A stretch of DNA of 64,000 nt from Sipunculus nudus (lineage: Eukaryota > Annelida > Sipuncula > Golfingiida > Sipunculidae), in assembly GCA_026874595.1 (NCBI GenBank), contig CM049309.1:74880426-74944425 (forward strand), in the 5' to 3' direction. Positions 1-64,000 of the stretch are shown here, one piece after another. Positions within the stretch are counted from its first letter, which is position 1. Each line of letters opens with the position of its first letter. A program made the translations under genes and the position numbers. The notes under the pieces were generated by a model. That model did no database searches and was not told where the DNA came from. It was given only the letters and a program-made list of their open reading frames with translations.

Positions 1-871
1 TGGCAAACTGATCAGCCATTGACCATTATTCCATCAATCATTTTCTTCTAAATAATATTCTGAGCAGATAATTCATTTCTGTATGAAAGTTCCTCAGATG
101 AATGGCCCCTAGTAGATGAACATATTATCCTAATAGCATAGAGACATACACAGCTGGGCCTAAAATAAACACAAGCATATGTGTATGTATATAAGGTATA
201 TTAAATTTTACAAGTTTAATTGAAAAATGAAAGTATGAGATGTTCCTGGACATCAAAATAGTCATTCTGCAGCTCAATACAGGCCACAGCAGCTAAAACT
301 GAAACTTAGTACAAACAACCTCACACAGATGGCAGCACTGAGACAGCACAAAGTTTGCTGAATATTGTGAAATAATTGTAATGTTAACATTAAACCTGGT
401 TGACAGCACTGTATTAACTGGAACATATTTTGCATATGTGTTATTTACATTGTGTGATATACTGCAGCTCTATTCTGCAGTGAACTGTTGCAGTTGATAA
501 ATTTAATTTTGTTACACTGAGCTAGTGTCATGTTTAGAAGTGAACAATAAGAAACTAGTGGTGAGTAGTGATACAAAAGATGGGTGATCACTATTAATAA
601 TAAGCTTTTAAAGACCTACTATGACATATATTTACCCTTTCATTCATCTGTTCTGTGTCTGTTTATCATTCCAGTGGACTGACTGTTTTAAGGGGACTTC
701 TCAGGAGCGAGCAAAGGGAACTAGAAACTTGCCCAATTTTATACAAGTAAAACTCTGAAACAGTCTACACTATGAAAAAGCAAGTCTTGAAATTACAATA
801 TTATATTAATATTTTTAGCAAATCATGAAACTTTTCATTATTGATTAGCAAATAAACCTGGCAATGATGTA
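1..871. other. AT-rich non-coding DNA, no feature seen
   Basis: No convincing exon, tandem repeat or transposon end was found. It lies 3' of the minus-strand gene, either as intron or as downstream flank. Confidence 0.5.
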
Positions 872-1195
872 CAGTAGAGCGCCATTTTTCCAAAAGCATC
901 GGGGACAAGCTTTTTGTTCGTAAAAACAAACATTCAGAAATGCAAACCTGGGTCTAGCAAGTAAGTACGACATTTAATGATTAACTTAATGCCATTTTAC
1001 CCGAGAAACGCATTGTTTCTTTTCGATATTCGTAATTGCGACCGAGACATATAAAAGGTATTCAAAATATTCATTTTAGGTATTTACATACATGAAATAT
1101 ATTTCGGAAGAACGATTAAATTTTCAGTTCCCCATTTTAATTTTTGGAAAAACAAATTTTGGAAATTTGGCATTCAGAAATACAGCGCTCTACTG
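872..1195. mobile_element. MITE with pogo/Tigger-like inverted ends
   Basis: The 324-bp block begins CAGTAGAGCGC (872-882) and ends with its exact reverse complement GCGCTCTACTG (1185-1195). Both ends are flanked by TA (870-871 and 1196-1197). A CAGT-type terminal repeat and TA target duplication are typical of pogo/Tigger members of the Tc1/mariner superfamily. There is no transposase frame, so this is a non-autonomous copy mobilised in trans. 'cattcagaaat' occurs directly repeated near each end (about 930 and 1171). The element holds more CpG than its surroundings, which suggests it is fairly young. The terminal structure is seen directly; the superfamily is inferred from it. Confidence 0.8.
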
Positions 1196-1197
1196 TA

Positions 1198-2944
1198 TTA
1201 ACAAAGGAACAGTTTGGCCTGGTTGGCAGGTGGATTAAACCTGAAGTTCATTGAGGACAGAGACCTCTGGTGGAGAAAATTAGAACCCTGTCAATTAAAA
1301 ATTCCCAAATTTCCTTCCAAAGCAGATGTTGCAAGAACCATTATGAGCATGACAAGAAGCTGAACACAATGTATTAAGACCACTGAAAATGCCTGTCAAT
1401 GAAAGAGGGATTCCTGTATCAGATAGGTCACAGTAATTTAAACAGTTTTAAAACAATGGTTTTAAAAGTAAAAATTCTTGTGTCCTCCCCCCTCCCCCAA
1501 ACCTTATAGAAAATGACAAATGGTTATGATAATGTATATGATGGAAATTCATTGGATGTGATTCTGATATGATATTTGCAAAATAGGTACCAAAAAGGCT
1601 GCACATATGCCAATTATTATGATACAACAGATTATCGTATATAAGGTATCACAGTCTCAAGTTTTTGTATCACAGTCTCAAACTTGTCGCCTGATTTTTG
1701 CCCTTCCATAATAATTTTGCTGTAGTCAGCTCATAAAATATTCTATTTTCAAGAAAATAAATTTGTACATTTATCCCCCTAAAAAGCGTTTTACTTAACC
1801 TACAGATAACATCTCATTCAATTTTAAAATTACAGGGACCAAGCTAACACTATGGCCTGACTATATATATGTATGGAGAGAATGAATCATATGAAAAATC
1901 AACGTCAAGTGTACATAATGTCAATAAACTGGCGCCCAGATAATGAAAGGGAGCCATATGACCAGAAAAACCCTTCCTGTCATTACTGCCTGTGGAGTAT
2001 CACAGTGGGTTTTCTCCCATCATTTGGCCTAGAGTCCTCTCTCCCCATCATCTCAGCAGCTAACAATCTCTTTGACATGTTTACATGGCCAATTATCATG
2101 GTTTAGTGACAGCTGAGGCAGCGCCAGACCTGCTTCATTGGGATAGTTTCCTCTCTTCAGGAAGTCTGTTTGCTGCCTTATTTATGTTATGATTTGAAAG
2201 GTACTTTTTATGACAATTATATGTTTTTCCACTCTTGAAATTTCTTTTTAATGGAAACTGCATCTTATTAGGCACCGTGGTATCTTTTCTTCCATATAGC
2301 CATAAAACAACCATAGCGCAAGTCAAATATGTTGTTTTGCATTTTAACTTTTCTATGCGACACGTTTTCTTTCAGATATGAAAACGCCTTCAGCTGAGTC
2401 ACTGATTTGATGATACCTTTTTACAGGCTGATGACAGTAAATGACACCCTATTCTAGACTTATTTAGTCACTTCCAACGCTTCTTATCTCAACAAACATC
2501 CCAGGAGACACCACCTGATTCTCAATAATGAGCTGCTATTGTGTGGTTTTGAAAACTTGGGAAGCAAATAAAATATAGCTCATCTACAAAATGATGTCAT
2601 GTTTTTTTAAAAACCTGAAAAGCACCAAAAAACTTATATTCCAAGTCTGATGACATACACCGGTAGTATGTAATCAGATGCCTTTTTAAAGGTAAGGCGT
2701 AAAACATTTGCACAACTGGCTTTATCTGCTGAATCATGAGGAATATCCAGTGTTGATAAGTTTACATGGTTTTACAATATGTTTAATGAAATTTCCAGTT
2801 TTTACACACCCAGTCAAAGGCATGAAGGGTTTCCGGCAGATCTCAGTTGCTAGCTAGGTATAACTAGGTATTTCTTGGCACCGCAGGTGTACTGTCACAG
2901 TACAGTCAAGTGGCAATTTTGGGGGTATTAAAAGGCATGGAAAC
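1198..2944. other. Non-coding DNA, no feature seen
   Basis: AT-rich sequence with only short chance open frames on both strands. No splice-flanked exon, tandem array or element end could be supported. Confidence 0.45.
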
Positions 2945-3298
2945 AAGTAAAGAATAACAGGTGGCACCACCAGTTTCTGGAACATGACAACCCTATCCAT
3001 AATCTTCGATCAACTTGATTTTGGGATCAATCCATGCAAGATTTCTTGAGATATTTAAGAATTTGTGTGATTTTTCCCAAAATTGGACATATTCAAGGTC
3101 AAGGACACTCTCCTAGTGAAGGTCATGACCTCATTTTACATAGGCATCGTCCTCTCACCTATATCTATACATATACCAAGTTTGGTAAAGATCTGTGAAA
3201 TATTATTTGAGTTATCGCGCCAACAAGATTTATATGCGGCGGCGGGGGACCAGTATGAAAACTAAGTATCCCCTGACTTTGTCTATGGATACAATTAA
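2945..3298 (+). mobile_element. Relic of family B (Helentron/HINE-like) element, 3' part
   Basis: The block starts with the 'aggtggcaccaccag' motif near 2958 that recurs through family B (47158-48225, 51799-52970). It then has the family's 'catgcaagatttcttgagatat'-type text and a CG-rich 'gcggcggcggg' stretch near 3236. It ends in a hairpin with arms GTATCC and GGATAC (about 3266-3292), matching the 3' hairpin of the copy at 52935-52964. No 5' end is visible, so this is a truncated copy. No coding capacity. Confidence 0.5.
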
Positions 3299-3299
3299 T

Positions 3300-3850
3300 C
3301 ATGTACAGTACTACTTTGCAGTCTGAGAGCAGACCTTCAGTACTGTATGTCATACAGCTCTAATACAATTTATAATTTTCTCATGTTTGTGCCTCTCTTG
3401 GAAACTTCGAGACTAAATTGAGAAATTTTTTTTTGCCTGAAAGTTAATCGTTTTTACAACAGACCAGGTATGAAAATGGGGACTGTATATCTCCATCCTT
3501 CTCTCTTCTCAAGCTAGGAGAAGATTTTTTTTTTGGCCCATATCCAAAAGGAAAGGGTATACACTGTGCAACTTTGTCTTCATAGCTTTAGGACAATGTC
3601 ATACCCAGTGACCTGAGGTCAAATGCTTTAATTTCTTGGTGAGGGCTGATCAATACCAATCTGCATGTGTTTCCCTCTCCTTGGGTTTAAAAATTAGACA
3701 GATCCACACTGCCAGCCAAAAGCAAACATGGAAAATAGTGTTGATAAATAAAGCCATTAGACTGGATAAGATTTTAAAAAGTGATCATAATCCTAAGTTG
3801 AAAACTGAATTACTCACCTCTTCATTTCGATGCAGATCACCAATTCTTAT
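3300..3850. other. Non-coding DNA, no clear feature
   Basis: Contains two T-runs (about 3426 and 3527). Short frames on both strands look like chance. 'aagattttttttttggccca' resembles internal parts of family A, so part of this may be decayed repeat, but no boundaries can be placed. Confidence 0.4.
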
Positions 3851-4612
3851 AACAAGTGACCCATGGGTCATGACGCTCAGCCGACTGACATGTTGACAAT
3901 ATGTCCTTGCACAGGCAACTAATTAAGATAATGTAGGTGGAATCATAGTTCATGCACATTAGCTCAAGTTCATAAAGACCCATAAGCAAACCTAATTTGA
4001 TGACAATCGGTCCAGCCGTTCCTGAGGAATCTTGCAATTTATGTGTATTTTGTATTTTTTCTGGGCTGCACAAACATGGCCTGTAACTCAGAGAAAATAG
4101 GTCACAGTGACCTAATTTCAGATTTCTAAGAAGAATTTTTGAGGAACTCTCAGAATGTCAATTTAGAAATTTTTACACAGTAGATCCAATGGTTATGATT
4201 TGTGCCCTCTGCTTTGGTATCAAATTTTCAATTATTCTGGGGGGTACTTAAAGCCCCATAGCTTGGAGAATTTGGGTTACAGAAAACTGATGAAACACTC
4301 CATGATGAATATGCATGCAACGAATCATGGCGAGCAATGCATTAGTTGTTCAGATACTTGAGCATTTGTATCAAATTTTAAATTATTCTGTGGGTTATTC
4401 TGAGCCCCATATCTTGGAGGATATGGGTGACAGACCTAATTTCAGATTTCCATGGAGATTTTTCATGGACCTCCCTGGATGTCAAGTTAGAAGATCCTTA
4501 GTCCAGTGGTTAGGAATTGTGCCCTGTTAAGGGACAGAAAGACAGACAGACAGACAGATGGACAAAGACTGATGGCTATAGCTCAGATGGCCTTTCAGTC
4601 AGCTGAGCTAAA
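3851..4612 (+). mobile_element. Family A Helentron/HINE-like non-autonomous element, 2-unit copy
   Basis: The 5' end reads AACAAGTGACCCATGGGTCA, containing the 14-bp palindrome TGACCCATGGGTCA, then GCTCAGCCGACTG. The 3' end is a perfect 8-bp hairpin TAGCTCAG...CTGAGCTA (4579-4610) followed by AA. The 5' GCTCAGCYGACTG is the inverse of the 3' CAGTCAGCTGAGC, with one mismatch here. Two internal units carry 'gacctaatttcagatttc' (about 4110 and 4434), followed by a 'gacagacagacaga' run before the 3' hairpin. Subterminal inverted repeats, internal tandem units and a terminal hairpin without transposase fit Helentron-associated interspersed elements, known from bivalves. The 71-codon frame inside (4315-4530) is repeat sequence, not a gene. 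Confidence 0.7.
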
Positions 4613-5547
4613 AACAGGGCAATATTCCCAACGTTAATTCCACATAATCCTGACTGTGTATACTTATTTAATTAAGGTGTTGTATTTTTCAAAATCAGTT
4701 TAATTAAGTATTGGTGTAAATGTTAATTGAAAGAGTAAATCACCTACTACTGAATTTAAATCACTAAAAATTTCCAAGCCTTTGTCTAAAGATCCTTCCA
4801 CAAACACACATCAATAAATCTCATTTCCACCATTATGCACACCCAGTCCCCTAACACACCACCTTCATACATACACCTGAAGGCCACACATATCCATTAT
4901 TGAAGTATGATGTATATATTAACTACCTGAAGGTATAAACTGTATGAAGCAGGTGGATATAAAAAGAATTTACAAACAATCTCACCATAACAACTGATGA
5001 TCTTGAGGTTCACTTGCACAGCTCATGGTGAATATAATCCAGACACAGACTCATAATTGATCCACTTTACCTGCACAGCTGTTTCTTCAGGCCTGCCACA
5101 GTGAGTAGTGCGTATATTGACAGAGATCTGTGTAGTTTATGGGTCTAGTTATTAGGATGATACATGCTGTACACATGCAGTTGCTAGAGAACAATGCCAG
5201 AGATACCAGGTGACCATTGTCAGACATACATTTAAATTCTGCAGGCAGGCAGACACAGAAATATTTTTTTCTTAAATAAAATAAATCAACAACAGCACCA
5301 AAGCTGGAAGCAGGTACACAATTTAAAATTGCAGTTTACAGCCTGCGAAGCACTCAAAAGAGCTGACACCTCTGCCAATGTCACTGTCTGAATTCCTATC
5401 ATCCACAGGATTTACTAGATCAAACCTAAACTGTTCAAAATAAGGAACAACTCAACGTCCCTGGCATCCACCCAGTATTCCTAACAGGTTCAGGGATACT
5501 GACTTTTTTATTTGTGTTGAACCATGATTTGCAATCTTTCAAGGCTT
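4613..5547. other. Non-coding DNA, no feature seen
   Basis: Unremarkable AT-rich sequence between the family A copy and the hAT-like element. No exon or repeat end found. Confidence 0.45.
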
Positions 5548-5555
5548 ACAATTAG

Positions 5556-6422
5556 TAGTGGTGGGCCGATCATTGAGTTTTATCGAAAGTCAGTCAGTTT
5601 CCTGCCATTTTCAAGCCTTCGATTACCAAAGGCAACTATCCATTACATGATAATAATAATTATTTTTTTTTCAGAATGCCTTTATGTTATAGGCAAAATT
5701 TATTCTTCCATTTTTTACCACATTCCGCGCTTCATATAATGAGTCTGTGTTCCAAAATAACTTCCGTATGTAACTGAGTATGACACGGTAGATGCCAGAT
5801 CTTGGGACTTATTAAACTTATTATCCGTGAACTCTCAGGGAGCTGCAGAATTAGCGGAGAGTTTTCTAACAAAATGTACATTGCAAAATATGAGCGGGAA
5901 GGCGTTAAAATACTCCATAAACTCTCCAGGTCTATGCAAATTTAGCAAGATTCTCTTAGAAATAATCTATTTTACCGATGCCAGGTGCATCTGTTTAGGT
6001 CGTCCTTAAAAATTTCTTTGTTGGGGCTAACCTGGCTGGTCGAGTGTTTGGATTTCAGCTGGAATTTTTTGGACTAGTCTACAATATTTTTTTGGTATGA
6101 TCTGCCCCAAGCGCACCTTGGCCCGTAAAATCTGCCTTTATGTGCTAGAAAAACAGCCCCTTTATAGGCCTAACATTCTTAGATGCTCTTTCGTTGCAAA
6201 TCATTAAATTTGATCCTTAAAATTAGGTAGTCTTTATATGTGGAAGGATCATGACACACGGCGCAAGAGGAGAATACCTGGCGGGGAAACGTAGGTAGTT
6301 TCACAGATATAATTGCATATTTCTTTGATAATTGCATATATTTGTCTGAACCAATGAATAATCGATCATCAGTCGGTTTGCTAAAACCGATGATCGATTA
6401 TGAAAAAGGAACCCCACCACTA
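5556..6422. mobile_element. hAT-like non-autonomous DNA transposon
   Basis: The 867-bp element has inverted ends TAGTGGTGGG (5556-5565 and, inverted, 6413-6422). It is flanked by a near-perfect 8-bp direct repeat, ACAATTAG at 5548-5555 and ACCATTAG at 6423-6430 (7 of 8 match). An 8-bp target duplication with TAGTG-type ends is the signature of hAT elements. A long imperfect hairpin (6358-6403, arms around ATAATCGATCATC and GATGATCGATTAT) sits just inside the right end. No transposase is encoded; the short frames within are not genes. The decayed duplication suggests an old insertion. Confidence 0.8.
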
Positions 6423-6430
6423 ACCATTAG

Positions 6431-7923
6431 AACCTTCATCTGTGTGACAAGCACTTGTTAAACTGTGATGATTTGCCATCCTTCAAAATTTAGGGCTAGT
6501 ACCCTTATCTCTGTGACAAGCACTTATCTTTAATGAGCAGTTTTTATAATCTCTTTCTCACAGGGTAGATGCCTGGATCAAAGGAGATTCCCAAAAACCT
6601 CTTTCCTTGCCCAACGCTTCGACAAAATTTCATTAGCATTCCTGGAGAACTTCTGGAGATCTTGTGTGAACAAATAGACAGACAGGGGAAATCCAACTTA
6701 GGTAGTTTCTTGTTTTGCTCTGAGTGATGACCGACTGTGATGCAGATACTCCTGCACTAAACTGATAATAATAATTTTTCAGGCACACAATGGAATTATT
6801 AATATTTTATTAGGAATCTTAATTTCATGTAAACCAAATTTAAATAAGTAAAAGTCTGTTTGGATTAACCACTCAATGAAATCAAATCTTGATTTTCATT
6901 AAAACAATAAACTGCAACAACCTTTGGCTTGAATTTCACTGATGATTCATCTGCATTCCAAAATTAATTAATTCATTTAATTCATTTGTTTCTACCTACT
7001 GAGCATGCCAGTTTAGATTAATAAATTTGGTATTACTATGATGAAGAAAATTATGAATTCATTTATTTCAAGGAAAACAGTAGGATATTTTGAACTTCAC
7101 CAAATGCCACTGACCAAATGCCACCGACCAATAAATATTAAATTAAGAGAACAGTATAATTCTGGTTTCAGGTCACATGGTGCCATATTCACAAATTACT
7201 TGACCATTATATTTCACCAGACACATTCAGATTAAATCTCCTTGGTAAATGACCACCTGACTGTTCAATGCAAATTACCATATATATATATCTACCAAAT
7301 CTCATTACTCAATCATCAATCCCATCAAAACATTACTACACTCATCATGAAACTGGCCATCTTTTCCTAATAACCTTTGCGATAACCATATGACCAGGAG
7401 GCATCATCATCATTACCTTACAAAAGACATAATTACTCAGGTGTTAGTGATTACCTTGTGACGTTAATCAGACAATAATATCTAATAAACATGTTTATTT
7501 TCAGCATATCATAACTGTCTATCACACCTGTTTACATCATAACAAAAAACGTAACAATCTACATTTGCATACTATAATAATTTTATCTCTGAGAACCACA
7601 CAAAATTGATCTATGTAAAGATGGGCTACACATCTGCTTTCTGTGTGACTGTTCAATACTGATGGTAACCTGGTACATTTGCACTCTCCTAACAGACATA
7701 TCCTGGCAACCTGTTTTCTCATGAATCAATACCATGCAAGTATTAATGGAGACTAACACTTCTTGGTTATGCAAAATACGCATGTACTCTGGTCATTCTT
7801 ATTTGAATTCAAAAACACAAAAACTCTTCTGTTACTTTGAGGCCTGTTAAATATTCAACACCTGTTTTCTGTTGTAATGAAATGGGAGGAAATTAATGTT
7901 ACTATATGTCTCGATCTGAAATA
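6431..7923. other. Non-coding DNA, no feature seen
   Basis: AT-rich sequence with no supported exon, RNA gene or element end. A short (TA)n run lies near 7281-7291. Confidence 0.45.
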
Positions 7924-8119
7924 AGTTCAATTGCGATTGGGTTCATTTATCTCGCAAAATGATGAGCTTCAAAATCCACAGAAGAAACAAATAGAAAAAA
8001 GAAGATGAACAGCTCTATTATAGAATTTGAATTAAAAAATATACTAGAATCAGATATGTCTCCATCCACCAACGAGATGCCAACCCAGATTTGGAGGGGG
8101 AAAATTATATGCTGTTAAG
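7924..8119. repeat. Left copy of a 200-bp direct repeat pair
   Basis: About 195 bp that recur at 9435-9638 in the same orientation, at what looks like 80-85% identity. Shared blocks include 'aaaatgatgagcttcaaaat' and 'attaaaaaatatactagaat'. The two copies enclose 1.3 kb holding a tandem array at 8870-9245. Direct repeats around a non-coding body could be a small LTR-type (TRIM-like) element. No TG...CA ends, primer binding site or target duplication are clear, so only the duplication is claimed. Confidence 0.7.
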
Positions 8120-8869
8120 TGGTTACAAAGTAACAGCATTCATCACAAACACAGCAGAGTGAACAATCAGGAAGCCCAAAAATCTGACAATTTTTTAAGG
8201 TCAACTTGCACTTTTAAACTGCCTTTAATAATAAACCTGTACTATTCTTTAAATTAAGAGGGTTAAATGTGATGACTGTTAAAAAGTGATGGCAGACATC
8301 CATATATACATATATATCAAAGGAGAGTTACTAGTATCTACCCGATTATTACCATATTACACTGGAGTTTGGCTGGTGTAATGTATCAATATGATATATC
8401 AAGCTAAGCAAGAGGACTAGTGATCCAGTATGACTACTGATGGCTCTGACAATAATCAATATTGACAAACAACATCGCACAAAAGACATTGCACAAAGAC
8501 AGTTACAGTCTAACATAGTCTCACAGAATCATAAATTTACCAAGCTTTTTTAAATAGCCACAAACAAATCACTGATGTTAACATTTGTTCTGACAGTCAT
8601 ACAAGAGACAAATAAATCATCCAAACTTCCACAAGCTGAACTTGAGGATCCCATGAAGTACCCATCCTCCTCCTCAAGATGACACACTGGACCTGACTTG
8701 AGGACAAGTCTACCTGTGTATTACTTTATCTTATTTCTTCCTCTTGAGATATACAATACTGAATTATGAATTATCACAATAGGCAATAGCTGATAAAGGC
8801 ATTAAAAGTATGATAAAGGTCTATATTTTAATTCTTCTAATTATCTAAAATATCAACTAATCTGGAATG

Positions 8870-9245
8870 TGACTCGGATACCCTTGCGGGGCTACTTGAG
8901 AATATGAGGTACGTATCCCCTCTCAGATTAATTATGAACTGTTTTACGATATTTGCAAAGAATATGTGCTACTCTTAAGGGACTCCTGGGAATGAGACAC
9001 ACCCCCTCTCTATTATGATCTGTTGTATGTTATTTGTAAAGAATATGTGCTACTTAATTACCATTCAGTGACATATGATATTTGTAAGGAATATGTGCTA
9101 CCCTTGAGGGACTCCTTGAGAATATGAGACATCCCTCTCTCAAGTGATTTTTTGTACAATATTTTGTAATGAACATGTCAACCCTTGAGGGACTCAAGGC
9201 ATATGATATCCCCTTTCAAATATGATCTCTTGTATGATATTTGAA
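8870..9245. repeat. Tandem array, unit about 100 bp, roughly four diverged copies
   Basis: Repeated text includes 'gatatttgcaaagaatatgt' followed by 'gctacccttgagggactcc' and 'gagacatcccctctc'. Copies begin near 8870, 8951, 9070 and 9155. The units differ by substitutions and small deletions, so the array is old. It lies between the two direct repeats at 7924-8119 and 9435-9638. Confidence 0.65.
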
Positions 9246-9434
9246 AAAAATATGTCCAAGAACACAGACAGCATCAAAGAAATTTGCTGATTGATCAATT
9301 AAGACACAATATGACTCAAAAGTGTGCAACAGTGATGAAGACAAAATTCCAAACAAAGTTTTCACTTATTGAGCAGATTCCTGAGACTCCAAAAAATAAA
9401 TAAACACATTCTCTTTTCTATCAAAAGAATAAAA

Positions 9435-9638
9435 GTTCAGTTGCATTGGTTTCATGTATCTAGCAAAATGATGAGCTTCAAAATCCACAGAAGGTAAAAC
9501 CAAATGAAAAAAAGAAGTTGAACAGCTCTATTATAGAATCCTTTGAATTAAAAAATATACTAGAATCAGATATATCTCCATCCACCCACGAGCTACCAAC
9601 CCAGATTTTGTTGGGAAAAATTATATGCTGTTAAGCAG
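9435..9638. repeat. Right copy of the 200-bp direct repeat pair
   Basis: Partner of 7924-8119, in direct orientation and offset by about 1,511 bp. It matches over the full length with scattered substitutions and a few short insertions (for example 'ggtaaaacc' near 9492). Confidence 0.7.
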
Positions 9639-9659
9639 CTAAGAAAACATATAAATCCA

Positions 9660-10540
9660 CAGACTTGATATTAAAGATCAAGGTCACCAGGTTTGTAACT
9701 TTTCAGAGAAATTAGTGGAAACAACAGTTATTGAGGTCACAATGATTTTAGATTTCAGCAGATTTGATCCTGCAGAGCAAGGTCATCAGTACTGAAATGT
9801 GAAGGAAAAATAAACAATGCTTCAAAAGAAATCATGTTCACAAGAAATCATACAGACAAGTAATTTTGCTTATTAGAACTTGAAGATCCTAGTCCAGCTC
9901 ACCAGAAATCAAACTCCTCCAAGAACTGGAATGAATTGTGTCAAATTTAAGGACAAAAAAATTATGAGGTTCACAACAATTTTATATTTTTTGGCAGATT
10001 TGACCTTGAATATCAAGGTCAAAGGTAACCAGTTTTCAAATTTATCAGAGAACATGGCAGAAGGAACTGATGTGTCAATTTTGAGATAAAAATCTTTAGT
10101 ACATGTACTTCCAAAGTTACAGAGTCACAGTAAACCTAGGATTCTACAGATCTGACCTTGAAGATCAAGGTCAAGGTCACCAGTACTCAAATTCTTCCAA
10201 AAAACTCTGTGGGAACAACTTGTGTGTAAAAAGTTGAGGGGGAAATATGCAGAACTAAAATTAAATCACATGTTATCAAGTTAAATCCTAGAGATGATGA
10301 ATTATAATTCATTTTTATTTGACCTTGAAGATCCTGGCAAAGGTCACCAGTTTTCAAACTTGTCAGACAACTTGGCTGAAACAAGTTGTGTGTCAACTTT
10401 GAGGACAAAATATGCAGTGCTTCAAATGTTATGGAGTTCACAATTATTTTACATTTTGGCAGATTTGGCCTTGCCATGAATATCACAGTCAAGGTCATAA
10501 GTTTTCAAACTCAGCTGAGATTTCTGTAGAAAACCAATTT
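9660..10540. repeat. Diverged tandem repeats rich in 'caaggtcaccag'
   Basis: Units of about 140-170 bp share 'gaccttgaagatcaaggtca', 'aggtcaccagttttcaaa' and 'ttggcagatttgaccttg', at about 9680, 9770, 10015, 10160, 10325 and 10485. This 'gaccttgaaggtcaaggtca' type of repeat is familiar from bivalve genomes. The open frames on both strands here (69-103 codons) are by-products of the repeat and have no splice-flanked structure. Confidence 0.7.
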
Positions 10541-10837
10541 GTGTGTCAAATTTCAGGAAATATATGCATTCTTTCATAAAATATCAAGTAAAAAATGTAC
10601 AACAGATGACTGTTGACATTCATTGGAGATTCAGATAATGGTGATTCAGATTACCTTCAAAATTCGATAGACTGGGTGTTAAGCAAACCCTCTTAAAAAA
10701 TCATCAAAATCTGTTCAGTACTTTTGTGTAAAACACAGACATACCAAATTATCAAGGGTAAAACATAAAACTTCTCGCCACCTGGTGCAGTTATATTATG
10801 CCATATGCACTGATACAAGACAACACATTTGACCTAC

Positions 10838-11062
10838 CTGACAGTTTTGGCACCAGTGTAATAGATATGGGTTGTGAGCCATTTCCCGTTAAATCCTTTG
10901 TATTGATCCTGTAGTATGACTCTCGAAGTTGGTCAAAACTAATCTCCAAGGAAGTACTGGTCATGTTCACAGCATCCTGGGCCCACTGAGGACTCACTGA
11001 ATAGTCCATATGTCCTGAGTGCTTCTTTACTGGTCTAGAAGCCATGTTACCAAAGTTCAAAC
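10838..11062 (-). CDS. Candidate coding exon, possibly the next exon of the Cobl-like gene
   Basis: On the minus strand an open frame reads MASRPVKKHSGHMDYSVSPQ onward, to ...VPKLS, and stops at a donor CAG|GTAGGT (10838/10837). The amino-acid text looks protein-like. ATG at 11043-11045 sits in a good start context (AACATGG). It could be a first coding exon (208 nt from ATG, ending in phase 1). Alternatively it is internal: an AG acceptor 'gatag' just before 11062 gives 225 nt starting with two bases, exactly what the phase-1 donor of the large exon at 19332 requires. The acceptor has a weak pyrimidine tract, so this link is unproven. I do not recognise a domain in it. Confidence 0.5.
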
Positions 11063-14000
11063 CTATCTAACCTGGTAAAGGATCAAGCGTTCACAACTAT
11101 ATTGTCAAACTGACTGCTAATTCTAATGGACAGGAAGCTGTCTCACCTTAAATTTTAATGGTTTTCTTATTGTGTGTCACACAATAATAATCCGATGATG
11201 AAAATAAGGTTATAAAGGTAACACAATATCTCTGATAACTCACTATGACTGGAGTCTGACAACAGTAATCCATGCAGGATAACTCAATCACAGCAGACCA
11301 GCTTAGATTAACCCACTACCATGAGTTATGTTAACTTGTCCATTTGGTGGCACATATATCAATGTTAACATAACTGGTGTTGTGTGTTTGTCCCTCCTCA
11401 AGCATCTGGGCCATTTGCCCACGTTAAAATCTGTTACCACACCTCTGTGCCAGGATACTGAGAAGACCAGTTGATTAAGTGCTCAAGCCTCACTTGTGAA
11501 CAAACCTTGCTAACATATCACATTGGCTCTGACAGAAAACGTGCTAACACGGGTGTGGTCTTTGACTAGATTCTCATAGAGCTCAGTGCTGGTGTCTGTT
11601 CCACTTGTATCTTCAATTATATGTCCTTGATTGTCTCTCTGAATACCTATAATTGGTTGTACTTTTTTAAATATCGCTAAGGTTTTAGCTCTCACATGTC
11701 AAATGACTTATGGAAGTCAAGCATATTAAGTATGTACAATCATTATCAGAGGAAATAACCACTTCAAGTGGTGATCTCCGTGCTTGACTGCTATAATAAT
11801 TAGATATAAGGTCCTGTGAACTCCTTTCAGTCCTTACTGAACTGAAACCCTCCTGCATGTCAAGTAGACGGTGATCTGTTATTCACCTTCTGAGCCGGAA
11901 TGTCATAAATGTACAGAGCTCTCTGTGACTATGACAAACTTGTAGATAAGGTCATAGCAACAGACAATACTCAATAGCATTGACCCTCACACGAGGTACA
12001 TTTTGGTGTAGTTCCACAAAGACATTAAGAAAACTATTTTGATGTACACTTGATGTAAAGCAATATTTTAAGAAAGTCGCATAGACTTGCTTTATAATTC
12101 CAGTACTTCCAAAATATAACTTGATAGAAATTAAACTGTATTTAAAAAAAAGAATGTATCTGATGCACCAAGACCACTGGAACCATCAATTCCTATGTAG
12201 ACTGTACATTAATTTGTAAATTTAGTAAATTTATCTATAAAACTAGGTTAAAATCTGGTTTCACAAAAGGCAAAAATTATATCCACAGATTACTAAATCA
12301 TCTCCAACTCCAATATATTAAATAATCATTTGAGAACTGTATCACTGACCAAGTCCATTTGATATCAATGTTGCATTCATCACTGACTGTCAATTCAATA
12401 TCAGATTAAAGGCAACCAATATTAAGATAAAATGAAACTGCCTCATGGAAATGTTACTTTTTCCTGAAGATTAGTTTTATACAATATCACTGATCTTCTG
12501 ACTCATGTTACAGAGTTTGTCCACAGCAAGAAAACAGGTCAGGCTCTCAGCTGTATGATCTGCTTACATAGGCTGGACATGACTGCATGATTTTCATATC
12601 AGCAATAAACTGACATGGTCCATCCCATGTGGATTGATATTAGACAAGCCAAATCCTCTGCAGCTGCACCGTCAAATATATTACCGCAGTCAGAGTCATT
12701 GGAAATGTCCTATCTTGTCACATTTGGGCGTAACAAAGCTAGTACCGGTGAACATGAAGGTTGCATGCCACATGAGCTAACACACATGGTTGTTCACTCT
12801 ATGGGAAGCTAAGTATTCAGTGCTGCCTGTAAACCCAACTGTCCTTCAAACCTATGCAAGCATAAACAAGCATTCTTGTTAACAGTCCTGTTAGTGCTGT
12901 AGGTATATCACCAATTCAGCAGTTAAATCTGAAGTGGTATTAAATAGGCTGATCCTGCACATGTCCAGCATATATGATTAAAATATCTCCTCATTAAACT
13001 GCAGTATAAGGATGTCACTATGAAAGTGCATACATGAGGAAGAGGTTTTAATAACTGCTGTGAATATCAGGATGACATATTGACAATGTCCTATTACAAG
13101 TCCTTTGTCAGATCTGAACACACTGAAGAGCCATATTGATCGTTCTCTTGCATAATTAAAGGTACAAATTTAAACCTGAATTGCCAAATCAATGAAATCA
13201 TTCTGGGGATATTTTTTCCACTGTTCTGAACACATCATGCACACCTAGGTTTGTTTGTTCAGGTGAAGCCACGCTATCCTGCTGCAGAAATCACAAGTAA
13301 AATCAAATCAGTTTCAATTAAACTGCCTTTCCCTCTTTAGTTTTCAGCAAGAACTGGGCACTGCTGCTGTCACTCCAGCAACTTCATCTGATGATATATT
13401 GCTTGTTATGAGTCATCTGTAACATTCATGGCTTGGTTCCTCAATAACCTGTCCCAGCATAATCTCTGCCAATGTTTACACAATTTTCTGAAAGCACCGC
13501 AAGTTCTTTACACTGAAGTGACACAAAAACCTGGAGCTGATGTAAAAGTTGATGAGTCAATAGACACTTGTGCTCCTGTTCTTAGATGCTTCAGGTATGG
13601 TTAAAAGCAAAACCATGTCCACCCATGTATACAACAGTCCAACCTGAAGTATACCAGTCATTACTGTGCTGTTTTTGTAACTCTGATGGCTGCATCATCA
13701 TCTGCTAATACATCTGAAGAACGCTCTGTTCTCACACCTGAGATATGAACAGATTAGCTAAGGTACTCTCATGGCTTCCAGCAGGTACTGTGTTCACTGA
13801 GAAGGTTCCATATAAACAGACCTCCGAACACCTACTTTTGGCCTGGTCATGCATGTATCAAGGCTGTATATTTACTCACAATTAGAGAAGGCTGCACATA
13901 TTACCTATAAGCCGACTCTGTAAATGGCCAACTCCCTCCTGAGGAACCAATATCACTGTCGCCTGGACTCTGTCAACACTCATCAGGCACCTGTCCACAT

Positions 14001-16790
14001 TCACACAGGCAGCTAGCTATGCATGAAATCATATCAGTCAATGGCTGACTCTGACTGGCCTGTTACAGTCCTTTGTTGTGACTCAGCCTCAGCATTACAG
14101 GTAAACGACACTATGAGACATAGTGATTTTAGAGCTAGTCCTGAATATAAAACAACCTATCGACAGTTATGTATAATGTATATTTCATGGGGGTTCTCCA
14201 TACACATTTAAAAACCTCAATTAGCCACCAAATGTTCATAAAACCATACATTGGTAATTAAAAGACACCTACTTTTGATTTTTTTCTGGAGGAAAGATTT
14301 AAAACATTATAGTGGTGAATACGGGTGGCACCTGACAGAGACCCAGGCCACAGACTAAACCAACAACAAAGCATTTTTTCAATAAGATGCCAAACCTGGA
14401 CAAGAACTCAGCCAACCAGACCATGTCTTTAACTTTTGATTCCACTGTGAATTTTGTTTACACAATACCTTCATGAACAACTGAAATCTCATATTAGCAG
14501 AGAATAGACCATCCTATCACTTTTTAATGTAAACTAGTGACTGTCAAGGAATAATTGATTCAGGCTTTTAATTTTTTTCAGATTCCTGCATATTAAAGGT
14601 GAATTCTTCAAAAAGCCATCACCTTTCTCTTACAACTATGCATTGTTAGGGGTACCCAATTTGTTTATTTTTCTTATTATGATACATCAAAAGAAGTTGA
14701 GTAGCATGCAGCTATATGTAAACACAACTACAATCAAGATAGTAGATCAATCATTTTGACAACTGCATACTAATGAATCACTGCTTTACTATACTGTGAA
14801 TTTTCTTCACAAGAACGGATAGTTTATACAGAAACAGTCCATATTAATATCCTGTCTAAAAGACTGCACACTAACTGGAGGACATGCACTTGTGCCCTTG
14901 TGCTTGTCTGAACCCTATGAGTTTATCCATATCCATGAAAACTGATGATATCTGGCATAATTCATGTCTGAAGTAGTATTATATTAGGATACAGCAGGTG
15001 CAACATCTGTTGCAGTTTCAGACTAGCAAAACTGTTACATCTACAGCTTTCTGTGACAGTATAATGCTGTGTTAGACCAGTCTCTAATACACAATACTGA
15101 CAGCTTGCTGCTGCATACTGTATGCTGGTGTATTATGTCTGACCAGCATACATAATATCAGTTATGTTTCATTCATCCACAAGCACATACTGTACATGTC
15201 ACCCTTTTGTTTAACAGCAGCTGTGCATGGCATTTCAAATAAAATTTATTTTATAGATGTTAATGCGCTGAGGCCATATTCATCATCTGTTGGTTAAAAT
15301 GTTTGCAGCCATTGATAAAGGGCTGACTTTGTAAATTTACAAACAATCTGGAGTAAAGATGGCATGCTCTCACTGTCGTAAGTGTTGCAAGGGTATATGT
15401 ATCCTGCTTGTGTTAATGTTCAATGTATATGTTGTGCATATTTTATATAATTGTACATTTTCCTGGTTTTATAAAGAGTGATTCCAGATAATTTTCTGTG
15501 ATGCAGGATTGTACTGTAGTGGCTTCTCTGTTCCTAAATGATCTTTTATGTCATTTTTGTCAGGAATGTGACTCAGCTTCCAAATCCACGGTTTGGTCTT
15601 GAGTCCAATTGTCTGAAATATGATCACCCATATTGTACATGCAAATGTTTTATGGACACATTTGCAATAGGGCTGAGTGAATGATGACTGATATATTCTG
15701 CCTGACGTTATATCAATAGGTTTGACCAATATCAACAAAATATACCTGTTCTTTCATATAAGTCCACTTTCAACCTGTTGAACATTTTCAACCTGTTCAA
15801 CACAAGGTAATGATAAAATTCATATCTGTCAAGCAGAGCACTAGAGCCTGGTGACTGGCTCTGACAGTCAGTGCACTAGGTTTACAAACACTTCAACCAC
15901 ATGAGGCAGAATGCTGCAACGGTCAATAGAGCTTCCCTCTACCTAGCTGTGATCAGCTTAACACCAGGGTAAAACCCAGGTAAAAATCAATAGATTCACA
16001 ATCACCGGGCCAGCCCTGATTATTAATCACCTATTCAACCACTGTCTTTCCCACAGGTTATTTACAACAACAAGAAATACCTGACCATATTGACGCTACC
16101 TGGAAAATACAACATTTGGAAATATGAAAATGCAATCAATGGATGGCAGTATTTGGGGAGTGTTGTTTTTTTAAATCTGATATGTATGTCATCTCTCGCC
16201 AGCTGTTGCCTGTGTGTTATCAGCCCTGTGCATGGAATTGCATTGTAATCTCACGATAAAGGTGATGCTCTTATTGGGGGTGTGCCGGAACTAGGATTAC
16301 TACAAAGCAACAGCAGGCTTAACCAGGTATGCCATCTCTATGGATTTAACACCACACTGTGATAAAGGAGTGCTCTCACTTTTATTACCCACTTAGGTAT
16401 AATTAACATATTTGCTTGGGTATGTGGTATCACTATACCAAGACAAGTGAAGACTTCGCATATCTTGGATCTCCCAATACTGCCCTCCACTCTACATTAC
16501 TGACTGATATATATACTTTTCATTTGATCTATTACCATGTGAATACACCTGCTAGTTTTTCACAGCATATGTGCTTGTATGATAAGAACACCTATCACTA
16601 ATGAAGCCTGTTTTATATGCATAACAACCTCAAAAACAGCAAGCCATAAATGTGCCATTAGAGGTTACACAAATATTGACCATTTTTTACACTGCCATGA
16701 TAAACCCTCTGAAACACAAGACATTATACTGTTAACTCCTCTATAACGTACCACATATACCTAGCTAGGATTCACACAAGTGACACATAT
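11063..16790. other. Non-coding DNA, probably intron; no supported feature
   Basis: Several 60-90-codon frames occur on both strands, but none has good flanking splice sites plus protein-like composition. The most gene-like are 11510-11695 (minus) and 12615-12812 (plus), discussed under rejected items. A decayed tRNA-like or SINE-like passage may lie near 15900-16010, but it is too degraded to call. Confidence 0.4.
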
Positions 16791-16991
16791 AGAATTCATT
16801 AATGCGAAGAGCATACATACATGGTTGTTTATATCTTATATCATAATATGTAATTTTTTTTTTTGGGGGGGGGGGTTCATTTCTAATAAATCGTGGTCCT
16901 TGTGGGCCCATTTTCAACCAACTGATGTCTTGTTTTTCTTGTATGTCTGGGCCTGAATGTTTCTCATTAATAGAATTCTTAATGCGAAGAG
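16791..16991. repeat. Short direct repeats flanking a T9/G10 homopolymer segment
   Basis: 'tagaattcattaatgcgaag' near 16790 recurs as 'tagaattcttaatgcgaag' near 16969, about 180 bp apart. Between them lies a T-run followed by about ten G (16853-16874). It may be a small local duplication, or the long target duplication of a retroposed piece. No element structure supports either reading firmly. Confidence 0.45.
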
Positions 16992-19331
16992 CTGGTCTAT
17001 AACATTTTATGGGATCAATGGCCACTGTGTTTATTTTTTTGTTACTAGTGCCTTTAAAATGTGCAAATGTACACAATCATACCTGTGTATGAAATTATTT
17101 AATGTATCTAGTGATATAATTAAGCAAATTTGTGAAAAATATATAAAATAGAATATGCAATGGTTCAACTGCAGATATGCTTTATTCTAAAGAGAGTTAG
17201 GATATTTTGGGTGTGCCTGAAAAGGGGGCATGTTGATTGAAAGTGTTTAAACCTCTGATGTGTTACTGAAGTCACAACCAATTACCTGTAACTTAAATTG
17301 TTATGCAGTTAGGTCAGTGAGAGAGACGGGACTTTATATGGTAATGTACTAAGGCTTGAAGTTTGGGGTCACAGTTTCAAACTTTGTTAAAACAAACACG
17401 TTTAAGTGTATCAATTTCACAAGAACCTACAGGTAATTCTGAAGCCAAAACCAGAAATTTGAGTACTGCATTGTTCCCATATATGTATATACAAAGATGA
17501 TATAAAACACAAAGTCTGCTGTCATGGAAGTGTTTTTTTTTTAAGGGTAGGTCCATAGCATGATGGGATATATGCTAAACTGAATATATAGAAAAAGGTA
17601 ATTATATGATAAGAATATGTTATTTCAGTTAACCCTACACCTTTTATATTTATTTTAGATATTGGACATGTTCTGAAACTCTTTACATTTACATGACAGG
17701 CAATAGCTTGCTCAGCTTTTGTTGTACCTTTGCCAAATTGTCAACAGTTTCTAAAGACAGGATCTGAATTAGATTAATAGCCAATATCGGAGGCTGTACT
17801 GAGATTTTATCTTTTAGCCTCAGAGGTGCTGATGCTGATCAAACTAGAGACCATCAACTAGAAAATGAAAAGCCCTATTCACTGGGCCACTTCCTGAACC
17901 CAAATAATGTATGGTAATATATTCATCCTTGGCAAACAGAACAGAGGACCATGATAATATATCTTCTGTGAAAAGAAAAGCAAAATATGTTTAATCCTCT
18001 TGGTACTTTCTATTATAGCCTGAAGTGCATGTAGAACTGCACTTTCATTTTAAAGCCATTTACTGGCTCCACCTGTATACCTGGGAATGACAGTTTGTTA
18101 TAGACTGGAGTGACAGACAGCGGTAAGAGGGGTTATCATGGTTCATTACTGAGGACAAAGATTTATGTGAAAGTCCATTCAACTTTACCTGTGTACCAGC
18201 GGTAATACAGTGACTTTACAGGCACATCAAAAGAAATATAGTGGGACCGCGAGATCTGTCCAATAACAACTTGTCCACCAGCAGGAATTATTGACAGATA
18301 ATCTATATTTTGGTTTAGTTAAAGGTAGTTATGGCTGATGGTCAAATCTGAAATCCATTAATTGTTACTATCAAAGTAATTTAACCAGGTACTGACTCAT
18401 ACTATAGATGCAATGTCTTTTGTTATTAGGGATGGCTACTAAAAGATTAATTTGGTGCTAGCATTTCATCTGTTCATTTTAATTTAAATTGCTGTTATTA
18501 ATACTGCATATGAGCTATCAATAAATATAAACATAAATGTCCTACTGTGCATCACAAATGCCTTCAGGCCTAGTATTTGAACTTTTGGGTGCAACCATTA
18601 CATTTTAATACTTCCTCAACTAGGCTTATATTTCAATTTCTTCTGTCTCAGTGAAGATATTTTCTAAAGAATATTTTAAGGGCATATTTGAATACCATAG
18701 TTTAAATTATCAAGAGTCAACCAAAAAGTAAAGCTAGTATATCCAGAATATTTGCTTATAGTTCAACATTAATCAGACCATACAATACTTAAATGGGCAT
18801 TTCTGGGTGACATGAGGTCTGTAGTGAAGCATTAAATAGCCAATCATTATACTTTCTACTGATTTTATTAAGTTAATGGCAAACAATTCCAGGATCATGG
18901 GGTTTCCAACCCCAGATATAACTTAAAGAACAATTGTTTCAACAGAAGTATATGTACACATATGTATCCACATGTACAGGTCATATATCTTTTTTATATT
19001 ATTTACTGAATGTATTATATACTCAGCATGAGGCAAGTACTCTTTGAACTTATCAGTATATCAGTGGTATATGTGATACTAGGTCACTGTGTACACAGGT
19101 GTCTGGGCACATGTAAACTATCTTTAACCTTGATAAACCTGCAAGACACAACAACACACAGACTTGTACAAAATGACAATATAAAGACAATTAATTATAC
19201 ACAAGCTGTTCTACAAAAGGAATGAAATAAAGCATGCTTGGGTCATCTGTATGTTTACACATGGAGAGTGGCAGAAAAGCAAAGAGACAATATATGGGGG
19301 ATATAAAATGTTGAAATAACAAGGAACTTAC
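16992..19331. other. Non-coding DNA, probably intron just 3' of the large exon
   Basis: No exon with credible splice sites and no repeat array seen. The minus-strand donor GTAAGT at 19331-19326 opens an intron that runs through this stretch. Confidence 0.45.
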
Positions 19332-22300
19332 CAGGTTTTTCCCTTGAGTGGGAACTAGGGGTAGTGACCTTACTAGGGTGCTTTCCATGCTGTGAGGATG
19401 GTGTTTTGCTGTTAAGTTCAGTCTTATCGGTTACTTTAACTGCCATCTCACCATCGTTCAGAGTAAGGCAGGCAGGTGCACTACTTCGTTTGACTCTTAG
19501 TTCTTTCAATAACTCACTACGTGCTGTGTCAGTTTTCCTGCTGCCTTCACCTGCCTGCTTTTTTTTCCTGAAAGTGATTGTAGGTTCAGTCTTTTCTGTA
19601 AACATTAAAGCTTTATCTACTGAAGAGCTGACACTCGTTTTCCGCAGCCCAGTTCTAGGATCCATGTCTGCATTATAAGATCCCAGGGACACATCAACGG
19701 CCTCTCCATAAGGTTCTATATTACATGAGATAAGCCCGTCAGTACCACTTGGCAGCAAGCCAATTTCTGCCGAGGGTATTACAGGCACTTCTGAGTTGGA
19801 CAGTTCATGGCCATCCATCATAAACGAAGAGTGGTCAGCATTCAAATCATGTATGGAGGATTCTGAGGGTGGGTTGAAAGGGTGTGGTGGGGGTGCACTA
19901 GCTGGTAAAGGTGGGGGTTCACTGTTAGCAAATAAGCACAAATCCCCATCACCTGGTGTTACAACATCAGCGATAGCATGCTGGAAACACTCACCGTGAA
20001 AGTCTGTGAATACGTCAGAAGTCTCTGCAAATGAAACACTTGAGGGAACTTTAACCTTGCGTTTTCCTGGCATATGTGCTGGTCTTTCGTCATTAACAGC
20101 CGTTTTCTGATATGACACCAATGTTATCCCAGAATCCTCTTCATCAGACACTTGTGTCTCACCTGTGGTCACAAGACCTTTTGAAGGATTGAAGGTTGCC
20201 TGAAAACTGCCTTCTACATCAGACAAATCTGAATCATCAGAATGTTCAAAGGCTGGTTCTGGAACATAATATGTGTCACTCTCCTTTACTGCTGGTATCG
20301 TTTGATCATGATTAACATTTTTCTTGGAAATTAAGATGATTCCAGAATTGGCATCAGCTTTCCCTGCATGTTTTGAATAACTCAGGGTATCTGAATTCTG
20401 CTTTATGTTAGGTCTACTTTGAGGATTATTTGTCATGTCTCTCTCTTCCCCAGAGTCCAGGTTAATAATCACCCGAGAGCGAGGCTTTCCTTTGCTTGCC
20501 ATCCTTGACTTCTGCTCTGCCAAACCAAAAGCTTTATCAGATTTTACTTTCTTCAATGGTCCATAACCATTAGTATCACCATCAGGACCAATCACCTGGT
20601 GTTTCACTTCAACAACAGTGTCAGTACGTGCAACTTCAATTCTTTTTATGATAGCAACAGGACCATGAGCATGATTCTGCACTGCACTTAATTCTTTACC
20701 ATTGGCTTTTTCTTTGTGACTAATGGTATATTTCCCTTTTGCCTTGTTTTTTTCTTTTGTCTCGTCCTTTAATTTTGAATTTTGTTCTGCAGAATGCTTT
20801 AGGGTTATTGGTCCAGAGTCTTTCCTGCTTCCAACTGATGTCTCTTGTGGATTCTTCTTCAGTTCATGGAGCTGAGTGGTAGTAACAGTGTTCTGTACTG
20901 GATATTCAATAGTTTCATCATATTTCTTCTGCTTACCTCTAATATCCTGCAATTTTACTCGTTTCTGCACAGGCGGAGGTGGTGCAGGTGCCTTTTTGTG
21001 TCCTGTAGGACTCTTATGAGCAGGGCTTGGTGGTGGCTTGGGAGCCTGATTTTTTCCCCTGGAGGCTTTCACTTCAGGACCTGTACTCTCCCTTCGACCC
21101 TGCAGGACTTCACTCAAACTATTTCTTGCTTGAGGACTACTGCTTTCTCTGATGTCTTCTGATGTTTGTAAATCAATGCTGCCATTCACTGTTTCATCTG
21201 ATTTACCATTGACACAAAATGTAAAAGCACCTACCAAATCACCATTACATGTTTTAGCTTGGTTACCAAACAGTTGCAACTTAGTAGGCGAATAGTCTCT
21301 AGATCCATTTAACTGTATGTGACCCTGTTTTTTATCCTGACCTTTATTTTGTGAAGAATGATCAGCAGGAACAGACTTTACAACAGCTATTCCATTAGAC
21401 TGGGATGACTGCCTTTGTGTAGACTGTGCTGTTCTACCATAACACACTTCTGTAACAGATATAACTTCTTGTCTTTGACTGGGCTGCTTTGGTAATCTCA
21501 CTGGAGGAGGGGGTGGAGCAGCCTTTTTATGTGTCTGTGGTAGATTCTGACTTGGCTCACTATGATGAACTCCTGGAGAAGTTTTTTCTGCTGAACTCTG
21601 GTAACTGGAAGATGTACCCGTAGCTGTGTAAACTGGTGGTTCTTTATTTACAGTAGAAACAGATGTTATATCTGCCTGTTTTCCATTAGATGATGTAGAA
21701 CTTTTGCGTGCAGGACTTTTTAGTGGTGGTGCAGCATATGGTGGACCTTGTGGAGGAGGAGGTGGAGCTCTTCTCTTCTTGGGAGATGATTTCCTGACTG
21801 GAGACAGCTGTTTGGGTGACTGAAGAGACTCTCTAATTATCTGATCATCCGATCTGGAATCTGTTTTAGATGACTCACTTAATACTACACCATTAGCTGA
21901 AGACCTGACTACCAATGGTTTCTCTACATTAACCTCTACAGAGGACTGATTTAAATCTTCTATGGATGAGAATTTTGAAGTCTCTGTTCCCCTTTCTTTG
22001 CTATATGCTTGTGTCCCTTCTGTCAAAGATCTTGTGAATTTAGGATTTGGTTGCTCAAAGGACGTGCTGCCCTTGTGTCTTGGCCTTGGACTTTGCTGCT
22101 CTAAATGAGTGTGAGATCTTGATTCAGCAAGAAATACTTCAGTATGTGCTTTTGGAGGCTCTACAACATGATGGAGCTTCTTGGCAGTTTTGTCAGAATG
22201 TTCAGCCTCAGCAAAATAGTGAAATGCCTGATCAGGGTCAAATGTTTTAATACTGGTTAGGATGACTGGAGGCTCAGTAAGTTTTCTTAGATCTTTTCTG

Positions 22301-22959
22301 AGATCCTCAGAATTAATGCCTTTAAGTTTCTCAGTTTGTTCAACTAGAGACCGAGTCACGACTTTTGGAGCATCATCTGGGGTACAAGTAACTGAGTGGT
22401 AGGCTTTCACAAGAGCTGGCCGACCTTGAGAGCCTAGGTCTTCGCTCTTTGTGTGTTTTACTTTTGGACTGCGGGGGGCTGTTTCTATGGTAACAGACTG
22501 CCCAGAATTTCGGTTATATCTAATTTCTTCAGAAAATGAATCCTCAGTCTCAGCAGTAGCTATACCATCATTGATATATGCTTGCTTTTCAAACTCTGGT
22601 CCATGATACTTTTGTGAGACTTCATTGAAGGCCGTAAACACCGATGATACAAATGAATTTGACTGTTCTTCCTCTGTCTCTTCTCCTCCAGGGGTATTGC
22701 TATTGGAACTGCTTGCCTTTGGAGGGGCAGAATGTCTTTTACTGACAATTTTTTTATCAGTCAACACTGAGTGTGAAGAGTCTCCAGAGGGACCAGGGTG
22801 GTGTGTTCCTTCATTAGAACTAATTGACCTGGTTAAAGATTGATGTCCAGTCACTGACTGATTTTCTTTTCCTTCAGCTGTGTATAGATCCTGTGATGTC
22901 TGCACAGCAGCCAAAGCTGAATACTCAGATGATCTAACTATAGACTTCTTATCTCCGTT
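19332..22959 (-). CDS. Large internal exon, proline-rich disordered protein, Cordon-bleu (Cobl)-like candidate
   Basis: A 3,628-nt exon, open throughout, encodes about 1,209 residues. The acceptor is TTTCTTTTCAG before 22959 (phase 0) and the donor CTG|GTAAGT is at 19332/19331 (phase 1). The frame runs a little beyond both sites, but those extensions are intron. The protein is rich in S, K, P, T and E, with no globular domain or membrane segment visible. Three basic-proline motifs stand out: KKRRAPPPPP (21751-21780), KKAAPPPPPVRLPK (near 21490-21528) and KKAPAPPPPVQKR (near 20960-20997). Further stretches are KPPPSPAHKSP (near 21030) and EPPPLPASAPPPHPF (near 19880-19925). An acidic DDSDLSDVEGS segment lies near 20200-20240, and a basic stretch FRKKKQ...ELLKELRVKRS near 19490-19570. 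In vertebrate Cobl, KKRRAPPPP-type 'KRAP' motifs bind the SH3 domain of syndapin, in an actin nucleator whose WH2 domains lie at the C terminus. The motifs suggest a Cobl-like cytoskeletal adaptor. No WH2 domain is visible here, so another SH3-binding scaffold is possible. Confidence 0.85.
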
Positions 22960-23399
22960 CTGAAAAGAAAGAATAGAACACTTAAGTAACAATATACCAG
23001 TTCAAATATAGCTAATGTATCTAAGGTTTACATATATGTTGCACTGTTTATATCATTTGATTTACAAACTACAGTCAGGTCAATTTTAGAATAACATCTC
23101 AAATATATTATCACATTATATCATTCAAATTTTATTTATCATTATCAAAATATTCATGCTGCATAATGCTCCCTTTTAAAGTATCACAAATAATGGTCAA
23201 TTTAAACAAAGTACTTCAGATGGATATTATTACTCCACACCATAATGATACACAGACACAAACAAATAACAGAATAATGACAGGTCAGGAAGGGCCCCAC
23301 AAAAAGCCCATACACTTCAAGTGATGGCTGAGTGATGCTAGAAAAAAATTATAATAAAGGACCTGATTACATACAGAGACAAAACAACTGATCCAAAAC
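22960..23399. other. Intron start region; nothing beyond the splice acceptor seen
   Basis: Contains the acceptor and pyrimidine tract for the 3.6-kb exon (22960-22975, minus strand). The remainder is AT-rich intron. The intron to the next upstream exon spans 22960-42836, about 19.9 kb. Confidence 0.6.
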
Positions 23400-24180
23400 A
23401 ATATTAAAACATCTGACAGGTGAGCTATATGTTCAAGATGGAAGATCTGGGATGAAAAGTTTGTCTTAAAATGCATCCACAAACTTGCTTTAGTGGTGGA
23501 CCATATATTAGTTAAGTTTGAAATCATTATGTCAATTCAAAGTGGGGTTATTATTAGGAAACAAATGTTTGGATGGATTGCTCCTGTGACCTTAACCCCT
23601 GACCTTGTGACCCCAAAATAGAAAGGAATCTTCCCCTGTTGGCATATGAGCAATACATGCAAGATGGAAGGTCTGGGATGAAAAGTTTGCCTTAAAATGC
23701 ATCCACAAACTTTTTAAATATGTGGGTGCTGTGACCCTGACCTTTGACCTCATGACTCTAAAATCTAAGTTCTTGCTTTAGTGGTGTGCCATATATAAGT
23801 CAAATTGGAAATCCATATATCAATCTAAACTGGAGTTTTTTTTATCTGGAAATGAATTTGTAGACAGCTCATTCAAGCAACCTTGACCTAAGACCTTCTA
23901 ACCCCAAAACGATGGGGATCTTCCTCTATGGACAGGTGAGCTAAAAGTATAAGTGCAAGATTGAAGGTCTGGGATGAAAAGTTTGTCTTAAAATGCATCC
24001 ACAAACTTTCAAAGATGTGAAAGTTTTAGTGGTGGGTCTTATATAAGTTAAGTTTGAAATCCATATGTCCATCCAAACTGAAGTTATCATCTGGTGTCAA
24101 ATTTGTGGACAGACGAACAGAAAGATGGTCAGACAGACGGACAGGGTGATTACTTATAGGGCACCTGCTTATTCAAAGAA
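23400..24180 (+). repeat. Three-unit tandem repeat with 'gaccccaaaatag' text, probable non-autonomous element
   Basis: Units of about 250-280 bp each contain 'ctgggatgaaaagtttg' and 'cttaaaatgcatccacaaac' (near 23447, 23670 and 23969), plus 'gaccttgtgaccccaaaa'-type text. The right end carries a 'cagacagacggacag' run, then 'ggtgattacttatagggcacctgc' (24121-24171). That layout (tandem core, ACGG-type microsatellite, conserved right end) matches non-autonomous elements common in bivalves. A related fragment lies at 46530-46890. Not coding. Confidence 0.6.
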
Positions 24181-26329
24181 TATTTTACCTTCTCCAGTCA
24201 TTAATGATATATGATCAGCCAGACCTGTTTATATTGTATTATAATGCTCCCAGACAGGTAAACAGAGGTACACATAGTATCAACTATCTGGTCAGAGGGT
24301 GGTCAATACTAAGTCAGTCTCATTACTACAGATCAAAACTCTGCCTGCCACCTGGACATATACTTGTGTTTAGTACTACAGGGATGCAGCAGACATAAAC
24401 ATAAAATTCACAAATAAAATCAGCTGAGCTGCATGATAAAGATAATTAAATCTTTCAGCTTTAAATCTAGCCATCTGCATCTTTTTGCAAAGAAAGATAC
24501 TGAATTGAAGATTTGGAAGAGGCAGTGTTTGAGAGAGAAAAGAAGAATAGTTTCAGGCTTCTTCCCTAGAGGGCAGCACTTGCTATGTCAAATGACAACA
24601 CCATGCTGCCTGGTGTCCACTGATGGAAAATGTGTAGGAAAAAAATAACATTTCTATGGTTCAAACATACTAAAAATTATCTTTTATCGTTTTTTCTAAT
24701 AATATTAAAGGAAACCATTGTTACAGCAACTCTTTATAAGTCATGTCAGTTTCTAACGCCTCAAAAGCCATAATGTCACGGCTGTAACTAATCATTTATG
24801 TTTTACCATATCTTTCAATTCTGAGAATACCCTTGAATTGAGATTAGTCAACCTTTTTGGCTATTCTTATTTAAACATTAGCAAAATGAACCTTAATAGT
24901 TAAAATATGCAATAATAACCAAGCATGCCAGAGGTGTCTCAAAGACAACACATAGCCAAATTCTCATGTGGATTATTTTCCATTGTTTGCTTTCTTGCAA
25001 AAAACTTTTTATATTGTGTTCATATGTATACCTTAGCTTATGCCAGTAATGTGTCTGTTTTCGCTTACTGGTAATTTGAGTTTCTTTGCTTTCTGGCAAT
25101 GTGATTATTAGAGAATTTTCTGACTAGTTTTGGTTTCAGACTGTTGTACAAGTCTGATATATATTGCAGAGGAAATTGTACCTGTTGAAAAATACAATAC
25201 ACCGAGTGTGTGCATGAAAAGCCTTTTAAAATATGCTCCATGTGTGATTTCTTCACTTAATTTTTTATGTATGGATCCTTTGGTATCGCCTATTATAAGA
25301 AATCAGTGAGACCACAGGTAAAATTTCATCCTATAGTGTCATAATTGTGAACAATTTCAGGAAATATCTCTGAGTAAATCTCATTAAGTTCTTAAATGCA
25401 TGCAAGAACAGCCTGACATCACCATCTTGAAAATTATCATCATGGAAAAAATATAAAACTAGGTATGTCGTCCTAGCCTAAAGACCCCACCAGGACACCA
25501 ATCCTAACTCCTTCAGAGAATCAAACTTGACCAACTTGGGCCACAAGTGCTCTAAAACAATATCAATGAAAGGCTCTGATCTTTGCTGGAACAATGCAAT
25601 TGCCCCATGTCAATCAAAATTGTAAATAATAATTTTAATTTAAAATGTGTTATACTGACCCAAATCACCTCAGATCTTTATTGACTGTTCCCTGGGTGTT
25701 TTCCTCATCTTCTACAAAATATCACTAAAAACCTGTTCAGAATTGGTAGGGTAAGTTTTTAAAACTTTTACCAAAAAACCACACAACCCGGAGAATTAAT
25801 TTTAATTAAAAATACATAATAGTGGGACCTAAATCACCTCCAATACTAAATTAATTGTTCAGATTTTTTTGTGTAAAGCTGAAAACAAACAAACCAACCA
25901 ACCAACCAAAGGAAAAATAAAACACATCTGACAGAGTAATAATAACATTAACACCTAAATAAAGAACACTGAGTTGATGAAATTTGGCAGTGATAAAGCT
26001 CAAGATGTGGATACAGAATAATTTTTGTCTGTTTGTTTGCATTTGCCTTTGTGGATCCAGCACTGCCGAAAGGTACAACATATTTAGTATTATTACTACA
26101 CTCAAATTTCAGATTGTTTAAAATTTGAAGGTGATACTGCATTTACAAGTCATTGGCATGGTAAGCACCTTCTAATCTGACATTGTCTAGTCAGCACATA
26201 ATAGCTCGCAGTTCAGCAATTTGTATCAAATTATCATTCCCCTTATTGCAACAGGTAAGTAACTTGCATATTTATAAACTGCTTATTACGTTACTAATGT
26301 TAATGTGGAATGAGAATTTTCAATTTGAT
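24181..26329. other. Intronic non-coding DNA
   Basis: No supported exon. A small (CCAA)n-like run lies near 25893. Text near 25460-25570 ('aaagaccccaccaggacacc') may be old repeat, with no definable ends. Confidence 0.4.
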
Positions 26330-27600
26330 GTTAACTAAATTATAGACAGTTACTCATGGTCATACTGTAATTTATGGTATAAGTGAAGGTTTCCTTACTC
26401 CTAAAGTACATCAACACCAAGTTTGTATTAAACTCTTCATTCTATTTTGTATGGGGTGTGATTTTTCAACCACAACCCATGACTGGACCATTACACATGG
26501 TTGTACTGTTATTTATAATATGATGCTTTCCCCGATGCCCACTGTATTAATGCACCACTCCCTGTGTTTCTCACGGAGTGAATGAGTTTTCTGCTGCCCT
26601 CATGAAGGGACAGCTACACATTGCTTAACAATTTATAATGTAATTTAGTGCTTTCCTTGTATCTACTATAAAGCCACTATGTGATTGTGTTTCTCTTGGT
26701 GTGGGGTGAGAGTTTTCAAGTGAATCCATGGGTGGACCCCTGCATATCATTATGGTCATATCACAATTTATGACATAAATGATCAATGCTTTCCTCATGT
26801 CCCTAAGTTGAGTGCTACCAAAGGATAGAACGTTGCCTGGTGGTCAGGCATTTGACTTTTGGCCTAAAGACCCAACAAGTACTTTAGATGAAAAAATAAG
26901 AATTCTTTGCAAAATCTCTGATATCTACAATATGTTTTATGTCTAAAGAACATGATGTGACTTCTTGAATTTTACTAGCCCTGCCCACATACAACATGAA
27001 ATTCAGAGGGATTGATAAAAAAATATCAGTACATATATCCTCACTCAAGAGACAATCCTACCTACAGCCTATGGATCTTTCCCAAGAAAAAATGAATGAA
27101 GTAAAAACTGAATCATCCATAGAAAGTTATCAACTGCACACTGAAAGGACAAAGAATTATACATGGTAAAACATACTGCAGTTTATGAAATAATTTGATG
27201 TTTTCCATGTTAATGCAACAACCACATTTATGAATTGTTCATTGTGTTACTAATGGGATAAGGGTTAAAACTGTTCCCATGAGTAGACCATTATACTTAG
27301 TCATGAAGTAATTTATTATACATGTATCATTTTTTTTAAATACTAGTAAAATACAACATTTTTTCATTTTCAATATGCTGCTACTGGGGTAGGACAGTTT
27401 AAACTGCTCTAAGGACATGACAATACTGCAATTTATAGCACCATTTAATTTTTTTTTATAAAAGCACCAACCACATTCATACATTGATTAATGTGTTATT
27501 AATTATGTGATGTAAGAGGTTTTTTTGAATGGCTCCCATGAACAGACCATTTCACATGGCCATACAGCAATTGAATACATAATTTTGACCTTTGACAATG
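26330..27600. repeat. Highly diverged tandem repeats, unit about 190-200 bp
   Basis: Recurrent blocks are 'catggtcatactgtaattta', 'gatgctttccccatg'-like text, 'ttcattgtgttactaatggg' and 'cccatgagtagaccatt'. They recur near 26350, 26495, 26625, 26750, 27170, 27410 and 27555. Divergence is high and spacing irregular around 26820-27110, so this is an ancient array. The 81-codon minus-strand frame at 27239-27484 arises from it and is not considered a gene. Confidence 0.5.
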
Positions 27601-29559
27601 GTTACATTAATCAATGTAATATTCAGATTCAACTCAGTCATACAGGTGTTTAGGGCATGACTACATACAAAGCTCATCAATCAATAATTATGAGGACTGT
27701 ACAACACACACAGCTGTCTGCTCTCAGAGAAATAGAACAAATTTATTGTCACTAAAGACAGGTGATACATAGGTAAACTTGGTGGGTAATCAGTCACATA
27801 CTTTAAAATCAATACCTTTCATTGCAAATGGCAAAAATATGCATATCTTGCTGAGAAAGGGTGTATATGCACAGCAATTGAATATGTCTATATGAAAGAC
27901 TTCACATAAATTTAACCCTTTATTAATTACTTGTACATTTATTAATTATCTGACGTGTTATTTGGAATTTCAGAAAATACTGTCATTCCTTGCATTTACA
28001 CTACAGGTAAAAAGCTCACTCTATTTTCAAGGTATCTTCTTCACATTTTCAACAATTACAACAAAAATGGTTTAATTTAGAACAATTAATGATTAATTAT
28101 TAATGTAAAACTGAGAATGTTATTGAAACAGCTGTTATGTTAGGTGTGAAGCACCACCACTCTGAAGCCTAACCTACTTTTAGCCTATAGGATTTATATC
28201 TATACCTTCCAGAAGAAAGCATGACAAGTTCTAAGCAAGCAGAGTGTGACCTTACAGAATATAAACTAGTCCATATGGAGTAATAATTAATTAGACAACA
28301 AACGCTAAGTATACACACCTATCTTGTGTGGGTTGATGAATTATACACCCTGTTGAGTCTATTTACATTTATATAATATAAATCAACAGTAAATTTGTAA
28401 ACAATTACACTGTCACACTTTTTCAAAGAAGACCTGCTAGTCTGTGTACTAGATTTATAAATGCTTGATGTCCTTATAATGGCAAAGGTAAGGCAAATAT
28501 TATATATGTATTACACACTCATGTGGTGTTGATGTAAACAGAGCATTTAGATTTATAGAGAAAAAATCTTAATTATCAGCTGTAGGATGAATTCTGTGAA
28601 TTAAAGTGTAAATTAAAAATCTACTGTTACATGATAAAACAAATTAAAGATAATGAAAACACAGAGAAAAAAATGAATTTGTTATTTAAGCAATAGATCA
28701 GTAATAACTTGTTGAACCACTGAAACTTATTGAAAGGAATGAAAGATGTATCAAAATTTTTTCAGGTGGAGGCTAAAGATTGTCTGAATTATTAAAAACA
28801 GAATAAAAAATGATAACACCAACCATGGTAATTTTATGAATAGTAATCAATACTATAAGCACTAATTAAATGCTAAAATGACAAGGTTTCTGGACGGTTT
28901 GTATCAGAAAAAATTTTGACATAGTATTTAAAGAAAAATATATCATGAACATGTACAGATTGAAAATGTCAAAGTAGTCATCTGTTAAGCAAATATAAAT
29001 CACAATCAAGTAAGTTCTGACAAATACAATGACCTGCCAGTATATATTGCACATGTCTGATTGTGTTGTTATTAGAACAAGATTTATTTGTTAACTACTG
29101 AATATGCAGTTATCACACATCAGCAAATTTTCCATACACCAACTGTAATGGTAAAAAAAAAAAAACTCTAAAAACAACCATTTATAGTCATAGTTTTATC
29201 ATACGTCTGACAGACCCTAACATAATTCAGAGAACTTTTTCTGGTTTAAATCCATAATATTACAGAGACTGAATACAAATGGTAAAATCTCCCTGGTGAT
29301 GGCTTCAATTTATGACCTTAGGGAATATAAAAATGTTCATTAGAGGTTACTTTTTTATGCAAGCACTATAAAGATTAGGGTTAATTTTAATTTCAGGAAA
29401 CTTAGTGACAAGTCTAATTCTGGTGCCAAAATAGCACAAATTTATATGGACTCATATGGATCTGGAATCATTTTCTCTTAATCATTAAATATCTTATCAA
29501 CACGTTTTGTGTACTCATGAAATAAGGTCTACCCAGTCAGATATTAGGATATCCAACAA
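27601..29559. other. Intronic non-coding DNA, no feature seen
   Basis: Very AT-rich. An A-run (A13) lies near 29153-29165. No exon or element end could be supported. Confidence 0.45.
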
Positions 29560-30160
29560 AACACTGACCAAAGTTCAAATCCATTTGGGTGTCCACTCTG
29601 AAATGCTTAAAAAGAAAGGGGTAGGGTATGGAGAGGCAAGGATAGGATAAGGTGTCACTCTGATATGAGGGAATCAATGGTAGAACTGGGTATCCACCCT
29701 GACATGAAGGGAGTGACAAGGGAAGAAGACAAGGGAAAGGTAGTGTCCCACCTGACATATAGGGGGGGGGGGCAAGGGATGGATAGGGTGTCCATCCTGA
29801 CATAAAGGTTGTAAAGGAAGGATGGGGTGTCCAAGGATATGATGGCCGTTAAAGGTAGTATGGGGTGTCCTTCTTAATTCATATGAAGGAAGGGGGCAAG
29901 ATTAAAAGTTATCCAAACTGATTGATAGAAAGGAGGGGATTTGACAAGGGTAGAATTGGGCATTCACACAGGGAAGCATATAATAGAAGGGGTCCAGAGA
30001 AAAATAGTGAGCCTATCCTGACATATGCCTACCGGGCAAAAAGGGAAGGGGTTAAGGGTAGGGTTTGGGGAAGAGGGTCTACCCTGATACGAAGAAGGTT
30101 AGGGGCAAGAGAAGGATGGGTTACATGTTTGTCCTAACCAGAAAGGGCAGGGTGAAGATA
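29560..30160 (+). repeat. Purine-rich minisatellite, unit about 55-60 bp
   Basis: Repeats of the pattern 'ggtgtccaccctgacatgaa' plus 'gggagtgacaagggaagg' run across about 600 bp, with a G10 run near 29762-29771. The plus strand is strongly G+A-biased. The overlapping 62-88-codon frames are repeat-derived. Such asymmetry can favour unusual DNA structure, but none is shown. Confidence 0.7.
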
Positions 30161-30323
30161 AGATTGGTTTTCTGCAATGACATGATTGAGGGATGCATTT
30201 CATGGGACTCGCTATACCATCTTCTATTCATATTCCTTCTTGCATCCTTGACTTAATCATACAAATATTCAAAATAACACATTACATCTGAAACACAAAA
30301 GATTTGTTCTGTATATAAATATT

Positions 30324-33300
30324 AACAAGTGGCCAATGGGCCATGACACTCACCTAAATCTGACTGGGTGGTAATTTCTTTTATTAATATTATTTATTGT
30401 CTGTTATAATAGCCATTGGCCAATGTTACTATGTTGAAAAATGGACAGAAAATAAAAATTTCAGGATTCATAGGAGACCTGCCAAGGGCCCCCCTGGATT
30501 TCACAATAGATGGTTCCAAGGAAAATGGATACAATTTGTAATCTGTCTGTCTTGGTGCTCAAAATCATGTTTCTGGTCCATAGCTCACAAAATATTATTC
30601 ACCATGACCCAATATCAGGTTTCCAAGGAGAACTTCCAAGGACTTCCCTGAATGTCATGTTAGAAGAGTCATTGGCTACTCCATGCAATTTGTGCTCTAT
30701 TTGACTGCTCAAAATAATGCTTCTGCAGCTTGCAGAATATAGGTCACCATAACCTAATTTTGAATTTCAAAGGAGATTTGCCCAGTACCCAGGCCTAATG
30801 CATACAATTTGTATACATCTGACATTAAATGTACTCAAATCATGTTTTGGCCTGTCACATGCAGGTTTTCAGTGGGATTTGTCAAGATCTCCCTGGATGT
30901 TGTGTTGGAAGATACAATTGGTGTCCTATCTGACTGTATTTGACTTGTATTATTAGTTTTAATTCCTATTTTTATGATTTAAAGAAGACTTGCCAAAGAC
31001 CTTTCTGGACTTTTGATATAAGGTTCAAAGGAAAACAGATACAATTTGTACCTTGTCTGTCTGGATACTCAAATTCAGATTTTTTTTTGCTCAAAGGGCA
31101 CAGAATATAGCCTGTGCACCAAGACATAATTTCTGGTTTCCAAAGAGATTTGCCTATAACCTCTCTTGATGTTGCTTTAGAAAATTCTAAGCCCAATGCA
31201 TACAATTGGTGCCTATCTGATATTTAGGGTGCTCATATGACACATTTTCCTTGCAGGTTGCAGAATATAGGTCACAGTAACCTAATTTCATGTTTCAAAG
31301 AACATTTGCCTGGGAACTCCCTGAATGTTATGTTAGAATATTCTAGGCCTAATGGATACTATGTGCTCAAAATCATTTTTCCTGCCTAAGTTGCAAAATA
31401 TTGGTCACCATGACTTAATTTAAGGTTTCCTAAGAGATGTGCCTAGAACCTCCTTGGCTTTTCTGGACTTAACAGACATGATTTTTGGCTATCTGACATT
31501 AATGGTGGTCATATAACATCTTTTTCCTAAAGGTTGCAGAATATAGGTCACCATGATCTAATTTCATGTTTCCAAAGCCTAGGACCAACCAGGATGTCAT
31601 GATAGAAGATTCTAGGTCTAATGGATACAATTTGTACCCAGTTAGACTGTCTGGGTGCTCAAAATCATGTTTTCGGTTCATTGATGCAAAATATAGGTTT
31701 CAGTGACGTAATTTTAGGTTTCCTAGGACATTTGCCTGGGAACTCCCTGAATGTTATGTTAGAGGATTCTAAACCTAATGGATACAATTTGAGCCTTGTC
31801 TAACTGCCTCAGTGCTCAAAACCATTTTTCAGCCTAAAGGTCATAGAACATAGGTCACCATGACCTCATTTCAGGTTTCCAAGGACATTTGCCAAGGACA
31901 TCTCAGAATGTTACATTAGAAGATTCTAGGACTAACAGATACTATGTTACACTGGCCCAATGAAACAGCTCTGACAGAGATATCAATTGGCTCTCACTGT
32001 GTTGCACTTAGTGCCGGTACTGCTACCACGCGGCAATTTACATAACTTATTACTACTCTCTGACCCTGTTATTTCATCCACTGGTAAGCTTGGGCCTTTC
32101 TGGACAGTCAGCGCCACACATCACCAGCCTCACTGAACTAAGGTCTTTCCCAGTGACGTAAGGAGTAATTATAGTGGTCTTTCCCAGAATCTTTTTCAAA
32201 TCCAATAAGGTTAATTCAGTAACCACATACTGTAGGCTTCCAGCTTGCTTATCACAGCAGGCCAGTTTAAAATGTGTCTCCAGCTCAGCCAATCAGCGTG
32301 AGATATTCAGGTCCACACACGACGAACGCAGTCAAACTGTAATTCATGTACAGACTGACTGAAATGATCACGACGTTCAGCGTGTTGGCAACTTACCAGT
32401 AGCAAGACTTTCATGTGTAACTTGAACACTAACAGATACACAGTACAAAATGGATGCGACATTGTCTACAACGCACTTAAATTTGGCCCATGGATCATAT
32501 GTTTCAACAGCATAGATATATCATAGGACACAAAGGTCCATGTATGGACTTTCTGAAAACATGCATGATTTCAGTGCGAATGTTACCAAGCGAGTTGAGC
32601 TGTCTATTGCCGATGGGATGCTGTTAGCCTCCTCATAGCAACAATGCCATTCACAGGAGGCGTGACGGCCTGAAATGCAAATGCGAGGGAATCGTCAGGA
32701 GCCTTGTGACACCTTCATATGCAAATATCAGGGATTCAACATACAGACTTTACGGGGCTTTAGTGATAAAAGCTAGAACTGAGTTATGTTGCGTCTATTG
32801 GTACATGGCATCACGTTTCATTTGAAGCATTTTAGCAGTAAACATCAATACACTAAAGCCCAGGTGGTGCTTATTCTATGTGTGCCCTGTCTTGACTTTC
32901 TGGGTTCTAAAAATCATGTTTTGGGCCAGTAGGTCACAAAATACAGGTCACCATGACCTAATTTCTGGTTTCCAAGGAGATTTGCCTAGAACCTCCCACA
33001 ATATTGTGTAAGAAGATTCCAGGCCTAACAGATTCAATTTGTCCTCATCTGACATTCAGGGTGTTGTTCATTTGACATCTTTTTCTATAGGTTGCAGAAT
33101 AAAGGTTACAGTGACTTCAGGTTTCAGGTTAACAATTAAGGACATTTGTCTAGGACCTCCCTAAATGTCATGTTGCAGGATTCTAGGCCTAATAGATACA
33201 ATTTGCTTCCTGTCTGACTGTTTGGGTGCTCAAAATCATGTATTCAGCCCATAGGTCACAAAATATAGATCACCATGGCCTAATTTCAGGTTTCCAAAGA

Positions 33301-33453
33301 GATTTGCCTAGGACCTCCCTGGATAACGGTAAGAATTTCTTAGATCTAACTGTAACGATTTGTGCCAAGTTAACAACAGGATGGCCAGACATACTCCTGA
33401 CAATTAAAGGGTGACCACTTTAGCTCAGATGACTTACTATCAACTGAGCTAAA
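30324..33453 (+). mobile_element. Family A Helentron/HINE-like element, expanded copy with about 12 internal units
   Basis: The left end AACAAGTGGCCAATGGGCC is a variant of the family's palindromic start. The right end is the perfect hairpin TAGCTCAG...CTGAGCTA at 33421-33451. In between are roughly a dozen units of about 140-170 bp with 'ggtcaccatgacctaatttc', 'aggtttccaaggagatttgc' and 'agattctaggcctaatgg'. Examples are near 30598, 30744, 31268, 31400, 31546, 31693, 31852, 32945, 33101 and 33268. The repeat is interrupted at 31947-32880 by unrelated sequence. The 60-84-codon frames here all come from the repeat unit. Unit length fits the 150-160-bp core repeats described for pearl-type HINEs of molluscs. 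Confidence 0.65.
31947..32880. other. Non-repetitive, CpG-richer block inserted in the family A element
   Basis: A 934-bp stretch unlike the surrounding repeat units. Repeat text stops at 'gatactatg' and resumes after 'attctatg', so CTATG at 31942-31946 and 32876-32880 may be a 5-bp target duplication. It lacks obvious inverted ends. It holds a minus-strand open frame (32074-32292, ending ...MCGADCPERPKLTSG-stop). It also has two octamers ATGCAAAT (near 32675 and 32718) and an RFX half-site-like CATAGCAAC (near 32635). It may be captured host sequence or a separate small transposon; neither is shown. Confidence 0.45.
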
Positions 33454-36400
33454 TATACTATTTAAATTCTTATGCCATTATCCAGAAGAATCTGGTTGTC
33501 CAGTGTAGCACAAACTAATATGTATAAGATTTCACCCATTTTCACTCACAGCAAAGGTTAACTATTCCTGGCAGTTCATATTTGTCGGATCATACAGATA
33601 ACCGACTGCCAACTGCAAATGTTACAAATCAATTGCAGTTTGACACTGGATACAGTTCTTTATGGCGGGGACCCAGTGACAAATTTCCATTTTAAATGAT
33701 TTCTTTTAAAACAGAAAGAGGGCTTTTCATATCTAGTCACTGATGGCCTATTTTTGTCACTTGCCAAACAAAAACATTTAATAAAATAGTTTCCATCATA
33801 GCCATAAAACTCAATCATTTTTATATCATTTCATGAATTATATGATATCTTTTTAATTTACGAGCACTGATGTGTTTCCTATCTGAGTGAGACTGGTGTT
33901 CTGCTGCCAGTCAATACCAAGCACTGTATACCATGATGATACCTCACAGCACAAGACCTATATACCTGTCATAATATTGTACATTTATGTGTTTTATCAC
34001 TGAGCTAATATACCTGTGTAATACTGATATCAGCCACACTTGATCAGTCAAGCATGGGGGGACAGTAGATCCAAGGTTTGTTTTGGTGCAGTGGCAGGCA
34101 TAAAAATAGCTGCCTCAGGAAACAGTGTACAGCTCACCTAAACCAGGTAGCGGAGATGAATCTCGTTAATATCCCTTCAGGTAAGAGAGTGTAATCCACA
34201 ACTAGACTGTTCTAATGCTCCATTGTGTGTTTTTCACTTCAACTGACAAGAGTGCACACACATGCCTGATGAATTTACACACCTGATTTTATTGGGAAAT
34301 GCCCCACACCAAGCCACGAGGGACCTCAGGATCGATAGGTGACATCATCAATTAATTATTGATCCGTTTCCATACGCGTTTTCCCACTGAGTAACCTGGC
34401 CAGCTGTCTAAACCTAAGTGGTCATGGTTGGCATAGCAATATCTTGGAAATCCATGAATATGCAAATCATGTATGTCACAGAACTACATACATCTCAGTC
34501 AACTGCTTTATTTGCACTGCAGTATTTACATGGTGAGCATTGACTATGCATAACAAGAGTATGGTCTCCTCTTCATTACATGTTGCATTCTCAGTACCTC
34601 TCTGTGGTGATATACACTCCACCCCTATGTGTAGTCAGGGAACCATGCATTCTACTCTTCATCATAGACTTAGCTTCTATTGCCTTACCCACATGTCAGC
34701 CTATTATATCTATCAATGTCCTGATGGTCACGATGTATACAAACAATTGACAGATGTGATACCTATGTCCATTTGGTCTGTCCTGTTGCTTGATGTCTCC
34801 ATCTGTGCATGCACATTTAACTAAATATCAAATGACTTGCACAAAGCAGAAAAATTTCCTTGACCATAATATTGTTCTCAGTAAAATAACATACAAAAAA
34901 TTCAGGTGGGGTAATAAATAACATCTAGAAAACTTTTTAAAGTTATTGAAAAAGATCTGACACTAATATGAAAGAAGTAAGGCTAAATTTTAAAAGCGCA
35001 GATGAACTTCCTACACAGGGATATTGTAATACTTTGCCTAACAGTCAGTTTAAATGACCAACATGAGAAAGACAGGAACTACTCACGAGACTGCAGACAG
35101 TACTTTCAAAATGATGTATTTGTATACAGCCTAAGGCTTTTAGATAATATGTTGGAATTTACTTCCCTGGAAGATTTTACACTCAATCCATTATTGATAA
35201 AACCAATGACAAATGATAAATCATGATAAACCTTTTCTAACTACCATGAACTCAACAGATCTGATAACATTTATCTGCAGGAGGGCATATGGCCAAGATA
35301 ATCCATCAAGATTTAAAAAGTGACATGTACATATATTATGATCTAAATTAACTGAGTGTTAATTAATCAGCAAAATCAGTGAAAGTGTCCATAATTCTCA
35401 TTTTGGACTCTCTCGTTCACTCAAAGGTGCAGTATTCAAATGTAGTACTTACATGTTAGAATGTGCAAATCATTATACATGAAAAGAGACTTCCAATGTC
35501 ATGTAACCATAAAAGTGTGCATGTCAAGTGGGAAACAGAAAGATTAATGGAGTCTACTAGAATAGACTAAGTTGATCATCAGTAATTGGCTACAGCTAAG
35601 ATAAATAAAGATCTTATCACATTCCTGGAGTGTTTGTAAGACCTGCAGTTCTAGTTAATTACCTCTCACACATATTTAACACTCTGACAAAGCTGACAGT
35701 TCAATACTCATACAGAACACTTCTTAGTCTAATAAAAGGTTCCTACCAATTTGTGTACTACATTTTAAAGACCTTTTCATGCTTTCACACCAACATAAAT
35801 CTGAATTTTCTTACACACAGCAATTATTTTTTAATCACCATATTCATATATAAGACTTGTCTACCACATTTATGAGATAGTTGTAAATAACTTAAATGGG
35901 CCCAATTACCTATAAAGCATGTTGAATTAACACAAAAAATAGCGTTTTCTCTTTGAAATATATTGGTACCAGCCAAAGTTTTCCCCTGAAACTGTTGGCT
36001 TATTCCTGTACATGTTATCTGTCAAACATGAGCAAAATCAGACCTCCGGCCACACAGCCTTATTTTTGTAAACAGACACATGTGGACTGTGTAAAAAAAT
36101 ACGCAAAACTATAACAAGGTGTTAAATAGCTCAATGGGAGGTACTGAGACCAATTAATGGGACAGTTTTGCCTGGAAACTTTTGTATAAAACAAGCGTGA
36201 AGTGGAAGTGTGACAGAAAAAGTATAATATTGGTCTTGATTACGTCCCTATAACCTGATTGGTACTGGTGAATGGTGATTGGAAATGGTACCATTCTCTC
36301 TGAATCCAATCTTTTTCACATTCTAGGTAGAAAACTAGAACCACAGAAATACTGGTCATTGCAATTTTCTATCTATATTGGATTTCTCTTTAAAATATTG

Positions 36401-37845
36401 AAAAGCATTGGAAAAATATTGCACAATATGGTTTCTAAATTTTAATAGGAGACATAGTCCAGATCAAGGTATCCCTCAATCCTAAAACCAAATATTCATG
36501 AATACATATATCACAGATTTAATTAAACAGTAAATAATCTGAATAAACCAAATTGTAAAGGGATTTGGAGCAATAGCACCAAAATGCAGATTGTATGTCT
36601 ATTGGACTAATACACTGAAACTCCTTCAATGGAAAGAGTGCTTTAATAATGTCACCTGTTCATCTGCTCCATTGCTTTGCTTGTGAAACAGAAGTTTAAT
36701 TGGGATGGAGAGAGGCAATTGGGATTGATATGGGACGAACTTTACCTGGAGAAACAGCTGGATCCTGATTTAAATGGGCTTTATCTGATACCAGGACCAA
36801 GTATCCCTGGACATTTTGCACAAAATCTGATCTTAACTTTTTTTATGTATCTACTTTATAACTGATGGTTGTGCCACTCAACCACTATCAAGAAACTCCT
36901 CTGTGGCCATGTCTCAGAAACATCCACTTTTGTCTTGAAATGTTGAGAACGATGCCAAATGTGTCATTAAGGGGTAATCTTCCAAACATTCAGATTCATC
37001 CTGAGAAATCTGACATTATTTCATGAGATTAAAAGTTTTATCATACTGCCATCTATCAGGAGGTTTTTCTATCTATCAGCTTGGTCCTTGAAAACCCAGC
37101 CAGATACGACCAAAGGAAAACCCTGCCTGAACAAAGTCCAGAGGAACTGTCTCAAATCAAGAATGGATATACAACTGGTAATACTTATTCCAATAACCAA
37201 CAAAAAAAAATGGGAAGATAAAACTGAATTACCTACATCATGTGTTTAATAAATTGGTATGGTGCAGTTCATTATCTGGGAATCGAAAATGGTGAATGGT
37301 TTTTGGTTCCAGTTCAAGTTTTCAAGTGAATTTCTTCATGGTAACCTCATGCAGCCATATGTTCAGACAAAAAAGCCTCTATCTTTCCTCAAAAGGAACT
37401 GTTTGGTGTGGAAACCCCATAGGCATAAGTGGTAATGATTTTTGTAACAAATGGTTTTATTACACAAAACAATGTTTTTAATAAATACATGTGAGCTGTG
37501 GTGTGTATTTCCTCAAATATACCAGTATCTGAAGTTTCCTTATTTGGTTTCAAACACATTATTACATAACCAGCATACAAAACCTCCTTATTGTGAAAAG
37601 GATTTGTATTAAAAAAAATTAAGAGGATATAAAACATAACTTACATGTTCACAGTCAGTAATTAGACATACCATGTGTTTCCCAGCTGCAGATAGCAAAT
37701 TTGTACAATACCTGCAGGTAGACAGGTTGGGAGGCCACACCCAATAGGTCAAAGTTCATTTTATTATAAGAGGCTTTTGAACTGAATGGGCCTCACTTGA
37801 AAACAAAACATCAGAAGGCCACTTTGTGTGACTGGCATTGACATA

Positions 37846-37849
<4 letters not shown>
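33454..37849. other. Intronic non-coding DNA, no feature seen
   Basis: Several 60-94-codon frames occur on the plus strand (for example 34540-34824), without credible splice sites or recognisable domains. No repeat array or element ends found. Confidence 0.4.
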
Positions 37850-37890
<41 letters not shown>

Positions 37891-37929
37891 AGAGAGAGAG
37901 AGAAAAAGAAAGAGAGAGAGAAAGAGAAG
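37850..37929 (+). repeat. (GA)n microsatellite
   Basis: About 80 bp of GA dinucleotides, pure over the first 33 bp and then interrupted by AAAG variants. Intronic relative to the minus-strand gene, where it reads (TC)n. Likely to vary in length between individuals. Confidence 0.95.
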
Positions 37930-40900
37930 GATTCTATCAAGGTACCATTGCTAAACAACTTTTGTTTGTAGGTAATTAATATATTACTAAATGGATAGAG
38001 CAACTGAATGTGAGCATGAAGGACCACAAGACAAAAAAAAGATAAAAAACCACAACATAATTTAGTTTATGTAACAGCTGTACTATTTTCAACCACAAAT
38101 TGTAGAATATGAAAATCTTTTCAGCAAGGGCAGATTTGTGGGTTGCCCCTTCATTTCCCCTTCTCCTATTTTCAACAAAAAATCTGGGAAATAGAAAAAA
38201 AAGGTTTAATACTAAAAGATAGCACTAAAACCACCCCAGACTGCACCATTATGAGCCCCCACCCCCTCTTAATCCACAATCCTCTGTGTGCCAATGGTCA
38301 TGGTGAATGCCAAGGAGAAACCCCTGTTTAAAGATGTAAAGGCACTGTATTTTGATATAATATGAAAGAAACAGCTGTGTATTAATCTATTTACAAAATC
38401 ATTGAAAGTGTTAAATAATGTTTGCAGTGAGAATCATGTGTATGTGTTTCCTGCCTACACAAATTTACAATTATATTATTTCAATTTAAAATTTATAATT
38501 TAGCTTGAGGGGATAAGCCTAACCCAAAGACATCTGACACTAACATCTACAAAGAAACCATTACAGAGTGAAATATACACACTCAAATGCTTAATTAACA
38601 GTGCCTAGGTACAGTATCCATACCAGCTCCATAATATTTTTTTTAATATGCAAATGGCACCACAACAAGCTCAATTCCACAATGTTTGATAGGTGACTGA
38701 TTTTTGCATAAATTTTGGTGATGCTTGTTCCTGCTATATTTGAGATAGTAAGAGTTATTATACAGATGATGGACGAAACCATGCCATCACTTGAGATCAT
38801 ATGTTCACTACCTAATAGTGCTGAATATATCCCCTCACACAGGATAGAAAACTTCACAATGCAGCGGGGTTCAAAAAGCTGAAATCTCATTGATATATCT
38901 AATAATTGAACAATTATATGAAAAAATTGTAAGGTTTGTTTACCTTTAGAAGTTATTTTAGATTTATGAGGCAAATACTTAAGGTTTAAATATTTGCCTG
39001 TATAAATTTAATATATTGTGCCAGGAATATTCCAATAGGGGGTGGTCTGGTTCCAAGATATTCAAATATCCATTATAACTGACAGTGGTGGTAACCAACA
39101 GACCTCTTATGGGGCTTTTTCCTCAGAAATCCCCTTATTACCTGAGTTTAACTGTCAGGAATTATGCAATCAGCAATAGCATGGTACTGTGTGTCCAATG
39201 TATCAACCACTGATCTGTGTAGAATGATAACATCATGGTAAATGTGAGATAACCTAAATTGTCTGACATGTCTAGCTGAATGATCATACATGCAGGAATG
39301 ATCCCCTCAGTAAAAATAAGAGCTGCATAGAAAAATGAATTTGTGAAAAGAGCTACTGAATCCACACAAGATCCTCTTTAAAGGTCATCTGAATAAAAAC
39401 ACTGCTTTATAATTACCTTTCTTCTGAAACATTTGCTCAAAATATATGATATAAAGTACAAATATGTAATTAATAACTTTAATAAAAATGCTTTTTCGTA
39501 AACAAAAATTAAAAATTAGATTAACTGACCTACACTCTACATCAGCCAAATATAACTTGACCACACATGTGCTCCACAGAAGACCAGTGTACTGCCTACC
39601 TATCATGAAGAGTTAATCTCCAGGCATGTGGAGTCACTGCTGTATCAACAATAAGGATTGTAACTGCTCCGACATACGTGTATGGTATGTATAACCATAT
39701 GAAGGCTGACAGGGGTGATGTATGGTATCATTATCAACTGGACCTGAGGTTACCATATGTGTTGGCCTGGCATTTCTTGCCAAATTTGGACATGTGATTA
39801 TTAATGACTAATATATGATTTAATTGAACTGACAACACCCAAAGTTTGGGTAATATGTAAACTCTTACATATAGGGAAATTATGCTGCTTAAATAACATT
39901 TCAATGTAAAAAAAGTTACACTCTTTTTAAATATCTAATAAAAGTTTATTGTTGTACAAGAGATAATTTATTATATGAGACTGTCCAAAAAGAGGTCTAA
40001 CTGATTTCAAATTTCTGCTGTTTGGGATCATTGTTTAACCATGTTTGATGACTGTGAGAAGCAACTAATTGTCAATCATTAACCTGCCACGATTTGAGAT
40101 AGCATCCACTGAAGAAGAGTGAAGACAACCATACTTCAATAAAGTTTTTCAAGATTTCCAAATAGCCTAAATGTCACAACCTTTCAATACTTTATTAGAC
40201 ATAGATAACCTCCTAAGTTACAACCAGTTGTCCAGATACTCCATAGATCATCTGGTGGTCTGATGAAAATTCTCTGTATGCTTTGGTGGACATTATTAGA
40301 TTTGAGCTTGCTACTTTCATTGTCTAAGTCTACCTGCCTTATCATTAAGATATGCCCCATCCTTCTAAGGTTTTCCCTGAAATTTACTCTAAACATAAGG
40401 CCCTAATTTACTTGACTTGCCGGTCGAACTTTGTTATTCTTAGGTCTTATTGCTTGGTGCCAGCTGTTCTGATAACATTAAGTATTACCCATGAATGTTA
40501 CACTTGCAGACCTGTCACAGATAGATTACATGCATGCTTGTTGATTATATAAGCAGTGGTGTACTAGAGAGGAAACCATAAAAAGATTCAATTTAAAATA
40601 AAAATATGTTCTTTAATATTATTAGAATAATATTACATATTTAAATTATGTTCTCTTTTAGAAATCACTTTAGGCATAGCAGAAACAGACAGATATCCTC
40701 CTTTTACAAAAAGTTTGCTCACAGATTAATTAATGAAATGGCCTTGTGAGCCAATTGATAATCAAGTCTTTCTAAATCTAGTACTTTTAATGATATTATT
40801 GTCAAATTAATCATAAGAATTTGACATCTGAAAGATCATTGAGGTGAAAATTCTGTGATAGTTTATACTGTGCACAGCAGTCAGTTATCAATGAATCTCA

Positions 40901-41553
40901 GTTGTGTTCAAATGATATAATACCATCAAAAGTAATTCCTCCTGAATGCCTACAATGCCACCTGTAGGGCATCTGACAAACTAGATCCTCTAAAAAGGGT
41001 CTCAAGCTGAATAACATGTCATTCTTAGTATTACAATTTGAGCGTATTTATATACGTGAAATTGTCTTCTTTGGTATTAGCTTTAAACAGAGCAAAATAA
41101 TATTTGTTTTCCTTTTTCATGTCAACACAATGCATATTGTGAACAGAACATAGCTGCACATGGTATTCTTTTTAAAGGATTAATTCTACTAATACTGATT
41201 ATTTCTTTCATATTAAGCTGATTTACTGACATATGACATAATTAAAGGAATCATCCCTTGCAAAAATAGCACTAAAGAAACAAATGCTTAAATGGGATAT
41301 TGCCATGTAGTTTAATATTTAATGGCCCATTAAAAACGTGCTTAATCTTATGTGATGGGTAGTTAAAATAATACACTTTTTTGAAAATGTACTTGTTTTT
41401 AATAGATTTTGAAATGAATGATGATTTCACTGACATGCGCACCAGCAGAAAGAACTCTTTACCAAATTTATAATGGTATCTTCTTAGTGGGTTATAATAT
41501 AAATTTAAACATCTTCTGGACTTTTTTACATATAGGAGCTGATGATACTACCT
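37930..41553. other. Intronic non-coding DNA, no feature seen
   Basis: AT-rich. The longest frame (38591-38974, minus, 127 codons) has no recognisable domain and lacks good splice borders, so it is left out as chance or relic. Confidence 0.4.
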
Positions 41554-42836
41554 TTAAAGGAGCAAAATAGAGAAACAGGTGAGTGTCTTACTGTGCTGGA
41601 ACAGCAGTGCCTGGAATGCTACCTTAAAAACAGTAGAGTAATGGATGACTGACTTACACTCAGTCACAGAAACTGAAATGGCATGCAGTGCCAGGGATGT
41701 TACCTTAAAAAACAGTAACATAGAGTTATGAACTACTGACTCACAGGGACCGGAGCAGCAGTACCAGGGAAGGTACCTTAACAAGTGACCCATGGGTCAT
41801 GATGCTCAGCTGACTGGGAAGAGATTCACAAAAGGAAATTTTATCATCTGAAAGGTAGTATATACCCATTCAACTGAAGCATCAAACAGATTAACCAACA
41901 GGCCAAGATTGTGTCTGCATTTATATATATTTCAAAAATAGAGAAAAAATGCGTAAACTTAAAGAAAATACAGGTGGCTCCACCAGTCTGCAGAAACTAA
42001 TAAAAACACTTAATGGTCAATATCCATGCAAAGAAGCATGGTGGTCACTGGATTAGTTGTTCAGATACTTCAGCATTTGTATCAAATTGTCCATTATTCT
42101 GAGGGATACTTCGGAGTCCTATAGCTTGAAGGATATGGGAAACAGATACCTAATTTCAGGTTTCCACAGAAACTTTTCATGGGCCTCCTTGCATGACAAG
42201 AATGAAGATTCTAGGTCCAGTTGTTACTATTTGTACCCTGTTGACAGATAACCACATCTTAAAAGGTCTCAAAAATAGAGAAAACTATTCGTAAAAAATC
42301 GAAAAATATAGGTGGCGCCACCAGTCTGCAGAAACTGTTGAAACAACTCATGATCAATATGTATGCCAAAAATCATGACCATCAGTGATGTAGTTAATGA
42401 GATATTAAAGTTTTTGTATGAAATTTTTTACTATTCTGGGGGGTAATTTGGGGCCCCATAGCTCAAAGGATATGGGTAACAGAGACCTAATTTCAGGTTT
42501 CCATGGAGACTTTTCATAGGTCTCTCACTGTGTCAAGAATGAAGATTCTAGGTCCAGCGGTTACGATTTGTGCCTAGTTAACGAACAGACAGACACACCG
42601 TCGAAGGACAAAGAGTGATCGCTATAACTCAGCATGACTGAAAGTCAGCTGAGCTAAAAACAGAAACTTAGAGTAATGGATGACTGACTCACAGAAACCA
42701 GAACAGAAGTGCCAGGGATGGTACCTTAAAAAACAGTAAAACAGAGTAATGGATGACTGACTCACAGAAACCGTAACGGCAGTTCCAGTGATGGTACCTC
42801 AAAACAGTAACGTAGAGTAATGGATGAAGGACTTAC
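41554..42836 (-). repeat. 71-73-bp tandem array copied from the 3' end and donor of the adjacent exon
   Basis: Read on the minus strand, each unit repeats the last bases of exon 42837-42979 and its donor. The exon ends ...ACAGCTGTCACAGTCTCT|GTAAGT. The next copy (42766-42797) ends ACTGCCGTTACGGTTTCT|GTGAGT, which also reads T-A-V-T-V-S. Further copies lie at 42693-42724, 41745-41776 and, more decayed, near 41660-41705 and 41580-41640. Each complete copy is preceded by an acceptor-like tract (for example TTTTTTAAG or GTTTTGAG) and so forms a potential 32-nt mini-exon. A family A element (41780-42657) splits the array. The array is seen directly; use of these sites in transcripts is unknown. 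Confidence 0.85.
41780..42657 (+). mobile_element. Family A Helentron/HINE-like element inserted in the exon-derived array
   Basis: The left end AACAAGTGACCCATGGGTCA continues to GCTCAGCTGACTG. The right end AGTCAGCTGAGCTAA gives the inverted 12-13-bp subterminal repeat. Two internal units hold 'aggtggcgccaccagtctgc' and 'gacctaatttcaggtttcc'. The flanks are informative. The array unit 'ggtaccttaaaaaacag' is cut to 'ggtacctt' before the element and resumes as 'aaaacag' after it. This gives an empty-site view, with insertion next to TT, the target reported for Helentron-type elements. The left stem of the 3' hairpin has one mismatch (TAACTCAG). Confidence 0.75.
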
Positions 42837-42979
42837 AGAGACTGTGACAGCTGTGGTCTGCTTTCTCAGAGACGCCATGTCTGTACATACGTTAGTGAGC
42901 TCTTGGTCTATGTGTATGTCTCTCTCATCTTCTTCCAGGATCACTGCAGACAGTGTACTCCAAAGGCCACTATCTTCGA
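42837..42979 (-). CDS. Internal coding exon of the Cobl-like gene (143 nt)
   Basis: The acceptor GTCTTTTCAG lies just before 42979 and the donor TCT|GTAAGT at 42837/42836. The exon begins with two bases (TC) completing a codon with the G left by exon 63107 (giving Val). It then reads EDSGLWSTLSAVILEEDERD through to ...TTAVTVS, ending in phase 0. Both junctions match the neighbouring exons exactly. The segment is acidic (LEEDERD) with a short helical look, and has no domain I recognise. Its last 18 bases and donor are duplicated downstream in the 41554-42836 array. Confidence 0.8.
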
Positions 42980-43129
42980 CTGAAAAGACATTATAATAAT
43001 TACTGATAAATACAGATACAGAACAACTTGCAGACCGGCCAAGCTGTTGGCAATTATATTTCCCACTAAAAAATATATATTAATTAAATGTAATGCCATC
43101 CCAGGATAAATGTCAGTAACTGGTAATTA

Positions 43130-43632
43130 TGGAAAATATGACTTGTCCATAGTAAAAGTCTGTCCAGTGAATGGTGTGTATTCTTTATCCTTATATCTCC
43201 ACCAACACTTGTATCAACATCCACTCCAAAAATGTTTGCAACCCAAAATTTAAGCAATCTGTATCATATTAATACACATAAATAGACTGATATACATTGA
43301 AAGCATTGGGTGACACTGACTACACACATAATTTGAAACAAGGAAAAAAGGAAATGCCTACTGCCTTTCATTCCATATTTTCATTGGAAAATATGACTTG
43401 TCCATAGTAAAAGTCTGTCCAGTGAATGGTGTGTATTCTTTATCCTTATATCTCCACCAACACTTGTATCAACATCCACTCCAAAAATGTTTGCAACCCA
43501 AAATTTAAGCAATCTGTATCATATTAATACACATAAATAGACTGATATACATTGAAAGCATTGGGTGACACTGACTACACACATAATTTGAAACAAGGAA
43601 AAAAGGAAATGCCTACTGCCTTTCATTCCATA
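43130..43632. repeat. Apparently perfect 248-bp tandem duplication
   Basis: 43130-43377 and 43385-43632 appear identical base for base and are separated by 7 bp (period 255). They lie in the intron 150 bp upstream of exon 42837-42979. Lack of divergence, against the strongly decayed repeats elsewhere, means a very recent duplication or an assembly artefact. The 76-codon frame at 43552-43782 spans the right edge and is not considered a gene. Confidence 0.95.
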
Positions 43633-46529
43633 AAAAAGTTGAACAAAAATCATCAATTTTTGGAGCAGTTGTCTTGTAGAAAAACTAATAACGATGTGTA
43701 TGTTCAGTGGTTATCAGAAACAGGTATCACTGACAAGCCCAAAACTGACAACTCAGATTCCCAATCAATATGTTATGTCTAATGGTATATTGAGTGTGAA
43801 CTAATTGAAGTTTAAACCTATGACTACCTTAGAATTATGTTCAGTCATGTAGCAAGAGTATTGCATACAGACTGGACCGGGTTATACAGCATGTTTTTTC
43901 AAGGTAAGATTCTCACAAACTAAAACCAGCCTGACAGAGTCAGAGATGCTTGCACTATCTTAGATTGTTCATCATAACTAATTAAACAATATCAATCTAT
44001 TAATGAGCTTGACATGCTATCTACTCTGATCTGTATGACTGTAGGCTATATACTGAGATGCAGGCCTCCAGGGTACTGGTAATTAAGTAATGGATACAAG
44101 TACCTTCAAAGAACACTGTTATAAGGTTGTGTGTACGAACAGCATTTGGTAAATGTGAACACTAATGAACAACAGCATACATGTACACATCTGGAGAACC
44201 AATATGACAAAGCAAAATAAAGGTTTACTCACAAGAAATATCCAGGTTTTAAAAAGCTGCTTGTCATATTTTCATGGCACCTGGTGACACTCTGGTATTT
44301 TGAAATGGATGAGACTATATTTTTAAGACTAACATTACAGTCTGAGTAATAAAGGAAATGAGAAATAAAAACATGTCTAGATTTTTATGAGACTGTCTTC
44401 CTGCTCTTCTGCGAGTCAGCTTCATAGTGATATTACAAATTCCACCAACTATTACATCAAAATAGCATGTTTTTAACCAAATTAAAAGAGGCCATTCGTA
44501 ACTGCCATCCCCTAAAAGTCTGTCTCAATGCTCCATTCTTACATACTCCATCAGTGCTGAGCAAATACCTAAAGAAAAATAGAAATAGCAATAAAATCTG
44601 TTGGTTCATTTCCAGCAGCGGGCTATATGTGGAGCCAAACGATGAGCAGTGAAAAATTATAGATATAAGAAAAAATTAAACTTCAATTTCTTCTAGTGTT
44701 ATTGAAGCTGTATCAATAGGCTGCCAAGCGCTGTCAGTCAATAATTTGTAATTCATTAACGATACACACCATCTGAGCCAGCAGGAAAATTCCACTCGGA
44801 AGCTAATCCTGGGACACCAACCTCAGTGTGCACAAAAAAATAAAACTGACATTTCAACAAAGCAGCAGTGACACCTGATTATTTGTACAGGCGTGGAGTT
44901 AAACCTGAGACCAGATGTAAATGTCTCAGGTCATGGCCGTCATTGTGTGCTGGAAAGTGATAACACCCAAAGCTGCAGGACTGTGCTACACAGATATCAA
45001 TCAAGTTAAAATAAAATGTGAAAATCAAGGACTGAGTTAGAGATTTATGGTGTAATTTTGTTTAATCATAAAATGTTAATCTGACTGCAGAGAACAGGGT
45101 TCCATGTTATCCCTTTTCTACCTCAACTGCCATGTTGGGTAGGTATTTAATAATATTCAAACACCCAAATTTGTTATTCACCTGCATGCCTAAAAAATTA
45201 ATTTGGGTTTTAACTAATGAAAACTTGACAACTTATATGAACATCATTGTTCTTTCCACTATGGTGGGCATAATAATTTCTGGGTATATTTTTCCACAAA
45301 GAGACTACATACAGAAACTTTTCTGCAGTGATTGAATTGTGTACATTGATAATAATTTAGAAGGACACAAATAACACATTACCAGCAGATAATGCGAATA
45401 AAACAGTTTACTATGGGAGAAGTAGCCAATTTTTTATAACCTGTTAACTGAAGTGCTACAACTGCACAACAGCCAAAGATATCTTAAGTTAAGCCCTGGG
45501 GAACACATGTGGTCCTCTAAGATCTACATCTGCAGTCCTCAATTTTCTGAGATGACTGAAGAATCAGCAGTAAGTTCTGCACCATTTACATTCTCTGAAG
45601 TTCATGTCATGCCCGTAACAACTTTTAAATGATACTACTAATATCAAAGACTGTGGTGGAACCATCTGGTTCAAAATAATTCCAAGGAGTTGAACATGAA
45701 ACTCATGGTTTTGTTGAGAGGTAGGATTTTACTGAAGCCAATATAACTTGTGACTATTTGTTGTCTTGAAACTACTGAAGATATAGTGCAATTGTACAGT
45801 TGCTCTTTGACAAACTCTCTAAACATGTGTTCCATCCCTTAATGAGCATGGTTTTCATACTGTGTGGCAATGCAATCCTAAATACCATCCAGAAACCATG
45901 AAGGATCACTTGCTTTTCATATTTCTCAGATGAGCAGGAACATATTTCTGTTGTTTAGCCTCACAGTCACCATGTCTACAGATGCTCAATATGACAGTCT
46001 AAAACATCTTCCCACAATCATGGGGAATAATTTATTATTGATATTTCCTTTCACAAGACATTCATCATGTGACAAGAAGCATACTTCTGTAGTTAATTAA
46101 CTCACACTGTGTATCAATTCAACTGAATATTCACGGATCCAGTCAATAACAGGCTGACACTTTAATTACTTTTTACATACTTTTTTCCTACTCAAAAACA
46201 ATATTTTTTCAGGTAATACTGAAAACCTTATGGAAAATGTCCCTGATTCTTTATTTACTAATGGTCTTTAATTCACTACAACTAAGATGCTATCTTGGTT
46301 AAGTCTAGTAGAATACTACCTGATGCCGTTATTTCTGGGAAATACCAAATACATATTTAACATTTTTTATTATCATAACTCATGTAAACAGACCCAATGC
46401 TCACCTGTGAATATTTTCTATAGGAATAACCATAAAAAGCAAGAATGATTCAATGTCATGCACAGTGAGGTTTAAATCAAACTGACAAAATAAATGGAGT
46501 TTTAATTCAGTCACAATTTGTGAAAAACC
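43633..46529. other. Intronic non-coding DNA, no feature seen
   Basis: AT-rich with only short frames. No exon, array or element end supported. Confidence 0.45.
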
Positions 46530-46890
46530 ATAATCAGACCTTGACCTTTTGCCCCAAATAAACTGGTTCATTCTAGAGTATTAAAAGGTAACTCAAATGT
46601 GAATTTTATCTCAGCTAATCACTTCAAATTGGAGTTACCATCTGGTCACCAATAAATTTGACCTGCAAACTTTGACAACCTGACCCCAAAATAAATATGG
46701 TGTTTCAACAGCACTGAGCTCCATGTGAAGTTTGAAAACAATTAATCAGTCAAAACAGGAATTCATCATCTGAAAATCAAACTGATAAAAAATTTCATCT
46801 ACAGCCTTGACCTTTTACCTCCAGACACCAAAACTAAAAGGATTCTTCCATTAATTAGTGATGGGTTATATACATGTGAAAATTAAATTA
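46530..46890. repeat. Decayed 'ccttgaccttttgccccaaa' repeat
   Basis: Text such as 'accttgaccttttgcccca', 'ttggagttaccatctggtc' and 'tgaccccaaaataaat' matches the 23400-24180 repeat in style. It appears to be about two degraded units. Ends cannot be placed exactly. Confidence 0.5.
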
Positions 46891-47157
46891 TAAATATTAA
46901 TCAATCCAAAGACTTGCAAGATATATACAGGTTGCACAAGAGAAAATAACTGAAAACTGGACATAAATCCCATGCTACATCATAAACTAGGCCTACAGGC
47001 CTAATGCGAACCTGTGCAAAGTTTGGGAGTGTGAATGAAGGTTTATTTTTAAAATTTAATATTGATCCTCTTAAGTCCTGCATATCTACCTTAGTCATTA
47101 TGATTTAAGCAAAATGGACGTTTCGGACCTGCAAGTTTTAGACTAGGCTATTTTAAA

Positions 47158-48225
47158 ACTAGAATATGGGTAGTTGACAAGCGACTATGTGTATCTGCAG
47201 AAATCAGAGTGGGACGGGTGAAGTGAGGCATGGATTAAGTGGCAAGGGGAATAGAGTGAGGTGTGTTGCATATTAGCATGGATGTGACTGCAACGTAAAC
47301 ATGAATGTAGGTGGTGCGACCTGTCATAAAATAGAGAAAATTGTCCAGGATGTATAAACCTGCAAAATTTCAGGTGGATAAGTCAAACCACTTCTGAGAT
47401 ATGAGTGATTTTATCCCAAGGCAGATGAACAGATGGACACTGCATAAATGGTTGCAGGTGGCACCACCAGTTTTGCCTATGATGGAGAGCTATGTGAGAT
47501 CTATACACATGCAAAATTTTTGCCCAATCGGTCAAACGGTTCCCGAGATATGAGCTTGGATGTCTGCAGAGCAAACGGGAATGTAGGGGGTGCCACCTGT
47601 CATACAATCAAGAAAGCTGTCCAGGATGTATAAACCTGCAAAATTTCAGGTGGATAAGTCAAACCACTGCTGAGATATGAGTGATTTTATCCCAAGACAG
47701 ATGAACAGATGGACGCTGTGCATAAATTGTTGCAGGTGGTGCCACCAGTTTTGCCTATGATGAAGAGCTATGTGAGATCTATACACATGCAAAATTTTGG
47801 CCCACTAGGTCAAACAGTTCCCGAGATATGAGCTTGGATGTCTGCAGAGTAAACCTGAATGTAGGTGACTCCACCTGTTATAAAATCGAGAAAGCTGTCC
47901 AGGATGTATAAACCTGCAAAATTTCAGGTGGAAAAGTCAAACCACTGCTGAGATACGAGTGATTTATCCCAAGGCAGATGAACAGATGAACGCTGTGCAA
48001 AAATGGTTGCAGGTGGCGCCATCATTTTTAGTGTATGTTATAAAGCTATCAAAGGGCTACATTTGTGCAAAATTTTTAGCCTGATCGGTCAAACGGTATG
48101 GGATATGTGGGTTTATGGGAACAGACACACAAATGAACGCTGGGCAGCCAGGAAAGGTCAGTGGCAAACCAAAAATGAGGGCGCAGCAGTTCAAATGTGA
48201 CCTGATGATAAACCCAATTCGCTTT
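47158..48225 (+). mobile_element. Family B Helentron/HINE-like element, 3'-truncated copy
   Basis: It starts ACTAGAATATGGGTAG, then a degraded hairpin (GTAGTTG...CGACTAT), and continues as in the copy at 51799. Internal units of about 275 bp pair two motifs: 'gcaggtggcaccaccagttt' (47455, 47732, 48009) and 'gtaggtggtgcgacctgtc'-type text (47308, 47584, 47861). Each unit also has 'ggtcaaacggttcccgagat' and 'cagatgaacagatggacgc'. The right end matches the 51799 copy as far as 'gcgcagcagttcaaatgtgacc' and then diverges, so the CG-rich tail and terminal hairpin are missing. Frames inside (61-77 codons) are repeat-derived. Confidence 0.65.
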
Positions 48226-48299
48226 AAATACAAACTAAGTTTTTTCAAACAGTTGAAAGATATAGTTCCAATAATCTGGGAATTCTGCATCTAGACATT

Positions 48300-48342
48300 G
48301 TGTCTAGACATCTAGACGCTGTGTCTAGATGTCTAGACACAT
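48300..48342. repeat. Perfect 18-bp inverted repeat rich in TCTAGA
   Basis: The arm TGTGTCTAGACATCTAGA (48300-48317) is followed by a 7-nt spacer and its exact complement TCTAGATGTCTAGACACA (48325-48342). More TCTAGAC copies lie on both sides (about 48290 and 48345-48352). The arms are themselves near-palindromic, so several alternative foldings exist. It lies just right of the truncated family B element. Confidence 0.9.
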
Positions 48343-48639
48343 GGTCTAGACACCTGCCAGAGCCAGGTCAGTTGCCATTGTGCTGTCTGGACCCCACCTG
48401 TTTGTACTGAGTGACCTCTTGACTTGGCTGCTGAAACTCAGCATGTTGTCAAATCTGTTTTCAAACACAGAAAGCCTTTTTCAATTGGCTACAATGCTTT
48501 TTTAAAGCTGTATTTACCCAATCTATTCTTATAAAACTGGCAGAACCCTACCATAGAATAATTCTTGTAAAGTTTAAACCAATCAGCTTAACAGTTTCAT
48601 CATAAATCAGTGTATAAGCTAGAAGAGTTTAAAATTACA

Positions 48640-48967
48640 TTTTCGCTTGTAAAAAACAAGTCAATGTAGGTGGCTACCAATACCTCAATTTCAGATATGA
48701 CATATGTGACAAACATTGGTATAAAATTTGGTGATTATAGCTCTAGCCGTTTCTGAGAGTATAATTTTAGTGTGCTTTTTTGGACAGATGACTAAGTTCA
48801 ACCTCCTGTAACTCGGCCATAAATCTCCGAACTGGAACAATTCGAACAAAATTGAGAAAGATTGTTCCAGGGATCATTTCTGTGAAATATTGGACAATTT
48901 GGCCGGACAGTTTCGGAGGAGAAGATTTTTAAAGCTTTTTCAGCTTTTTCCCTATAAAATCTAAGAA
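48640..48967. repeat. Decayed repeat related to families A and B
   Basis: Contains 'acaagtcaatgtaggtggc' (compare the family A start and the 'aggtggc' motif), 'ctgtaactcggccat' and 'tttcggaggagaagattt' (compare 'cggttacggaggag' in the family B copy). Probably a truncated relative directly abutting the family A element at 48968. Confidence 0.4.
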
Positions 48968-51512
48968 AACAAGTGACCCATGGGTCATGACGCTCAGCTG
49001 ACTGGGAAGAGATTTGCAAAAGGAAATTTTATCATCTGAATGGTAGTATATACCCATTCAACTGAAGCATCAAACAGATTAACCAACAGGCCAAGATTGT
49101 GTCTGCATTTATGTATGTCAAAAATAGAGAAAACATGCATTAAAAAATACAGGTGGCTCCACCAGTCTGCAGAAACTAATAAAAACACTTAATGGTCAAT
49201 TTCCATGCAAAGAATCATGGTGATCTCTGCATTAGTTGTTCAGATACTTCAGCTTTTGTATCAAATTTTCCATTATTCTGAGGGATACTTTGGAGTCCCA
49301 TAGCTTAAAGGATATGGGTAACAGAGACCTAATTTCAGGTTTCCACAGACACTTTTCATGGGCCTTCTTGCATGACAAGAATGAAGATTCTAGGTCCAGT
49401 TGTTACAATTTGTGCCACTGACCAGGTGACAGCATCCTTAAAGGTCTCAAAAATAAAGAAAAAATTCAAAAAATTGAATAAAATATAGGTGGCACCACCA
49501 GTCTGCAGAAACTGATGAAACACTCCATAATCAATATCCATGCAAAGAATCATGGTGATCTCTGCATTTGTTGTTCAGATACTTCAGCTTTTGTATCAAA
49601 TTGTCCATTATTCTGAGGGATACTTCGGAGTCCTATAGCTTGAAGGATATGGATAACAGAGACCTAATTTCAGGTTTCCACAGATACTTTTCATGGGCCT
49701 CCTTGCATGACCAGAATGAAGATTCTAGGTCCAGTTGTTACAATTTGTGCCACATCCTTAAAGGTCTCAAAAATAAAGAAAAAATTGAAAAATTGAATAA
49801 AATATAGGTGGCACCACCAGTCTGCAGAAACTGATGAAACACTCCATAATCAATATCCATGCAAAGAATCATGGTGATCTCTGCATTTGTTGTTCAGATA
49901 CTTCAGCATTTGTATCAAATTTTCCATTAATCTGAGGGATACTTCGGAGTCCTATAGCTTGAAGGATATGGATAACAGAGACCTAATTTCAGGTTTCCAC
50001 AGATACTTTTCATGGGCCTCCTTGCATGACCAGAATGAAGATTCTAGGTCCAGTTGTTACAATTTGTGCCACGTTAACAGATGACAGCATCGTTAAAGGT
50101 CTCAAAAATAAAGAAAAACTTTGAAAAATTGAATAACATATAGGTGGCACCACCAGTCTGCAGAAACTGATGAAACACTCCATAATCAATATCCATGCAA
50201 AGAATCATGGTGATCTCTGCATTAGTTATCAGATAATTCAGCTTTTGTATCAAACTGTCCATTATTCTGAGGGATACTTCAGAGTCCTATAGCTTGAAGG
50301 ATATGGGAAACAGAGACCTAATTTCAGGTTTCCACAGACACTTTTCATGGGCCTCCTTGCATTACAAGAATGAAGAATCTAGGTCCAGTTGTTACGATTT
50401 GTACCCTGTTGACAGATAACAACATCTTTAAAGGTCTCAAAAAACAGAGAAAAAAATTCGTAAAAATTTGAAAAAAAAAAACTGGTGGCACACCAAGTTT
50501 GCAAAAACTGTTGGAACACCTCATGAACAATATGTATGCCAAAAATCAGTGTTGAACATCAGTGTTGTAGTTACTGAGATGCAGCAGTTTTTGTATCAAA
50601 TTTTTCATTTTTCTGGGGGGGTATTTTGGAGCCATACAGCTTTAAGGATATGGGTAACAGAGACCTAATTTCAGGTTTCCATGGAGACTTTTCATAGGTC
50701 TCTCTGTGTGTCAAGAATGAAGATTCTAGGTCCAGTTGTTATGATTCGTGCCCTGTTAACAGATGTTCATAATTTTAAAGGTCTCAAAAATAGAGAAAAC
50801 AATTCGTAAAAAATTTAAAAATACAGGTGGCGCCACCAGTCTGCAGGAACTGATGGAACATCTCATGATCAATAGGTATGCCAAAAATCATGACCATCAG
50901 TGATGTAGTTAATGAGTTATTGAAGTTTTTGTATGAAATTTTTGACTATTCTGGGGGGGTACTTTGGGGCCCCATAGCTCAAATGGATATGGGTAACAGA
51001 GACCTAATTTCTGGTTTCCATGGAGACTTTTTCATAGGTCTCTCAGTGTGTCATGAATGAAGATTCTAGGTCCAGTCTTTACGATTTGCGCCCTGTTAAC
51101 AGATGTTCACATTTTTTAAGGTTTAAAAATAGAGAAAAAAATTTGTAAAAAATTGAAAAATACAGGTGGCGCCACCAGTCTGCAGGAACTGATGGAACAT
51201 CTCATGATCAATATGTATGCCAAAATTCTAATGACCATCAGTGATGTAGTTAATGAGTTATTGAAGTTTTTGTATGAAATGTTTGACTATTCTGGGGGGT
51301 ACTTTGGGGCCCCATAGCTCGAAGGATATGGGTAACAGAGACCTAATTTCTGGTTTCCTAGGAGATTTTTCATTGACCTCTCAGAATGTCCAGTTACAAG
51401 TTTCAAGGTCCAGCGCCAGTTACGATTTGTGCCAGGTTAACAGACGGACAGACGGACGACAGACAAAGGGTGATCGCTATAGCTCAGATGACTTACAGTC
51501 AGCTGAGCTAAA
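48968..51512 (+). mobile_element. Family A Helentron/HINE-like element, longest copy with about 7 internal units
   Basis: The left end AACAAGTGACCCATGGGTCA runs on to CGCTCAGCTGACTG. The right end is the perfect hairpin TAGCTCAG...CTGAGCTA (51480-51510). The 13-bp GCTCAGCTGACTG is exactly inverted as CAGTCAGCTGAGC. Seven units of about 320-340 bp each hold 'aggtggcaccaccagtctgc', 'gacctaatttcaggtttcc' and 'gaagattctaggtccagttg', near 49150-51400. The first units are close to identical (49236-50090), so amplification is recent. A 'cagacggacagacggac' run precedes the right end. The 60-90-codon frames inside are unit translations, not genes. Confidence 0.75.
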
Positions 51513-51798
51513 AAATAAACAAAATCCGATAGAGTTTTTCAGATAACTGATTATTTGCAAAAAATTTGGTGATGCTAGCTTCTGCAGTTTTTGAGATAGC
51601 TATGGTTAACGTACAGAAGACTCACGACGAACGACACCGCACCATTGCATAAGCTCACAGGTTCGCTAAAAAAGTTGATGGCACCACCAAATATGACAAC
51701 TGATCTACATTTAAAATCTATATATGTGTAATTTCCTTTCAGAATCAGCCAAGTCATTACTGAAACTGTTTATCAGTATTGTCTGAATTCACAGAAAA

Positions 51799-52970
51799 AC
51801 TAGAATACGGGTAGTCGGCAAGCGACTACGTGTATCCGCCTAAATCAGAGTGGAACGGGTGAAGTGAGGCATGGATTGAGTGGCAAGGGGAAATAGAGTG
51901 AAGTGTTGCATATTATCATGGATGTCTGCAGCCAAATGGTGTATGTACAAAATCCAGAAAGCCGTCCAAGTTGTATACATATGCAAAATTTGAGGCATAT
52001 AAGTCAACCACTATATGTTTATGAGTGATTTTAGCCCGTGGCAGACAAACAGATGGACGCTGTGCAAAAATGGTTAAAGGTGGCGCCACCAGTTTTGCAT
52101 ATGATAAAGAGCTGTGTGAGATCTATACACATGCAAAATTTTGGCCCAATCGGTCAAACGGTTCCCGAGATATGAGCTTGGATGTCTGCAGCGTAAAAGT
52201 GAAAGTAGGTGGCGCCACCTGTCATAAAATCAAGAGAGCTGTCGGGGATGTATAAACCTGCAAAATTTTAGGCAGATATGTCAAACCACTGACGAGATAT
52301 GAGTGATTTTATCCCATGGCAGACAAACAGACGGGAGCTGTGCAAAAATGGCTGCAGGTGGCGCCACCAGTTTTGTGTATGATAAAGAGCTATGTGAGAT
52401 CTATATACATGCAAAATTTTTGCCCAATCGGTCAAACGGTTCCCGAGATATGAGCTTGGATGTCTGCAGCGTAAACGTGAATGTAGGTGGCGCCACCTGT
52501 CATAAAAACAGAAAAGCTATCCAGGATGTATACGCATGCCAAATTTCAGGTGAATTAGTCAAGTCACTGCAGAGATATGAGTGATTTTAACCCAAGGCAG
52601 ACGAACAGATGGACACTGTGCATACATGGTTGCAGGTGGCGCCACCATTTTTTGTGTATGTTATAAAGCTCTCCAAGGGCTACATTTGTGCAAAAAAATT
52701 TTCCTGATCCGTCAAACGGTTCCCGAGATATGTGGTTTTATGTGTGGAATTAGACGCACAAACGGACGCAGAGCGCAGAGGAAAGGTCAGAGGTCAAAAC
52801 AAAATCAGGGTGCAGCAGTTCACATGTGACCCGAACATAATCCCGGGTTTTGTAAAATTCCGCCCAGCGGTTACGGAGGAGTTCTCCGGACACCTACGCG
52901 GCGGCGGTGGTGGCGGCGTGCAGCTGAAAACATAGTATCCGCAAAACTCTGTTTTGGCGGATACAATAAC
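51799..52970 (+). mobile_element. Family B Helentron/HINE-like element, full-length copy
   Basis: The left end ACTAGAATACGGGTAG is followed by a perfect 7-bp hairpin GTAGTCG/CGACTAC (51811-51829) and GTATCCGCC (51832-51840). The right end is a hairpin GTATCCGC...GCGGATAC (52935-52964) containing GGCGGATAC, the inverse of 51832-51840. Two and a half internal units of about 275 bp carry the palindrome GGTGGCGCCACC (about 52079, 52206, 52359, 52486, 52637). A CG-rich stretch 'gcggcggcggtggtggcggc' lies just before the 3' hairpin (52898-52918). Ends and plan match Helentron-type non-autonomous elements, but the sequence is distinct from family A. No coding capacity. Confidence 0.7.
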
Positions 52971-52984
52971 ACAAATGTGTCAAT

Positions 52985-53265
52985 GACAGTTATGAAAAGG
53001 GTTGGGTCAATTTTCTTGCAATTTTGACAAAGATATATGTGGGGATGATAACATTCTTAGATTTTTTGCAAAAATGTAGATGATGCCACCAAATGTGGTT
53101 TGTTGTGCACTTGGTCCAACAAATGCATGGTTAAAAATTGTTGTGAATATCTGCTGTGCTATTGCTGAGAAAAGCTGTCAACTGACAAACAACCAGCAAA
53201 TGACAGAAAAATGCTCCACCATGTCAGTAGTGGCTATAGTTCACAGGTAAGCTAAAAATACCTGT
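52985..53265 (+). repeat. Decayed family A-like 3' fragment
   Basis: Shows 'atgtagatgatgccacc', 'tgacagaaaaatgct' and an end 'gtggctatagttcacaggtaagctaaaaa' (53228-53256), similar to the right ends of family A elements. A similar fragment sits at 51540-51690, between the two full elements. No 5' end visible. Confidence 0.4.
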
Positions 53266-53269
53266 GTAG

Positions 53270-54107
53270 GTGAATGAGATGATCATGTGTCTTGTGTGTG
53301 AATATTATAGATACACACACACAAACATATCCTTTAATGTCACTTATGATAAAGCACATACTGTTATACCTGTTAATCACTGGAGCATGTTCCAGAGAAA
53401 CACCCATCAATCAATTCACAGAAACTGATGCAGATCAGAACCATGCATTGATAATTACACACCTATAGTTAGTAAGGTCGTATGATGCATACGTAGTGGA
53501 GCAAACACTGAAAATTATGTATAACTTTACAAATGGCCAAAATGTCTAAATATTATGTAAACTTTGGCAGCAGGAATGATTTCATAAAGCACATGTTAGT
53601 TTCAGGGAAAGAAATGTAAATGATGTTCATGTGTACAAAATAATACAAGACAGATTTAACTTGACATGAAATAATATTCTGAGAGTCCAAATACTATCCA
53701 CTGGTCTTTAATTATGATCTTTATATTATAATTATATTGCTGTATTCTATATCATCATAACTTGCAGCTAATTGCATACATAGATATACAGAGATGATCA
53801 TGATATCAATACTTCAAATCATAGAAGTACTGAACTTTAAATTCAGCAAAAGCACCTTAGTACAACCTGGGTGTTAAAACTTAAATGGATACAATATATA
53901 CACTGTTGATCAGAACATGAGTAACATAGATAAAATGCTTTTCTTTTGCAGAAAAAAATATAGTCAAACAATTTACCCATTTCTGCAGAGAAAAAGGACT
54001 CTAGGAAAAGCGAAATGTACCATATGTTTTTTCCCTGTATTATTTTCAAAAAGCATAAACATCTTACATAGACCCTGAAAGGTTAAATTACCTATATGCA
54101 GTTTTTC
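53270..54107. other. Intronic non-coding DNA, no feature seen
   Basis: AT-rich. A short (AC)n run lies near 53313-53325. No exon or repeat end supported. Confidence 0.45.
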
Positions 54108-54240
54108 TGAAGTGCTCATTAGAGCATGGGACTGTAACCACCTGGATTCATGCCAGGTTACTATGTTTGGGAGTTACACCTCAATAAACACATAGCCTTG
54201 AGCAGGACATCCCCCAATATCACGTGAGAATTAATAAATA
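54108..54240 (+). mobile_element. Probable tRNA-derived SINE relic
   Basis: 'ctcattagagcatgggact' then 'gtaaccacctggattcatgcc' resembles the tRNA-like head of a SINE: a decayed A box, the phrase 'TTAGAGCATGGGACTGTAACC', and a degraded B box GGATTCATGCC. Further on, 'ccttgagcaggacatccc' resembles the conserved central motif TTGGGCAAGACACTT of V-type SINEs. The box sequences are damaged, so the copy is probably inactive. This is recognition by pattern only. Confidence 0.45.
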
Positions 54241-57200
54241 ACTCTACATGTACACATCACCTTATTTGACATGCAAGCTACGTGCAGTATGTCACCTTCA
54301 TTTGTCTGTCACTGTGTTAAGTCAAAAAAGACATGATGCCATTCACCAAATCAAAAGCTGTCTCTATTATACACAATTATTTTAAGGTGCCATTGTGAGT
54401 AAACTGACTTACTTAATACTTTATTAATTATCATAAAACATGAATTATTTCAAATAAAAAATAATGAAGAAATGGAACATTTGCCTTTTTCATCAGTGGA
54501 ATCTATGGCCATATTTTCTTTGAAGAAGATCATTCTTACAAATAAAATATTCTTTAATGCATCTGTTAGAAATTCATCATAACAACAGCTAGATCAGCAA
54601 CACTTCCGCCTCCCCTTCTTCCGTACTTGATGCCCTAAGAGTTGTTCCATATTAACACCATTTCTCTGTGAAAGGACCATTAACTAAATGTGTAACTGTT
54701 GAAATGACCATGCTTTGTGTGATAATAAGGGGACCTTCTGTGATGATACATGGATTCTTTCAAATGGGCAAATTATACCAATAATTTGCAAAAAAATGTG
54801 ACTGCTATAGCAAATCAATATCACTTGACATTAACAGGGCTTCTACTGAATGATACCCCTGATCAGGCACATGTTTTATCATACACCTAATGGGTATATT
54901 TAATGCTAAAGGTACTCATACAGGTAAAGGTATCAAGTAGCTTGCTTATATTATATATTGATGGTGTCCATATCTGAAGATTCCTTAATGCATTTACCTG
55001 GCTCTTGTTTCAATGTTCATACTTAAGGTTTGAATCTAGAATCAGACAGTAATGCTATTGTTATAATTCAGATATCATAAACATTACCATGGTGACTAAT
55101 GTAAACCTCTCTCACTTTAGCCATAAAAATGTGACTTAAGTTACTCTACCACTACATATATCTGTTCATTCTTGTGATTTTTCTAAAATGCCTTTAATGT
55201 TGTACAACATAAATTCCAAGTAACCAGCCATTACCTGCATATGAAGGGTCTTTCAAAAGTTGTTTATACCACCCACTACTGGTACTTGGTCACACCCTGA
55301 AGGTAATTTATAACCCATGTCTGTGCTCATTTTGTCATATCTAAGCATTTCCTCTGACCTTTGACACCATACAAACCGACTAATGAAATCTAGAGTCTTA
55401 TATACAACACTACTGCTTCATATTAGAGCAATATAAAACCATTCTCAATTTACATAATTAGATTTTAGCCTACAACTGATTATAAAAAGCTAGCCGTGTC
55501 TTGGTCTCACAAAAAATCATATAAATATCAATTACAGTAACAAAACATAGGTGACAGCATGCCTGCAAAATTGTATCTTTTGTATTATTAATCTGGGAAC
55601 TGTTTCACTTAATGCTCCATATCAACAGCAATAATAAAGAACACATGCGTCATTCTCATATTTATTACCAGTTGTATTAAATAAAAATGTGTTAACTAAT
55701 AAAATGCTAATATTGATTCATTAAATTATAGGCACAAATTTGATTTCCAATGTGTGCAGTGTGTGCAGTATATTATTACCCTTTGAAGGTACATAACTGG
55801 CAATAAGCAGAAGTCTAGGGTTTTTTTTTAGCTATTAAGGTCTCTCTCGTTAAAACATCTCATGCAACACTGGGCTTTTTTCAAAATTGTCATTCATCAA
55901 GGTTAACAGTTGTTACTAAATAAGATTTAAAAACTGACAAATTCATAGGTGAAATTAAAAACTGTATTTAGGCAATTTATCATTCATAAACCAAAGCCTC
56001 ATGGACTTTGATTGACAGGTTGCCAGACAGATAAATACAGTGTAAAACAGAAGAAAAGCAATCCCATTTGAGCTACACCTTATGAAAACCACTCTACCAA
56101 ATCAAATATGTCCAGGTGCAAATTAGGTAGTTATCTTCCAGAAATAAATGTGTAGAAGATTTTGGTTGAATGACTGTCACATTTTTAACTGAAAGTCTGT
56201 GACAGACTGTCACACAGTCAGATACAAGCAACAGTCAAGCAATGCTTCTAAACTTCTCTTAAGAGCGACCCTTGTACTAAATATAAATGAAGCTGAATAA
56301 TACTTAGGCAAGTTAGACAGAAAGACTCACTGAGAGACAGACAGTAATGGCCATACTGATCAATGTCCAACAAGCACAGAAACATGAACCATGAATGTGA
56401 AGCCTTAATAACAACAATAAATATGTCACATGACATTAGTGCTAGCATATTGTTGAAGTTAAAAGTCAAAATCCCTTAAAAACTTATACTTGACCAGCTC
56501 TTTTTGTATTTACCACAGCAACAGAAGTTGAATGGGAGGTTTTGTTCTTATCTGTGAATGCAGTTTTGTCTCTTCATCTGTCTGTATGTTTGCCTATTTC
56601 TATTTGTCCGGGTTTTTTTTTCAAATATGTATGAAAAAAAAACTTTATAGATAAATATAATTAATATTTTGTAAACAGGTTGGAGATGATGCCAGAAAGA
56701 GATTAAATTTTGGGGTTGACATGAAGCAAGATCCAGATGAGGATGCAAATTTACCTTGCCAAGAGGCCAGATGTGAACCTGTGTAATGCAATATAAACAG
56801 CTAGCAGGTATAGACCTAATTTGGAAATATAAGTGATTATTTGAAATACATGTGATGGTCAATTAGTCTTGTTGGTTTATACATCTAAATCCATCTATTT
56901 TACATCCAATGGAGATACTTGGCACCATTAAAACAGTTACTTACACAGTTACACAATAACATGTATACATTTCCAGGCAAATACATTATCAAAATTAAAA
57001 TAGCCATACTTTTTTTTATATAATTGTCACCTTCATGTAAAAAAAAACTAAAAAATGGCAACCACTGATATTTATTTGTTGCAAACAAATGTATAATTCT
57101 TTCTGCAAGAGCAGGGGTATTGTGAAACTTTTATATGCTTTTATTCTAGCTAGACTGTAAAACTAAGTATTGAGTTGAACTGAGGATATTTGAAAAAGTG

Positions 57201-60200
57201 TAGTTTATGGCACAACTGGGATTTCATGTAGAATTCAAATGCAGTTTTTCTTATCCTATTCTGTAATTTCAGGGACAGGACTTCTGAGAATTTGATATTC
57301 ATATCAGCGTTTGCAGAGAAGTGATGTTTGTTTGAATAAAGACAGTGTTTTGCCTTGGAAATGTCTGAGAGAATTTAGTCCAAGCAGGGTTGTTTATCAC
57401 CATAACCTCTGTTAAAATATGCACAGGTATATGGCAAGGAGTTGAAGGTATGTCCCATGGACAAAACAATGACCCAAAGGTCAAAAGTCTTGCACTAAGG
57501 ACACTACTCACAAAATTAGCGGACCAAGAACAAAAAGGGAAACAACAGAGTCAAAGAGCTCTCTCACAGTTGACTTCTTCTATGCAATGTCCAGGAGTAT
57601 GCATGAACCAAAACAACCCTTTTCATTGAGCAGCCCAAAATCAGTACCCTTGATGTGATTCTCCCACACATGCTTGATATTTCACATAAAACTATATAAA
57701 TGCATGTTTATTGTGTGATTTAGCCACATGGCTCCAGCTTCAAAGAGGTGATGTAAAAGTGTCCCCAAGATCTTATCTTCATTTATACCTCCAGTAAAAG
57801 TACATTATACACAGAAAGAGTCTCTGGGTGACTGTGCCCAATTACATACTTCATTTTTACATAACCAATTTTTCTTTATGCTACATCCCTTATACATCTG
57901 GTTCTTTATAGACTCTTAATTATGATAAAACAGGGTCCATGTAATTTCAAAATGTACTTTTGGATAGAAATGTAGTAATTAATATACTTCAATATATTAC
58001 AATATGGGAGTATATATTTGAAGTAGGGAATATGTTATATTTTTTATTTAATGCTTGAAGTGAAATTCAACTCTACTGTGAACAATTATTTCTATAAATA
58101 ACTACTGATATTATTTATTTCAGGCTGATGTATTCATACCAATTCAATATCTGTACACCACAATATACAAATTCATATAACATTTATAATTACAACACTT
58201 TAAAATGGATAAGACCTCAGGCTGGAAGGACTACTTTAAACTGGCACCTATACTGGATTTTGGTTCATATATACAGTAAAAAACATACAAGAAAAAGTTT
58301 TTATATACTGCATTCTAATATGATTAATTCTATCTACCTCTACCTAGTCATGACCCATAAAGTATGTAACATGAGCAGAAATAACCTGTTCAGGGATGAT
58401 CACAATTAACTACACAAAACAGGGTGGATTACTTTAACCTTTTTTGTTTCATACTGTTTTGTCATTTGTAGTCAACTATAACTCCATGTCACCAATCTAT
58501 ATCCACCTATTTTTTAATTTTCCTAAAAGCTTATATTGGTTTATTATTCATTTTGTTTACACATGGGGCAGACCACTGACCTCCTGTGAGACTGAAGTTT
58601 TACAACATTTTTACTCTTTACAATTATAGATCTGACAGATTGAACTAGTGGCTGCATGAGTAGCAAACTAGTATTTACAGCTGTTCATGTTTTTTTATCA
58701 ACATGTTAACAAGAAATTATCCAGCATGCAGCTGCCAACTGCAGCTAATTTTTGCAAGTAACCAATTACCTCAATTAACTTAAGTGTAGGTAAACATATA
58801 ATGATTTCTCATATTTTATAAAACTGCTTTTCCTAAATGCCACGAAGGGAAGGTATTCAATTCCCTTGTTGTACATTCATGCCCAAGGCTTGCCTTGCAA
58901 ATAGAATTTTCACAATAAAATTTCCACTTGAGAAAAATTACCCCCCAAAAAATCAAGTGGACAGAGGGTGGTGCTGTTGGTAGGGAAAGGAGATGGGGGG
59001 GGGGGGGGGATCATGGATGCTTGATGGAGGAAACTATGACTGATACTCATTCTTGTCCAGTATGCAGCTAGAAGACTGACCTTTACATTTATGTAAATGT
59101 CTTATACATTTTGGATATGATCAAGAAGTACAAGTAAAACCCACCGAACATCATGTGGTGAGCCATATAATACTGAGCTGCTTGGCCAAAAGTAGTATAA
59201 TCACCCTGCAGGTGACAGCAGGTACCCCCTATCATTACTCATATCACAAGTATATAACTGGGACATCTCATTTCTACATCTTCCTTTCACACATCCCCTA
59301 TCAAGCATAAAATAAATGACTGAAATATGGGCTGTCAGGTTAATGCTCCCTGTACCCAGAGCTTTCAGTACATCTCTCATTGTATGCTTTGTTACCAGTT
59401 TAAGTTCATTCATGTTGCATTCTTCTCATTCTGTATTGTACAGAGTTTCATGTAATGTTAGCTGAAGTATTATTTTGGCATTTTATTTTGAGAATTGCAG
59501 CAGAAATTTTTTTTTTTGTACTGTCAGTGGCAAAAAAACCATACTTATGGAATACAATAAGGCAATCTCAACACCAATTTCTATTATTATCATGTGTGTT
59601 GGGTTATCTTTTGTTATAAAAAACTATGCAACTAAATTCTTCTCCTAAAAATACCTTCTCCTAATCCTTCGGTCATCCCTCCTTCCTTCTATCTATCCCT
59701 TATACACAAAAATATAATAAGGAGTTGCCCATTCAAAACAATTAATTTGAAACAAACTGAAACTCAATGTTACCTACCTTTGACGCTTGAAAGAGCTCTG
59801 TTTTGTTATTTATTCAAAATGCACATATATTATATTAAAGCCAGCGTAGTTTATCTCCTGCTGATGTTTGAAGTGACACATATCAACTGTGTGTGGCAGA
59901 AAGATACAGCACAATTTCTTTTAACATCTATGATATGCTTGGTTACACATGGGGAACGTAGGTTAGGTAAACCACCAACTGCAATAGGTACAGTTCCATT
60001 CATAGGTGCAAGTGGCAGATATTGTGCCCACTTGTTTTACCTGTGGTGTGCTTTATATAAGACCTCACCGTTCAGTGACATAATATACGACCACTGTGGG
60101 AGCACTGCACGATTTCTGTGACAAACAAGCATGACAACAACTGCATGGTGTTCACTTCTGCTTTTATTTACATGCACACATGTGTTTTAGAATAGGGATA

Positions 60201-61505
60201 TAAATAACTTGATTTCTGTTTGTTTGTTTGAACATTTCAACATAGCTTTTGAATTGATTTAACACAATATATCCTATTAGGTCAAAGTTGGTAGGCCTGA
60301 CTGAAACAAGTACGTTTTAACAGATCTGAAGTATCAAATAAGTAAGCTGAACCTAAAAATAATTTTTACGGCTGCAATGATTCATGAACTCATAATGTAA
60401 TATGTATCATGAATCAATACAAAATATGTAATAATACCATATATGTAATAATATAATATATAATATATTTAAAGTGTATCATAGTTTCATTTCAATGTAA
60501 ATATTTTCCTTGTTAATAAAAGTTAACCAAACTTCTACTCATAAAATTTATTTCCACACTAGAATGGAACTCTACTGAGCGTATACCTCCATCAATGAAA
60601 AAAAAACAATCCCACCTGGGTTCGCATCTAACTTTAATGGAATCTATTGGGACCCTTAACCCTCCCCACAACAATGTTTTGTGGAAACTTGTTAAGTAAT
60701 GTTTCTGTAATTCTGCTCACAGACAGATACCCAGACAAACAGAGCAAACTGACACAGGTAACAACATAACTTCCTTTGAGGAGATAACCAGTGATAAACT
60801 TTTACAACAAATTTCTGAATAATCAGCTTATCAACTTTAGCGCTGAGCTGTGGAAAAGCTTATGAGACTAAACACATTTCATCTTGAATGCCTTTTATAG
60901 CACTGCAGGAATATTATTAAATGTCTGGCTTTATTTTCTACTGATTGGTCAAATATTGCTAACCTGAGCATACAAGTACAATACAGGGAAACTCTCCTTA
61001 TGGGCACCATACTCTCTTACACTTACCTTGTATCATGGTGGATAGGTGCCAGTGTATTGTTTGATGGCTATACACATTATACTTCATTTGCCAGTAAATG
61101 GTAAATCTGACAGGACCAGCCATTTACTATGTCATTAGGACTTTTTTTTAATGAAATGTAATTGTGGTGATTTTTTTCTTATCTGGATGTTGTGTTTCTG
61201 TCATTTTTTCTACAAAATAATAATTTCCTTTTAAATTATTAAAATTTCATGTATGAGCATTCTAGCCCTGAAAACCTCTCAAGCCTGGGCCTCCATAATA
61301 GCAAAATCTACTGAGACTTCACAGGATAAACTGCTTCTCAATTCACATAATTAGATGGTAAATGTTCTAAAAATATTTGGCACATTTAGATCCTCAGTTT
61401 AAGTTACACTTTGGGATACATTTAGGGACAATTTCTCCTTTACTGAAAGTCAGATATCTTAAATACTGTTTTTTTTTTTTTGTTCATTATGAGTCACTTA
61501 TTAAG
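54241..61505. other. Intronic non-coding DNA, no supported feature
   Basis: AT-rich sequence with a G15 run near 58996-59010, a T-run near 61470 and an AT-only stretch near 60415-60475. Frames at 57390-57629 (plus) and 59747-60121 (plus, 124 codons) lack recognisable domains and are not called. Confidence 0.4.
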
Positions 61506-62060
61506 ACAATTATTACCGTAGATCCGTGTTTTACCACCGCGGCCATAAAATAAGACTTAGAACCGAAAATCCTGACTAATTTTAATCGACAAGAGATGCG
61601 GCTATAATACGCAGGTTAGGCTAAAACCAAACGTACAAGAGACTCGACGGCCAGCAGTGGCGCAATGGGCGATATTAGGCAGAGGAAGGTGGAAGTGAAT
61701 ACTAAGAATATATATTTAATGATACTGCATATTTGTGTATTAATTTTATTCATTGTTAATGTTATAAATGTAAAATTAATATTGTAAACAGGCTTATATG
61801 TATTAACAAACTTCTCTGAGTCAGTCACAAACCACGGCCTTTTTGGCGCCATGTCTATAAAAGATCGATATTCACTCACCAAATTATGCACTCTAACGGT
61901 TGTACCTAAATTTGAGCATGGCTGCAATACCGGTAAAACAAGATATTTCTGGAACATATCCTTTCTTTTAAAATAAACTGTAAAACAAAAGATAACCAAA
62001 GACCATACGTTCTTCAGCAATTAAACCTGCGTTCATGTTCAGATACTTATTCGTTCATCA
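61506..62060 (-). other. CpG-richer segment with a possible alternative first exon
   Basis: CpG is markedly more frequent than in the flanks. On the minus strand an open frame contains MFQKYLVLPVLQPCSNL..., passing donor-like sites TTAG|GTACAA (phase 1) and TTTG|GTGAGT (phase 0). Upstream lies GAGCGCCATCTG (about 62075). A short inverted pair, 'taccaccgcggcc' and 'gatgcggctataatacg' (61530-61612), hints at a small MITE. The sequence could be an internal promoter and first exon of the long gene, an unrelated small gene, or transposon debris. No domain is recognised. Confidence 0.3.
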
Positions 62061-62111
62061 CATTGTCAACAGATGGCGCTCAAAGGTCATAACCTCACCA
62101 GCTAGTTCAGT

Positions 62112-62655
62112 AATCATTTAATATAGTACGTTTTGCCAGCAGACGGTTCGGGCACCAGTGTGCATATATTATGATCAGCAGGACCCTGGTAGTAGGCGTA
62201 CAGGCTGTGTGTGAAAATCGGCGCGGCATTCGTTTGTTCAAAGGTTTTGTAAAGGATGTTAATTGACCGGCGTTGTATAGAGTCTAAATAAAAGTTTGTC
62301 ATCACAAAGAGTACCGTTGGCTTATACAATGCTTTGATGTCCCACTGAAGTTTAATTAGCAAGTGTAATGGCGTAAGATATCCCAAGGCCCGCTTGTTCC
62401 GTAATCATTTTATATGGCATGTTTTGCCAGTAGACCGTGCAGACACCATTTTGCATATATTATGATCAGCAGGACCTGGGGGTTCAGGCGGTATGATCAA
62501 CGACGTGGGTGTCGTTTATTTAAAGGTTTTGTTGTTAAATGAACAACGATGTATAAAGTCTAAATACAAGTACCGTCGTCCTATACAATGCTTTGATCTG
62601 TTGATGTCCCATGAAGTTTAATTAGCAAAGTTAAAGGCGCAAGATTCTCAGGCAT
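62112..62655. repeat. Diverged tandem duplication, unit about 270-290 bp
   Basis: 62112-62395 and 62400-62655 share 'gtaatcatttaatat', 'gttttgccagcagac', 'tgcatatattatgatcagca', 'tatacaatgctttgat' and 'gaagtttaattagcaa'. Identity is roughly 75-80%, with indels. Both units are CpG-rich compared with the region. The 90-codon minus-strand frame in the left unit is not preserved in the right unit, which argues against coding. Confidence 0.75.
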
Positions 62656-62889
62656 TCAGTGATGTGTCAAATTAATTTCGCGGCCCTACTAGGATTCGTC
62701 TTGGATGAGTCGTCATAAACCGAACAAATTGTCATCTATTCTAACTGGATAGATCAGGCTGTTTAACCAAATAATTAAATTAATTAACAAAGCCAAGCAA
62801 CATACACAGTTGCAACTTGTTCAGTTTCCAAAAACTGTTATGCCGGATCGCATATCAGCATACCACAGCATTCCTAGCTGCAGTCTAGC

Positions 62890-63085
62890 TTTTGAGGGAA
62901 ACCTTTTTTCGTTATGTTTCCATACACCAGCCGGCAATGGAACGTGGTGAGAATGTGGTGCGGCCATTAAGTAAGGTTTTGGGTATTTTTTACTCCAATG
63001 AAGGAGCCTTCAAGGTATTTAACGAACATTGGGTGCGGCCATTAGACGACGTGCGGCGGCAAAATGCTGATCTACGGTAAAGATC
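62890..63085. other. GC-rich segment with repeated 'gtgcggccatta'
   Basis: The 12-mer GTGCGGCCATTA occurs near 62959 and 63031, about 72 bp apart, within a GC-rich patch next to exon 63107. A plus-strand frame (62892-63080) reads ...NVVRPLSKVLGIFYSNEG..., but it is antisense to the gene and unsupported. It may be an insertion or a small local duplication in the intron. Confidence 0.35.
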
Positions 63086-63106
63086 ATGCATCATTCTGTT
63101 ACTTAC

Positions 63107-63530
63107 CTGTATCTGTGCTGAACATTGGGTATGTGACATCTTCATGTTCCACACCAGACCCTAGAAGTCCAGGTAAGGATTCTTCCTCTGATATGTTTTC
63201 ATTGACATCAACAAAACTGTCCTCAAATCCTTGGTTTGAATTATTCAGGTCAGTCAGGCTGTAGCTGTTTAACCAAGCAGAGGAATGGTCAGTTCCTGCA
63301 TAACTATGTATGTAAGCCTCAGTGCTGGTGGTAGGCCTGGTAGCTGATTGGTCAGTTCTTTCACAACTCAGCTCGGAAGCTGGAGTATAGGTAGTGGACA
63401 AGGCAGGTGTTTGGTCAGTTTTATCATAATTATGCAAACCATTCTCAGTGTTGGCAGCTGATATGGAAGATGATTGGTCAGTCCATTCATAATTGTTCAT
63501 GTCAGGCTGTGGTTGATTATCCATTATAAT
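63107..63530 (-). CDS. Internal coding exon of the Cobl-like gene, with four 21-residue repeats
   Basis: The minus-strand frame includes MDNQPQPDMNNYEWTDQSSS through ...DVTYPMFSTDT and ends at the donor ACAG|GTAAGT (63107/63106), in phase 1. That fits the acceptor of exon 42979. The 5' border is uncertain. AG at 63531-63532 (GAG|ATT) and AG at 63558-63559 (AAG|AAC) both keep phase 0 with the upstream exon. The CAG before 63552 would not. The next stop upstream prevents extension. Four TDQ/TDH repeats recur at exactly 63-nt spacing (63288, 63351, 63414, 63477). The C-terminal part is acidic (FVDVNENISEEESLPG). Low complexity and Ser/Thr/Asn/Gln richness suggest disorder. ATG at 63522-63524 could also be a start. 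Confidence 0.75.
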
Positions 63531-63614
63531 CTCTTTGGGAACATGCAGCAGACTGTTCTTAATTTCTCATTTCATTGATGTATTATGTATATTAACATCT
63601 CAACAGAATCTTAC

Positions 63615-63704
63615 TTGAGTGGTCTGGCTATGGATCTCTTGGCAGTATTTTTGATGATCAGAAGATACCTTCCATGTCTTCTGGATTTCATTTAAATTTT
63701 CCAT
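63615..63704 (-). CDS. Upstream exon candidate of the Cobl-like gene (90 nt)
   Basis: The acceptor GCTTTACAG precedes ATG at 63704-63702. The frame then reads MENLNEIQKTWKVSSDHQKY...SQTTQ to a donor CAA|GTAAGA (63615/63614). Thirty codons exactly, phase 0 at both ends; the other two frames hit stops at once. The intron to the next exon would be only 57 or 84 nt, unusually short beside the 20-kb introns. Either the intron is truly small or this exon splices elsewhere. The segment is helical in character, with no domain recognised. Confidence 0.6.
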
Positions 63705-64000
63705 CTGTAAAGCAGATTTACATACATTGCAGATTCAAAGGAAACAAATATAACTTATTGCTGTAAAAATTAATACAGAGCACAGATATGTACCATCACT
63801 AACAGAACTGAAACAATATATTATCTCATTTTATAATACATACAGGTCTATATCACAATAAATTTAATTCACACAGAGGACTCCCAAAAATGTCTGTTAG
63901 TGTAACAGAGAGGTTTATATGTTGAAAGTTATGTTTAAAACATATATTTCATGTACAAAAAACCCCAAGGAGGGATTTATTAAGGATCAACTGACACAGG
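63705..64000. other. Intron upstream of exon 63615-63704; nothing else seen
   Basis: AT-rich. The gene's 5' exons would lie beyond the right edge of the window if this exon is internal. Confidence 0.5.

Follow-up and report, generated by a model that had tools for sequence, protein, structure and literature searches.

A mirage-like tandem array at a probable exon-intron boundary in Sipunculus nudus

A probable three-exon gene on the minus strand

The window, a 64-kb stretch of Sipunculus nudus contig CM049309.1, carries on its minus strand a gene model, which we drew up by combining coding bias with splice scores; the scores come from home-made matrices that follow the metazoan consensus, and no trained program stands behind them. 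Probable exon A (63107-63524) starts at an inferred ATG at 63524 and leaves in phase 1, with an open frame, coding bias and a strong donor score; the searches gave no homologue for it. Probable exon B (42837-42979, 143 nt) is followed by a GTAAGT donor at 42836 and shows a weak coding bias: of 6808 open segments of 141 nt, 7.8% reach or exceed its coding score. Probable exon C (19332-22959, 3628 nt) enters in phase 0 and combines a long open frame with strong acceptor and donor scores. According to a reading-frame check, the combination A-B-C is open for 1396 codons, as far as exon C extends; when A is joined directly to C, a stop follows after 142 codons, and an intermediate piece with the phases of exon B is therefore required between them. 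Exon B obtained the top score among all candidates of at least 100 nt, in any phase, within 23010-63100, and its phase class bridges A and C. When the 144 phase-compatible candidates were ranked, exon B was second, and three of the repeat units described below, units 2, 3 and 1, took ranks 4, 11 and 19, respectively. A shorter form of the exon, 42891-42979, has identical phases and scored 10.5, compared with 10.1 for exon B; its end at 42891 falls outside the array. On these sequence features, we regard 42837-42979 as a probable exon and 42837 as its probable end.

The frame of exon B had no protein family match in a Pfam scan (maximum E 1). The 1248-codon open frame at 19255-23001 of the minus strand, which is rich in proline stretches, matched nothing in Pfam up to E 1 or in the PDB up to E 10; when it was compared with viral contigs, one stretch fit a pattern, and none was confirmed. 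A wider Pfam search with an E limit of 1 took in four open frames as well as the minus strand, whose stops were written as X, and gave nothing below E 0.07. On that strand, 1-19500, 23000-42999 and 54000-64000 were covered in each of the three frames, 43000-53999 in two frames out of three, and 19501-22999 just as the long open frame. The weak matches to PF14928 (E 0.072) and to FERM_C (E 0.38, in stop-broken sequence) were dropped. A likeness to actin regulators was also considered, but a scan for WH2-type motifs gave no match and we make no claim. Rfam returned no match at gathering scores.

Two further properties of the surroundings were recorded. A tandem duplication with a period of 255 (43130-43632) lies in the intron that immediately precedes exon B; 248 nt are identical between its copies (43130-43377 and 43385-43632), and it is either very recent or an assembly artefact. 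The observed/expected CpG ratio is 0.24 in the whole window, and the large exon, at 0.23, is no exception. Such strong depletion is usual for heavily methylated genomes.

The tandem units and the element inserted between them

Six related units follow one another on the minus strand from 42868 down to 41552, measuring 71-81 nt where complete. The first of them, unit 0 (42798-42868), lies across the probable boundary: its likeness to the other units takes in the last 18 nt of exon B, the donor and 39 intronic nt, and the first 14 nt differ, matching the other five units at 2 to 5 of the 14 positions. The repeat thus enters exon B by 18 nt only, and the similarity spans the donor, provided that the exon and its end at 42837 are correctly placed. 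Unit 1 (42725-42797, 73 nt) includes a potential mini-exon at 42766-42797 with a weak GAG acceptor and a GTGAGT donor. Unit 2 (42655-42724), 70 nt long and cut by a mobile element, includes another at 42693-42724 with a good-looking acceptor, and unit 3 (41704-41776, 73 nt) a third at 41745-41776, where the end of the element stands in place of the pyrimidine tract. Unit 4 (41623-41703) carries insertions and reaches 81 nt; its exon-like part, counted from the printed sequence, measures 36 nt up to GTGACT or 46 nt up to GTAAGT. In unit 5 (41552-41622, 71 nt), a diverged edge unit, the same count gives 31 nt. A GTRAGT is present at the aligned donor position in units 0 to 3 and is shifted in unit 4. 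Identity between inner units is 76-88%, and between pairs that include an edge unit (0 or 5) 61-73%; this greater likeness of the inner units is as in tandem arrays whose edges escape homogenisation.

An initial sequence-only reading had described the region as 71-73-bp units that repeat the end of the exon together with a GTGAGT donor. This relation is borne out: a 41-mer over the end of exon B aligned with the stretch of units 1-2 at 33 of 41 positions, and 1000 dinucleotide shuffles of that stretch reached at most 23. The 18 exonic nucleotides taken alone matched at 13 of 18 positions, a value attained in 13 of the 1000 shuffles. The peptide T-A-V-T-V-S, read in the nearest copy, is likewise found there in the codon register of the exon. 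The extent given for the array, 41554-42979, needs amendment; the units are present, with two further irregular ones of 81 and 71 nt, but they do not form a single array, since a transposable element of about 880 bp lies inside.

A profile built from the units recovered its six members in the window with E values of 2.5e-20 to 2.8e-14; five further matches had E values of 1.2 to 5.6. These data bear on the idea that the 73-bp unit is a member of a dispersed repeat family, that it landed here, and that the exon took its donor from the first unit. The window is indeed rich in repeats with internal tandem copies, and the similarity ends abruptly within exon B, both in favour of such an arrival. 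However, a check for a genome-wide repeat, run here within the 64 kb, revealed no further copy, the next match being the one at E 1.2, and the account of a locally amplified exon end was not refuted by it. Two exact-pattern scans of viral contigs, one with the unit pattern and one with the end of the element, were empty as well, although scans of this kind say little. On the evidence of the window, we consider a dispersed origin of the unit improbable. Units 1-3 also contain AP-1-like sites; the window holds 14 TGASTCA sites, and we claim no regulatory role for them.

The element between units 2 and 3 (E2, 41780-42660, minus strand, about 880 bp) contains two internal repeats of about 337 bp, and its positions 42655-42660 are common to the T run of unit 2. 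Two relatives are present in the window, E1 at about 3846-4614 and E3 at 48966-51514. Read along the minus strand, E1, E2 and E3 share one layout: TTTTTA and a 12-nt subterminal repeat at the start, a GTCT-like microsatellite inside, and at the end the 12-mer in inverted form (with one mismatch in the E1 copy) followed by the palindrome TGACCCATGGGTCA. Next to the 5' subterminal repeat stands an inverted copy, which in ungapped comparison deviates at 3 of 12 positions in E1, at 6 in E2 and at 1 in E3. The tandem repeats have a period of 337 bp in E2 and of 335 bp in E3 (6.7 copies), and the tandem-repeat table lists no array for E1. Two tandem arrays with a 278-bp period, at 47270-48029 and 51958-52732, flank E3.

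By its anatomy, E2 can be classed as HINE-like, that is, as resembling a non-autonomous Helentron. The portions of the Pacific oyster study that we draw on describe for HINEs a pair of inverted subterminal repeats, one at each end and 11-12 bp long, with an inverted copy close to the 5' one (PMC7492417). The 5' subterminal repeat, a GTCY-like microsatellite, internal tandem repeats, a 3' subterminal repeat followed by a palindrome and a T-rich site are features that the oyster elements, as described there, have in common with E2 (PMC7492417). In contrast to that plan, E2 has a poor inner inverted copy, and the likeness is one of plan and not of sequence alignment (PMC7492417). HINEs are expected at T-rich sites that lack a target duplication; the site of E2 is T-rich on the minus strand, and the A/T-rich ends could hide a duplication of a few bases there. 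When unit 2 is joined to unit 3 without E2, a nearly regular unit is restored, which indicates that E2 very probably arrived later than the array.

Splice signals, reading frames and divergence of the units

In each of the three complete units, 32 nt separate an AG from a GTGAGT (42766-42797, 42693-42724 and 41745-41776), in agreement with the initial description. The quality of these sites is uneven. With the home-made matrix, the acceptor of unit 2 scored 5.4, close to the 5.2 of exon B, and those of units 1 and 3 scored -2.1 and -2.2; a slightly different matrix gave 4.2 for unit 2, 4.4 for exon B, -1.1 for unit 1 and -3.9 for unit 3. The poor acceptor of unit 1 is due to its GAG, and that of unit 3 to the loss of the pyrimidine tract by the insertion. 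The proposal of a pyrimidine-rich AG directly before the potential exon of every complete unit consequently holds for unit 2 and fails for units 1 and 3.

Donor scores from the home-made matrix were 1.5 for the GTAAGT of exon B, 0.7 for units 1 and 2, and 2.2 for unit 3. Since 5 of the 31 GTRAGT sites on the minus strand of the window lie within 41500-42979, it could be argued that the additional GTGAGT sites bind U1 snRNP and either tune the authentic donor or send some transcripts to decay. Extension of exon B to the donor of unit 1 or unit 2 leads to stops after 217 or 211 codons, respectively, which would suit this view. Nevertheless, the density of sites follows from the duplication alone, and the first site, GTAAGT, outscores the donors of units 1 and 2, though not that of unit 3. 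For these reasons, we find a donor-competition array very improbable.

The distances between the sites restrict how the units might be combined. Exon B and unit 1 are separated by 39 nt, units 1 and 2 by 41 nt, and exon B and unit 2 by 112 nt, and the limit from donor to branch point is given as about 50 nt in the cited parts of two papers (PMC5740500, PMC7969005). If exon B is followed by unit 1, by unit 2 or by the two together, a stop comes after 204-208 codons, as expected from the claim that one or two added units shift the frame. With all three units (96 nt), the frame is open for 1428 codons, so that the arithmetic of the in-frame addition of three units is correct; yet this form needs introns of 39 and 41 nt, below the limit, and the serial use of three mini-exons is thus unlikely. 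It is not impossible in a strict sense, since bona fide human ultra-short introns of less than 66 nt have been reported, according to the part of that study used here (PMC4463651).

A combination absent from the sequence-only reading is the frame-keeping replacement of exon B by one mini-exon: A-U1-C, A-U2-C and A-U3-C are all open for 1359 codons. From this it might be proposed that the locus contains mutually exclusive exons, in which a 32-nt mini-exon, above all that of unit 2, sometimes replaces exon B in frame, exchanging 47 residues for about 10, and in which exclusivity is enforced by the frame and by the crowding of sites. The stops that follow when exon B is joined by either or both of units 1 and 2, the fourth rank of unit 2 among the phase-compatible candidates, and the 39- and 41-nt gaps, which would block serial use under the limit quoted in those excerpts (PMC5740500, PMC7969005), agree with this proposal. 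As in the clusters of mutually exclusive exons outlined there, units 1-3 are frame-equivalent to the exon and some gaps are shorter than about 50 nt; unlike those clusters, the duplicated part comprises 18 exonic nucleotides and no whole exon, and one of three acceptors is good-looking (PMC5740500, PMC7969005). The proposal is also opposed by the poor acceptors of units 1 and 3, by the lack of conservation of the exon-like parts, and by units 4 and 5, whose exon-like lengths, in contrast to those of units 1-3, do not fit the phases of exon B. Moreover, the 112-nt gap leaves the pair of exon B and unit 2 unblocked by crowding. The in-frame swap itself needs little explanation, since the outgoing phase comes with the donor and the incoming phase is right by chance one time in three. 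Overall, we judge the existence of mutually exclusive exons here to be highly improbable. The related scenario, in which a minisatellite copied the edge of the exon and the unit junctions supplied acceptors, yielding a proto-switch between segments of 47 and 10 residues with single additions shifting the frame, is to our mind equally improbable.

Comparison of the units gave no sign of coding constraint on the mini-exons, whether exon-like and intron-like columns or codon positions were considered, in units 1-5. Among units 1-3, 10 of 32 exon-like columns and 9 of 41 intron-like columns are variable (Fisher p 0.43); the counts become 13/32 and 10/41 when unit 4 is added (p 0.20), and 16/32 and 19/41 with unit 5 (p 0.82). 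By codon position, with 10 columns each, the variable columns number 5, 2 and 3 in units 1-3, 6, 3 and 4 with unit 4, and 6, 3 and 7 with unit 5. An array of mini-exons, as initially envisaged, is therefore weakly supported: one of the three acceptors looks usable, and conservation is no higher in the exon-like part than in the remainder of the unit.

The end of exon B behaves somewhat differently. All five differences between units 0 and 1 in the last 18 exonic positions fall at third codon positions, and the differences from units 2, 3, 4 and 5 are distributed over the three positions as 2/1/4, 2/1/3, 2/0/4 and 2/0/3. Against the unit consensus, unit 0 has five exonic differences, four of them at third positions (counted from the printed letters). 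This pattern, although the numbers are small, fits a translated exon B. At the same time, the end of exon B differs from units 1-5 at 5-7 of 17-18 positions, and the adjoining intron part differs from units 1-4 at 3-9 of 34-39 positions and from unit 5 at 13 of 39. The exon end is thus more diverged than the intron part in four of the five units, the opposite of what is expected for a constrained exon.

This last result, the weak coding bias of the region and the slightly higher score of the form ending at 42891, which keeps the same phases, would all suit a plain intronic minisatellite: the exon would end at 42891, or there would be no exon, and the donor-like GTs would be a by-product of the repeat sequence. 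Such a reading has to accommodate that the first GT of the array is a GTAAGT exactly where a 143-nt, phase-fitting candidate ends, and that the differences within the 18 nt tend, in small numbers, to third positions. We consider it unlikely, while allowing it more weight than the other alternatives.

A mirage-type minisatellite as the preferred reading

Tandem repeats over exon-intron boundaries have been called mirages in amphioxus, and the original mirage paper is reportedly that of Canestro et al. 2002. In the portions of two later studies on which we rely, they are described from the globin genes BflGb6 and BflGb9, Adh3, PGBD5 and troponin C, with unit lengths of 10-72 bp in Adh3, about 150-160 bp in the globin genes, and 60 and 108 bp in PGBD5 (PMC3087553, PMC3902484). 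AG/GT signals occur in many units, and regular splicing reportedly proceeds undisturbed (PMC3087553, PMC3902484). The edges of a cluster escape homogenisation, and new introns have been proposed to arise by the uptake of a unit as an exon (PMC3087553, PMC3902484). As in those mirages, to the extent that these sources describe them, the array of S. nudus has tandem units that would span an exon-intron boundary, with AG/GT in many of them, a unit length within the reported range, and edge units that are the most different. Unlike them, it is split by a mobile element, and it is described from one assembly window.

Related cases exist in other organisms. In the potato RdRp gene, the excerpted account describes a tandem duplication across a boundary that made a new intron, with the support of RNA reads (PMC4974935), and variable repeats at human exon-intron boundaries are discussed in the consulted part of another report (PMC2812944). 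Common to these cases and, if exon B ends at 42837, to the present one is a tandem duplication over an exon-intron boundary together with splice signals (PMC4974935, PMC2812944); in the potato gene, as far as that account goes, the acceptor side is covered, whereas here it is the donor side, in several copies and at the level of sequence (PMC4974935). Among the matches listed in our literature search, no title or abstract start named such an array in a mollusc, and we do not claim its absence. The array would add a case to an already known kind of repeat.

Taken together, these observations suggest that the array is probably a mirage-type minisatellite over an exon-intron boundary, generated by local tandem duplication and with extra splice sites that are mostly silent. 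It fits the mirage anatomy in the features examined if 42837 is indeed the end of exon B; under the same condition, the initial view that an exon end and its donor were amplified in tandem agrees with the sequence and offers the best reading. A source segment of about 73 bp, comprising the last 18 nt of exon B, the donor and about 55 nt of intron, would have been duplicated in tandem, presumably by slippage or unequal exchange, so that each unit inherited a GT donor and an AG near the unit junction. A Helentron-type element would later have inserted in a T-rich spot between units 2 and 3. The GTAAGT at 42836 is presumably still the donor in use and the extra sites mostly silent decoys; judging from the reading frames, use of the donor of unit 1 or unit 2 would shift the frame and bring an early stop, and so would either or both of these units if added to exon B. 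Some points speak against this mirage reading, namely that exon B has no family match and a weak coding bias, that the end at 42891 scores slightly higher, and that the exon end appears more diverged than the intron part. The array probably has no present function, and none is needed to explain it.

The suggestion that the array may be a step toward new exons had already been made for repeats of this kind, in the text cited above (PMC3087553). The locus gives a likely order of events, the array first and the transposon second, and the array keeps a reserve of splice sites that could give rise to new exons. Should arrays of this kind exist beyond amphioxus, minisatellites that lie over exon-intron boundaries may more widely supply spare splice sites as well as new exons and introns.
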